From the NCBI GenBank assembly GCA_001312645.1, contig BBEG01000007.1:1-45190 (forward strand): 45,190 nucleotides of DNA, given 5' to 3'. A program made the position numbers and the translations under genes. Position 1 is the stretch's first letter. Each line of letters begins with the position of its first letter. This DNA is from Rhodococcus sp. JCM 9791 (GTDB lineage: Bacteria; Actinomycetota; Actinomycetes; Mycobacteriales; Mycobacteriaceae). Positions 1-45,190 of the stretch are shown piece by piece. Below the pieces are notes generated by a model. It saw only the letters and a program-made list of their open reading frames with translations. It was not told where the DNA came from and did not search any database.

Positions 1-887
1 AGTCCTGCTCCAACCACACTGCGCACGGACGCCGTCCGCGGCAGCGGGAGCCACCAGCGTCACCGGCTCGGGGACGGCGGCCAGATGCGCCGCGTCGCCG
101 CCGGCGGACACCCCGGGAACGGTTGTCTTTCCGAACTCGTCGACGCGGACGCATCCGTCGTCGAAATGCTCACAGCCGAGCGCCCGAGTGAGCATCGTGT
201 TCGGGGTCGTGGGCGCGCGGTGGTAGAGAGCTTGACGTTCGAGAACGGAGCCGTCGGCGAAATGCACCGTCAGCGAACCGGGTTCGCCCTCGATGTGCTC
301 GACCGGCGTCTCCACCACCCGTGCGCCTGTCTTGTCCAGCATGGCTCTCAACGGATCCGGAATGGTCGACGGACCGTTGGTGCAGACCACCACATCGTCG
401 GAATAGCGGTCGGCGACGTAGGCTCCGAGCCCGGCGTCCGGGCCGTTGGCCAGGACGGCGAGCGTCAGTCCGTCGGTCTCGAATCCGTGGCAGAACGGGC
501 AGTGGAAGACTCCTGAGCCCCAGCGTTCCGCCAGGCCCGGGATCTCCCAGGGGACGTCGGTGACGCCCACGGCGAAGAACAGCTTACGAGCTGTACAGGC
601 ATCCCGTCGTCGATCGTCACCTCGAATGCACCGTCGGCTCCACCGACCGCACCGACCTGACCGGAGATCCGCTCGACCGTGGGATATGCCTCGATTTCGG
701 CGCGTCCGTCGGCGAGTAGATGCGCGGGTGCACCACCGTCGCGGCCGAGGTACATGTGCATTTCGGCCGCGGGTGCGTTGCGAGGCTGTCCACCGTCGAC
801 CACGAGGACTGATCTTTTCTGGCGTCCGAGTACCAGTGCGGCACTGAGGCCGGCGGCACCTGCGCCCACGATAACGACGTCGTACAT
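1..887 (-). CDS. Thioredoxin-reductase-like FAD/NAD(P) oxidoreductase (3' end outside window, frame-broken)
   Basis: The N-terminus MYDVVIVGAGAAGLSAAL is a dinucleotide-binding GxGxxG motif that binds FAD. About residue 120, after the break, comes VFHCPFCHGFE, a CxxC redox pair in the CPxCHG form seen in GliT/HlmI-like dithiol oxidases rather than the CATCDG of true thioredoxin reductases. A second pyridine-nucleotide domain and the C-terminal GGDAAH flavin motif follow. A GGAG lies about 10 bases before the ATG at 887. The frame breaks near 590, where adding one base joins the halves in register, and again near 22. The gene is divergent from a SAM methyltransferase. The family is clear; the role as a dithiol oxidase is inferred from the CxxC context and the neighbour. 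The C-terminus continues beyond base 1. Confidence 0.8.
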
Positions 888-920
888 GAGGTGACTCCGA
901 TCGGCGGGTACAGCGGCCCG

Positions 921-955
921 CTATTATTGAAAGTGATTGTCGTTGCAAATAGTAG
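921..955. promoter_or_regulatory. Imperfect palindrome between divergent genes, Zur/Fur-like
   Basis: CTATTATTGAAAGTGAT on the left faces CGTTGCAAATAGTAG on the right, centred on base 938, with about ten matched positions outside the centre. The AT-rich block with a TGAAAnTGATT-like half site resembles FUR-family (Zur/Fur) boxes. It is the only AT-rich stretch in the 112-base gap between the two divergent genes, so it could control both. The family assignment is inference. Confidence 0.4.
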
Positions 956-999
956 CCGACCGTTGGATTCGGATCGCATGACCGAAAGGACACACGTGC

Positions 1000-1743
1000 G
1001 TGTACCTCGACCCATACACCCGATCCGCGGATCACCTCGACCTCCTCAGCGCGGGGCCGTGGCAGCACATGGCACCCACCGTCAGTGCTGCGTTGGCCGG
1101 CATCGGCGAAACCGAGGCCACCATCGTCGAGCTCGGATCCGGCACCGGACTCGGAACCGGCGTCATCGCTCACGCAGCGCCGAACGCGCAGATCGTGGCG
1201 GTCGAGCCGTCCGGTCATCTGCGCGCGGTATTGCTGCATCGAGTCGCGTCCGACAACGACCTACGCTCCCGAGTGACCGTCGAGAACCGGCCGTTCCCCT
1301 CGTCCCGTCTGCCCGAGAAGTTCGATGCCCTCGTCATGATCAATTCACTGGGTCACCTCGACCCCGACGAGCGATCAGAATTGTGGAGGGTGGTCGCTAC
1401 CGGACTCCTGCCGGGAGGACACGCCGTGATCAATCTTCAGGCGCCCACCACGTCTTCGGCCGTTCCGGAATTCGAGATGGCACGTGAACGCGTCGGCAAT
1501 CGCGAGTACCACGGCACCGCGTCGGCGGAGCGCGTGGACGAGCGCACCATGATCTGGCACATGACCTACCGAACGAGCGAAGACGGCCACGAGATCGGCG
1601 CTACCGAGGTCGAGTACCGGTGGAATGTCCTCGACGCCGACACACTCGACACCGAACTCGCCCGCCATGGATTGCACGCCGGTGCGGTGGGCGACGAACA
1701 ACTCGGGGTGTTCCGCGTCGAACAGGACGCTCGGCGGCGCTGA
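1000..1743 (+). CDS. Class I SAM-dependent methyltransferase
   Basis: A 247-residue protein with motif I VELGSGTGLGTG at about residues 45-56, followed by an acidic strand end (IVAVEPSGHL) and a motif IV-like DALVMINSLGHL, which is the Rossmann methyltransferase arrangement. The GTG start at 1000 is preceded by GAAAGGA nine bases upstream. The frame is intact. The substrate cannot be read from the sequence. It is transcribed away from the flavoenzyme at 1-887, sharing the palindrome at 921-955. In dithiolopyrrolone and gliotoxin producers, CPxCHG flavoenzymes and thiol methyltransferases act on the same dithiol, so a thiol substrate is a reasonable guess but unproven. Confidence 0.85.
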   Translation: MYLDPYTRSADHLDLLSAGPWQHMAPTVSAALAGIGETEATIVELGSGTGLGTGVIAHAAPNAQIVAVEPSGHLRAVLLHRVASDNDLRSRVTVENRPFPSSRLPEKFDALVMINSLGHLDPDERSELWRVVATGLLPGGHAVINLQAPTTSSAVPEFEMARERVGNREYHGTASAERVDERTMIWHMTYRTSEDGHEIGATEVEYRWNVLDADTLDTELARHGLHAGAVGDEQLGVFRVEQDARRR

Positions 1744-1826
1744 CTCTCGGTTCCCTTCCCACAACCAGGCACGAGTACGGCACATAATCACACGAGTCGA
1801 AGAACCCGCGGAGAGAACGGATCGCA

Positions 1827-2467
1827 GTGAACTCATCGGAGCTTCCCAACGCCGAACGCGACGCGCCGCCGACCGAGCACTGAACCGCAGCGCGTCGGCC
1901 ATCTCGTTCGTGTTGCTGGCCTGGCTGGCCATCGGATTCTTCCGCGAACCTGTGTCATCGTGGCAGGAGCGGTTGATCGTCGGAGTGCTCGCGTTCTGTT
2001 TCGCGATAGTGGTGGTCATGGACATGGCATTCCGCAGAACGCTCCCCGCCCTCGACCGGACACCGCGGAGAGCGACCGTCACCGGACGTGAACCCTTCCA
2101 CACCGATCCGGACTCTGACAGCGATCTCGAACCCTACGAACTCATCACCGTGACAGTCGACGTCGACGGCACCCCCACAGAAACGATGATCGCCGACATC
2201 GTCGCTGCCGAATCCCTCCCCCGATTCACTGTCGGCTCGATCTGGAATGTCTATGCCTTCGAAGACCCCACCGCGCTCAACAACGACCACCGGACGCGCG
2301 TCATCCTCACCGAAGCCCACGATGACGTCATCCGCGCCGGATCCGACCTCGGCCTCTACAGCGTCCACAACGCACCCGGGCCCGGATCGGATCTACTGCT
2401 ACGCCGCTACCGTAACGATCCCCGCAGGTCGATGTTCACGACGTCATGCCCGCGTCGGCTCGAGTGA
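1827..2467 (+). CDS. Hypothetical membrane protein, two N-terminal TM helices
   Basis: No family recognised. The GTG start at 1827 has GGAGA about 12 bases upstream. The reading frame meets a TGA near 1876 unless one base is restored (GCACTGAAC read as GCACTGGAAC). The corrected protein is about 213 residues: a short polar N-terminus, two hydrophobic helices (ISFVLLAWLAIGFF and LIVGVLAFCFAIVVV), then a soluble domain of about 130 residues rich in Asp and Thr with the sequence GSIWNVYAFED. Topology suggests both termini are on the same side of the membrane. It follows the methyltransferase by 83 bases and could be cotranscribed. Start and break position are uncertain. Confidence 0.5.
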
Positions 2468-2641
2468 CACCCCCACAACCAGCCCGATAGTCCATCGCTG
2501 AATGCTTCCCCCGACACCCAGGGTTTCCGTTGGTTCTGAACGTGCGGCAACACGAGGAACTGGAGGAAACTCTCGGACGGCGACACGGCCGACACGGCGA
2601 TACGCTGACACCGCTGAGAGCGGACTTCGGAGCGGAGACAC

Positions 2642-4494
2642 ATGGCGGTCGACGAGAATCCCAGGGCCCTGCGCCGTATGTCACGGCTTCTCGCCGGGAT
2701 TCGTGACGGCACCGATGACGACGCGCTCTCGGCCGGATTTCTCCTCGCGGCAACCGTGGTGGCATTGATCTGGGCGAACGTGGGTACCTCGTACGAGGCG
2801 TTCTGGCACACTCCGCTGACCATCCAGATCGGCGACTACGGCATCAGTCTCGATTTGAAGCATTGGGTCAACGACGCACTGATGACCCTGTTCTTCTTCG
2901 TCGTCGGTCTCGAAGTGAAACGCGAACTCACCATCGGTGAGCTCACCGACCGCACGCGGGCCGCGGTCCCTCTGGTCGCCGCGATCGCCGGTCTGGCATT
3001 GCCCGCTGCGCTCTTCCTCCTGCTCAACCCCAGCGGTGAGGCCGCCGGCGCGTGGGGGTGGTGGTCTCCACCGATACGGCGTTCGTGCTGGGCGCGCTTG
3101 CACTGGTCGGACCTCGGTGCTCCGCCCGACTTCGCGTGTTCATCCTGACCCTCGCAGTGGCCGACGACATCGGCGCCCTCGCGATCATCGCCTTCTTCTA
3201 CACCGACGAGCTGCGGCTGGGCTATCTACTGCTGGGTGGGGTGGGACTGCTTCTCATCCTGCAGTTCCGTCGACTCGAGGTCTGGCGTGGCATCGCCTAC
3301 TTCATCGTTGCGGCAGGAACGTGGGTGGCGTTCTACGAGTCGGGTGTGCATCCCACCCTCGCCGGGGTGCTGATCGCGCTGATCCTTCCCGTCTACCCGC
3401 CGAGGCGAAGCGAAGTGGAACGTGCGGGCGAGCTCACCCGAGCTTTCCGTCAATCCCCCAACTCCGACTATGCGCGCGCCGCGCAACTCGGTGTGCTGCG
3501 GGCGGTGTCCGTCAACGAGCGGCTGCTGCGGTTCTATCAGCCGTACACCGCGTTTCTCGTCGTACCGATCTTCGCGCTCGCCAACGCCGGCATCGTGGTG
3601 ACCGGGCAGACTGTGAGCGACGCGATCCGGTCGCCGATCGCGTGGGGCGTCGTCCTCGGCCTGGTGGTGGGAAAACTCGTCGGCATCACCGCCGCCACCG
3701 CCGCGTTCTCGCGACTTCGCCCGGGCAGTCTCCCGCCGGGCCTCCCCTTGTCGCAGATCAGCGGGGGCGGCGCGCTCGCCGGGATCGGGTTCACGATCTC
3801 TCTGTTCATCGTGGACCTTGCCCTCGACTCTCCCGACGCCGCCAACGATGCCCGCATCGGCGTACTCGTCGCAGCCGTCCTCGCGACCGGGCTGGGCTGG
3901 GTGTTGTTCAGGCTGTCGGATCGCCGCCACCCGCCCGAGGCTGCCACCGGACTCGTGTTGTTGAGGCCGGTGGATCCGGACCGAGATCACCTGCGCGGAC
4001 CGGTGGATGCCCCGCTCACCCTTGTCGAGTACGGCGACTTCGAATGCCCGTTCTGCAGCAGAGCCACCGGAAGTATCCGGGATGTGCACAGGCATTTCGG
4101 TGATGAACTCCGCTATGTCTTCCGGCACCTGCCGCTCGACGATTCGCATCCTCACGCACGTTTCGCAGCCGAGGCCGCCGAGGCAGCGGCCGCACAAGGC
4201 CGCTTCTGGGACATGCACGACCATCTCTTCGTCAACAACGACGCCCTGACCGAAGACGACATCTACGAACACGCCGCGCAGGTGGGGCTCGACATCGACC
4301 GGTTCGCCGAGGACATGCGGCTGGGCCGTTACCGCCATCGGGTGGAGGACGACGATCTCGACGCCGCATCCAGCGATGTGCACGGGACGCCGACGTTCTA
4401 CCTCGGTGCCACCGGCTCGGATCTCACACTGCACAACGGCCCGTTCGATGCGGCGACCTTGATCCGGAGACTGGAAGCAGCCCGGGGTCCGTAG
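2642..4494 (+). CDS. nhaA: Na+/H+ antiporter NhaA fused to a C-terminal DsbA/thioredoxin-like domain (frame-broken)
   Basis: Residues about 1-425 are NhaA, exchanging cytoplasmic Na+ for H+. The family landmarks are [13 protein letters not shown], the STDTAF segment carrying the TM4 aspartate, and [10 protein letters not shown] with the two adjacent transport aspartates. Residues about 440-617 form a DsbA-like thioredoxin domain with ECPFCSR (CxxC) and the cis-proline segment HGTPTFYL. NhaA-thioredoxin fusions occur in other Actinobacteria. The frame breaks near 3052: GCGTGGGGGTGG needs one more G to read [11 protein letters not shown], and then the two halves make a normal 617-residue protein. 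The ATG at 2642 starts right after a GGAGACAC segment. It is convergent with the sugar transferase gene. The orientation of the redox domain relative to the membrane is not resolved by the sequence. Confidence 0.92.
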
Positions 4495-4506
4495 TCGGGG
4501 TCTTAG

Positions 4507-4566
4507 GTGCACGAAATGACGGTTGGTGTACCGAAATATCGATACCCCAACCGTCATATCGGGCAC
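4507..4566. terminator. 60-bp near-perfect inverted repeat between convergent genes
   Basis: ATGACGGTTGG (4516-4526) is matched exactly by CCAACCGTCAT (4547-4557). The pairing extends inward through GTA/TAC and outward through GTGC/GCAC with few mismatches, all centred at 4536.5. It sits 12 bases after the nhaA stop and 24 bases before the sugar transferase stop, so it is probably a bidirectional terminator. There is no clear U-tract. Its length would also fit an intergenic palindromic repeat family. Confidence 0.6.
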
Positions 4567-4590
4567 TTACGGATCAGTGCGTCGTCTCGG

Positions 4591-6195
4591 TCAGTACGCG
4601 CCCTCGCTCGCGACCACGGCCTTCACGGTCTTCCCGATGATCAACACATCGGACACCATCGACCAGTTCTCCACATACGACAGATCCAGCCGCACCGACT
4701 CGTCCCACGACAAGTCCGAACGACCCGACACCTGCCACAACCCCGTCACACCGGGACGCACCAGCAGACGACGCTTGACCCGCCCGTCGTAGTTCTCCAC
4801 CTCGCGCCGCAACGGCGGACGCGGCCCCACCACACTCATTTCACCGCGCAGCACGTTGATGAACTGCGGTAGCTCGTCGATGCTGAAACGCCGAAGGACC
4901 CGCCCGACCCGCGTGACCCTCGGGTCTTCGCGCATCTTGAACAACGGTCCTGCGCCCTCGTTCTGTACCAGCAACGCGTCGACCATCCTGTCCGCATCGG
5001 TGACCATCGAGCGGAACTTGATCATCCCGAACGGCTCGCCGTCCAAACCGATCCGCTCGGCCCGATAGAACACCGGCCCCCTACTGCCCAACTTGATCAG
5101 CAGCGCGACCACCGCGAACACCGGCATCAACATCAGCATTGCCGCGGATGAGAACGCCAAGTCGAACAGGCGCTTCCCCGAGCGCTTCGCACCGTGATAG
5201 CTCGGCTTCTCCACGTGAATCAACGGCAGGCCCGCAACCGGTCGCATCTCCAACCGCGGACCCGCAACATCGACCACGCCCGTCGCCACGACGAGATCAG
5301 CGTCGAGCGGCTCGAGCTGCCACACCAGATCCTTGATACCTTCGGGCCCGAGCGTCTCCGTGGCTGTCACCGCCACCGTGTCGGCACCCGAGAGCTCCAG
5401 TGCTTCGACCACCGAGTGCTCGTCACCGAAGATCGGTACCTGCCGACCATCGACATCGATCGTCTCTCCGACCGATCCCGAATACGCAGGCACGCACACA
5501 CCGACCACCCGGTAGCCATCGGTGAACTTGCGCTCGAAGGTGCGGCCCAAATGCCGTACTGCCCGTACACCACCCACCACCAGGACAGAGGTGGCGTACT
5601 CTCCGCGGCTACGCTTGCGCGCCACTACCTTTCGCCACATCAAGCGGCTGATGAGCAGGCCTGCAAGACCCGTGGGCAGGGCGATCGCCAGATATCCTCG
5701 CGCCAACTCCAGACGAAACACCAACGCAACGATCGCGACGAACCCGAACAGCCACAGCGCCGCCGACACCACACGCTGATACTCGTCGTAACCCGCACCG
5801 ATCACCCGGCGCGAGCGCGTGCGGAATACCCGCAGAGCTGCCAGCCACGCGACGGCGAGTCCCACCGACAACATCGAGTAGCTCAGTGTGCTGATCGGAC
5901 CCATCGTCAGCATGTTCTCGTGGCCGAATCGCACCACCTGCGCCGACAGCACCGCCAGCACGACAACGATGCTGTCGGTCCAGAACAGGCGCCGCACATA
6001 CACCGACTGCCATTGCCACCGGTTCGCCGCAGCACGCCTACGCACCGGCAACGTCGACATCCCCGGCGCGCAGTGCCCGTCGGGGCCGTGCTCTTCATCG
6101 ATCACGACCACCCTGTAACCATCTCTCGTAAATGTTTCCTCCGAGACAGGTCTCGCCTTCCCGGCATGCCATGAGCCGGCGCCTACATCAGCCAT
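4591..6195 (-). CDS. Polyprenyl-phosphate sugar-1-phosphate transferase (WbaP/WcaJ/CpsE type)
   Basis: A 534-residue membrane enzyme that starts exopolysaccharide or capsule repeat-unit synthesis by moving a sugar phosphate from a nucleotide sugar to undecaprenyl phosphate. Four N-terminal TM helices (about residues 70-200) are followed by a CoA-binding-like Rossmann segment (VLVVGGVRAVRHLG), a fifth hydrophobic hairpin (LFDLAFSSAAMLMLMPVFAV) and the catalytic domain with MIKFRSM, RRFSIDELPQ, EMSVVGPRPPL and RPGVTGLWQVSGRS. The start at 6195 is chosen because GAGGTG lies about nine bases upstream; an extension to 6408 is possible but its residues look non-coding. The frame is intact. No other polysaccharide gene lies in the window. 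Its upstream region carries boxes shared with the Excalibur gene. Confidence 0.93.
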   Translation of the reverse strand: MADVGAGSWHAGKARPVSEETFTRDGYRVVVIDEEHGPDGHCAPGMSTLPVRRRAAANRWQWQSVYVRRLFWTDSIVVVLAVLSAQVVRFGHENMLTMGPISTLSYSMLSVGLAVAWLAALRVFRTRSRRVIGAGYDEYQRVVSAALWLFGFVAIVALVFRLELARGYLAIALPTGLAGLLISRLMWRKVVARKRSRGEYATSVLVVGGVRAVRHLGRTFERKFTDGYRVVGVCVPAYSGSVGETIDVDGRQVPIFGDEHSVVEALELSGADTVAVTATETLGPEGIKDLVWQLEPLDADLVVATGVVDVAGPRLEMRPVAGLPLIHVEKPSYHGAKRSGKRLFDLAFSSAAMLMLMPVFAVVALLIKLGSRGPVFYRAERIGLDGEPFGMIKFRSMVTDADRMVDALLVQNEGAGPLFKMREDPRVTRVGRVLRRFSIDELPQFINVLRGEMSVVGPRPPLRREVENYDGRVKRRLLVRPGVTGLWQVSGRSDLSWDESVRLDLSYVENWSMVSDVLIIGKTVKAVVASEGAY

Positions 6196-6318
6196 TCGCG
6201 CACACCTCGCAGGTGCGCGTATCGGTAACGCAGTGTTTTTCTGCCGAAAGTCAGGGTCGCTCTGCCGCGATTCCCGTCGCTCGGGTACGGACACCCAACA
6301 CATCTCCGAGGAGACGCA

Positions 6319-6346
6319 TATCGTTACCAATGGAAAGGTAACGATA
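6319..6346 (-). repeat. Palindromic box A, copy 1 (TATCGTTACC...GGTAACGATA)
   Basis: Perfect 10-base arms separated by eight bases, 124 bases upstream of the sugar transferase start. The first 13 bases (ATATCGTTACCAA) recur at 14946 upstream of the Excalibur gene in the same orientation to the downstream gene. GTTAC/GTAAC repeats recall MtrA-type OmpR-family response regulator sites; that link is inference. Confidence 0.55.
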
Positions 6347-6374
6347 CGGAGCACTGAAAGAACATCTACTCGAT

Positions 6375-6394
6375 CGAAACATACAGGCAGAATG
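6375..6394 (-). repeat. Box B, copy 1 (20 bp, identical at 15063-15082)
   Basis: CGAAACATACAGGCAGAATG is exactly repeated at 15063-15082. In both places it lies upstream of box A relative to a minus-strand gene for an envelope or secreted protein, at different spacing (28 and about 93 bases). Confidence 0.65.
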
Positions 6395-6694
6395 TACGAT
6401 TCGAGCACTGCTCACGCTGGTCCGGCAATATGAGCGAGCGCGAAATGGCGGGTCGCGGACAGAATCCGTTACTTGCAGATTCATTCAAAGAAATGACAAA
6501 GAATGCGCCGGCGTACGAACCGGTCGAGCCGACGATTCCAGCGCGACTGTCGCCTCTGCACCCGCTTCCACAAGTCGAGGACGGGTAACCCGGCGGCAAC
6601 GCCCAGGAGGTTGTGACCAGCGAGGCGCAGACCCGGGGCGGCGTCGCCGTCATGGATTACTCCACCGACTACTCCGCAGTGATCGGGACCCAGG

Positions 6695-7680
6695 TCATGA
6701 GGACTCGCCGGCCGCGTGAAGCATCCTCGTCGCTGCAGCCCTCACCCGGTTTCGGAGTTCGCCGGGACGATCGATCACCACCTCGCAGTCGAGGGCCGCG
6801 ATGACGGACGGTAGCCAATCGAGGTTCTCGGCATGGATCTCGGCTCGATACCAGGGCGCGACGTCTTCGGGCCCCCGGTTCGCCGCAGGGTCCAGCCTTT
6901 CGAGTCGAGCCACACTGAGCGGTAGATGTGCACGGATGTGATCCTCGGTCTCTTGAATGCGCAGCACGACCTGCCACCGATAATCCGCATCGGCGAAGAG
7001 GCCGAGGAGGTGACCTTCCACATCGGATTGCAGCGGCGGCGCAAAGGTTCCACGTATCGATCGAGCCGTTCGGATCCGGTCTACCCGAAGGTACGTTCCT
7101 CCTGCTTGTCCGTATCGAAAGCGACGAGATACCACCGGTCCGAGTGCGCGACCAGGGCATAGGGGTGGATCGTGCGGCGCGACGCGACACCTTCACCGCT
7201 GAGGTAGCGCAGGTCGAGGACGTGTCGAAGGTTCACAGCCTCCGCCAAGGTCAGCATCACGGCAGGGTCGGGAGCGACCTCCCCGTGCTGGGACGTACGC
7301 GTCATCACCCCGAGCAGGGTGTCGATCCGCTTCGCATCAGCGGTCGGCAATGCTCGTTTGATCTTGGACAGGGCGGTCTGCGCGGCAATCCCCGGTTCGC
7401 GTGATGCCGCCTGCGCACGGGCGAGCCCAAGAAAGACCGCCACCACTTCCTCATTGCTGAACATGAGCGGGAGGACACGCCGGCCGGGTGCCAGCCGATA
7501 ACCGCCGTAGCGCCCTCGCAGCGTCTCGACGGGCACTCCCAGATCGAACAGTCGCGCCACATCTCTGCGAACCGTCCGCTCATCGACGCCGAGGCGGTCT
7601 GCCAGCTCGCCAACGGTGCGCAGCTGCGCGGACTGCAGCAGCTCGAGCAACTGCAACGCTCGCGCGGTTGTGTCGGCCAT
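6695..7680 (-). CDS. YafY-type transcriptional regulator, HTH plus WYL domain (frame-broken)
   Basis: The N-terminal winged helix carries LADRLGVDERTVRRDVARL (about residues 20-40) and a wing with GRYGGYRLAPG. A WYL ligand-sensing domain follows with HPYALVAHSDRWYLVAFDTDK (about residues 165-190) and a C-terminal WCX-like tail. The frame breaks near 7085; one added base joins FDTDKQEERTF to RVDRIRTARSI and gives 328 residues, the usual family size. The start at 7680 (MADTTARAL) is preferred; ATGs at 7692 and 7689 are also possible. It is divergent from a VOC-family gene across a perfect palindrome, the classic arrangement of a regulator controlling itself and its neighbour. Confidence 0.85.
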
Positions 7681-7698
7681 GACGCCCATCATCGCTCA

Positions 7699-7725
7699 TA
7701 TACCGGGCGGTTTTCGCCCGGTATA
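7699..7725. promoter_or_regulatory. Perfect 11-bp-arm palindrome, probable operator of the WYL regulator
   Basis: TATACCGGGCG and CGCCCGGTATA are separated by GTTTT. It lies 19 bases upstream of the regulator start and 68 bases upstream of the VOC gene, so binding here would affect both promoters. Confidence 0.65.
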
Positions 7726-7793
7726 GCCCGTACCGTCATGTCCGTGGCCAAGTTCGTGGGCCACATTCACGTTCACAACAAGAGGAGACAGCA

Positions 7794-8191
7794 ATGCAGT
7801 TGGCGGCCACCCGCATCATCACCGACAACGTCGACGCGCTCGTCACGTTCTACGAAACAGCCACCGGAATCACCGTCGAACAGCTTCACCCGATGTTCGC
7901 GGAGCTTCGCACACCATCCGGCACGCTGGCCATCGCCAGCACTGCACGGTGCCGTTGCTCGGAGACGATGCCGCCGAGGCTCGCGCGAATCGCAGCGTCA
8001 CCTTCGACTTCCTCGTCGACGACGTCGACGCGACCTACCAGGCGCTGCAGGATGTCGTCGAAGTGTTCGTCAACGAGCCGACGGACATGCCCTGGGGCAA
8101 CCGTTCGCTCCTCGTCAGGGATCCGGATGGCAACCTGATCAACTTCTTCACACCGATCAGCGAAGCAGCCCAGGCCCGATTCGCGACCTGA
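7794..8191 (+). CDS. VOC/glyoxalase-fold protein (frame-broken)
   Basis: A single-module VOC protein of about 132 residues. The N-terminal half has RIITDNVDALVTFYETATGI, and the C-terminal half has SVTFDFLVDDVDATYQAL and LLVRDPDGNLINFFTP, the usual paired beta-alpha-beta-beta-beta modules. The frame breaks near 7945 and one base restores it (GCACTGCACGG read with an extra C). AGGAGA precedes the ATG at 7794. VOC proteins include dioxygenases, isomerases and drug-binding resistance proteins; nothing here selects one. Pairing with a divergent WYL regulator suggests an inducible stress or xenobiotic role. Confidence 0.82.
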
Positions 8192-8215
8192 GACCGGACG
8201 GACCGAATGAGACCG

Positions 8216-9590
8216 TCAGACCTGATTGTCGAGACGTGCAGCGAGCTCCCAGAGCGGGCCCTCGAGGATTTCACCGAACGTCGGGAACGGGTGCACGACG
8301 TCGATCGCAACCTGAACAGGGATGCGCGCTCGGATCAGAAGAGAGACCTCGGAAATCCACTCCTCGGCATGCCACCCGAGGCACTCGCACCGATCACCGT
8401 GCCCGTGGAAGGGTCGGCGAGCAGCGTCAACCACCCGTCCGACTCCCCTTCGGTGCTCGACCGGACCACCTGCGACATCGACGCCCGCGCAACCATCGGA
8501 TCGATGTCGACGGCCCGGGCGACGCGACGGTGTGCCCCACCGAGACGAATACCGGGTCGGTGTATACCGCTCGGGGAACTGCACGGTAGTCGGTGAGCAC
8601 GTCACGGCCGGAGAGATTAGCGGCGACCACCCGCCCCTGATAGTGCGCGGTGTGGGTGAACGGCGCTGTCCCCGTGACGTCACCGACCGCCCATACATGG
8701 TCGGCCCCGCGCACCCGGCAACGCTCATCGATGGGCACGGCCCCCTTTGCGGTGAGCGCGACACCCAACCGGTCGAGGCCGAGGCCCTGCGAACGAGGGT
8801 GGCGTCCGGCCGCAAGTATCACCACATCGGCGTCGACTGCACTCGCGTCTCCCAGCGTCGCATGTGCTCCTGCCCCGACGCTCTCCATTTCCACGACCCG
8901 TGCGTTCACGCGAACGTCGACTCCGCGTGTGAGGAGCAGATTCTGCAACGCCGAGGATGTCTCGGGCTCTTCCTTCGGTACCAGTCGCGCACCCCGCTGG
9001 ACGAGAGTCACCGCAGTCCCGAACGTGGCGAAGAGGAAAGCCAATTCGCATCCCACCGGTCCACCGCCGATGATCACCGCCGAACTCGGGTACGTCGAGG
9101 TGCTGAGCGCCTCGTCGCTCGTCCACACCGGAACCGATTCGAGTCCGGGAATGTCGGGACGAGATGGGACGGAGCCGGTGTTGAGGACGATCTCGCCGTA
9201 ACCGATCTCGGTCCCGGAAACGTCGACCACGCCCGGCTCGACGATGGTTCCCTCACCTCGAAGTAGGGTGGCCCCCGTCGATTCCAGGCCTTCGGCGTTG
9301 AGCGAGTCGTCGCGTCCGTGGACGATGCGATCGCGTCGCCGGACGGCCTCCTCGTAGGCGCGCTCACTGTCGACCCGTCCGGAGAACAAACCCGACCACT
9401 GGTCCGTCCCGACCGTGTGCCACACCTGCGCGGTCCGCAGCATCGCTTTGCTCGGCACACACGCGACGAACGGGCAGTCACCGCCCACGCGGGACTGTTC
9501 GACCACCGCGACAGAACGACCGGGGACCGATCCCCAGATCAGCTTCGCACCGGCACCGCCACCCACAATGACGACGTCGTAAGAATCCAT
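8216..9590 (-). CDS. Class I pyridine nucleotide-disulfide oxidoreductase, mercuric reductase/Lpd-like (frame-broken)
   Basis: A FAD motif (YDVVIVGGGAGAKL) is followed at about residues 37-52 by GGDCPFVACVPSKAML, with the redox-active Cys pair spaced by four residues as in dihydrolipoamide dehydrogenase and mercuric reductase. The NAD(P)-binding GGGPVGCELAF and the second FAD motif VWAVGDVTG follow. The dimerisation domain ends with VVHPFPTFGEIL, the His-x6-Glu catalytic element. Two one-base losses (about 8525 and 8370) must be restored; the product is then 458 residues, the normal length. GGAGG stands six bases before the ATG at 9590. It lacks the MerA heavy-metal domain and a Cys-Cys C-terminus, so it is not a typical MerA. 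The electron acceptor is unknown. Confidence 0.85.
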
Positions 9591-9755
9591 GCCCAACCTC
9601 CGGCGATCGTCACCCGGCGAGATCCGCGTGTGGGTCCAGTGAAACCCACGACTACCCCGCGGCGGTCCGACTCGCGTGTTTCCGATTCGATCACCAGCGA
9701 ATTTCGACGCTGCACGTGGTGTTCGTGCGAAGCAACCTTCGCGCAGAGCACGATT

Positions 9756-10601
9756 TCATTGTCGAATCCGAGTGTGTGCAGGGCGGGACCGGTCGGCAAG
9801 GATGCGCAACTTGGCCTCGGATTCGACCCGGGATCGGTGCTGTAGACGAACAGGGTCTGATCTGCTTCTCCGGTCACGTCAAGGGCCTCGTAGAAGACGT
9901 CGATACGACCGACCAGTGGATGGTCGAGCCGTTTGATTCCGTCGCGCCGCTCGACCACGCGATGATCGGCCACCATGTGCGGAACTCGTCGCTGTGTACC
10001 GAGAGGTCACCGACGAGTTGTGCGAGCAGCGGGTCGTCGGGGTGGCGGCCGGCATCGAGGCGCAACGTGCCGACCATCGACGAGGTGACTTCTCCCAGTC
10101 GACATAACGTCGCCGGGCCTCCCCGTCGAGAAGCGCCCAGCGGAGCAGATTGCGTTCACGCGCAGGTTTCGCGGGGAAATCGGTGAGCAGGAGCGCAGCC
10201 AGGGAGTTCATTGCCAGCACGTCGGTGCGTCGGCCGCGAATGAACGCCGGATGCTCGGTGAAGGTATCGAGCAGCCGATGCAGGGACGGTCGCACGCGCT
10301 GCACCGTCGCCTTCGGAACGCGTCGCTGGGGTGCTGCGACAGCGCGAGCGAGATCGAACAGATGTCGGGTGGCCAGCTCATCGAGCTGCAGAGCGTCCGC
10401 AAGTGAATGCAGCACCGCTTCGGACGGGCGCTTGTGGCGCCCTTGCTCGAGGCGCGTGTAGTAGTCGGCACTGACACCGGCGAGGGCCGCGACTTCTTCT
10501 CGTCGCAATCCGGGGACTCGTCGACGCGACCCGCCCTCGACCGGTGCGACGAGAGCGCGTCTGACCTTGAGAAACTTCCCGAGCTCGGTACCGGCAGCCA
10601 A
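9756..10601 (-). CDS. XRE-family regulator with MmyB-like ligand-binding domain (frame-broken)
   Basis: An N-terminal Cro/CI helix-turn-helix with RRRVPGLRREEVAALAGVSA and DYYTRLEQGR (about residues 30-65), followed by the MmyB-like C-terminal domain containing RRYVDWE, EFRTWWADHRV and HPLVGRIDVFYEAL. Three single-base losses (about 10100, 9975 and 9837) split it; each is next to a short run, for example TGGTGGCCG read as TGGTGGGCCG. After correction it has about 282 residues, normal for the family. I chose the TTG at 10601 because GGAGGG lies nine bases before it; upstream in-frame codons lack a ribosome site. Such regulators usually control an adjacent oxidoreductase, here possibly the gene at 8216-9590. 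Confidence 0.83.
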
Positions 10602-10739
10602 CGCCGTGATCCCTCCGTTCACCACACGTCCATGATGCGCGTACCGCACGATATCGCCATCACGCCGTGCGGTGCCCCTCGTCATACACCCATCTCAGCA
10701 ACGTTCCGGCCAGGAAGAGGGCCTCAACCGTGTCCGGTC

Positions 10740-10766
10740 GATCCTGGGTATGGCATACCCAGGATC
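10740..10766. promoter_or_regulatory. Perfect 13-bp-arm palindrome upstream of the benE-like gene
   Basis: GATCCTGGGTATG and CATACCCAGGATC flank a single G. The core GGTATGGCATACC resembles operators of GntR/FCD-type repressors. An outer GGAAGAGG (10713-10720) and CCTCTTCC (10774-10781) add further inverted symmetry. It is 83 bases before the ATG at 10849. No GntR gene is adjacent, so the cognate protein is unknown. Confidence 0.6.
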
Positions 10767-10848
10767 CGCTGGGCCTCTTCCACGGCTCGAACACGAAGAA
10801 AATGTTGGTGGACTGTATGGGACCCGATCCACCGAAGCGGAGCGACCC

Positions 10849-12130
10849 ATGTCTGTGACCACCCAGCCGACACCTTCGAAGACGCCCGAACGCAGCCCGC
10901 TGCTCGAACGGCCCGACGTACGCCCCGCCGGAGTGCGGGACGTGATCCGCGATGTCGGAGCACTGTACGCAGCCAACGGCGTGATCGGGTTGGTTTTCTC
11001 CGCGTCGGGACCGATCGCGGTGACTTTGGCGGTGGGAGCTGCAGGCGGTCTGACCGAGGCCCAGCTCGCATCCTGGGTCTTCGGGATCTTCCTGTCGGCC
11101 GGTCTCGCGACGTTGGTGATGTCGCTGGTGTACCGCCGGCCGCTCGGCTTCGCCTGGTCGATTCCCGGAACAGTTCTCCTGGGTCCGTCCTTGCAGCATT
11201 TGTCGTTCGCGGAGGTCGTGGGCGCGTTCTTCACTGCCGGGCTCCTGATCCTCGCACTCGGGATGAGCGGTGTGGTGCGTCGTGCCATGGCGGCCATTCC
11301 CATACCGATCGTGATGGCGATGGTCGCCGCGGTGTTCCTGCGTTTCGGCACCGACATCGTCACCTCGACCCGCGACAATCCCCTCGTGGCCGCACCCATG
11401 GTGCTCGCTTCGTTCTTCTCGCCGCGGTTCCGATGCTGGGAAAGTTCGTGCCTCCGGTGCTGGGTGCACTCGTGTCGGTGTGGTCGCGGTGCTGGCGAGC
11501 GGCCAATTCTCCTTCGATTCCGGTGGTGGGCCGATCTTCGCCACACCGGTGTTCACCGCTCCCGAATTCACCTGGGCCGCACAGCTCGAACTGGTGGTCC
11601 CGCTCGCGATCACCGTGTTGATCGTCCAGAACGGTCAGGGCATCGCAGTGCTGCGCGCTGCGGGCCACCGGCCGCCCGTCAACGTGTTCGCGGTCGCCTC
11701 GGGCCTCTTCTCGATGGTCAACGCGGCGTTCGGGGCCGTGTCGGCGTCCGTGACCGGTCCGACCAATGCCCTACTGACCTCGTCGGGACAGAAGCACCGT
11801 CAGTACACCGCGGCACTCGTCTACGGGGTGCTCTCCCTGGGATGTGCGTTGCTGGCACCGACGCTCGTGCGGTTCATGCTCGCCACCCCGGAGGCGTTCG
11901 TCCTGGCACTCGGCGGGATCGCAATGCTCAAAGCGCTGCAGCAGGCCTTCGTCTCGGCGTTCGCCACGAGCTTCACGCTCGGCTCTCTGGTCACGTTCGT
12001 AGTCACGATCGCCGATCTCGACCTGCTCGACATCCATGCCGCATTCTGGGGCATTCTCATCGGATATGTCGTCTCACGGGTTCTCGAACGCGACGACCAC
12101 GTGACCGCGAAACAGTCTGCAGTACAGTGA
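10849..12130 (+). CDS. benE: BenE-type benzoate/H+ symporter family membrane protein (frame-broken)
   Basis: About 427 residues with ten or more hydrophobic helices. The segments ANGVIGLVFSASGPIAV, LASWVFGIFLSAGLATL, GFAWSIPGTVLLG, and NGQGIAVLRAAGHRPPVN followed by ASVTGPTNALL are characteristic of the BenE family, which couples aromatic acid uptake to proton entry. Two breaks at about 11425 and 11480 are each healed by one base, restoring SFLAAVPMLGKFVPP and VGVVAVLASGQ. GCGGAG lies seven bases before the ATG. There is no benzoate catabolic operon in the window, so the true substrate may be another carboxylate. An upstream perfect palindrome suggests repressor control. Confidence 0.85.
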
Positions 12131-12446
12131 ATTAAGACACCAGTGTCGACATTTCCTTTGCACCGGTACATGTTTCGTGACTCAAGATGGTCTTTGCCTC
12201 GGAGGGACACACACCTTTCCATTCGCATGAAGAGTTCACCCTACAGGCCGGATGAACACTTTCGGTAGACGGCGCGCGGCGTTTCCCCCGGTTTCACGAT
12301 GAAGTCACCACGACTTGCGCTGCGGCCCTCGTGCGTTAAAGTCGACGACGCTGCGCGGGGGCCCGGGTTGCAGCCCGTTTCGGTCCGGTGCTGCACGTCC
12401 CCACCCGAATTCGGACCTTTGGGACGTGTCATATGTCGGGGGATAT
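12131..12446. other. Intergenic stretch without recognisable genes
   Basis: About 315 bases between benE and the MHYT gene. I see only a short GACAC-CA-GTGTC hairpin just after the benE stop (12137-12148), too weak to call a terminator with confidence, and no coding signal. Confidence 0.4.
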
Positions 12447-13483
12447 ATGTCGCACGAAATGCATCACTTCGCCATGGGGTGGTGGGTCCTACCTCTGGCC
12501 TACGCGGTGGCCGTCACCGGATCATATGTAGGCCTGGCGTGTGTCCGGCACGCCCTGAAATTCACCTCGATTCTCACCGGGGCGCTGTGGCTCGTAATGG
12601 CCTCGGTGTCGATCGGCGGCGTCGGGATCTGGCTGATGCACTTCATCGGAATGGTGGGCTTCGCTGTTCCCGGCTCACTGATCCGCTACGACCTCGCACT
12701 GACCACCGCGTCGGTGGTGCTCGCGGTCATGGCAACGCTGTTCGGGCTCTGCAGCGTCGTCGGGATCCGCCTCCTCTCCACACGTCGTCTCGATCACGTC
12801 GCGTCATGTGCAGTCGGAGGGCTGGTGATGGGCCTGGCCGTGAGCCTGATGCATTACAGCGGTATGGCGGCAATCCGGATCCAGGCACCCTCGATTACGA
12901 TCGCAAGTTCGTTGTCGCATCCGTGATCATTGCCGTAGCCGCATCAACCGCCGCACTGTGGGTCGCGGGCCTGACCGAACGGATCAGCGTGCGGCTCACC
13001 GCAGCCCTCCTCATGGGCAGCGCCGTGGTCGCCATGCACTACACCGGTATGGCCGGCGTGCACGCCACAGTCGATCCCGCCGTGCAGGCACCTAGCGGAA
13101 TGACGGTCATGGCGCTGCTGTTTCCCGCATTCGTCCTCGGCATGATCGCGTTGGCCGTACCGATCGTTGCACTGCTGCTCGTCATCGACCCCGCCGATGC
13201 TCATATCGAGGACTCGATCGCGCGATGGACCTCACCCCGCGATCCCGAGGTCGTCTTCGCATACGACTTCAGTTCGGCACCCACCGAGGTGATCCCGATC
13301 CCGGACGAGTACCGGCAGGCAGACCCCCGACCAGGGTTTCACGCCGGCCTGCCCGACACTGCACGCGGTGGGTCCTCGGCCGGAACGGAAGTGCCGCAGC
13401 ACACTCCGGTTTCAGTACTTCGCGGGCCGTCGAGGTGCTCAGGGCTCGACCCGAACGTCTCCGAATCAGCGAGGACGGTGTAG
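12447..13483 (+). CDS. MHYT-domain integral membrane sensor protein (frame-broken)
   Basis: The seven-helix MHYT domain is shown by repeated motifs: HHFAMGWWVLPLAY at the start, WLMHFIGMVGF, LMHYSGMAA and AMHYTGMAG. MHYT domains are proposed to bind copper through the Met and His residues near the outer face and to sense a diatomic gas or redox state; here there is no GGDEF/EAL output domain, only a tail of 60-80 residues. The frame breaks near 12885 and one base rejoins GMAAIRI to LDYDRKFVVAS. GGGGGA precedes the ATG at 12447. The annotated end at 13483 overlaps the convergent CadI-like gene by 145 bases, and the last roughly 45 residues look like antisense translation, so another lost base may hide an earlier stop. 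Confidence 0.8.
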
Positions 13484-13824
13484 ACCTCCCACTTCTCCCC
13501 TGCCGGACCGGTCACCCACACTTTGTCCTGGGTGGCGAAACAGCAGGTGGTGCCGATCTCCTCGTCGGTGAACAGGCCCTCGTCGGTCAACCGGGCGATC
13601 TCGGCGTGCACCTTCTCCGAGGACTCCACCTCGACTCCGAGGTGATTGATGGTGCCACCTTCGCCGGGGTTCTCGAACAACACCAGCTTCAGCGGCGGCT
13701 CGGCGATCGCGAAGTTCGCGTACCCTGGCTCGAGCTTCGCCGGCTCGGTACCGAACAGCTTCGAATAGAACGTGACCGCTTCTTGCAGGTCATCGACGTT
13801 GAGAGCGAGTTGTGCGCGTGACAT
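13339..13824 (-). CDS. cadI: CadI/ArsI-family VOC protein (cadmium-induced protein / C-As lyase family)
   Basis: About 161 residues. The VOC half-modules are RAQLALNVDDLQEAVTFYS and VWVTGPAGEKWEVYTV. Between them IGTTCCFATQDK carries the vicinal Cys pair that binds trivalent arsenicals in ArsI C-As lyases, and a second pair, GVCCG, lies near the C-terminus. CadI of Mycobacterium is in the same family and is induced by cadmium; sequence alone does not separate the two roles. The ATG at 13824 is chosen because AAGGTGG ends six bases upstream. The frame is intact. It is divergent from an ArsR gene with two matching operators between them. Confidence 0.85.
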   Translation of the reverse strand: MSRAQLALNVDDLQEAVTFYSKLFGTEPAKLEPGYANFAIAEPPLKLVLFENPGEGGTINHLGVEVESSEKVHAEIARLTDEGLFTDEEIGTTCCFATQDKVWVTGPAGEKWEVYTVLADSETFGSSPEHLDGPRSTETGVCCGTSVPAEDPPRAVSGRPA

Positions 13825-13837
13825 GGCCATCCACCTT

Positions 13838-13853
13838 TTCGATATATGTCGAA
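13838..13853. promoter_or_regulatory. ArsR-type operator 1 (TTCGATATATGTCGAA)
   Basis: A 16-base palindrome with TTCGA/TCGAA arms, 14 bases upstream of the cadI start. It is preceded by CCACCTTT, which also precedes operator 2, so the unit is directly repeated. Confidence 0.7.
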
Positions 13854-13880
13854 GTACTTACCCGTACAGAATGCCACCTT

Positions 13881-13896
13881 TTCGACATACGTCAAG
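13881..13896. promoter_or_regulatory. ArsR-type operator 2 (TTCGACATACGTCAAG)
   Basis: Second copy of the dyad, less perfect, exactly 43 bases from the first and 23 bases upstream of the arsR start. Two sites spaced by about four helical turns fit repression of both divergent promoters by an ArsR dimer. Confidence 0.65.
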
Positions 13897-13918
13897 ATAC
13901 CCGGGTAGGGTCGACGAC

Positions 13919-14278
13919 ATGCCCAAGGCACTCCCGGTCATCGACGTGTCCACCCCGATCTGCTGCGCCCCCGTCTCAGCCGCACCGATGACCGATGACG
14001 CAGCCCTCGAAGTGGCCCTACGCCTCAAAGCACTTGCCGACCCTGTCCGCATCAAACTGATGTCGATCCTGCTCACCCACACCGACGGCGCCGTGTGCAC
14101 GTGCGATCTCGCAACCGGCGTCGATCTGGCCGAATCCACCGTCAGCCACCACCTCACCCAACTCCGCAAGGCGGGCATGGTCACCTCGGAACGCCGGGGC
14201 ATGAACGTCTTCCACCGGGCCGACGCCAACGCCCTCGACGCACTGCGCGTGGTTCTCGACCCGAACTGCTGCACATGA
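13919..14278 (+). CDS. arsR: ArsR/SmtB-family metal(loid)-responsive repressor
   Basis: 119 residues with a winged helix (LKALADPVRIKLMSILL, ESTVSHHLTQLRKAGMV and the wing SERRGMNVFHRA). Candidate ligand cysteines are ICCAP near residue 15, VCTCDL in the alpha-3 region and NCC at the C-terminus. This distribution resembles As(III) sensors that use N-terminal cysteines (the CgArsR type) more than the zinc-sensing SmtB sites. It is divergent from the CadI/ArsI gene, and the two palindromes between them are its likely operators. The frame is intact. Organoarsenical or cadmium response is inferred from the neighbour. Confidence 0.88.
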   Translation: MPKALPVIDVSTPICCAPVSAAPMTDDAALEVALRLKALADPVRIKLMSILLTHTDGAVCTCDLATGVDLAESTVSHHLTQLRKAGMVTSERRGMNVFHRADANALDALRVVLDPNCCT

Positions 14279-14377
14279 CCTCGCCGGACATGCCTGCGGG
14301 GTCGTGAGGAAATCGAAACGCAGAATGCCCAGACCCCTCAGCGCGGTGCTCGCAGCCTCCCGACGACACGTGCCGCA

Positions 14378-14409
14378 AAGCAGCAACGCACCGAGGTGCG
14401 TTGCTGCTT
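14378..14409. terminator. Bidirectional hairpin terminator
   Basis: AAGCAGCAACGCACC pairs perfectly with GGTGCGTTGCTGCTT over 15 bases with GA between. It lies between the convergent arsR and Excalibur genes, with A-rich and T-rich flanks on the two sides. Its stem core recurs in the terminator at 42969. Confidence 0.85.
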
Positions 14410-14419
14410 GTTCACATGG

Positions 14420-14668
14420 CTATTCGCAAGCTACGCCGTCGTTGTCGCGATCGAGGTGCGCAGCGTAGCCCGGCTCACCGCGGAAGATCGGCGCCACACC
14501 GGCCTGACGTGCCTCGGTACAGTTCGCGTACGACGGACCGCTGGACCCCGCGGAGCCCGAGCCTGATCCGGACGCGATCCACGACAGCGGACCGGCCGAC
14601 GCGACCGCGGGGGTGACGATCAATGTCAGCGCCGCCGCGAACCCGGCCGCAACCAAACGAGTTTTCAT
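14420..14668 (-). CDS. Secreted Excalibur-domain protein
   Basis: 82 residues. A Sec signal peptide (MKTRLVAAGFAAALTLIVT ending at AVASA) is followed by a Gly/Ser linker and an Excalibur calcium-binding motif, YANCTEARQAGVAPI...HLDRDNDGVACE, with its two cysteines and DxDxDG loop. Excalibur domains are found in extracellular nucleases and cell-wall proteins; this one stands alone, so it is probably a small calcium-binding exoprotein. The frame is intact. A long non-coding upstream region holds GTTAC repeats and boxes A and B shared with the sugar transferase gene. Confidence 0.88.
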   Translation of the reverse strand: MKTRLVAAGFAAALTLIVTPAVASAGPLSWIASGSGSGSAGSSGPSYANCTEARQAGVAPIFRGEPGYAAHLDRDNDGVACE

Positions 14669-14729
14669 ACTTCTCTCAATTCATCGAACGAATCCCGACA
14701 ACCAGTACATATACGACATTCGTTCGAAC

Positions 14730-14752
14730 GTTACAGTGTAACAACGGGTTAC
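14730..14752. promoter_or_regulatory. Cluster of three GTTAC/GTAAC repeats
   Basis: GTTACAGTGTAAC is an inverted repeat with a three-base spacer, followed five bases on by another GTTAC. It lies 60-85 bases upstream of the Excalibur start. The motif matches what I remember of MtrA-type regulator sites in Actinobacteria; this is inference. Confidence 0.4.
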
Positions 14753-14945
14753 AGCTAAACCAATCCCGTTCCGCCGACAACTCCAACCCTTTTCGTACGC
14801 CATGAGACCCGGAGACGGCAACAGTCGATGCGCAGATGCCCCTCGCACATGCGCACCGGCGATGCAGCGGCCATCTCCAGGCCTCACGGTCGTTCGGCCT
14901 CCCCGTCACTTCGGATTGCCAACCATCACATCCCGCACGACGCCA

Positions 14946-14969
14946 ATATCGTTACCAACGGAAGGTAAT
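14946..14969 (-). repeat. Box A, copy 2
   Basis: ATATCGTTACCAA followed by CGGAAGGTAAT. The first 13 bases are identical to copy 1 at 6318; the second arm is one base shorter and degenerate. Confidence 0.5.
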
Positions 14970-15062
14970 CTCTCCGGTTTACACTCCTTCGTCACCGAGC
15001 GAACGGGGCCTTTGGTCCCCAACCAGACATTGCCCGTCACCCGCCGCCACACCTAGTTTCAC

Positions 15063-15082
15063 CGAAACATACAGGCAGAATG
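15063..15082 (-). repeat. Box B, copy 2 (identical 20 bp to 6375-6394)
   Basis: CGAAACATACAGGCAGAATG, exact match over 20 bases to copy 1. In both places the next bases are close to GAC/TAC but then diverge, so the conservation is confined to the box. Confidence 0.65.
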
Positions 15083-15291
15083 GACCTTTCACTTCTCTGT
15101 TCCGCCTATGACGTGCAGTAGGGCCGCTCTCCACTTCGACCTCGAATGTTGTCGCGATCACGGCACAACTGGTCACTACCGAAACGTCGGCGTGCCCGGA
15201 AACGGCGACGACACCCGCAGAAACAGTGACGCCACCCTGAAACCGTGGCCCTGACACCCGAGACCGAACGACGCTTTCGCTCAGGACAGGC

Positions 15292-16179
15292 TCAGAGCGA
15301 CGCTCGCAATATCGCGGTAAGTTCCAGCGGCGCATCGCTTTGCACCGAATGTCCCGAGCCGGGCACGACGCGCACTTCCAGGTCCGCAACACGTCGGCGC
15401 GCTTCTTCTACGTCCTCGTCCGCAACGAACATCGACGCTCCACCACGCACCAGAGTGACCGGGACGTCGATCCGGGCGAGATCCTCCCACAACAGCGCGA
15501 AGTCGCGAAGCACACGCATCCTGTCGTAACGCCACTCCCAGCGACCGTCGCCGCGTTGCCGGGTGTTGTGGATGACGCCGCGGCGGATCGACGACGCGCT
15601 TCGGTGCGGTGCAGCCGCCGCAGTGAGCGCGACGATCTCGTCGAACGTGTCGAATGTGGCCGGCCCGGAAGCCAACGCGACGGTGCCTCGCTGGTCCTGA
15701 GTCATGGCCTGATGACGTTGGGTCGATGCCGGGGTGACGTCGACGAGCACCGTACGTCGCACCAAGTCGGGCGCGACCGAAGCAAGCCGGATCGTGGTCA
15801 ATCCACCGAGCGACATCCCGACGACGACGTCCGCCTCCGGCGCCCACTCTCGGACGGCAACTGCGACGGCGTCGGCGTTCGGCCACGGACTGTAATCACC
15901 GTCGTCACGCCACGAGGAGTGACCATGACCGGGAAGATCCACTGCCAGCGCCGGCACACCGAGGGCAAGAATCACCGAATCCCAGGTGTGCGCGTTCTGC
16001 GCCCCGCCGTGGAGGAAGACAGCGCGCGGTGGTTCGTCTCCCCACTTGATCGCGCTGACGTGCCCGTCGTCGTGGTCGGTGCCCACACGTTGCACACCGG
16101 GCAGTGTGGGCAGGTCGAGCCCTAGTTCGGCGGCGTTCTCCGGCAGCAGGGCGAACTCATCGGTGATGTGCGAATCCAT
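15292..16179 (-). CDS. Alpha/beta hydrolase
   Basis: 295 residues, intact. The oxyanion region is AVFLHGGAQNAHTWD, the nucleophile elbow is VVGMSLGG (Ser), and the C-terminal catalytic His is in VVPGSGHSVQSDAP; the acid is probably in the ARIDVPVTLVRG...DEDV segment. This is the standard triad order. Substrate is not evident; enzymes of this type hydrolyse esters, lactones or C-C bonds. GAGAAGC precedes the ATG. The next gene on the same strand starts 1.1 kb upstream and ends only 58 bases before this start, so the two may be cotranscribed. Confidence 0.87.
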   Translation of the reverse strand: MDSHITDEFALLPENAAELGLDLPTLPGVQRVGTDHDDGHVSAIKWGDEPPRAVFLHGGAQNAHTWDSVILALGVPALAVDLPGHGHSSWRDDGDYSPWPNADAVAVAVREWAPEADVVVGMSLGGLTTIRLASVAPDLVRRTVLVDVTPASTQRHQAMTQDQRGTVALASGPATFDTFDEIVALTAAAAPHRSASSIRRGVIHNTRQRGDGRWEWRYDRMRVLRDFALLWEDLARIDVPVTLVRGGASMFVADEDVEEARRRVADLEVRVVPGSGHSVQSDAPLELTAILRASL

Positions 16180-16237
16180 ACTGCTTCTCTACTCGACGCC
16201 CACGGGAGAGTCCAGGTTCAGAATCGGCCGCACTTAC

Positions 16238-17292
16238 CTATGAGGACACATCCGGAACGAGCACGGGTGCAGAACCCGTCGCGAGCGATTCCGCAGCCAC
16301 CACGCCGACCAGCGATGCCGCGACGGCGGGACGCACCGGGATCAGCGGGGGCGCGCCGCGTTCCACAGTGGCTCGAAATCCTTCGAGCACCACGACGGTA
16401 CCCTCGGCCATCCGGGCGATCGGTTCGTCGTTCACAACGTAGGGGCCGGGTACGCGAATCTCCTCACATGTCAGCCCGCCGGCCTCTGCCCAACCTTCCG
16501 TCTGCACTCGCACCGACCAAGCTTTTTCCCCTGTGGCACGGATGGATTCGGCAAGCCCACGGGCACCGCGCACAGACACCCAGCTCCAATGGCTGCCCGT
16601 TTCTCCGGCGAGGAAACCGTGGCGGGTCAGGGCCAGCGTGCCGTCGGAGAACCGGATTGCCAGCACGACGGCGGCGGGGCGGTCGTCACCCGAACCACAG
16701 GGAAAGCACTGACCTCCACTGGCCACGCTCCGGCGAGGTCGAGCAGCGGTGAGACGGTGTGCGTGCAGTAGGCGGTCGGCGGGATGCGACCACGCCAGTG
16801 CGCTGGATCACCGATGAGAGCGGCCGTGTCTCGAGGCGACAGACTGTGCAGATAGTCGGCTTCCACCAACGTGATTGCGCCCAGCTCACCCGAATCCACC
16901 GACTCCCGGAGCAGCCGCGTGTGCGGATGAAAGACGTAGTTCTCCGCGAACGAATAGGTTGCCGTGGATCGCTCGGCCGCGGCGATGAGCCGTCGTCCCT
17001 CCTCCTCGGACGCGCAGGCCGCTGTCTCCGACAACACATGAATCCCGCGATCCAGGAACGCGATGGCCAATTCCGCGTGGGCGTCGAAATCATTGGCGAG
17101 CACGACGCCGTCGAGACCGGCGTCGAGCAGTTCCGCCCAGTCCTCGGTCGACCGGGCGTCCGGGAATTCCGCGCGTGCGGCGGCCATACGTTCGGAGTCG
17201 GGATCGCACACCGCGATCACCTCGATCCCGATCCGGTGCGCCAATTCGGCCATGTACAGACCCCTCGACAAGCCCACGATTCCGATACGCAT
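16238..17292 (-). CDS. Gfo/Idh/MocA-family NAD(P)-dependent oxidoreductase (frame-broken)
   Basis: The N-terminal Rossmann fold begins MRIGIVGLSRG with VIAVCDPDSERMAAA (NAD-preferring acidic residue) and reaches GIHVLSETAACAS, equivalent to the usual EKPxA motif but with Glu-Thr in place of Glu-Lys-Pro. The missing lysine is unusual because it normally takes part in catalysis. The C-terminal alpha/beta domain follows a break near 16690, healed by one base, giving 351 residues. No sugar-metabolism genes are adjacent, so the substrate is unknown. The start at 17292 has no strong ribosome site. Confidence 0.82.
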
Positions 17293-17349
17293 GCGACCGG
17301 TATACACGGGGAGCGGAGCTCCGCGCTTACCCGTAGCCGCCTTTGCGGG

Positions 17350-17874
17350 TCACGCCGACCACGATCGCCAGCTCAGCCGGTCGATGGTGATCACCGGGCC
17401 CGACGGCCGCTGCGCTCGATACTGCGCATACTTGTGGGCCAGCGCGTCGAGCCCCCGCGTTCCCGCATCGCTGTCCGCACCGTGAACGCTGGCAATGCCG
17501 TCGATGCGAACCCACCACAGCTGCGACCAGTCGTCGTCGTAGTGGTCGACGAGCACACTCACCCGCGGATTCTCTGCGATGTCGGCCAAGCGTCGCAGCC
17601 GTCGGGTCGTCTTCGGTTTGTCGTCGACGCAGGTGTGGATCGCGTCGCCGTCGAGAGCGAACACGATAGGTACCAAGTGCGGTACGCCTGACCCGTCTGC
17701 TGTTGCGAGCCGGGCCACTCTGGCAGCGGCGAGGCGCTGACGGAAATCCATGTTCGCCACGGTAGCCCCGGCATAGCGATCGTCGCCGCTGTCGACAGCA
17801 CGCGGCTGCCTTTCTGCCGCGCGGTTCAACGGGGTGAACCTCCCGTGTTTTCGAGAAGCTCGGAGCGCACTCAT
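17350..17874 (-). CDS. F420/FMN split-barrel oxidoreductase, PPOX class (Rv0121c-like)
   Basis: 174 residues. The core MDFRQRLAAARVARLATADG, HLVPIVFALDGD, KPKTTRRLRRLADIAENPRVSVL and DWSQLWWVRIDG is the pyridoxamine-oxidase-like split barrel, and the combination fits the PPOX class of probable F420-dependent enzymes typified by Rv0121c. The ATG at 17874 overlaps the TetR stop as ATGA and has GGGAG five bases upstream, which decides the start although the first 41 residues are not typical; a shorter start at 17751 would give the usual length. Translational coupling makes it part of the TetR transcript. Confidence 0.82.
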   Translation of the reverse strand: MSALRASRKHGRFTPLNRAAERQPRAVDSGDDRYAGATVANMDFRQRLAAARVARLATADGSGVPHLVPIVFALDGDAIHTCVDDKPKTTRRLRRLADIAENPRVSVLVDHYDDDWSQLWWVRIDGIASVHGADSDAGTRGLDALAHKYAQYRAQRPSGPVITIDRLSWRSWSA

Positions 17875-18551
17875 GGAAACTCCCTGAACACAGCAGGTTC
17901 CTGAGGAGAGCTTTCGAGCGCAGCGAGCGTCTCTGCAGAGGGAGGCGCGGTCAGGATGCCGACGAGAAGGTCCAGGAGCTGACTCACGTGCAGAGCGTAC
18001 GGAGCGACGGTCATCCCTTGCATGCGCATGCGATGCCGGTCAGCGGAGATATGCACGCACACTGCCGATGCTTGATGCATCCGCATGTCGCGAACCGGTT
18101 GCGGGATATGCCCGAGACACTCACCCAGGCGGGCGTAGTAGTTGCGTCTGGATTCGCGGTGACCCGCAGTCAGGTCGTCCATCGGATGACTCTTCCGCAG
18201 GAGGTGTTCCAGGAACGGTAGGTAGTAGCAGTCCTCGTCTTCTGCGAGCTCGATCAACGGGAGATGGTGCGCTTCGAGAATCTGCCGAACACCCTCGCCC
18301 GACGACCTCGCTTCGAGTAACTCACGACGGCGCGTCAGACCGTCGATCCGGTTGACCAGAATGGCCTGGATCAGATTCTCTTTGGTACCGAAGTGGTACT
18401 GCACAGCGGATTTGTTCGCCATGCCTGCGGCAACGCCGATGTGGCGAAGGGGAACCCCGTCGAGCCCGTGGAGAGCGTAGAGACGTTCAGCGGTGAGTAC
18501 CAGCTGCTGCTTCGGTGACGGAGCGATGGGGTGTGGCCGCTGTTCTGACAT
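17871..18551 (-). CDS. TetR-family transcriptional regulator
   Basis: 226 residues, intact. The N-terminal helix-turn-helix reads LTAERLYALHGLDGVPLRHIGVAAGMANKSAVQYHFGTKENLI, followed by a mostly helical ligand domain of about 160 residues. It is divergent from the zinc alcohol dehydrogenase at 18699, with a short inverted repeat in between, and is coupled by ATGA to the split-barrel gene downstream. Probable role: repression of the divergent operon until an alcohol or related effector binds. Confidence 0.88.
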   Translation of the reverse strand: MSEQRPHPIAPSPKQQLVLTAERLYALHGLDGVPLRHIGVAAGMANKSAVQYHFGTKENLIQAILVNRIDGLTRRRELLEARSSGEGVRQILEAHHLPLIELAEDEDCYYLPFLEHLLRKSHPMDDLTAGHRESRRNYYARLGECLGHIPQPVRDMRMHQASAVCVHISADRHRMRMQGMTVAPYALHVSQLLDLLVGILTAPPSAETLAALESSPQEPAVFREFP

Positions 18552-18580
18552 GCATCAAATGTAACCACCTCTGGACAAGT

Positions 18581-18596
18581 TAAGTCTTGGAACTTA
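18581..18596. promoter_or_regulatory. Candidate TetR operator
   Basis: TAAGT-CTTGGA-ACTTA inverted repeat in the divergent gap, 30 bases upstream of the tetR start. Outer GGAC (18573) and GTCC (18604) add weak symmetry. Confidence 0.4.
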
Positions 18597-18698
18597 CAGT
18601 TCAGTCCATTAGCCGATATGAGCGCTTCGTGGGTCACCACGAAGGGGCACTCGGATACGAAATCGAACGTGCGAGTGCACTATCCGAAAGGTGTAGCC

Positions 18699-19733
18699 AT
18701 GAGCCGGGCCATCGTCTTCTCCGGTCATGAGACATGGGAGGAGCGTGAGCTTCCGGAGCCTGAACCACCCAGAGGCGGCGCCGTGCTGCGGGTCGAAGCA
18801 ACGGGGTTGTGCCACAGCGATGTCGACCATTTTCGCGGCAACATCCACACCTCGTGGGGCGGCGCCTTCCCCTCCGTTCCCGGCCACGAGATCGTCGGTC
18901 GTATCGACAAGATCCGACCGGAGACCGCGGCCGAGTGGGGTGTGGAAGAAGGCGACAGAGTCGCCGTGCGCGAACTTCTGATCACTCCCGAGGGAAACCG
19001 GATCTACGGTCACGACTTCTCCATCCACGAAGGATCCGGCCTGTACGGCGGGTTCGCGGAGCACCTCGAGCTGCTCCCGGGCTCGAAAGTGTATCGACTG
19101 CGAGAAGACCGCCCTGCCGATGAATTGACGTTCTTCGAGCCGCTGAGCTGCGCCGTCACGTGGGTGACGCCGGTGCGGCAAGACGATGTGGTCCTCATCG
19201 AGGGCCCCGGCCACATGGGCATGGCAACGATCGTCGCCGCGCGCGCTGCCGGCGCCTCGACGGTCATCGTGACCGGGACCGGGCGAGACCGTTTCCGTCT
19301 CGACCATACGCTGCGAGTCGGCGCCGACCACGCGCTCGACGTCGAGAACGAAGACATCGTCGAACGAGTACGTGAGATCACGAACGGACAGATGGCCGAT
19401 GTCGTGATCGACGCTGCGTCGGGAAGTCCGGAGACGGTCAATCTGGCCATGCACCTGGTGCGCAAGGGCGGCCACGTAGTCCTGGCAGGAATGAAGGACA
19501 GCCCGCTCGAAGGTTTCCATCCCGACTGGATTCCCACCAGGCGGATCACCTTGCACCCGGGAGCGGGCCTCGATACCGAGCGAGCAGCCGAGCTCATCAA
19601 CACAGGACAGATCCCCACCGCTGATCTTCTCGGCGACAGCTACCCACTCGACCGATTCGCCGACGCGTTCTCGCTGATGACCGAGCGCACACCTGAACGA
19701 GACTCCATTCGAATTGCCTTGAACCTCGCGTGA
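18699..19733 (+). CDS. Zinc-dependent alcohol dehydrogenase (MDR family)
   Basis: 344 residues from MSRAIVFSGHE. The catalytic zinc site is shown by GLCHSDVDHFRG (Cys) and VPGHEIVGRI (His-Glu). The structural four-Cys zinc lobe is replaced by RELLITPEGNRIYGHDF, so only one zinc is expected. The Rossmann motif is GPGHMGMATIVAARAAGAS. I chose the ATG at 18699 because AAAGG lies eight bases upstream. The frame is intact. It is the first gene rightward of the TetR gene and is followed 31 bases later by a carboxymuconolactone decarboxylase-like gene. The substrate is likely a secondary or cyclic alcohol, by inference only. Confidence 0.88.
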   Translation: MSRAIVFSGHETWEERELPEPEPPRGGAVLRVEATGLCHSDVDHFRGNIHTSWGGAFPSVPGHEIVGRIDKIRPETAAEWGVEEGDRVAVRELLITPEGNRIYGHDFSIHEGSGLYGGFAEHLELLPGSKVYRLREDRPADELTFFEPLSCAVTWVTPVRQDDVVLIEGPGHMGMATIVAARAAGASTVIVTGTGRDRFRLDHTLRVGADHALDVENEDIVERVREITNGQMADVVIDAASGSPETVNLAMHLVRKGGHVVLAGMKDSPLEGFHPDWIPTRRITLHPGAGLDTERAAELINTGQIPTADLLGDSYPLDRFADAFSLMTERTPERDSIRIALNLA

Positions 19734-19764
19734 ACACCTCCCTCCGGACGACAGGAGTTCGACC

Positions 19765-20543
19765 ATGAGCAACAACCAGGCAGACGAGACCTTCCGCGCC
19801 GTGCTGCACCGCGAGCCCACCGAGATCAGCACACCCTTCCAACAGGTTTCACGCGACTTCGTGTTCGGCGAGGTGTGGTCGCGGCCCGGGTTGAGCCGCA
19901 AGGACCGGCGATGGGTCGCTCTGGCCTGCGTCGCCGGTGCAGACGCTCCAGGCCCCATCGAGGCATATGTGCGCGCCGCGCTCGAGAGCGGCGACATCGA
20001 ACTGGAAGAGATGCTCGAATTCGTCCTCCATTTCGCCGTATACAGCGGGTGGCCGAAGGCGTCACATCTCGAAGGCGCTGTCATGAGGCAATGGGCACAG
20101 ATCCACCGTGACCGCGGACAGGAACCCGAACCGTGGCACGAACTCGCGCACGACACTCTCGGCTCTTCGGACTGGGACGAGCGATTCGAGGCCGGCGCCC
20201 AGGAATTCCGCGACGTGAACGGGATTCCCGCGCTCCTCACAACACTCCGTACCGGCACGCAGGCATCCTCAATTTCGTCTTCGGCCACGTCTGGCAGCGC
20301 CCCGGCCTGACCCGGCGCGAGCGTCGAATCATCACGGTCGCCTGCGTCTCCTACAACGACGCTCTCACTCCGATGCAAAGCCACGTCGGGGCCGCCCTCC
20401 ACTCCGGCGACATCACCAAGCCCGAAATGGACGAGATCGTGATCCAATTCTCTGCCTATTACGGATTCGCGAAAGGTGAAGCGCTCAGCGAGGTCGTCGA
20501 AAAAGCGTGGGCTGAAAGGCCGGCCGCGCTTGCGCAGGCGTAG
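19765..20543 (+). CDS. Tandem carboxymuconolactone decarboxylase/AhpD-like protein (frame-broken)
   Basis: Two copies of the CMD domain in one chain. Copy 1 is FVFGEVWSRPGLSRKDRRWVAL...ESGDIELEEMLEFVLHFAVYSGWPKA; copy 2 is FVFGHVWQRPGLTRRERRIITVAC...HSGDITKPEMDEIVIQFSAYYGFAKGEA. The two are clearly homologous. Neither has the AhpD CxxC, so peroxidase activity is unlikely; a gamma-carboxymuconolactone decarboxylase-like or ring-processing function is more plausible. One base lost between about 20240 and 20270 separates the copies; corrected length is 259 residues. AGGAG precedes the ATG. It probably forms an operon with the dehydrogenase before it. Confidence 0.83.
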
Positions 20544-20577
20544 CCGGTCCCACCACCCGATAGCCGAAAGGCCGACG

Positions 20578-22136
20578 ATGCTCCGACCCACACGCTTCCT
20601 GACCATGTTCGCAGCAGCGTGCTCCACATTGCTCATCCTGAGTGCCTGCGGTGGGGCCTCCGACACCCCGGCCGACGAACCGACCACAGGCGGGAATTTG
20701 AATGCCGTGCAGATGACGGAGCCCCGCACCCTCGATCCCGCGAACATGTCGAACAGCTGGGCGTTCCAATCACTGCTCGGCAATGCCCTGTACGGCACGC
20801 TGATCACCAATGATGTCGAGTCACTGGAAACCGGATACTCCATGGCGACCGACTTCTCCACCAACGATGAGGGTCTGACCTTCACATTGGCGCTTCGCCC
20901 CGGCCTCTCGTTCACCGACGGTACTCCGCTCGACGCTGCGGCGGTCAAGTTCAACTGGGATCGTCTGCGTGATCCTGCACTGGGTTCGACGTCCCTACGG
21001 CAGGCCATGCAGGTCACCGCGACCGAGGTAGTCGACGAGACAACCCTCAGAGCAACACTGGGATCACCGAATCCGCATTTCGCCGACATTCTCGTCCAGT
21101 CGTCGATGAACTGGATAGCATCTCCCGGAGCGCTACAAGAAGGACAACCGGAGTTCGACGCGAACCCCGTTGGGGCAGGGCCGTTCACACTCGCCGAATG
21201 GGCACGGCAGGACAGGATCGACCTCACGAGGAACGACAACTACTGGGACGCGCCGAAGCCTACCTCGACAGCATCACACTGCGAACGTCACCCGACACCA
21301 ACCAGCGCCTCAACGCGGTCGTCTCGGGCGCCGCAGACCTGACCGCCGACTCGAACTGGTCCACCTTTGCGCGGGCCGAGGATGCGGGACTCCACGCGGA
21401 GACCGTCCCCATGGGCGGAGGCCAGTTCATGGGAATGAACATGCGGCGCGCGCCCTTCGACGACGAACGCGCGCGACGCGCAGTAGCCCTCGCCGTCGAT
21501 CCGTCGACCATCAACAGCGCCGTGTACGCAGGCGACGGTGACGATCAGGTCCCGGGCACTCTCTTCCAAGAGGGGTCGCCATTCTACAGCGATATCCCCT
21601 TCACCGAACCGGACAGAGACGTCGCGCAGGAGCTGTTCGACGAGTTGGCAGCCGATGGTAAACCCGTAGAGTTCACCTTCGTCAGCTACTCGTCGGCCGA
21701 GAACAAGGTGGCTGCCGAGGCATTGCAGGCAAGCCTGACTGCATTCGACAACGTCGCCGTCGACATCGAGATCGTCGACAACACGGAAGGCGTATCGCGA
21801 TTGACGAGCCACGACTTCGACATGATGATCACCTCGGCGTTGGTCCAGGATCCCGATACTGCATTGTGGACGGCATTCCATCCCGGGTCGTCGGGTAACT
21901 TCACGGGTGCCAATGATTCTGAGCTCACACAAGCACTCGACGCCGGCCGGAACGCCGACACCGTAGAGGCACGCAGGGATGCCTACGACGTCGTGCAGAA
22001 TCGGCTCGTCGACCTGAATGTCGGATTGTGGTACGTCCGGGGAGCGCCCGGGGTGATCGCCGCGACGGACCTGCAGGGCATTCGGATGTACGGCTCAGGA
22101 TCTCTTTTGCCTGAGGAGCTTCAGTTCGCGGAGTAG
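20578..22136 (+). CDS. ABC transporter substrate-binding lipoprotein, peptide/nickel type (SBP family 5, frame-broken)
   Basis: The lipobox LLILSACGG near residue 25 marks a lipid-anchored exported protein. The family-5 signature is seen in NLNAVQMTEPRTLDPANMSN, LTFTLALRPGLSFTDGTPLDAAAVKFNWDRL and NPVGAGPFTLAEW, with RARRAVALAVDPSTIN in the C-terminal half. One base lost near 21258 (AAGCCTACCTCG) separates the halves; the corrected length is 519 residues. GAAAGG precedes the ATG. No permease or ATPase gene accompanies it, which is unusual for this class; it may use a transporter encoded elsewhere. It is in line with the alcohol dehydrogenase and CMD genes and may deliver their substrate. Confidence 0.85.
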
Positions 22137-22285
22137 TCACAACCGCGCACAGAACGGACACAACCATCATGTCGACGGCGAGCAGCTACCTTTTCGCCGC
22201 GCGGACGCGTTCGGGATGGCCTCGATGTCACCGAAGAGAGACGAGCCGAGACGGTAGCCGACGGGATCGCCGACGGGATCGGGCG

Positions 22286-22495
22286 TCAGATCAGCGGGTC
22301 TACGACCGGAAGGTCGAGCGTGAAGCGACCCGTCGTTTCCGACGCGGTATCGATGTCGAGGAACGCATGCACCGCGAGAACGCCGAGGTCGCGGTGGAAC
22401 CGCTGGATCGGTGAGGCCGTGCGGAACCCGTCTCCACCGATTCCGCGCACGATGTCGTTGAGTGCATTTCGGCACAGGTCGGTCATGAATGCAGC
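22286..22495 (-). pseudogene. C-terminal fragment of an acyl-CoA dehydrogenase/flavin monooxygenase
   Basis: About 65 residues resembling the end of the HsaA-like acyl-CoA dehydrogenase fold: LCRNALNDIVRGIGGDGFRTASPIQRFHRDLGVLAVHAF then DIDTASETTGRF and a stop. A complete gene needs about 330 further residues to the right, but that sequence is replaced by an oppositely oriented fragment. It is therefore a truncated remnant, not merely frameshifted. The 150 bases between its stop and the binding-protein gene hold nothing recognisable. Confidence 0.65.
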
Positions 22496-22755
22496 TCTCA
22501 GCTTCATTCGCAGAGATCGATGCCGCACCGGCGGACGGACGGTGGGAGGCAGCATACGAATCCCAGCGGACCGCAGACGTGCCGGCCGAACTGACGGCGG
22601 CGTTGGCCGACACCCCCGTCGCTCGCGCTGCCTTCGAGCGGCTCGGCCGATCGGATCGGTACGGACTGATCCTTCCGCTGCTCAAAACCCGCACACCGGA
22701 AACACGTGCCAACGCCGTCGCCCGCATCATCGCGCGTCTCACGGCCCAGGCGTAG
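22489..22755 (+). pseudogene. C-terminal fragment of a YdeI/OmdA-family protein
   Basis: The residues SFAEIDAAPADGRWEAAY, ELTAALADTPVARAAFERL and LLKTRTPETRANAVARIIARL match the C-terminal domain of YdeI/OmdA (bacteriocin-protection-like) proteins, which are usually about 190 residues. Only about 85 residues are left, and the missing N-terminal half would lie where the acyl-CoA dehydrogenase fragment now is. It may be translated from the ATG at 22489 but is probably non-functional. Confidence 0.65.
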
Positions 22756-22757
22756 AC

Positions 22758-23602
22758 TCACCGCCCGGCTGTAGCCGTTGGCCCTTGTCGTGCCTGCCGG
22801 GTCAACTCCACTGTGGCCGCGCGCAACTCGTCGGCGGAATTCAGCGGTGACGAGAATCCGGCGCGCGTCATGGCGCGACCACGCGGGGTCGTGACGTCCA
22901 GATCCAGCCCGTAGCGATCGGCACCGACACAGGTGGCCGCGGTGGCATCCGGGAATCCGCCGAGCTTCTGAGCCATCGCCGACAGCGCGTCGGCGTGGTC
23001 GGCGTTGAGGTGCGCGATCGCGCGACCGGCCGAGGGAGTAATGGGATCCGGCAGTGCTCGGCATATGCCTCGGCGGTGGCCGAATCCATCCGACCGTACC
23101 CGCCGACCCAGCGCACACGCTGGACCCGCAGAACCCAGAGCGAGAAGTCGCTGAAGTCGATGTAGATGCGTGCCGCGGGGACAGCGGTCAGGTGTGCCTC
23201 GCGCGCGGCGGCGAGTTCGTCACCCTCAGGATGCTCGACGTACCCGGCGAGGGTGATGCGAGTGCTGGCCAACGGGTCGGACTGCGGGTCGGGCGCCACG
23301 ATCGCGATGCTCGCACGTCGATCGCGCGCAAGATTGCGACCATGCTCGGCCATGTGCGACACGCACAGCACCGGTGCCCCGCCGACCAGCCCATACGTCA
23401 CGAACGACGCCCAGGGGTCGCCTTCTTTGGTGAGGGTCGCGAGAGTCCCCATGTTCGTCGACGCAGCGGCCGTCCGAGCTTCCTCGGCAGCAGAGGGCCG
23501 GGTCGCGTTCACGATCTCCGTCAACGGCGGCGGCACAGTGGGAGCGTCGCCGGGGTCGCCGTGATCCAAGTTCGTCATGAACGAGACGGTACCCGCAGAC
23601 AT
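22758..23602 (-). CDS. HugZ-like heme-utilisation/FMN-binding protein with DUF2470 domain (frame-broken)
   Basis: The first about 190 residues form a split barrel with LATLTKEGDPWASFVTYGL, CVSHMAEHGRNLARDRRASI and a short C-terminal strand WVLRVQRVRWVGGYGRM. The last about 85 residues are the DUF2470 domain (IAHLNADHADALSAMAQ). HugZ proteins bind heme and some degrade it. One base lost near 23045 (CGGATCCCATTAC needs another C) separates the two domains; corrected length is 281. The stop is three bases from the convergent fragment at 22489-22755. The start could also be the ATG at 23578; neither has a convincing ribosome site. Confidence 0.82.
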
Positions 23603-23690
23603 TCTGGACTGTCGTGAGTTGACGGCCGCTGCATCTCGAGCTGAGTGGGACCTTCCAGAGAGAACCCGGCATCATCTGCCGCCCCCTGTA

Positions 23691-23714
23691 CTTCTAATCA
23701 TTGCAATGTTAGAA
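23691..23714. promoter_or_regulatory. Inverted repeat upstream of the second alcohol dehydrogenase
   Basis: TTCTAA(T)CATTG faces CAATG-TTAGAA with one bulged base, 35 bases upstream of the ATG at 23750. It is AT-rich, unlike its surroundings, and could be an operator overlapping the promoter. Confidence 0.45.
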
Positions 23715-23749
23715 AGTGCACTATCGCAACTCTCGATCAAGGAGTGCAC

Positions 23750-24868
23750 ATGAGAACCAAAGGGGCGCTCCTGTGGGAGCCCGGCACGAACTCCGGATGG
23801 ACCGTAGAAGAAATCGAGCTGGACGACCCTCAGGAACGTGAGGTCCTGGTTCGCTTGGCCGCAACCGGCATCTGCCATTCGGATGACCACGTGGACACCG
23901 GTGACATCCCGATCGATTGGGCCCCCATGCTCGGTGGCCACGAAGGTGCCGGCGTCATCGAACAGATAGGTCCCGGTGTCACCGATCTCGAGGTCGGCGA
24001 TCATGTCGTCTTCTCCTTCCTCCCCGCCTGCGGAAAATGCATACCCTGCGTGGCCGGCGACCAGAACCTCTGCGATCTTGGCGCCGGAGTGCTGGGAGGG
24101 GTCACACTCGACGGCACCCACCGGATTCACGCCCGCGGAAAAGGCGTAGGCGCATGTGCTTCCTGGGCACATTCAGCCATTCGTCGTGGCACCGATCGAC
24201 TCCGTCATCAAGATCGACAAGGCCATCCCATTGGACAAGGCTGCACTTGTCGGCTGTGGCGTCCCGACCGGTTGGGGATCGGCGGTATACGCGGCAGAGA
24301 CACAGATCGGCGACACAGTGGTCGTCTTCGGCGTCGGTGGTGTCGGTATGAATGCAGTCCAGGGTGCGAAGTTTGCAGGTGCCTCGCAGATTGTTGCGGT
24401 CGACCCGGTTGAATTCAAACGGGAGAAGGCACTCGACTTCGGCGCCACTCACACCGCCGCGAATGCACAAGAGGCACTCGACCTCGTCGAGAGCATTACG
24501 AATGGCCGGCTCGCCGACCGCTCGATCATCACTGTGGGCGTGGGCGACGGCAAGCTGATCCAGGGAATGCAAGCGGTGGTTCGGAAGGGCGGAGTCATCG
24601 TCTGCACGTCGCTGCACCCGCACTTCAAACAGAGATCAGCCTGGATCTGCTCACCTTGACGATGTCGGGAAAACGACTGCAGGGAGCACTGTTCGGATCC
24701 TGCGCACCCCGCAACGACATCCCACTTCTGCTCGATCTCTACATGCGTGGCTCTCTCCTGCTCGACGAACTCGTCACCACGACGTACAAGCTCGAAGACA
24801 TCAACCAAGCCGTAGCAGACCTCCGCGAGGGCAAGAACATCCGCGGACTGGTCGTGTACGACCACTGA
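23750..24868 (+). CDS. NDMA-dependent-type zinc alcohol dehydrogenase (frame-broken)
   Basis: The start MRTKGALLWEPGTNSGWTVE and GICHSDDHVDTGD, GGHEGAGVIEQIGPGV and PACGKCIPCVAGDQNLCDLGA show an MDR alcohol dehydrogenase with both catalytic and structural (four Cys) zinc sites; the wording of these motifs matches the nicotinoprotein-like NDMA-dependent alcohol dehydrogenases of Actinobacteria. The Rossmann motif is FGVGGVGMNAVQGAKFAGA. Three single-base losses (about 24155, 24177 and 24634) are needed to give 373 residues, normal for the family. GGAG precedes the ATG by five bases. These enzymes oxidise alcohols and aldehydes with a tightly bound cofactor; the substrate here is unknown. It is followed by a luciferase-like oxidoreductase. 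Confidence 0.85.
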
Positions 24869-24942
24869 GACGACGAGCCCATCATCGTTCCCCACCCGGC
24901 GCGACGAGACGCGTTGCGGTACGCCAAAGGAGTTGAAGTATC

Positions 24943-25992
24943 GTGAACGATTTCGAACTGTCATGCGGACTGCCGCCAGGCCCGGATTTCGCAGACTTGG
25001 CGGTGCTGGCCGAAACACTCGGCTATGCACGCGTGTGGGTTTTCGATTCGGCTCCACTCTGGGAAGACCCCTTCGTGCACCTCGCACTTGCTGCGCAGCG
25101 CACGAGCCGAATCGGCCTCGGTACAGCAGTTCTCATCCCTCAGCAACGATCAGTGATGGCCATGCGTCGGCGATCGCCACCGTGGCCCGGGTGTCCGGAA
25201 ATCGGTTCCGACCCTGCTTCGGCACCGGCTTCACCGCCCGCCTCATGATCGGGCAGAGACCATGACCATCGCGGCGCTCGGCGATTACCTCACTGCTCTT
25301 CGCACGCTACTGGCCGGGGAAACTGCAATCGTCGACGACAAGCCGGTCCGAATGATGCACTTCGACGGGCTCACTGCCGACCGCCCTGCCGATGTGCACT
25401 GTGGCTGAGCGCATTCGGCCCCAAGGGAACATCCCTCGCGGCAGAAGTTGCCGACGGGGTGATCGGGCCTCCCGGTTCCGGGGTGCCGGCCTCGATCCTC
25501 GTTTCCGGCACGGTTCTTTCGGAGGGAGAAGATCCGGATTCCGAACGTGTCCGCGAGGCGATCGGACCGTGGAAGGCTGTCGATTGGCACAGCACCTACG
25601 TATGGGGCGGCGCCGACGCCGTCGACGCCATACCGGGCGGTATGAGCTGGCGGAAGTCGCTCGAGGATCTCGGACCGGAAAGCGAAAGACACCTCTGGAT
25701 CTATGAAGGCCACGCCACTCACCTCACCGATCGCGATCGACAGGTACTCGAACAGATCACCACAGAGGCCACCGGAGCCCAGGGCAGCAATCCTGCATAT
25801 GACGACGTCAAGACCATTGTGGCCGACGAGAAAGAGGCAGGTCGGCAGCTGCAGAAGATCGCTGCCCGCGGGTACGGCGAGATCATCTACACCCCCAGTG
25901 GACCGGATGTCGCGGGCGAGCTTCGCCGCTTCGCCACAGCCCGCCCGGCACCCTCCCTCACACCGCGACCGGAACCTCGGGGGCAGGCTTAG
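24943..25992 (+). CDS. LLM-class flavin/F420-dependent oxidoreductase (frame-broken)
   Basis: Bacterial-luciferase-like TIM barrel: LETLGYARVWVFDSAP and TSRIGLGTAVLIPQQRS near the start, then ATVARVSG, GTGFTARLMIGQRPMTIAALGDYLTALRTLL and LWLSAFGPKGTSLAAEVADGVIG. Three single-base losses (about 25163, 25262 and 25400) must be restored, giving about 350 residues. The GTG at 24943 has AAAGGAG about ten bases upstream. Such enzymes use FMNH2 or F420H2 for hydroxylation, Baeyer-Villiger or reduction steps. It lies 75 bases after the alcohol dehydrogenase and probably belongs to the same operon. Its 3' end overlaps the convergent transporter gene by 35 bases. Confidence 0.82.
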
Positions 25993-26945
25993 CCAGCCGA
26001 CCAGCAATCGCAGCGCAGATGAGCAACTGGAGTTGGTGGAACAACATCAGCGGCAACACGATCAGCCCGATCGGCTGACCCGCGAACAACACTGTAGCCA
26101 TCGGCAAGCCGGTCGCAAGCGACTTGGTCGACCCGCAGAACAGGATCGTCGCGCGATCTTCGGCTGCGAATCCGAGTCGAGGCGCCATGTACCAGGTGGA
26201 CGCAAGGACGATCGCAAGGAGCACACTGCACGTCACCACGAGGGCAAGCAATCGAGGGATCGAGATGCTCGACCAGATTCCTTCGTTCATGCCGCGACTG
26301 AACGCGACGTACACGACGAGCATGATCGAGCCTCGGTCGACGATCTTGAGGGGACTGCTGTGCTCTTTGATCCATGTACCGATCCAGCGGCGAGCCACCT
26401 GCCCCGCCACGAACGGGACGAGCAGCATTGCCACGATATCGATCACTGCCCCCGCGCTCATGGTCACGCCCTGAGAGGTCATCAGCGCTGCGACCAGCAA
26501 CGGCGTGAGAACGATCCCGAGCAGACTCGACGCGGAGGCGCTCACGATCGCGCCCGGGATGTTTCCGCGCGCGACCGACACGAGAGCGATCGCCGATTGC
26601 ACGTCGACGGGAGCACGCAGAGGTACAGCACTCCGAGATAGAGCGGGTCGTTGAGGAACCACGGTACGAGCAGTTTCGCAGCGATACCAGAACGGGGAAC
26701 ACGATGAACGTCGTGACGAGGATCGTCACGTGCAAACGCCAGTGCTTGAGTCCTTCGATGGCCTCAGTCGTCGACAGTTTCGCGCCGTAGAGGAAGAACA
26801 GCAGTCCGATCGCGATCTTGGACGCCCAGCTGAATCCGCTCAGGACCACGCCGTCGGCGGGTAGGAGCGCGGCTACGCCGACGGTGACGAGAATGCCGAC
26901 CAGGAAGGGGTCGAGCCGGTTCAGGAGGGGGACCTTCGTGAGCAT
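25958..26945 (-). CDS. BASS-family (bile acid:Na+ symporter-like) transporter (frame-broken)
   Basis: About 329 residues with nine to ten hydrophobic helices. FFLYGAKLSTTEAIEGLKHWRLH, YLCVLPSTVQSAIALVSVARGN and FCGSTKSLATGLPMATVLF are typical of the SBF-like branch of the BASS family, whose crossover regions contain the STVQS and CGSTKSLA motifs. Two single-base losses near 26605 and 26688 break the frame. The family imports organic anions such as sulfated steroids, pantoate or 2-keto acids with sodium. It is divergent from a LysR gene, the probable regulator. Confidence 0.85.
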
Positions 26946-27029
26946 GATTCGACGTTAGAGCACCGGCCTATATCCGCGATAGACGATCACCATGGTTACA
27001 GTCATCACGAAACATGATTGAATGCGAGG

Positions 27030-27918
27030 GTGTTCGATCCCATCCATCTGCGTACTTTCCTCGCCGTCGAACGCGATCGGAATTTCAGTGCAGCCGCTCG
27101 ACGACTCGACCTTCGACAATCGACGGTCAGTCAGCACATCGCCAAGCTCGAACACGCAGTCGGTCGCCGGCTGTTCCTTCGGGATACTCACTCGGTCGAA
27201 CTGACAGCGGACGGCAGCGTCATGGTCGGGTTCGCGCGCGAGATCCTCGACCGGCACGAGACTGCACAACGGTACTTCGAGGAGTCGGGAGTCAGTGGCC
27301 GGCTCCGATTCGGAGCCTCCGAGGACCTGGTTCTTCACGACCTGCCCTTGATACTCGCCGAGTTCCGGCGCAGTCACCCCCGGATAGATTTCGAACTCAC
27401 CGTCGCCCTGAGCGAAGATCTGCATCGGAAACTCGAGGACGGCGAACTCGATCTGATGTTCGGAAAGCGCCGACCGGGCGAACGTCACGGTGAGTTGGTC
27501 TTCCGTGATCGACTGGCATTTCTCGCCGCTCCGGACTTCGTACTCGAACCGACCGGTCCGGTGCCACTGGTGACCTATCCCCCGCCGTCCTTGACCCGTG
27601 AGATCGCACTCGACGTACTGCAACGCGAAGCTCAGTGCTCGCATCACGTGCGTCGCAGACAGTTTGAACGGCCTACGCGCTGCCGCCCTGGCCGGACTCG
27701 GCGTTGTTCTTCATGCCCAGCGGTTTCCGCCGTCCGGACTCGAACCGGTACGCACTGCGGGTCGTCGCCTGCCGGACGCCGGTGAACTCGAATTCGTACT
27801 GGTCTCGCGGCGGAGCGTACTGAGCGAGCCGGAGCGCGAACTGCGAGCGGTGATCTTGGCCAATGTCGACCGGCTCAGCTACTCACCACGAGCAAGCTCC
27901 GGAGACGGCCACAACTGA
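27030..27918 (+). CDS. LysR-family transcriptional regulator (frame-broken)
   Basis: The N-terminal winged helix FDPIHLRTFLAVERDRNFSAAARRLDLRQSTVSQHIAKLEHAVGRRLF is a textbook LysR DNA-binding domain, followed by an effector domain starting at GRLRFGASEDLVLHDLPLIL. The frame breaks near 27635, where a net two bases are missing; downstream ITCVADSLNGLRAAALAGLGVV is in a different frame. Corrected length is about 296 residues. The GTG at 27030 gives the usual family N-terminus; a TTG at 27018 is an alternative. The divergent BASS transporter gene is its likely target, and the 84-base gap holds TATCCGCGATA (from about 26972) as a small dyad. Confidence 0.85.
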
Positions 27919-28137
27919 CGACGTGATCTCGCTCGGTTGGATTCGTGCCGCGACCGGTGTCCGCAATGTCCGTCGGGCGCTCACCTGGAGCGCCGCCAGC
28001 ACCGCCACAGCGGCCGGCATCGTCGGGCGCAGTGCGAATGCCTCACTCCTCAACTCGACGACCAATGGATCGGGACGCATTTTCAGTGACATCCGCACGA
28101 CACACGGGTGCAATACTGCTCCGCTAAATATTGTCCG

Positions 28138-28505
28138 GTGACCCACGATGTAACACCGCAGTCCGATAGCCCGCTCCCCGAGGCTTCCTCGATGCCTTCT
28201 GGCAGTACGACACGGCTCTCCTCGCAAACGATGTCGCCCAACTCGACGAGTTGTTCGAGCCGTCGAACCACACGCTGCGCGCCGACGCGAACGCCATCCT
28301 CGAGGGATACACGGCGATCGGCGAATTTCGTGCTGCGCGGCCCGACCGTCCCACCCGTCGTATCGCTCGAGTGTGGACACGAGTACTGGCCGACGACCTC
28401 GTCTACTCCACCGCCGAAGTGCGGTCCGGTGCCGGCGCTGCAGGGCTCCAGACACAGTTGTGGCGACGCACCGACCGCGGTTGGCAGATCACGCCGCGCA
28501 CGTGA
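28138..28505 (+). CDS. AtzH-like NTF2-fold protein (DUF3225 type, frame-broken)
   Basis: About 122 residues after restoring one base near 28185 (GAGGCTTCCTCG read as GAGGCTTTCCTCG). The sequence FLDAFWQYDTALLANDVAQL, DELFEPSNHTLRADANAILE and GYTAIGEFRAARP matches the small NTF2/SnoaL-fold family typified by AtzH, which in cyanuric-acid operons sits beside the AtzF/AtzG amidase. Its biochemical role is not settled; it may assist or assemble with the amidase. The stop overlaps the amidase GTG as GTGA. No AtzG-like small gene (about 65 residues) is present between them. The GTG start at 28138 lacks a clear ribosome site. Confidence 0.72.
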
Positions 28506-29673
28506 CGCCGCCGAGCAAGCCCGTCGAGGGCACAATCTGGCGCGTCGTCGGCGCTCCTCTGGTCGCCGGTGCGAACGCGGGGCCGCTGTCCGGCGGTACC
28601 GTCGCGGTCAAGGATCTCTTCGCCGTAGCGGGCATCGCCCGGTCCGGCGGCGTCAAGGCGTACCTCGCGGAGCAGGAACCGCAGGACGAGTCAGCCGACG
28701 CGGTTCGTCGGCTGCTCGCGGCCGGTGTGTCGGTCACGGGAGTCACGCACACCGACCAATTCGCCTTCGGTCTCGCCGGCCAAAACGCCGACTGGGGCAC
28801 CCCGGTGAACCTGGCCGCACCTACCCGCATTCCCGGCGGATCGTCGAGTGGATCGGCGTGCGCTGTGCGGAACGGGTGGACCAGCATCGGTCTGGGCACC
28901 GACACCGCCGGCTCCATCCGAGTCCCGTCGAGCTACCAAGGGCTGTGGGGATTCCGACCCACACACGGATCGGTCAGCACCGACGGGGTTCTCGCTCTCG
29001 CCCCCTCGTTCGACACCGTGTCGTGGCTGACCCGCGATGCGTCGACCCTCGCCGCCGTCGGAGATGTTCTCCTGCCCGCGGACACTGCGACAGCACCGCT
29101 ACGCGCAGTGTGGTCCAGCGACGTGAACGCGGTCGCTGATCCCGACGTTCAAGAGAAGGTCGAGCATGCAGCTCAGCTGCTCGACGCCGATCCGCTTCCT
29201 CCGCTGCCCGATCTCGCCGAGTGGACTGCGGCCTTCCGTACCGTGCAGGCCCATGAAGCCTGGGCTGAGCACGGCGAATGGCTCACCGCCCATCCGGGGG
29301 CGTCTCCGCCGATGTCGCGGGCCGGTTCGCCGCGGGACGCGATGTGAGCGAAAGGCAGCTTTCCGCCGCGTGGGCGACGATTCGGGTCGCCCGGGCGACG
29401 ATGACCGAACTGCTCGCGGGTAGCTACCTCGTGCTGCCCACCGTCGGTTCGCCCACGCCCCGCGTCAACGCAACCCATGAGGAGGTGGATGCGCACCGTC
29501 AATCCACCTTGCGTCTCACAACTCTTGCGTCGCTCAGCGGTTTTCCGGCCGTCTCGATCCCCGCCCCGTCGCCCGACGACGCACCGCTCGGAGTGTCTCT
29601 GGTGAGCGCGGCGGGCACCGATCGAGGTCTGCTCGACCTGGCACAGCGCGTAGGAAAAGAACTCGGAGTCTGA
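28502..29673 (+). CDS. Amidase-signature hydrolase, AtzF/GatA-like (frame-broken)
   Basis: The Ser-cisSer-Lys triad is visible: Lys in GTVAVKDLFAVAG (about residue 30), cis-Ser in PGGSSSGSACAV (about residue 105) and nucleophile Ser in LGTDTAGSIRVPSSYQG (about residue 130). The strict spacing is that of the amidase-signature family. One base lost near 29295 (CATCCGGGGGCG needs another G) separates the C-terminal 125 residues; corrected length is 390, short for AtzF, which carries an extra C-terminal domain. It cleaves a C-N amide; the AtzH-like partner points to an allophanate-, biuret- or carbamoyl-type substrate. The GTG start at 28502 is coupled to the upstream gene. Confidence 0.85.
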
Positions 29674-29679
29674 TCGGGA

Positions 29680-30398
29680 TCAGGTGCGCCGCATCGAGCG
29701 GCGCACCATCCCGTACTCGGGACCGTCGGGGACATGAGTTTCGTGGCCCCGGTACAAACGCTCGCCGTGCAGTGAGACACCGACGAGGCAGATCGTCAAC
29801 AGCGGGTCCTGTGGCCCGACGGCGAGGACCTCCTGTGTCACCGGATCTGGCAGGACTGGCCTCAACTTCGCCGACTCCCACTCCACCGACATCCCGCGCA
29901 GTGTCTTGACGGACTCGAAAATCGAGTATTCGTCATCGAATTCGATATCGTCGCGACGCCGCGCAGGTACGACGTCCTCGGCGAGAATGAGTGGTCGACC
30001 ATCCGCTAGCCATCGCTTCAGGACACGAAAGCACGGCGCACCGGGGGCCGCTTCGAGGTCGTATGCTTCGTCATCCATCAACTCCGACCACTCGGCGCGC
30101 AGGACGTCGACCTTGACCTCGTATCCCGCCTTCCCGAGTCGTTCGGTCAGTTCATAGCTCTGGTCGATGCGGAAGGGCACCGACATCGCGGCAACATTCG
30201 CGAAGGTGCCTTGGTGTGCGCGCCGGGCGATCAGGCCCTGTCCTTCGAGCTTCACCAGGCTTCGCGCACCATCGGCCGGCTCACACCGAGAGCCTTCGCC
30301 AGTTCGAGTTCGGTCGGAAGCGGAGAGCGTGTGGTCGCGGCCTCGCGCCAGATGCGCTCGAGTTCCACGTCAAACCCGCCGCTTCTGCTGTGCTCCAT
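29680..30398 (-). CDS. GntR-family regulator with UTRA domain (HutC subfamily, frame-broken)
   Basis: The N-terminal winged helix reads LPTELELAKALGVSRPMVREALVKLEGQGLIARRAHQGTFAN, and the UTRA effector domain follows with APCFRVLKRWLADGRPLILAEDVVPARR and GHETHVPDGPEYGMVRRSMRR. One base lost near 30255 (GAAGCCTGGTG needs another C) splits the helix-turn-helix; corrected length is 239, as usual. The start at 30398 follows a G-rich stretch. A perfect GTCTAGAC palindrome, the core of many HutC/DasR-type operators, lies 39 bases upstream and suggests autoregulation. By position it probably controls the surrounding catabolic cluster. Confidence 0.85.
29683..29707. terminator. Hairpin overlapping the end of the GntR gene
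   Basis: GGTGCGCCGC and GCGGCGCACC pair perfectly over ten bases with an ATCGA loop, ten bases after the amidase stop and inside the last codons of the convergent gntR. It could terminate both transcripts; no U-tract is seen. Confidence 0.55.
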
Positions 30399-30436
30399 TG
30401 ACTTCCAACCCCCTGTCAACGCCATGGACGAACCGA

Positions 30437-30444
30437 GTCTAGAC
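30437..30444. promoter_or_regulatory. GTCTAGAC palindrome, probable GntR/UTRA operator
   Basis: Eight-base perfect palindrome in CGAGTCTAGACGTAC, 39 bases before the gntR start. HutC/DasR-type regulators bind GTCTAGAC-centred sites. I saw no second copy elsewhere in the window. Confidence 0.6.
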
Positions 30445-30574
30445 GTACGGAACGCAACTACTCGCGCGCGCAACACGAACGTCACAGTCAGGATATCGAT
30501 CGGTTACGACGTCGTCTTACCGTCTGATCAACACTAACGGCCAGTGAAAGAAGGTGGCGATGACCGAGCACAGC

Positions 30575-31351
30575 TCACCGCTCGAGGCTGATCTCACCGC
30601 TATCCCACGAGCACGTGTACACATCGGGAAGCGTGCCACCTTCGATTGCGGTGCGCACGAGTTTGTCGAGAACCGGTGTGATCGCCGATCGCAGACTCGC
30701 CGTGTCGTCGCCTACGGGCGTGAGGAACCCGTACGTCGCCGCTCCCAGGTCGCGGGCGACCGCAGTGGCGACTGATCCGGGAGCATCTGCCGAGTGTGCA
30801 ACGAGCTCGCATCCGAGATTCTCCACCAGAATCCTTCCGGTGGATCGACCTTCGTCTGCCGCCAGGAAGCTCGAGAGATACAGCACATTGACGCGGCGAG
30901 CCGGGTCCACGGCCGCGACGCCGCGCACGAACCCCGCCGCAGCACGTTGCTGAGTCGGCACGGGTGGTCCTGCGACAAAGCCGATGGATCCTCTGACTTC
31001 ATGCGCGGCAGCGCGTCCCGCATGCTCGGCACCGAGCCACCAGCACCAGTCGATCATGGTGACGCCGGGCGGAGTGGTGAATGTCGCGGGGTTGTCCGTG
31101 TATTCGGTGGGCACGTCGGACAGGATGATCGAACGCCGCCCGTCGGCCAGACGATGCGCGTCGTCGAGGTACTGGATTCCATGCAGGACCAGGACATCAC
31201 ATTCTTGAACGGTCTCGTCCAGCTCGCCAACCACGACGTAGGGGTCGAAACCCACGTCCCTCCAGACCCTCGACGCATCCCACGCCCCGTCCAACCATCC
31301 GGCATCGCCACCGGTCGCCGGTACCACCAGCCCGATCCGTGTGTTCTCCAC
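30575..31351 (-). CDS. BMP/PnrA-fold periplasmic-binding-type protein without signal peptide
   Basis: 258 residues, intact. It opens directly on the first strand, VENTRIGLVVPATGGDAGWLD, and later has RGSIGFVAGPPVPTQQRAAAGFVRGVAAVDPARRVNVLYLSSFLAADEGR and DLGAATYGFLTPVGDD, the pattern of the basic-membrane-protein (BMP/PnrA) binding family. Those proteins are normally lipoproteins of ABC or nucleoside importers, but here there is no signal peptide or lipobox. Extending to the TTG at 31384 adds only MKSKELECECT, not an export signal. A cytoplasmic ligand sensor or carrier is the simplest reading. It is divergent from the reductase gene at 31407 with a 55-base gap. Confidence 0.72.
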   Translation of the reverse strand: MENTRIGLVVPATGGDAGWLDGAWDASRVWRDVGFDPYVVVGELDETVQECDVLVLHGIQYLDDAHRLADGRRSIILSDVPTEYTDNPATFTTPPGVTMIDWCWWLGAEHAGRAAAHEVRGSIGFVAGPPVPTQQRAAAGFVRGVAAVDPARRVNVLYLSSFLAADEGRSTGRILVENLGCELVAHSADAPGSVATAVARDLGAATYGFLTPVGDDTASLRSAITPVLDKLVRTAIEGGTLPDVYTCSWDSGEISLER

Positions 31352-31406
31352 GGTGCACTCACACTCCAGTTCCTTGGATTTCAATCACCCGAAGTTAGGA
31401 TAAACA

Positions 31407-32557
31407 TTGTCAATTAGCTTGCCTATCATAAAATCCTGTCCCAAGTCGATGCGCATCGGCCCGTGCGGAGGTGTGTTCACCGATGGTGGTTGCGAGATTC
31501 GTCCGGACCACGGCTGTAGCTTCCTCGACCCCGCTCAGCACGCCGTTCGCGCGACCGACGAAGCAACGTTACTTCCCGTCGAGAAGGCTCCGGTCCGCCG
31601 CGCGTCGGAAAGCCGTCTGAAGAAGGCTCTCGACAGCGGACGATTCGCGATCATCGCCGAGGTGAACGGCGCAGACAGCTCCAGCGCAACGGAATTCGTG
31701 GATTCGGCCCGGGTGGTCGCCGGTGTCGCGGATATCGTCTCCATCACCGACCACTCCGGCGCGAACGTCCACATGGGCAACATCGCCGCGACCGCTCACC
31801 TCCGTAACGCGGGCCTCGATGTCATGCCGACGTTCGGGTGCCGCGACCGCAATCGGATTGCGCTTCAAGGCGATCTTCTCGGCGTGGCAAGCTTGGGTGT
31901 GCGCAACGCACTCATCGTCACCGGTAATCACGTGGAGGTCGGCGATTCTCCTCATGCACGACCGGTTTTCGACCTCGACAGTCCCCGCCTCCTGGCCATC
32001 GCCGACCGGCTGCGGAACGAGGGCCTGCTGGACAACGGCCGCGCGGTGGAAGTGGCACCGGATCTGTTCCTCGGTGCGTCGTGCATCCGTTCGCTCCGCC
32101 GTATGACGACCGTCCCCGTCAGGCCATTCGGAAGGTGCGAGCGGGCGCGGACTTCATCATCTCCCAGCATATTTTCGAGCTCCCTCGCTGGCGCGTATTC
32201 ATCGCCGAGGTCAACCGGCTCCGTGCCGACGAACGGCCGTTCCACATGCTCGGCGGAATCGCGATCATGCCCAGCGAGCAGATCGCGCGGCAGGTCAACG
32301 CCGGCCTGCGCGGGTTCTCGATTCCCGAGTCGCTGCTGACGCGCCTACGCCAAGCCAAGGATCCGCAGGACGAGGGCCTCGAGATCGCTGCGGAGATGCT
32401 TACCGAACTCACCGAGACCGAAGGAGTTTCAGGCTGTCTGCTGGCACCGGTCACCGGTCGCCAGAATGCACTCGCTGCATCGGTAGAGCAGTCCGAGCTC
32501 ATCACCGAGGTGCGCCGCCGCGCCGGCATCCCCGTCCAGACCGGAGCTCTCGCATGA
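31407..32557 (+). CDS. Methylenetetrahydrofolate reductase-family protein with Cys-rich N-terminal extension (frame-broken)
   Basis: Residues about 10-42 read SCPKSMRIGPCGGVFTDGGC and then CSFLDP, a four-Cys motif of the MTHFR C-terminal-like (MetV-type) family, here placed in front. From about residue 65 a TIM barrel follows with RFAIIAEVNGADS, SITDHSGANVHMGN, LIVTGNHVEVGDSP and GADFIISQHIFELPRW, the MetF fold that interconverts methylene- and methyl-tetrahydrofolate. One base lost near 32088 (ATCCGTTCG read as ATCCCGTTCG) splits it; corrected length is 383. The TTG start at 31407 has AGGA six bases upstream. Its stop overlaps the next ATG as ATGA. In a catabolic cluster it may oxidise methyl-folate from demethylation; that is inference. 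Confidence 0.82.
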
Positions 32558-33597
32558 GCCGCCGGGTCATGAGCGTGACCGGCCCCGTCGACGTCGACGA
32601 CCTGGGCGTGGTCATGCCGCACGAGCATCTCATCGCCAATGCCCACTCGCAGTGGATCTACCCCGAGAACCGGGACGACCTCGCGCATTACACCCAGCCG
32701 TACTCTGCGACGCTGCACGGCGAAGTCCAGCTCGAGCCGTTCTCGTTCCGCTCCGCGATGCAGCAGCTCGATCTCGACGTCGCCAGGGAAGAACTCGAGA
32801 CGTATCTCGGTGCCGGTGGCGGCACGGTCGTCGACCTCGGCATCCCCGGATTCGGACGCGATCCTGCGGCGCTGAAAGCGCTGTCGGAGCTCACCGGTGC
32901 CACGGTGATCATGGGGTGTGGCGAGTACGTAGAGCATTCGCATTCGCCGTACGTCCGGCATTCGTCCGCCGAGGTCGTACGGGACGTCCTGCTCCACGAG
33001 ATCGAGTTCGGCGTGGGCAATACCGGTGTCCGTCCGGGCATCATCGGTGAGATCGGCACCGGCAATCCACCCACCTCCGAGGAACGTAAGGTGGTGTGCG
33101 GCGCAGCGATGGCCCAGATGGAGTCGGGGCTCGCCCTGAATCTGCATCGGACGATCTTCCCGGACCCGCTCGCCACGCTCCCCCTGGTCGACGAGATCCT
33201 CGATATGGGTGTCGACCCGCGCAAGCTCATCGTCAGCCACTGCGACGAGCGTCCGGAGCCGGAGTTCGCACTCGAGCTCGCTCGCCGCGGGTGTTGGGTC
33301 GAGCTCGACACGTTCGGGATGGAGCAGTGGGCGATGTCTGCGCGTCGAGGAGACGAGTATCCCGATCGCGCGTTCGATCATCACCGGATCGACCTGCTGA
33401 TCCGGCTGCTCGATGAGGCTTCAGCGACCGCGTGCTCGTGAGCCACGACATCGCAATGAAGCCGCAGTTCACGCGATACGGAGGGTGGGGACTCCGGCAT
33501 CTGCTGCACGGCATACGCCCCCGGCTCCGCGCGTGGTGTCACCGACCAGGTGTTCGCCGAGATTACGGTCCGCAACCCTGCGGCCGCACTCGCCTGA
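32554..33597 (+). CDS. Phosphotriesterase-family metal-dependent hydrolase (Php-like, frame-broken)
   Basis: An amidohydrolase-fold enzyme. The metal ligands of the family are placed as expected: MPHEHLIAN (HxH) near residue 30, GIIGEIGTG (bridging position occupied by Glu, as in Php-like proteins) near 170, LNLHRTIF (His), VSHCDERP (His) and VLVSHDIAMK (Asp). Two breaks occur: one base near 33420 (GAGGCTTCAGCG needs another G) and a CG pair near 33533. Corrected length is 348. Family members hydrolyse lactones, esters, phosphotriesters or amides; the physiological substrate is unknown. ATGA coupling to the methylenetetrahydrofolate reductase-type gene implies a shared pathway. Confidence 0.85.
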
Positions 33598-33626
33598 TCA
33601 CCCCACTCCACAACCGAGTACGAGCA

Positions 33627-33657
33627 GAAGCCGCGACCTCGACGAGGTCGCGGCTTC
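33627..33657. terminator. Hairpin terminator after the phosphotriesterase-family gene
   Basis: GAAGCCGCGACCTC and GAGGTCGCGGCTTC form a perfect 14-base stem with a GAC loop, followed by GTTCGT, 29 bases past the stop. Confidence 0.8.
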
Positions 33658-33681
33658 GTTCGTGTCCCATCGAAATGACAT

Positions 33682-33712
33682 GAGGCTCGGCCGGGGATCC
33701 CGGCCGAGCCTC
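33682..33712. terminator. Hairpin terminator for the convergent ABC operon
   Basis: GAGGCTCGGCCGGG and CCCGGCCGAGCCTC form a perfect 14-base stem with a GAT loop, 24 bases past the permease stop on the minus strand. Together with the hairpin at 33627 it insulates two convergent operons. Confidence 0.8.
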
Positions 33713-33736
33713 TCGGTCTTGTGAACTCGTCAGTGC

Positions 33737-34609
33737 TTACTCGTCATCGGGCACCGCCGACTCGTGCCAGCGGTGCAGCACCAACCATTCGAAGAAGCTG
33801 ACGATGCCGAACAGAATCAGTGCCACGACACTCGCCAGCACGACCGCGGCGAACAGCTCAGGTGTGCGGAGCTGATTGGCGTAGTGGGTGATTGCGTAAC
33901 CGAGCCCTCCGGCGCCGCCACCGATTCCGGCCGCGAACTCACCGACGATTGCGCCGATCGCCGCCGAGCTGGCCGCAACCTTGAGGCCCGTCATGATCTC
34001 GGGTAGCGCATGCGGGACACGCAGTGAGAACAACTGCACGCGCGGCGCGGCACCGGCCATGCGGTAGAGCTGAACGAGGTTGCGATCGGTGGATTTCAGG
34101 CCTTGCAGCGTATTGGCCGCGACCGGGAACACCGCCAGCATCGCCGCGACGAGCGTGTTGGTTGCGATGCCGGCTCCGAACCACACCACGAGAATGGGTG
34201 CGACGGCAATGATCGGAATCGTCTGCAGAATAACGAGATACGGATAGACTCCGAGTTCTGCGGTCTTCCAGCGCGCCATGACAAGGGCTGTGGCGAAGCC
34301 GCTGACCACGGCCAGCAGGAATCCGAGGTACGCCTCCTGCATGGTGACCAGGGTCGGTTCGACGAGGTCGGGCGCGCGTTCGATCAGGGCGGTGACCACG
34401 TCCATCGGCGACGGCACCAAATAGGTAGGAACCCCGGTGAAGACCACCGCTGTTTGCCACAGGACGAGGGCAAGGACCGCGAAGGCAACCGGAATCACAA
34501 CTTTGCGACCCAGATCCTTCCGCTGTTTCGGCCGTGCAGGCTCCGCCGCCGCGGGTCCGACGTCGGGGACGATGTTCGTGTCGATGGGTGACTGCAGTGT
34601 CTGAGACAT
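33737..34609 (-). CDS. ABC transporter permease, SsuC/ThiX/TauC type
   Basis: 290 residues, intact. A polar N-terminus of about 38 residues is followed by six to seven hydrophobic helices, with GFLLAVVSGFATALVMARWK, PVAANTLQGLKSTDRNLVQLYRMAGA (EAA-type loop contacting the ATPase) and PHALPEIMTGLKVAASSAAIGAIVGEF, typical of the BPD inner-membrane component for small organic solutes. It starts ten bases after the ATPase stop and is the last gene of a binding protein-ATPase-permease operon. Confidence 0.92.
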   Translation of the reverse strand: MSQTLQSPIDTNIVPDVGPAAAEPARPKQRKDLGRKVVIPVAFAVLALVLWQTAVVFTGVPTYLVPSPMDVVTALIERAPDLVEPTLVTMQEAYLGFLLAVVSGFATALVMARWKTAELGVYPYLVILQTIPIIAVAPILVVWFGAGIATNTLVAAMLAVFPVAANTLQGLKSTDRNLVQLYRMAGAAPRVQLFSLRVPHALPEIMTGLKVAASSAAIGAIVGEFAAGIGGGAGGLGYAITHYANQLRTPELFAAVVLASVVALILFGIVSFFEWLVLHRWHESAVPDDE

Positions 34610-34619
34610 CCGTCGCTCC

Positions 34620-35387
34620 TCAGTGGTCGAATGCGAGCAGGCCGGAAATTTCTTGGGTGAGATCGTCGAGCGCAGCGGTGTCCCGGGCGGAGCCGTCCTG
34701 CGTCGGCGGGCTCGGAGAGTCGATCACGCGATCGATACGTCCCGGCCTGGCAGCCATCACCACCACACGGTGCGCGATGTTGACGGCTTCCTGAATGGAG
34801 TGGGTGATGAACAGCGCACTGAACTGCTGCAGACGCCACAGATCCAGTACGACCTCCGACATCTTTGCGCGAGTGAACTCGTCGAGCGCGGCGAACGGTT
34901 CGTCGAAGAACATGATCTCGGGTGAGCTCGTGATTGCGCGGGCCAGGGAAACGCGCATCTTCATGCCGCCGGACAGCTGCCGTGGCAACGCCGACGCGAA
35001 GGGAGTGAGCCCCACAGTCTCGAGCGCGGCTGCAGCCGCAGTGCGACGTTCCACCTTCGGCATCTTCTTCAGCTTGGCGACGAGTTCGACGTTGCTCTGG
35101 ACTGTGCGCCACGCCAGCAGCGTCGGATCCTGGAAGACGTATGCCTGTTCGCTCGCACGTCGGACCAGCTCACCGCTACTGACCTCGGCGAGACCGGCCG
35201 CCATCCGCAGGACGGTGGTCTTACCGCAGCCGGACGGGCCCACGATCGAGACGATCTCTCCCTTCGCGATACTCAGATCGAGTGGCGTGATGGCGTGATA
35301 GCCGTTGCGGAAGATCTTCTCGACGCCGCGAAACTCCAACATGGGTGGCGTTGCCAGTTCGGTCTCTCGGTCCATAACGGTGGTCAT
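34620..35387 (-). CDS. ABC transporter ATPase, SsuB/ThiZ/TauB type
   Basis: About 255 residues, intact. Walker A is GPSGCGKTTV, the Q-loop is AYVFQDPTLLAWRTV, the signature is LSGGMKMRVSLARA, Walker B is IMFFDEPFAALDE and the switch His is in LFITHSIQEAV. The start at 35387 is supported by AGGAG about six bases upstream. It energises the importer encoded by its two neighbours. Confidence 0.93.
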   Translation of the reverse strand: MTTVMDRETELATPPMLEFRGVEKIFRNGYHAITPLDLSIAKGEIVSIVGPSGCGKTTVLRMAAGLAEVSSGELVRRASEQAYVFQDPTLLAWRTVQSNVELVAKLKKMPKVERRTAAAAALETVGLTPFASALPRQLSGGMKMRVSLARAITSSPEIMFFDEPFAALDEFTRAKMSEVVLDLWRLQQFSALFITHSIQEAVNIAHRVVVMAARPGRIDRVIDSPSPPTQDGSARDTAALDDLTQEISGLLAFDH

Positions 35388-35439
35388 TCCTACTCCTCGA
35401 GGTTCGGACGGCAGGGACGGTGTTCCGTCCGCCGACCGG

Positions 35440-36516
35440 TCAGAAGTCGATGTGCTCGTACGTGCCTTCGGGTGCATCGGGGCGGGTTTCGAGCGGGGCG
35501 ATATCTGGGGTAATGGTGAGGTCTGCGATGTCGGCGACGGTCAGATCGTCCGTCTTCAGAACCCCGAGCTTCTTCATCTGCTCGATGAGCGTGGCCCACC
35601 GCTCCTCGGTCATCGCGCCGATCGTGGCTTCGCCTTCGGCGGTGAGGACGTAGTCGCGCTGTGCGTCCCACTCGAACCACAGCAGGTCGGCTGCGAGCTC
35701 CTTGTCGACCTCGTTTATCAGGTAGTCGTTGATCTGCTGAGCGACGTCGATGTCGCCCATGTAGTCACGCCAGCCTTTGTTGCTGGCCTCGACGAAGGCC
35801 TCGACCACGTCGCGGTTGCCCTCGAGGTAGTCGTCGGTGACGTACGTGACGGTGTTGTAGGGGTTGAAACCGGTATCGGCGAACGGAAGGAACGTGACCG
35901 CAAGATCACCTTCCTTGTGGGCGACGTACGGTTCGTTGACCGCGATTCCCTGCTGCACCAGCGTGTCGTCGCGAATGAAGTTGGCGAGGCTGCCGGTGTA
36001 CTGCATCTGCTGGAAGTCGATGCCGTATTCCTGCTTGACCCACTCCGGTCCGAGGACGCCCGCGGAGTTGACCCAGGACATACCGTCGGTGTCCTCGAAG
36101 GTGTCGATTCCGGAATCCGCGTGAACCATCATTCCGGTGATGCTCTTCTGAATGATCGCGTTGACTGCCTGGAGCGGGATGCCCTCGTCCTGGGCCTGAA
36201 CGATCTCGTTGGCGCCGCTACCGGTGATGCCGAAGTCGGCGCGCCCCGATGCGACGAGCTGGGTACCCGACACCTGCGGGCCGCCCGGTTCGATCGTCAC
36301 ATTCAGGCCGGCTTCCTCGAAGTAGCCGAGCTGCTGCGCCGCATAGAATCCGCCGCTTTCGGCATTCGGGTACCAGCCGAGTACCACTGTCACGTCGGTC
36401 AGGCCGCTGTTGGAAGGGGTATCTGCCGCCGAGTCGGTCGAGCATGCAGACAGAGCAAGGACGGAGGCAAGGACGGTGGCTGTCACAGCACGTTCCCGGG
36501 TCTTTCGATTGAACAC
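35440..36516 (-). CDS. NMT1/THI5-like ABC substrate-binding lipoprotein (ThiY/RibY type)
   Basis: 358 residues, intact. Signal peptide and lipobox VLASVLALSACST, then VTVVLGWYPNAESGGFYAAQQLGYFEEAGLNVTIEPGGP, the hallmark of the NMT1/THI5 group that binds pyrimidine, riboflavin or related ring compounds and also nitriles and sulfonates. GADFGITG-like GRADFGITGSGANEIV and EWVKQEYGIDF follow. It is first in the importer operon and divergent from the cupin-creatininase operon, which strongly suggests that it brings in that operon's substrate. Which ligand it binds cannot be read from the sequence. Confidence 0.9.
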   Translation of the reverse strand: MFNRKTRERAVTATVLASVLALSACSTDSAADTPSNSGLTDVTVVLGWYPNAESGGFYAAQQLGYFEEAGLNVTIEPGGPQVSGTQLVASGRADFGITGSGANEIVQAQDEGIPLQAVNAIIQKSITGMMVHADSGIDTFEDTDGMSWVNSAGVLGPEWVKQEYGIDFQQMQYTGSLANFIRDDTLVQQGIAVNEPYVAHKEGDLAVTFLPFADTGFNPYNTVTYVTDDYLEGNRDVVEAFVEASNKGWRDYMGDIDVAQQINDYLINEVDKELAADLLWFEWDAQRDYVLTAEGEATIGAMTEERWATLIEQMKKLGVLKTDDLTVADIADLTITPDIAPLETRPDAPEGTYEHIDF

Positions 36517-36841
36517 GCAATTCTCCTCAATGGAACGGCACCTGAAAGCGCCACTGAACCTTTCGGCTGAAGCGATCGTAAAACCACGTCGTAACGCGAT
36601 CTTCTCGCTCGCATTACGCCCGGATGTCGTGTGTTAATTCCCTGAGCAGGAGGGCTTTTCGGATTCAGTGTCAGACTCGCCCTCGACCGAATCAGGTGAC
36701 GGCGCCCACAATTCTCTCCGGGGAGTAAACCTCGTGTTACGAGTCATTTACATCGTCGTCAGACACCGATGTCCATGTATACGGTTGCGTTGCGGCGCGA
36801 TCGGAGTATCCGCGTCAGCAACCCTCGAAAAGGAGATCATC
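36517..36841. promoter_or_regulatory. Divergent promoter region of importer and hydrolase operons
   Basis: About 325 bases with no credible gene. I see CTCGT-GTT-ACGAG (about 36729-36741), the only neat dyad, followed by an AT-rich ATTTACATCG; and AAAAGGAG just before the cupin GTG. No GTCTAGAC copy is present, so control by the nearby GntR here is not shown. Confidence 0.45.
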
Positions 36842-37306
36842 GTGGCAGACGCCCCCACCGTGAAGAACATCGAAGACTTGACGGCACGCCTCATTTCGCC
36901 AACGGACGCGGTCAAACTCATCCCGCTGGCGGGGCCGAGCGACGGGTCACCGACAAGTGTGTTCTTCGAGGTCTGGGAGCCGGGCGGTGCGCAGCCCGAC
37001 AATTCCCACCCCGACTCGGTGGAGATCTTCATCGTGCTGTCCGGCGAAGCCGAAGCGACGAGCGACGAGCACACCACCCCTTTGCGGCAGGGCGATGTCC
37101 TCATCCTCACCAAGGGATCGGTGCACAAGATCCGCAATACCTCTGCGACAGAACGACTTTATACGGTGACGATCATGACGGTCGACAACGAAGGGTCCAT
37201 GCCGCACGGATTCGAACACCTCGTAGCAGCCGGCACACCCACGACCCTCGACGACGAAGACAAAGCAGCACTCTTTGCCCGATACCTCCCGCAGGTCACC
37301 GCGTGA
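36842..37306 (+). CDS. Small cupin-domain protein
   Basis: 154 residues, intact. A single cupin barrel with NSHPDSVEIFIVLSGEAEAT (motif 1: His, Glu; the His-x-His is reduced to one His) and GDVLILTKGSVHKIRNTSA (motif 2, His). A single metal is likely, with fewer ligands than usual. AAAAGGAG precedes the GTG at 36842. It is first in a tightly overlapping operon (GTGA overlap with the creatininase gene). Likely roles are an isomerase, a ring-opening auxiliary enzyme or a sensor; the family does not decide. Confidence 0.83.
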   Translation: MADAPTVKNIEDLTARLISPTDAVKLIPLAGPSDGSPTSVFFEVWEPGGAQPDNSHPDSVEIFIVLSGEAEATSDEHTTPLRQGDVLILTKGSVHKIRNTSATERLYTVTIMTVDNEGSMPHGFEHLVAAGTPTTLDDEDKAALFARYLPQVTA

Positions 37307-38105
37307 CGAAACAGATCCTTCTCTCCCATCTTTCGACCACTCGAATCGCCGAGCTCGACCACGACACCACCGTGTGCGTGCAGCCGATCGGTGCCGTCGA
37401 ACAGCACGGCCCCCACCTGCCGGTTGCCACCGACTCGCTGCTCGCGGAGTACATTGCCCGCCACGCAGCAACGCAGAGCACCGCGCCCGCGTGGGTTCTT
37501 CCGACCCTGTCGTACGGCACATCGAACGAGCATCTCGGATGGACCGGCACCGTGTCACTCGACACCACAACGCTTCTCGCGGTGTGCCGCGACGTAGCAC
37601 GGTCGGTACGGGCATCCGGCTTCACTCGGCTCGTGTTCGTCAACGGACACGGTGGACAGACGCATCTCCTGTCGATGGTCGCGCGGGAGATCCACATCGA
37701 ATTCGGTCTGCACGTGGTGAACGTGATGCCCGGCCAGCTCGGGGAGCCCGACGGCGTCGTCGTGTCCGACGCAGAATGGGGAATCCACGCGGGCGAGCTC
37801 GAGACGAGCATGATGCTGCACGTCGCTCCCGAACTTGTGGACATGAGTGCCGCAGTCGCCGGCGGCCACGAAGCACACGAACTCTTCGACACGTCACCAC
37901 TGCTCACCATCGAGAACGGCATCTCGCCCGCCTGGATCACCGATGATATCTCCCCCGGCAACGGAGTCATCGGAGATGCCCGCCACGCCTCGGCCGAAAT
38001 CGGCAGGGCCGTCATCGAATTCCAGGTCGCGCAGCTCGCCAAGCTTTCGCCGAGATCAGCACCTTCGCGTTCCCGCCCGCCCGTTCCGCACTCCGAGGAC
38101 ACTGA
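37303..38105 (+). CDS. Creatininase-family amidohydrolase (frame-broken at the 3' end)
   Basis: About 267 residues. The metal-binding signature PIGAVEQHGPHLPVATDS (Glu, His, Asp), FVNGHGGQTHLL and the second-metal Glu in GIHAGELETSMM are all present, as in creatinine amidohydrolase and its relatives (ArfB, MftE). These enzymes open cyclic amides or remove formyl groups. One base lost near 38043 hides the true end: corrected reading gives LAEISTFAFPPARSALRGH and a TGA that overlaps the next ATG. The GTG start overlaps the cupin stop (GTGA). It is the probable ring-opening candidate of the operon. Confidence 0.88.
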
Positions 38106-38857
38106 TGGCCCACCGGCAAACCTGGATCCGCACCACCGATCATGTCGACCTGCACCCCACTCCACCGGCACCCCGACGCGTGGACCTGCCCGCACTCCCC
38201 CAGTCCATCACCGTCGACATCACCCGCGCAGCGCTCGTCGTCATCGACATGCAGAACGACTTCTGCCACGAGAACGGTTGGCTCGGAAGCATCGGCGTCG
38301 ACGTGAATGGGCCACGCTCCGCAATCGCGCCGTGCGCAGCCCTCACGGATACGGCCCGCGTGGTGGGCATGCCGGTCGTCTGGGTCAATTGGGGTAACCG
38401 CCTCGATCTCGCTAATCTTCCCGCGGGCGTCGTGCATGTCTACGACGGCGACGGATCCGGCGGAGGCATCGGCGACACGGCGGGACACAGCGTTGCGGTG
38501 TTGACCCGCGGGAGCTGGGGTGCCGCGGTGGTCGACGAACTGACCATCGGCGAAGGAGACATCTGCGTCGACAAGTACCGCATGAGCGGCTTCTTCGACA
38601 CCGAACTCGACAGCGTGCTCCGGCTGCACGGCATCGACACCCTGTTCTTCGCCGGCGTGAATGTCGACCAGTGCGTCCTCGCGACCCTCACCGACGCCGC
38701 GAGTCTCGGCTACAACGTCGTCCTGGTCGAGGGCGCATCGACCACCTCCTCCCCCGAATACTGCCTGGACGCAACGTTGTACAACACTCGCCAGTGTTTC
38801 GGCTTCACCGCCGACTGGCACGAGGTGGCGACTGTACTCGAGAAGGAGGCGCAATGA
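38105..38857 (+). CDS. Isochorismatase-like cysteine hydrolase
   Basis: 250 residues, intact. The catalytic triad of the family is visible: Asp in ALVVIDMQNDFC, Lys in ICVDKYRMSGFFDT, and Cys in FFAGVNVDQCVLATLTDAASLGYN, with the usual cis-peptide before the Cys region. Relatives include N-carbamoylsarcosine amidohydrolase, biuret hydrolase, ureidoacrylate amidohydrolase (RutB) and guanylurea hydrolase, all acting on carbamoyl or ureido nitrogen. Start and stop overlap both neighbours by one and four bases, so translation is coupled. By context it removes a carbamoyl or amide group after ring opening. Confidence 0.9.
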   Translation: MAHRQTWIRTTDHVDLHPTPPAPRRVDLPALPQSITVDITRAALVVIDMQNDFCHENGWLGSIGVDVNGPRSAIAPCAALTDTARVVGMPVVWVNWGNRLDLANLPAGVVHVYDGDGSGGGIGDTAGHSVAVLTRGSWGAAVVDELTIGEGDICVDKYRMSGFFDTELDSVLRLHGIDTLFFAGVNVDQCVLATLTDAASLGYNVVLVEGASTTSSPEYCLDATLYNTRQCFGFTADWHEVATVLEKEAQ

Positions 38858-40232
38858 TCGCTCGCAGCGCATCGCTCCTCGTCACCAATGCACTCCTGAT
38901 CCCCGTCGACACCGACCAGCCTGATTACATCGAGAACGGCTGGATACTGATCGAGGACGGTGTCGTCACCGATCTGGCTCCGGCATCCCACCCGCCGTGG
39001 ACCCCGAAGTCGAACGCCTCGACTCCGGCGGCCACATCGTCGCGCCCGGCTTCGTCTCGTCGCACAGTCACCTGTTCACCAGCGGCCTGCGGGGTCTGGC
39101 CAGCGACGACTCGCTGTACGGCTGGGCCAGCGCCTCCATGGGTGCCACCCGCGATGCCACACCCGACGACATTTACTGGGCCACGACGCACGGTGCCTTC
39201 GACTTCCTCAATGCCGGAGTGACCACAGCCTTCGACTTCACCGATCCTCGGGAACCGTGGGCGGACATGGTCGACGGAGAGCGGTCCACTCCCGACCCCG
39301 CGTCCTTGCGGCCGGTCGACTACATCCTGCGACAGATCGACGCCAAGCACGATGCCGGGATCCGTTTCATCAACGCGACCCGCCCCGATTCCGACATCGG
39401 AACAGCCGACGAAATCCTCGAGCGGTTCCGTCCCACGGTCGACCACCTCGTGGGCCTCGATCCACGGATCGCGCTCGGCGCCGCTGTGACAGGTGGTGTG
39501 CAGTGGGCCGGAACACGGGATGCCGCCGACCACGAAGTGACCCTGATGCGCGAGTTCGGGATCATCAACCAAGCGCATTTTCTCGAAACCGCCGAAGCTC
39601 TCGACCATCAGCTCACCAAGTTCTCTTGGTACGAAGAGGCCGGGGCACTCGGGCCGGACTTCATCTTCGGGCATTTCGTCCAGGCCACGGCCTCGGTCAT
39701 CGAGCGCACCGCGCGGGCCGGTGCCCGCATGAGCTGGCAGGCCACCGCCAATGGGCGACTCGGCTCGGGCGTCGCGCCGATTCCCGAGATCCTCGCAGCC
39801 GGAATCGACGTCGGCCTCGGCTTGGACGATCAAGCGTGTTCCGACCTCGCCGACCCATGGCAGAACATGCGCATCGCCGCCTATAGCGTGCGCGCAGATC
39901 GCCGCGATGCTCAGGCCATCGAGATTCGCCGCGTGCTGGAAATGCAGACGCTGGGCGCCGCGCGCATCATCGGCGTCGACGACCGGGTCGGCAGCCTCAC
40001 CCCCGGCAAGTTCGGAGACTTCGTGCTCGTCGATCCCACAGCCCCCGATGTCGGTCCCCTGTGGAACCCCGTCGACGCATATGTCCTCGCGTGCGGTCTG
40101 CGGAACCTCCGCGGCGTCTACGTCGGCGGTGTGCAGGTCAGCGACGGGATGCGGTGCTCCGACCCACTCGCCCGCCAGGCAGCCGTGGAGATCCGCACCC
40201 GGCAGCACGCCTTCAACCCGGTTCGTCCGTAG
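38854..40232 (+). CDS. AtzA/TrzA/SsnA-type metal-dependent amidohydrolase (frame-broken)
   Basis: About 459 residues. After a beta-sandwich start (LLVTNALLIPVDTDQP) comes the metal motif PGFVSSHSHLFTSGLRG (HxH), then GIINQAHFLETAEA (His), FGHFVQAT (His) and GLGLDDQACSDLADPWQNMR with the metal Asp. This is the subtype with one metal that deaminates or dechlorinates ring carbons (guanine deaminase, triazine hydrolases, 8-oxoguanine deaminase). One base lost near 38990 splits the N-terminal 45 residues. The start is ATGA-coupled to the isochorismatase gene. Deamination of an amino-substituted N-heterocycle is the natural prediction. Confidence 0.88.
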
Positions 40233-40254
40233 ACCTTCGAGAAAGCGACACCCC

Positions 40255-41326
40255 GTGCTCAATTCCGGCATGCTCGATCCCGGCGAGGGGCCGATCCGCT
40301 CCGACCTGTATCTCCCCTCCACCCTCGACCACCTCCTGTGGGGTCGCCTCTCCTCACGAGCAGACTCGCCCGTGCTGTCGATCGATGCGGGCAGCGAGGT
40401 CACGATCGACACGATCAGTCACGAGGGCATCCTCGAAGACCAGGGACGCGACCCCAAATCGTTCTTCGGCTCGCACGGCGTCGACGAGGTGCTCAGCGAT
40501 GCCATCGCATTGGCAGCGAGCGAATATCCGCGAGCGATGGGCGCTGACGGTCCGCACGTCGTGACAGGGCCGATCGAGATTCGCAGCGCGCATCCGGGTG
40601 ACGTACTCGCGATGACGGTCGTGGAAGCGCTTCCACGCGTGCCGTACGGCGTGGTGTCCAACCGGCACGGCAAAGGCGCACTGCCGCAGGAATACCCGCA
40701 TGGAGCCGACGTGTTCAGTGTGTTCGCGTCGCTCGACGAGATCGACCCGACCAGGGCGCGAATGTCCTTCGGTCCCGGTGACACTCGCACTGCGTCGTTC
40801 CCGATTGCCCCGTTCCTCGGAATCATGGGCGTCGCGGTCGATGCCGACGTCCGTCCGCATTCGGTGCCGCCCGGCACCCACGGAGCAACATCGACATCAA
40901 CCTGCTCACCGCGGGGGCGACGCTCTACCTCCCATCCAGGTCCGGGGAGCCCTCGCCTACATCGGCGACCCGCACTTCGCGCAAGGCGACGGTGAGGTCT
41001 CACTCACCGCCCTCGAAGCGTCCCTCCGCGCGACGATCCGGTTCGACGTCATCCCCCGCGAAGAAGCACTGGAAGCGTTCGGCGCACTGATCGGGCCCAT
41101 CGCGGAAACCTCCGAGTACCTCGTCCCCACAGGCCTGGACGAAGACCTCGACATCGCCATGCAGAATTGCGTCCGCGCAGCAATCGGGTTGCTCGAAGCT
41201 CGCTACGGCATGGACCCCCGCCATGCTTACGCCTATCTCTCTGCCGCTACCGATTTCAACATCTCGCAAGTGGTCGATGTTGTGAAAGGTGTGCACGCAC
41301 GAATTCGAAAGGACGGCTTCGCCTGA
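40255..41326 (+). CDS. Acetamidase/formamidase family protein (frame-broken)
   Basis: About 357 residues of the FmdA/AmdA family. Typical elements are VTIDTISHEGI, HVVTGPIEIRSAHPGDVLAMTVVE, FPIAPFLGIMGVA, then HGGNIDINLLTAGATLYLPIQVRGALAYIGDPHFAQGDGEVS. The last stretch requires two restored bases, near 40884 and 40937, both beside short runs. The family hydrolyses formamide or short amides to ammonia and the acid. As last gene of the operon it could release ammonia from a formamide-type end product. The GTG at 40255 follows GAGAAAG. Confidence 0.87.
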
Positions 41327-41369
41327 CCGGCGCACGAGCACCGTGACGCACCGACGCGCTATCCGAGAA

Positions 41370-41751
41370 CTATCGGAGATCGCGCCTCAGGGGTGCCGTC
41401 ACGACCACCGCGGCGGCGCCCACTGCGTAGACGGTGAGAACAAGCGCCCCGAGGAGCGGCGAAGGCAGTATCGGACCACCCAGCGATATCTCCTCCGTCA
41501 CGGTGTCGGCGAGGAAGGTGAAGTCCGTCAACGCCGCGGTCGCGCCTCCCAGCAGGAACGGGTAGAGAGTGTTGAGCCGGAAGGATCATGAGCACCGGCT
41601 CGAGGAAATAGAAGTACCCGAGCACGATCCCGACAGCCACGAGCTGGTTGCGGACCAATGCACCGATTCCCACCCCCAGCACCGTATAGGTCGCTGCCAC
41701 CACAACCAGTCGGGCAAGGACCGGGTTGGCCCTCGAACCCAACCGCATCAC
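41370..41751 (-). pseudogene. C-terminal fragment of an ABC-2-type permease
   Basis: The helices LVVVAATYTVLGVGIGALVRNQLVAVGIVLGYFYFLEPVL and, after a frame break near 41580 (net two bases), LLGALVLTVYAVGAAAVVV with the end TAPLRRDLR match the second half of drug-export-type ABC-2 permeases. The first half, four helices, is absent; upstream sequence to the right is unrelated. It is therefore truncated as well as frame-broken. Confidence 0.6.
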
Positions 41752-41804
41752 GCTCAGTGCCGACGTCGAAGCGAGATTCGAGGCGTCATAGCGCGAGGCG
41801 CCGC

Positions 41805-41849
41805 TCTTGGTGGATTATTGCCCGCCCAGCGACGAATACTCCACCAAGA
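41805..41849. repeat. 10-bp inverted repeat with a 25-base spacer
   Basis: TCTTGGTGGA (41805-41814) and TCCACCAAGA (41840-41849) lie exactly between two truncated genes. They could be a weak terminator or the remains of a recombination event. Confidence 0.4.
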
Positions 41850-41929
41850 ATCGATGTCGTTCCTATCCGCACGCACCGGCGGATGTGGACCCATCCAGTA
41901 CGGTGGCCGCAGGAGGAAAATAACACTCA

Positions 41930-42115
41930 GTGGTTCGGTCCTGCGCCTAGCGGGTCCCTTCAACTCCATCATCATGGCAGCGTCCGGACTACCTGTCATC
42001 GGCAGCCGTATCCGCAGCTACATCGCCCCGATCACGTACACCGGTCGCAAATCCGGCCGGACGATCACGCTGCCGGTCAGCTACCTCCCAGCTAACTCGA
42101 TGGAAACGTCCAGCC
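41930..42115 (+). pseudogene. Fragment of a deazaflavin (F420)-dependent nitroreductase-like protein
   Basis: SVLRLAGPFNSIIMAASGLPVIGSRIRSYIAPITYTGRKSGRTITLPVSYLP resembles the N-terminal third of Ddn-type F420 nitroreductases, whose YTGRKSG(R)x3LPVxY segment binds the cofactor tail. The remaining two thirds of the barrel are missing. The reading frame continues to 42231 but that tail does not resemble the family. Confidence 0.5.
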
Positions 42116-42254
42116 CGGAAGGTTACTTTCCTCGGTTGAAGATCCATGCGTCCGAACGTGGTGTATTTGATGACAGTCTGAACAAGGGCAGCCGACTCCG
42201 GTCGACTGCCCTCCGCAAATACAACGACTGAATCAAGCCCAAGGAGTACCTCTC

Positions 42255-42936
42255 GTGGATCTTCCACGCGTCTTCACCATTCGCGAAAGTAGCCACCGCA
42301 TCCACAACCCGTTCACCTCGGGCAAGCTCGGCGCCCTGGGCAGGCACTGCACCTGCGCCCGGGACGCGCGTGCTCGAGCTCGCCAGCGGGTCCGGCGAAA
42401 ATACTTTGCACGTGGGCCCGTGACCACCACATCCCCGGAACTGGGGTGGACATCAGCACTGGCGTTCACCGAGCAAGCCCGCGTCCGTGCCGCTGAACTC
42501 GGCGTCACCGATCAGGTCGACTTCGTGCACTCCGATGCCTCAGGTTTCGTAGCAGGCAATCCGGTCGATCTCGCCGCGTGGGTGGGTGCTACCTGGATCG
42601 GAGGCGGCGTAGCCGGCACCGTCGAGCTGCTGAGCAAGAATCTCTCCGTCCCGGCGGCCTGATGTTGATCGGTGAGCCGTACTGGCGCCGCGAAATACCC
42701 GACCAGGAACCGCCAAAACCTACGGCGCCAACGGCAAGGACGACTTCCTGGTACTGCCGGAGCTGATCGAGCAGTTCGGCGATCTCGGGTACGACGTTGT
42801 GGAAATGGTGTTGGCCGATCACGACAGCTGGGACCGGCGCAATGGCTCAACCTCCGCCGCCCACAGCCGCCTCGGACGGTCGATCGCCAGCCGGACCGGC
42901 CACCACGAGAACCACGTTCGACGACACAGCGCGTAG
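42255..42936 (+). pseudogene. Degenerate SAM-dependent methyltransferase
   Basis: The gene starts well (GTG at 42255, AAGGAG eight bases upstream) with VFTIRESSHRIHNPFTSGKLGALGR, then motif I TRVLELASGSGE, GVDISTAFTEQARVRAAELGVTDQVDFVHSDA, and LMLIGEPYWRREIPDQE, all in different frames. At least five frame changes are needed, more than in neighbouring genes of the same size, and the C-terminus after DHDSWDR does not resemble the family. It may be a true pseudogene or a gene in a poorly resolved segment. Confidence 0.55.
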
Positions 42937-42968
42937 CGGCAATCACCCGGCACGTCGTTGCGCTAGTA

Positions 42969-43006
42969 CGAAACAGCAACGCACCGTTGGGTGCGTTGCT
43001 GTTTCG
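42969..43006. terminator. Perfect 17-bp-stem bidirectional terminator
   Basis: CGAAACAGCAACGCACC pairs with GGTGCGTTGCTGTTTCG around a GTTG loop, 14 bases past the stop of the minus-strand permease. The stem core CAGCAACGCACC is the same as in the terminator at 14378. Confidence 0.9.
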
Positions 43007-43020
43007 TCTGCCGACTACGT

Positions 43021-44589
43021 CTAGAACACGAGCACCGCAAAGATGGTCGACAGAACAAGTCCGGCCATCACCGGGATGAAACACTTCCGAGCGAGATCGA
43101 GGACGGGTACCCGAGCGAACCCCGCGACCGCGACGAGCGACGACCACGCGATGATCACACCGCCGCCCGACCAGATGTTGCCCATCTGCCCGATCGCGGC
43201 GAGCGTCGCCGGGTCGACGTCGACTGCGGGACCGAGCGCACCCGACAACGCACCCGTGAGCGGCAGGCCACTGAACCCGGAGCCGTCCAACCCCGCCACC
43301 AGGCCGATGAGCAGGATCCCGAACGACGTGACGAACGCGTTCTGTGGCAGGTGTGTCTGCACTGCGGTCACGAGATCGAACAGGATCGCAGGTGCAGTGG
43401 CGCTGTCCGGAACACCGAGAATCGCACCGGCGAAGTCGGCATTGCCGATGAAGAAGAACCCGGCGATGGGCAGCACAACGCCCATGGCCTTGAACGCGAA
43501 CACCAGTCCGTCGACCAGGTGGTCCGAAGTCGTCTCGAGGAAGCCACCCCCATCGGTCGATGCCGCAGCAGCGAACAAGACCAGTGCCGCAATGCCACCC
43601 ACGATGGCGGCGGCGTCGCCACCCTGCAGCGGCGGCACGACCTCGGTGAACTTTCCCAGCATCAAATAGACGATGAACGCGAGGTATGCAAGAGGTACAA
43701 GCATCGCGAAAGCTTTTGCGGTGCCGCGACGTTCCTTCTCCGACTCGACAATCTCATCCGGGAACGGGCTCGCCGCCGGGGCGAGCACCGCAGTCGCTGC
43801 GGTCGCCGACGTTCCGCCGCCGGTGGGCCCCGTCGACACCGGCTTCGATCCTCCGCCCCCACCCGAATGATCATCACCACCGGAACGTGATTCGCCGATT
43901 CCCCGATCGGCCTCGGCTTCCCACTCGATGAGCAGCTCTGGAGACGGCGTACGCCAGGTCTTCTTCTGCATCAGGTAGGTGAGCACGAGGGCGGTGCCAC
44001 CGACGATGAGCGACAGCACGAGCGCTTTGTCGGCCACCGCATCGGGGTCGACCCCTGCCGCGGACGCGGAGATGCCTGGTGCGACCTTGATGATGTAGTC
44101 CGCAGACAGCGCCATCCCCTGTCCGCAGATCGCGATGACCATGCCCACCGACAGCGGAGACAGGCCCGCCCGGATCGCCACGGGAATGAGTACCGCGCCG
44201 ACCAGCGGGACGGCGGGAGTCGGCCAGAAGAACAGCGATATCACATAGGTGACGGCAGCGAGGACCAGGAAACTGCTGGTTCCGGCACGCATGACACGGC
44301 GGAACGGCGCGACCATCATTCTGTCGGCGCCGAGCTGGCGTAGCGCGCCGAGCATCGCGGTGACCATCGCAATGATGAGGAAGATGTTGAACAGTTCCTT
44401 CGCAGCCACGAGGCTGGCGTTGAAGATGGCGGACAGTCCGGTGACGATACTGCCGGAGAACACCAGTGCGGTCAGGAACGTTGCGATGACGGCGGGAACG
44501 ACGATGTTCTTTCGTAGCGCCATGGTGGCCAAGATGACGAGTATGCCGACCAGGTAGACCCAGTGGGCGGCGGTGAGTTGTACGTCCAA
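43021..44589 (-). CDS. Ion-transporter-superfamily permease (GntP/CitM/DctM-like)
   Basis: About 522 residues, intact, with roughly eleven hydrophobic helices in two halves. Each half has a re-entrant-looking Gly/Ser/Pro segment: FFWPTPAVPLVGAVLIPVAIRAGLSPLSVGM and LVAGLDGSGFSGLPLTGALSGAL followed by IWSGGGVIIAW. This duplicated plan suits secondary carboxylate transporters, but I cannot assign the exact family. Between the halves is a linker of about 50 residues rich in Gly, Ser and Ala (SRSGGDDHSGGGGGSKPVS and following). The TTG at 44589 is chosen because AAGGA lies six bases upstream; an ATG at 44652 would add an unconvincing hydrophilic leader. Confidence 0.78.
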   Translation of the reverse strand: MDVQLTAAHWVYLVGILVILATMALRKNIVVPAVIATFLTALVFSGSIVTGLSAIFNASLVAAKELFNIFLIIAMVTAMLGALRQLGADRMMVAPFRRVMRAGTSSFLVLAAVTYVISLFFWPTPAVPLVGAVLIPVAIRAGLSPLSVGMVIAICGQGMALSADYIIKVAPGISASAAGVDPDAVADKALVLSLIVGGTALVLTYLMQKKTWRTPSPELLIEWEAEADRGIGESRSGGDDHSGGGGGSKPVSTGPTGGGTSATAATAVLAPAASPFPDEIVESEKERRGTAKAFAMLVPLAYLAFIVYLMLGKFTEVVPPLQGGDAAAIVGGIAALVLFAAAASTDGGGFLETTSDHLVDGLVFAFKAMGVVLPIAGFFFIGNADFAGAILGVPDSATAPAILFDLVTAVQTHLPQNAFVTSFGILLIGLVAGLDGSGFSGLPLTGALSGALGPAVDVDPATLAAIGQMGNIWSGGGVIIAWSSLVAVAGFARVPVLDLARKCFIPVMAGLVLSTIFAVLVF

Positions 44590-44940
44590 GGCATGTCCTT
44601 CAACAGGAGAGCGGAGCGGGGGCTGTTGGTGGAACTTTCCGCGTTCCTCCATGCTTGGTCAACGAGAACCATGCACAGTGCCCAGGACGTTACGTGTGCA
44701 GTGTGTTCCACTTTTGCGATTCCGTGTCATCGGGTCGCGCATATGTGACAAATTGCTACGAACATGTGTCGACACACGCGCAGCTGAGGTTTCCCACGGC
44801 CCACTGTGCACAGTGTCCACATTTGACGCTCCGAGCATGTGCCTTTTGCCTGGTGACGCTGATGCACGTGCCCGGTGGGGGTGGGAAAGTAGGACGACGG
44901 CTCGCACAGTGCCGTGCAGTTCGACTGGCCCAGGAGCTCG
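44590..44940. promoter_or_regulatory. Divergent regulatory region with clustered palindromes
   Basis: About 350 non-coding bases between two transporter genes. It holds TGTGTCGACACA (44765-44776) and CACTGTGCACAGTG (44802-44815), both perfect, plus partial copies GCACAGTG (about 44674) and GTGTGCAGTGTG (about 44695). The common element is a GTGCACAG-type half site, so one regulator may bind several times. Confidence 0.6.
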
Positions 44941-45190
44941 ATGACCACCTCCACACACGTGCCCGCCGCGTCTCCGAACGCGTCCGGTACCGGCACCCCG
45001 CTGGCGCTGTCCGCGCTCCTCGCCGGCACGCTCGTCGGAACTTTGAGCAACAACATCATCAATGTTCCGCTTGTCCAGATACTTTCGGATTTCGATGCGT
45101 CACTGGAAGACGGTGCACTGCTCGCCGTCGCATTCCTCCTCACCTTCGCGGCGGCGATGCCGCTCGCGGGGTACATCGGCGACCGCTTCG
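44941..45190 (+). CDS. Major facilitator superfamily transporter (N-terminal part, runs off the window)
   Basis: The visible 83 residues comprise a polar start (MTTSTHVPAASPNASG), TM1 (LALSALLAGTLVGTLSNNIINVPL), a loop with LSDFDASLEDGALL, TM2 (LAVAFLLTFAAAMPLAG) and the motif A beginning GYIGDRF, all typical of DHA2-type MFS drug:H+ antiporters. CAGGAGCTCG precedes the ATG, giving AGGAG five bases upstream. The rest lies beyond the window. Confidence 0.85.
   Translation, partial: MTTSTHVPAASPNASGTGTPLALSALLAGTLVGTLSNNIINVPLVQILSDFDASLEDGALLAVAFLLTFAAAMPLAGYIGDRF

Follow-up and report, generated by a model that had tools for sequence, protein, structure and literature searches.

Gene content of the locus

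The window, a 45,190-nt stretch of Rhodococcus sp. JCM 9791 (assembly GCA_001312645.1, contig BBEG01000007.1), carries between positions 28,138 and 41,326 a cluster of hydrolase genes with an importer and a regulator. On the plus strand at its left end, a single HpxZ-amidase fusion gene begins with an HpxZ/AtzH-like domain (28185..28490); a frameshift at ~28490 separates it from the PRK08310-like amidase-signature hydrolase (28496..29673, plus strand), which contains a second frameshift at ~29300–29340 and is a predicted oxalurate-type amidohydrolase. The minus strand then encodes the UTRA domain of a GntR-family regulator (29680..30255; PF07702, 8.9e-13), with the GntR helix-turn-helix visible by eye in a three-frame translation just upstream and in another frame (~30250–30400), and a BMP/PnrA-fold protein (30575..31384; PF02608, 1.6e-10). 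These are followed on the plus strand by DUF5981 and methylenetetrahydrofolate reductase (MTHFR) domains in two frames (31407..32557; PF12225, PF02219; frameshift ~32080) and by a phosphotriesterase-family protein (PTE; 32554..33441; PF02126, 1.6e-36), frameshifted near its C terminus. The importer lies on the minus strand and comprises a permease (33737..34609; PF00528), an ATPase (34620..35477; PF00005) and an NMT1/THI5-like substrate-binding protein (35440..36516; PF09084, 9.2e-34). The remaining genes, all on the plus strand, encode a small Cupin_2 protein (36668..37306, likely start ~36842; PF07883), a creatininase-family ring hydrolase (37300..38145; PF02633, 4.2e-69), an isochorismatase-like cysteine hydrolase (38105..38857; PF00857), an AtzA/TrzN/8-oxoguanine-deaminase-type amidohydrolase (38857..40232; PF01979; frameshift ~38990) and an FmdA/AmdA-family protein in two frames (40297..41326; PF03069; frameshift ~40940) that is a predicted oxamate amidohydrolase.

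For comparison we used the unbroken orthologues at locus L013 of genome G025, to which the permease and ATPase are each 58% identical and the creatininase 48%. All six hydrolases, the importer and the other genes named in a preliminary description of this DNA were present, as Pfam matches or, for the AtzH-like part, by homology to L013; the separate AtzH-like protein it listed proved to be a domain with no gene of its own, fused to the amidase in the unbroken L013 orthologue. Frameshifts interrupt at least six window genes (HpxZ/amidase, GntR, MTHFR, PTE, the amidohydrolase N terminus and FmdA), those in GntR, PTE and the amidohydrolase being judged by eye. Since ORFs outside the cluster also look split on inspection, and the genome is a 947-contig draft that is 76% complete, draft-assembly errors are likelier than gene decay. 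Gene-caller frames, often wrong in GC-rich DNA, were not used as a basis.

Co-occurrence of the core genes

We used the window proteins as queries against 36 creatininase loci, taking the central locus of each (18–25 kb, ~20 kb). Twelve of the 36 contain a window-type isochorismatase, and these 12 also contain the cupin (12/12), the amidase (11/12), the HpxZ/AtzH-like domain (11/12) and FmdA (7/12), each of which was found in 0/24 of the loci lacking the isochorismatase within ~20 kb per locus. With longer flanks for eight loci, the counts became 8/12 versus 1/24 for FmdA and 11/12 versus 1/24 for the amidase and for HpxZ. The 12 block loci are not independent, as one family (f16) contributes seven of them, from two genera, and five of these seven are near-identical in creatininase; on the creatininase tree, the pairing with isochorismatase changed at least four times, and it extends to Alpha- and Gammaproteobacteria. 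Across an order-level sample of 397 genomes, creatininase and HpxZ-amidase co-occurred in 12 genomes against 1.9 expected, in every case within 20 kb, and HpxZ-amidase and FmdA in 24 against 4.5 expected, 22 of them within 20 kb, both expectations ignoring kinship. When eight control regions taken from three of these genomes were compared in the same way, two matched the ATPase and no other gene was matched in any of them. The core grouping is not chance: creatininase, isochorismatase, cupin and HpxZ-amidase travel together, joined by FmdA in about half of the block loci, and for these genes the comparative check set out in the preliminary description came out in favour of a single catabolic system. 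That the genes are unrelated neighbours or an assembly artefact is scarcely credible; the frameshifts, the draft state of the genome and the non-conserved PTE and BMP genes could be read that way, but for the core genes this is refuted by recurrence of the same set in G025, other families and other phyla.

The importer and the AtzA-type amidohydrolase, previously counted as parts of the same set, do recur but follow the creatininase more than the isochorismatase block. The permease is present in 3/12 block loci versus 20/24 other creatininase loci; AtzA-type relatives with 46–50% identity (at least 345 bits) occur in 18/36 loci, namely 7/12 of the block loci and 11/24 of the others. The Roseomonas cluster comprises isochorismatase-cupin-creatininase-importer-amidase-HpxZ, which we counted in favour of a purine-ureide island. 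Relatives of the isochorismatase also stand without the block (L089, L093, L094, L096 and L097), as does the S. meliloti creatininase without the other cluster genes, and we counted both against a purine-ureide island.

The genes between the regulator and the importer behave differently. The preliminary description had paired MTHFR with PTE, and we rejected them as one unit: MTHFR homologues (38–40%) recur in 6/36 creatininase loci, whereas PTE homologues were found in 0/36 at E 1e-8 and, at E 1e-40, in 1/397 genomes, the window's own. PTE is thus outside the conserved set, as a window-specific passenger or accessory. The BMP protein likewise had homologues in 0/36 loci at E 1e-8; in a direct protein-versus-protein comparison it is 24% identical to the BMP protein of a Pantoea cluster (E 2e-11), and it is perhaps a sensor or binding protein outside the conserved core. 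The amidohydrolase and MTHFR had also prompted a pterin/folate route, which we rejected on finding no matching cluster among the matches listed.

Enzyme identities and candidate substrates

The window creatininase scored 111 bits on the creatininase equivalog TIGR04448 (cut-off 235) and 130.7 on the mycofactocin protein MftE, TIGR03964 (cut-off 172); its frame continues open past the usual end, and the metal-site motifs are present, by inspection, in the alignment of the L013 orthologue. Its predicted reaction is the opening of a cyclic ureide with a five-membered ring. Catabolism of creatinine or N-methylhydantoin, with an AtzA-type deaminase and an isochorismatase resembling N-carbamoylsarcosine amidase, would accommodate the creatininase family, isochorismatase and amidohydrolase side by side. 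Given the equivalog score, the lack of any Pfam match to creatinase or sarcosine oxidase among 20 ORFs scanned, and an HpxZ-amidase and FmdA that it does not account for, we regard this as very unlikely.

The isochorismatase is 48–54% identical to Proteobacterial relatives, and the D-K-C triad was seen by inspection in the alignment of the Roseomonas relative. RutB is its top match in both PDB and NCBIfam, with a score of 133.9 bits on TIGR03614, well below the cut-off of 377.95; the next PDB relatives are "biuret hydrolase" and related cysteine hydrolases, and it scored 123.6 on BiuH NF050097 (cut-off 370). The NMT1 protein scored 117.7 bits on PF09084 (gathering score 20.5), and its best PDB match is the binding protein 4nmy, followed by pyrimidine-precursor proteins. 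That most of its named PDB relatives belong to this last group, an observation we counted against a purine-derived substrate, would suit a pyrimidine-type system that imports and deaminates an HMP-like or uracil-like compound, opening its ring and removing a carbamoyl group in a Rut-like manner, as would the RutB match and extended clusters that include cytosine-deaminase-like enzymes (below cut-off), RidA and NAD(P)H-dependent oxidoreductases. We nevertheless consider such a system unlikely: the RutB score is low, and known-pathway linkage, where seen, is to urate and allantoin genes. No other Rut-type gene appears among the assigned ORFs. Rfam scans of the window's 22–45 kb portion and 21 loci yielded two tRNAs as their only matches and no riboswitch, TPP or other, and neither these scans nor the literature searched supported catabolism of the thiamin pyrimidine (HMP).

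The window HpxZ/AtzH-like domain is 50% identical to that of the L013 fused protein and 41–45% identical to the HpxZ proteins of Roseomonas and Paraburkholderia, which score 207.8 and 208 bits on NF033625 (cut-off 135); the fused domains of the orthologues score 82.6, 59.1 and 68.7 bits, below that cut-off. The amidase (Pfam Amidase, 4.6e-44; 54% to L013) has PRK08310 as its best NCBIfam match, at 272 bits on the broken ORF and 376.2 for the unbroken L013 protein (cut-off 391), which scored 163.6 on the AtzE (HpxY) family against a cut-off of 461. AtzH serves cyanuric-acid breakdown (PMC6219798), a role that we counted against a purine-derived substrate. In an acylurea system of the triuret, biuret or cyanuric-acid kind, the isochorismatase would be TrtA/BiuH-like and the HpxZ-amidase would act on carboxybiuret-like compounds. 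The AtzH-like domain with its AtzE-related amidase and the "biuret hydrolase" among the isochorismatase's PDB relatives point this way, and so do, in the available parts of PMC12625717, nitrifier triuret contigs with BmpA-NupABC and one MAG with biuH near creatininase. The published pathway, as far as the accessible text of its sources goes, comprises TrtA, TrtB, BiuH and AtzF (PMC7948467, PMC12625717) and shares with the window an isochorismatase-like hydrolase and, in some members, a BMP-type importer. However, the window protein scores far below BiuH, the ORFs scanned gave no AtzF-type (allophanate hydrolase) or AtzD-type match, the window has a creatininase and an FmdA, and the urate-allantoin operons containing FmdA would be left unexplained, making this system rather improbable.

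The FmdA pieces are 48% and 58% identical to L013. On the formamidase family NF045496 (cut-off 500), unbroken relatives scored 79.5 and 75.3 and the window's C-terminal piece 25.5 bits, and the release of formamide-type ends proposed earlier gives way here to a predicted oxamate step. The cupin is 35–52% identical to five relatives, and its PDB profile matches are generic cupins, including quercetinase, glyoxylate-induced protein and YlbA.

Linkage to purine genes and a candidate pathway

FmdA and HpxZ-amidase adjoin genes for HIU hydrolase, urate oxidase, allantoinase, a class V aminotransferase and an M20 amidohydrolase in four genomes (G282, G360, G396 and G278), and in G368, FmdA-HpxZ-amidase and urate/allantoin genes lie close to a creatininase cluster. 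In Salipaludibacillus, no more than 9 kb separates creatininase, NMT1 importer and cytosine-deaminase-like genes from those for urate oxidase (271 bits against a cut-off of 168) and OHCU decarboxylase (198 against 96). The G020 creatininase has HIU hydrolase at a distance of ~8.5 kb and allantoinase at ~11.4 kb. Altogether, urate/allantoin genes adjoin 3/36 creatininase loci, spread over three lineages, a count whose queries were drawn from some of the loci counted. Of 13 creatininase-less HpxZ-amidase loci fetched, five carry the urate set, one only the aminotransferase and M20 genes, and seven neither. At the thresholds used, the window itself contains no urate, allantoin or purine-oxidation gene; its genome carries them on other contigs. 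These gene associations favour purine or ureide catabolism.

We lean towards reading the locus as a catabolic island whose substrate, taken up from outside, is an oxidised purine or a cyclic ureide derived from purines. The genomic association makes a purine-derived compound probable, and an oxalurate-oxamate tail is narrowly favoured, so that the nitrogen-rich heterocycle or cyclic amide first suggested stands as one system, by co-occurrence of its core, with a narrower substrate. The NMT1-type ABC importer would bring the compound into the cell and the AtzA-type amidohydrolase would take off an amino or imino group; ring opening by the creatininase would precede removal or rearrangement of the ureido group by the isochorismatase-like enzyme and cupin, an order of ring-opening steps that is tentative. 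The HpxZ-amidase may then produce oxamate by cleaving oxalurate or a closely related acylurea, and the FmdA-like enzyme may break oxamate down to oxalate and ammonia, with the GntR/UTRA protein as putative regulator of the cluster. On this genomic evidence, the predicted tail of the pathway is better supported than its head. We hold this reading slightly less firmly because of the seven of 13 creatininase-less loci without urate genes and the loose coupling of importer and block. Also counted against the island were the below-cut-off fused HpxZ domains, the missing riboswitch, the 3/36 urate linkage, the 3/12 permease count and the window's own lack of urate, allantoin and purine-oxidation genes.

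No published pathway with this whole set was found in the openly licensed literature searched, in keeping with the preliminary description, although the tail resembles a known branch. In the Klebsiella Hpx purine pathway, the oxalurate branch consists of HpxWXYZ, HpxW having a GGT fold. The window likewise has an HpxZ-like domain and an amidase-signature enzyme, but its amidase is PRK08310-like where HpxY is AtzE-like, HpxZ domain and amidase are fused in the Actinomycetota orthologues scanned, and the Hpx branch has no counterpart of the creatininase, cupin, isochorismatase and importer. No Pfam match to a GGT-fold, HpxW-type oxamate amidohydrolase was found among 20 window ORFs scanned, and the FmdA-type enzyme would take HpxW's place. 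Compared with uricase-allantoin operons (Uox, HIU hydrolase, AllB, class V aminotransferase and an allantoate-type M20 amidohydrolase), which the FmdA and HpxZ-amidase pair adjoins in the four relatives above, the window is without the neighbouring upstream genes.

It is possible, if doubtful, that the cluster encodes an undescribed aerobic route for an oxidised purine or cyclic ureide, in which ring opening falls to a creatininase-family enzyme in place of allantoinase, the isochorismatase and cupin act on the ureide, and an FmdA-family protein is the oxamate amidohydrolase of Actinomycetota. Candidate substrates would include rings resembling guanidinohydantoin or parabanate and N-methylated purines, these last because MTHFR and a Rieske oxygenase recur. 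If the purine-ureide reading of the locus is right, it would give testable functions to several poorly annotated families, namely the creatininase and isochorismatase clades, the small cupin and the FmdA-like and HpxZ-fused amidases. It would also point to a second way to mineralise purine nitrogen, found in Actinomycetota and plasmid-borne in Proteobacteria, and to a candidate oxamate-hydrolysing gene in a setting where no enzyme of the known type was seen.

Xanthine-riboswitch (NMT1 motif) regulons, in the available parts of PMC7373994, are reported only from Proteobacteria, and that account has no creatininase; no riboswitch occurs in the stretches scanned here. Shared features are NMT1/THI5-like proteins alongside dioxygenases, IPNS-like and Rieske in the regulons, and guanine-deaminase-like amidohydrolases, and the gene classes of our extended clusters resemble those described in these parts of PMC7373994.

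Gene content and reading frames of the island

The core of the island (28138..41326) is a real, conserved catabolic system, apparently an uncharacterised one, and most probably a new variant of purine and ureide breakdown. The draft genome comprises 6.34 Mb in 947 contigs at 76% completeness, the window being a single contig. Pfam searches confirmed the gene classes assigned in the preliminary description, except that the AtzH-like part, present by homology, is not a separate protein but the N-terminal portion of a fused HpxZ/AtzH-like and amidase gene. In the unbroken orthologue from G025, a genome of the same family and a different genus, both domains share one frame (locus L013); the window matches it at 50% (28185–28490) and 54% (28496–29341), in two frames. 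Frameshifts break at least six genes (HpxZ-amidase, GntR, MTHFR, phosphotriesterase, the amidohydrolase N-terminus and FmdA; three judged by eye). By inspection, split ORFs also occur outside the island, encoding a peptide-binding protein (20476–22136), an alcohol dehydrogenase (23645–24659; both named by eye) and an SBF-like transporter (25958–26945), which favours sequencing error over gene decay as the likelier cause of the frameshifts. A LysR-family regulator directly upstream of the island (27018–27785, + strand) could control either the island or the SBF-like transporter, and immediately past the island lies a membrane-protein-like ORF of 543 aa without a Pfam match (43021–44652, − strand).

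The window's proteins score far under the NCBI cut-offs for RutB, BiuH and creatininase and, by a smaller margin, under that for MftE; unbroken FmdA relatives fall far under the formamidase cut-off. In the portions of the open-licence PMC literature covered, we found no paper describing this gene set; a nitrifier biuH near a creatininase is mentioned in one report (PMC12625717).

Linkage of the genes within the order

Within 13 kb, G025 carries UTRA-GntR, HpxZ-amidase, NMT1 protein, ATPase, permease, creatininase, isochorismatase, cupin and FmdA, together with an AtzA-type amidohydrolase that shares 26% identity with its counterpart in the window and is therefore no close orthologue. Using G025 queries on an order-wide sample of 397 genomes, we found creatininase in 20 (E 1e-45), HpxZ-amidase in 37 (E 1e-70) and FmdA in 48 (E 1e-70). 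By a hypergeometric expectation that ignores relatedness, creatininase co-occurred with HpxZ-amidase in 12 genomes versus 1.9 expected (12/12 within 20 kb) and with FmdA in 9 versus 2.4 (9/9 within 20 kb), while HpxZ-amidase and FmdA co-occurred in 24 versus 4.5 (22/24 within 20 kb).

We also counted genes in 36 creatininase neighbourhoods from 34 genomes or records picked by creatininase similarity (window-derived queries, 18–25 kb per locus, E 1e-8). The 12 loci with isochorismatase held cupin (12), amidase (11), HpxZ domain (11), FmdA (7), AtzA-type amidohydrolase (9), NMT1 protein (5), permease (3) and MTHFR (1); in the 24 without it, cupin, amidase, HpxZ and FmdA each numbered 0, AtzA-type 12, NMT1 10, permease 20 and MTHFR 2. 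A second count, with longer flanks for 8 of the 36 loci than for the others, gave, with versus without isochorismatase, FmdA 8 versus 1, amidase and HpxZ each 11 versus 1, MTHFR 4 versus 2 and permease 5 versus 20. In eight control regions, drawn from three of these genomes, the ATPase query alone matched, in two of them. The 12-versus-24 counts indicate two sets of linked genes, an isochorismatase-cupin-HpxZ-amidase(-FmdA) block and the importer-based clusters, which are united in the window, G025 and several genomes of one family, f16. Of the genes first described as one system, isochorismatase, cupin, amidase, HpxZ domain and partly FmdA do travel together, but the phosphotriesterase is a local addition, as the BMP protein probably is. 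On a creatininase tree with several long branches, the window's among them, the block label must change six times, and well-supported branches force four or more of these changes, which means that the association was gained or lost repeatedly. Two genomes, G065 (loci L021/L028) and G198 (L022/L041), each have two creatininase paralogues, one with the isochorismatase-cupin-amidase block and the other with an NMT1/codA block.

Substrate and proposed pathway

Three lines of evidence point to purine-derived ureides as the substrate. First, in four genomes (G282, G360, G396 and G278), FmdA and HpxZ-amidase adjoin genes for HIU hydrolase, urate oxidase, allantoinase, a class V aminotransferase and an M20 amidohydrolase; HpxZ-amidase of G261 has a comparable urate setting, with an FmdA relative 12 kb away on the same contig. 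Among 13 creatininase-less HpxZ-amidase loci, five have the urate set, one (G121) the aminotransferase and M20 enzyme only, and seven neither. In G368, an FmdA-HpxZ-amidase urate/allantoin operon is 7 to 15 kb from creatininase. The second line comes from two further creatininase loci, which bring those lying close to urate/allantoin genes to 3 of 36. In G020, a member of the window's family, the cluster has HIU hydrolase ~8.5 kb and allantoinase ~11.4 kb away. The other locus, from Salipaludibacillus (Bacillota), combines an NMT1 importer, two cytosine-deaminase-like enzymes, an FAD oxidase and creatininase, flanked on one side by OHCU decarboxylase/urate oxidase/HIU-hydrolase-like genes and on the other by a class V aminotransferase and an M20 enzyme above the NCBI allantoate-amidohydrolase cut-off. 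Genome-wide, HIU hydrolase, urate oxidase and allantoinase exceeded cut-off in 25, 23 and 25 of 26 cluster-bearing genomes. The window's genome has all three on other contigs, so the island would add to the classical route. Third, extended clusters of relatives encode amidohydrolases whose nearest match, at scores under the cut-off, is 8-oxoguanine deaminase, along with a ferredoxin-reductase-type protein and oxygenases of the Rieske (VanA_C) and IPNS-like 2OG kinds. Gene classes resembling these, together with NMT1/THI5 proteins, are reported among the genes controlled by the xanthine riboswitch (PMC7373994); the stretches we scanned contained no riboswitches.

The tail of the pathway, the oxalurate-oxamate-oxalate end, is the best-grounded part of the mechanism. 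The aminotransferase of the urate/allantoin operons presumably converts ureidoglycine to oxalurate, as B. subtilis PucG does. HpxY and HpxW are named as oxalurate and oxamate amidohydrolases, respectively, in PMC12625717. NCBIfam labels HpxZ an oxalurate catabolism protein, and hydrolysis of oxamate would fall to the FmdA-like enzyme. HpxW has a gamma-glutamyltransferase fold, and plasmid relatives from Rhizobium and Variovorax carry a gene annotated as gamma-glutamyltransferase (the latter scoring 300 against a cut-off of 358) in place of the FmdA-like enzyme. The head is conjecture: the AtzA-type enzyme would deaminate, creatininase would open a hydantoin-like ring, and isochorismatase and cupin would act on the ureide. 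Catalytic motifs of creatininase and isochorismatase are visible by inspection in aligned relatives. MTHFR may gather one-carbon units if substrates include methylated purines.

Relatives beyond the order

A Roseomonas plasmid encodes isochorismatase, cupin, creatininase, ABC importer, amidase (506 bits; cut-off 391) and HpxZ (208; cut-off 135) consecutively. A Pantoea plasmid combines creatininase and a BMP-type importer with cupin, isochorismatase and amidohydrolase. The window's proteins match theirs at 53–54% (isochorismatase), 37–38% (cupin), 37–40% (creatininase), 47% (amidase N-terminal part), 41% (HpxZ domain) and 32% (amidohydrolase). The Rhizobium, Variovorax and Paraburkholderia plasmids combine a BMP importer, isochorismatase and amidase, with no creatininase nearby; the last adds AtzE and HpxZ. 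On Streptomyces, Rubrobacter and Deinococcus plasmids isochorismatase occurs without the block, adjoining gamma-glutamyltransferase in Rubrobacter. Across 261 genomes sampled from the phylum, the isochorismatase (E 1e-55) was present in 4, one of them the window's own, and the block was absent around it in two of the three others. In the third, G458, isochorismatase is adjoined by cupin, amidase and oxygenases of the Rieske and IPNS-like types, and creatininase is absent.

The S. meliloti creatininase is solitary. No such cluster surrounds the FmdA relatives on plasmids of Palleronia and Acinetobacter, although the Palleronia one lies within 9 kb of two amidases and xanthine-dehydrogenase-family genes. 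On a Rhodococcus plasmid FmdA adjoins an amidase, and creatininase is absent. Plasmid records with a creatininase relative number 166, and Rhizobium accounts for 128. Plasmids of Rhizobium, Nitratireductor and Mameliella (loci L033, L084 and L085) bear a compact cluster of creatininase, ABC importer, cytosine-deaminase-like/amidohydrolase and FAD oxidase, with RidA added in L033 and L085. At four loci (L078, L079, L081 and L082), FmdA and HpxZ-amidase-type genes adjoin FCD-GntR-like regulators, cytosine-deaminase-like enzymes and ABC importer genes, with creatininase absent, an arrangement that is a further uncharacterised variant.
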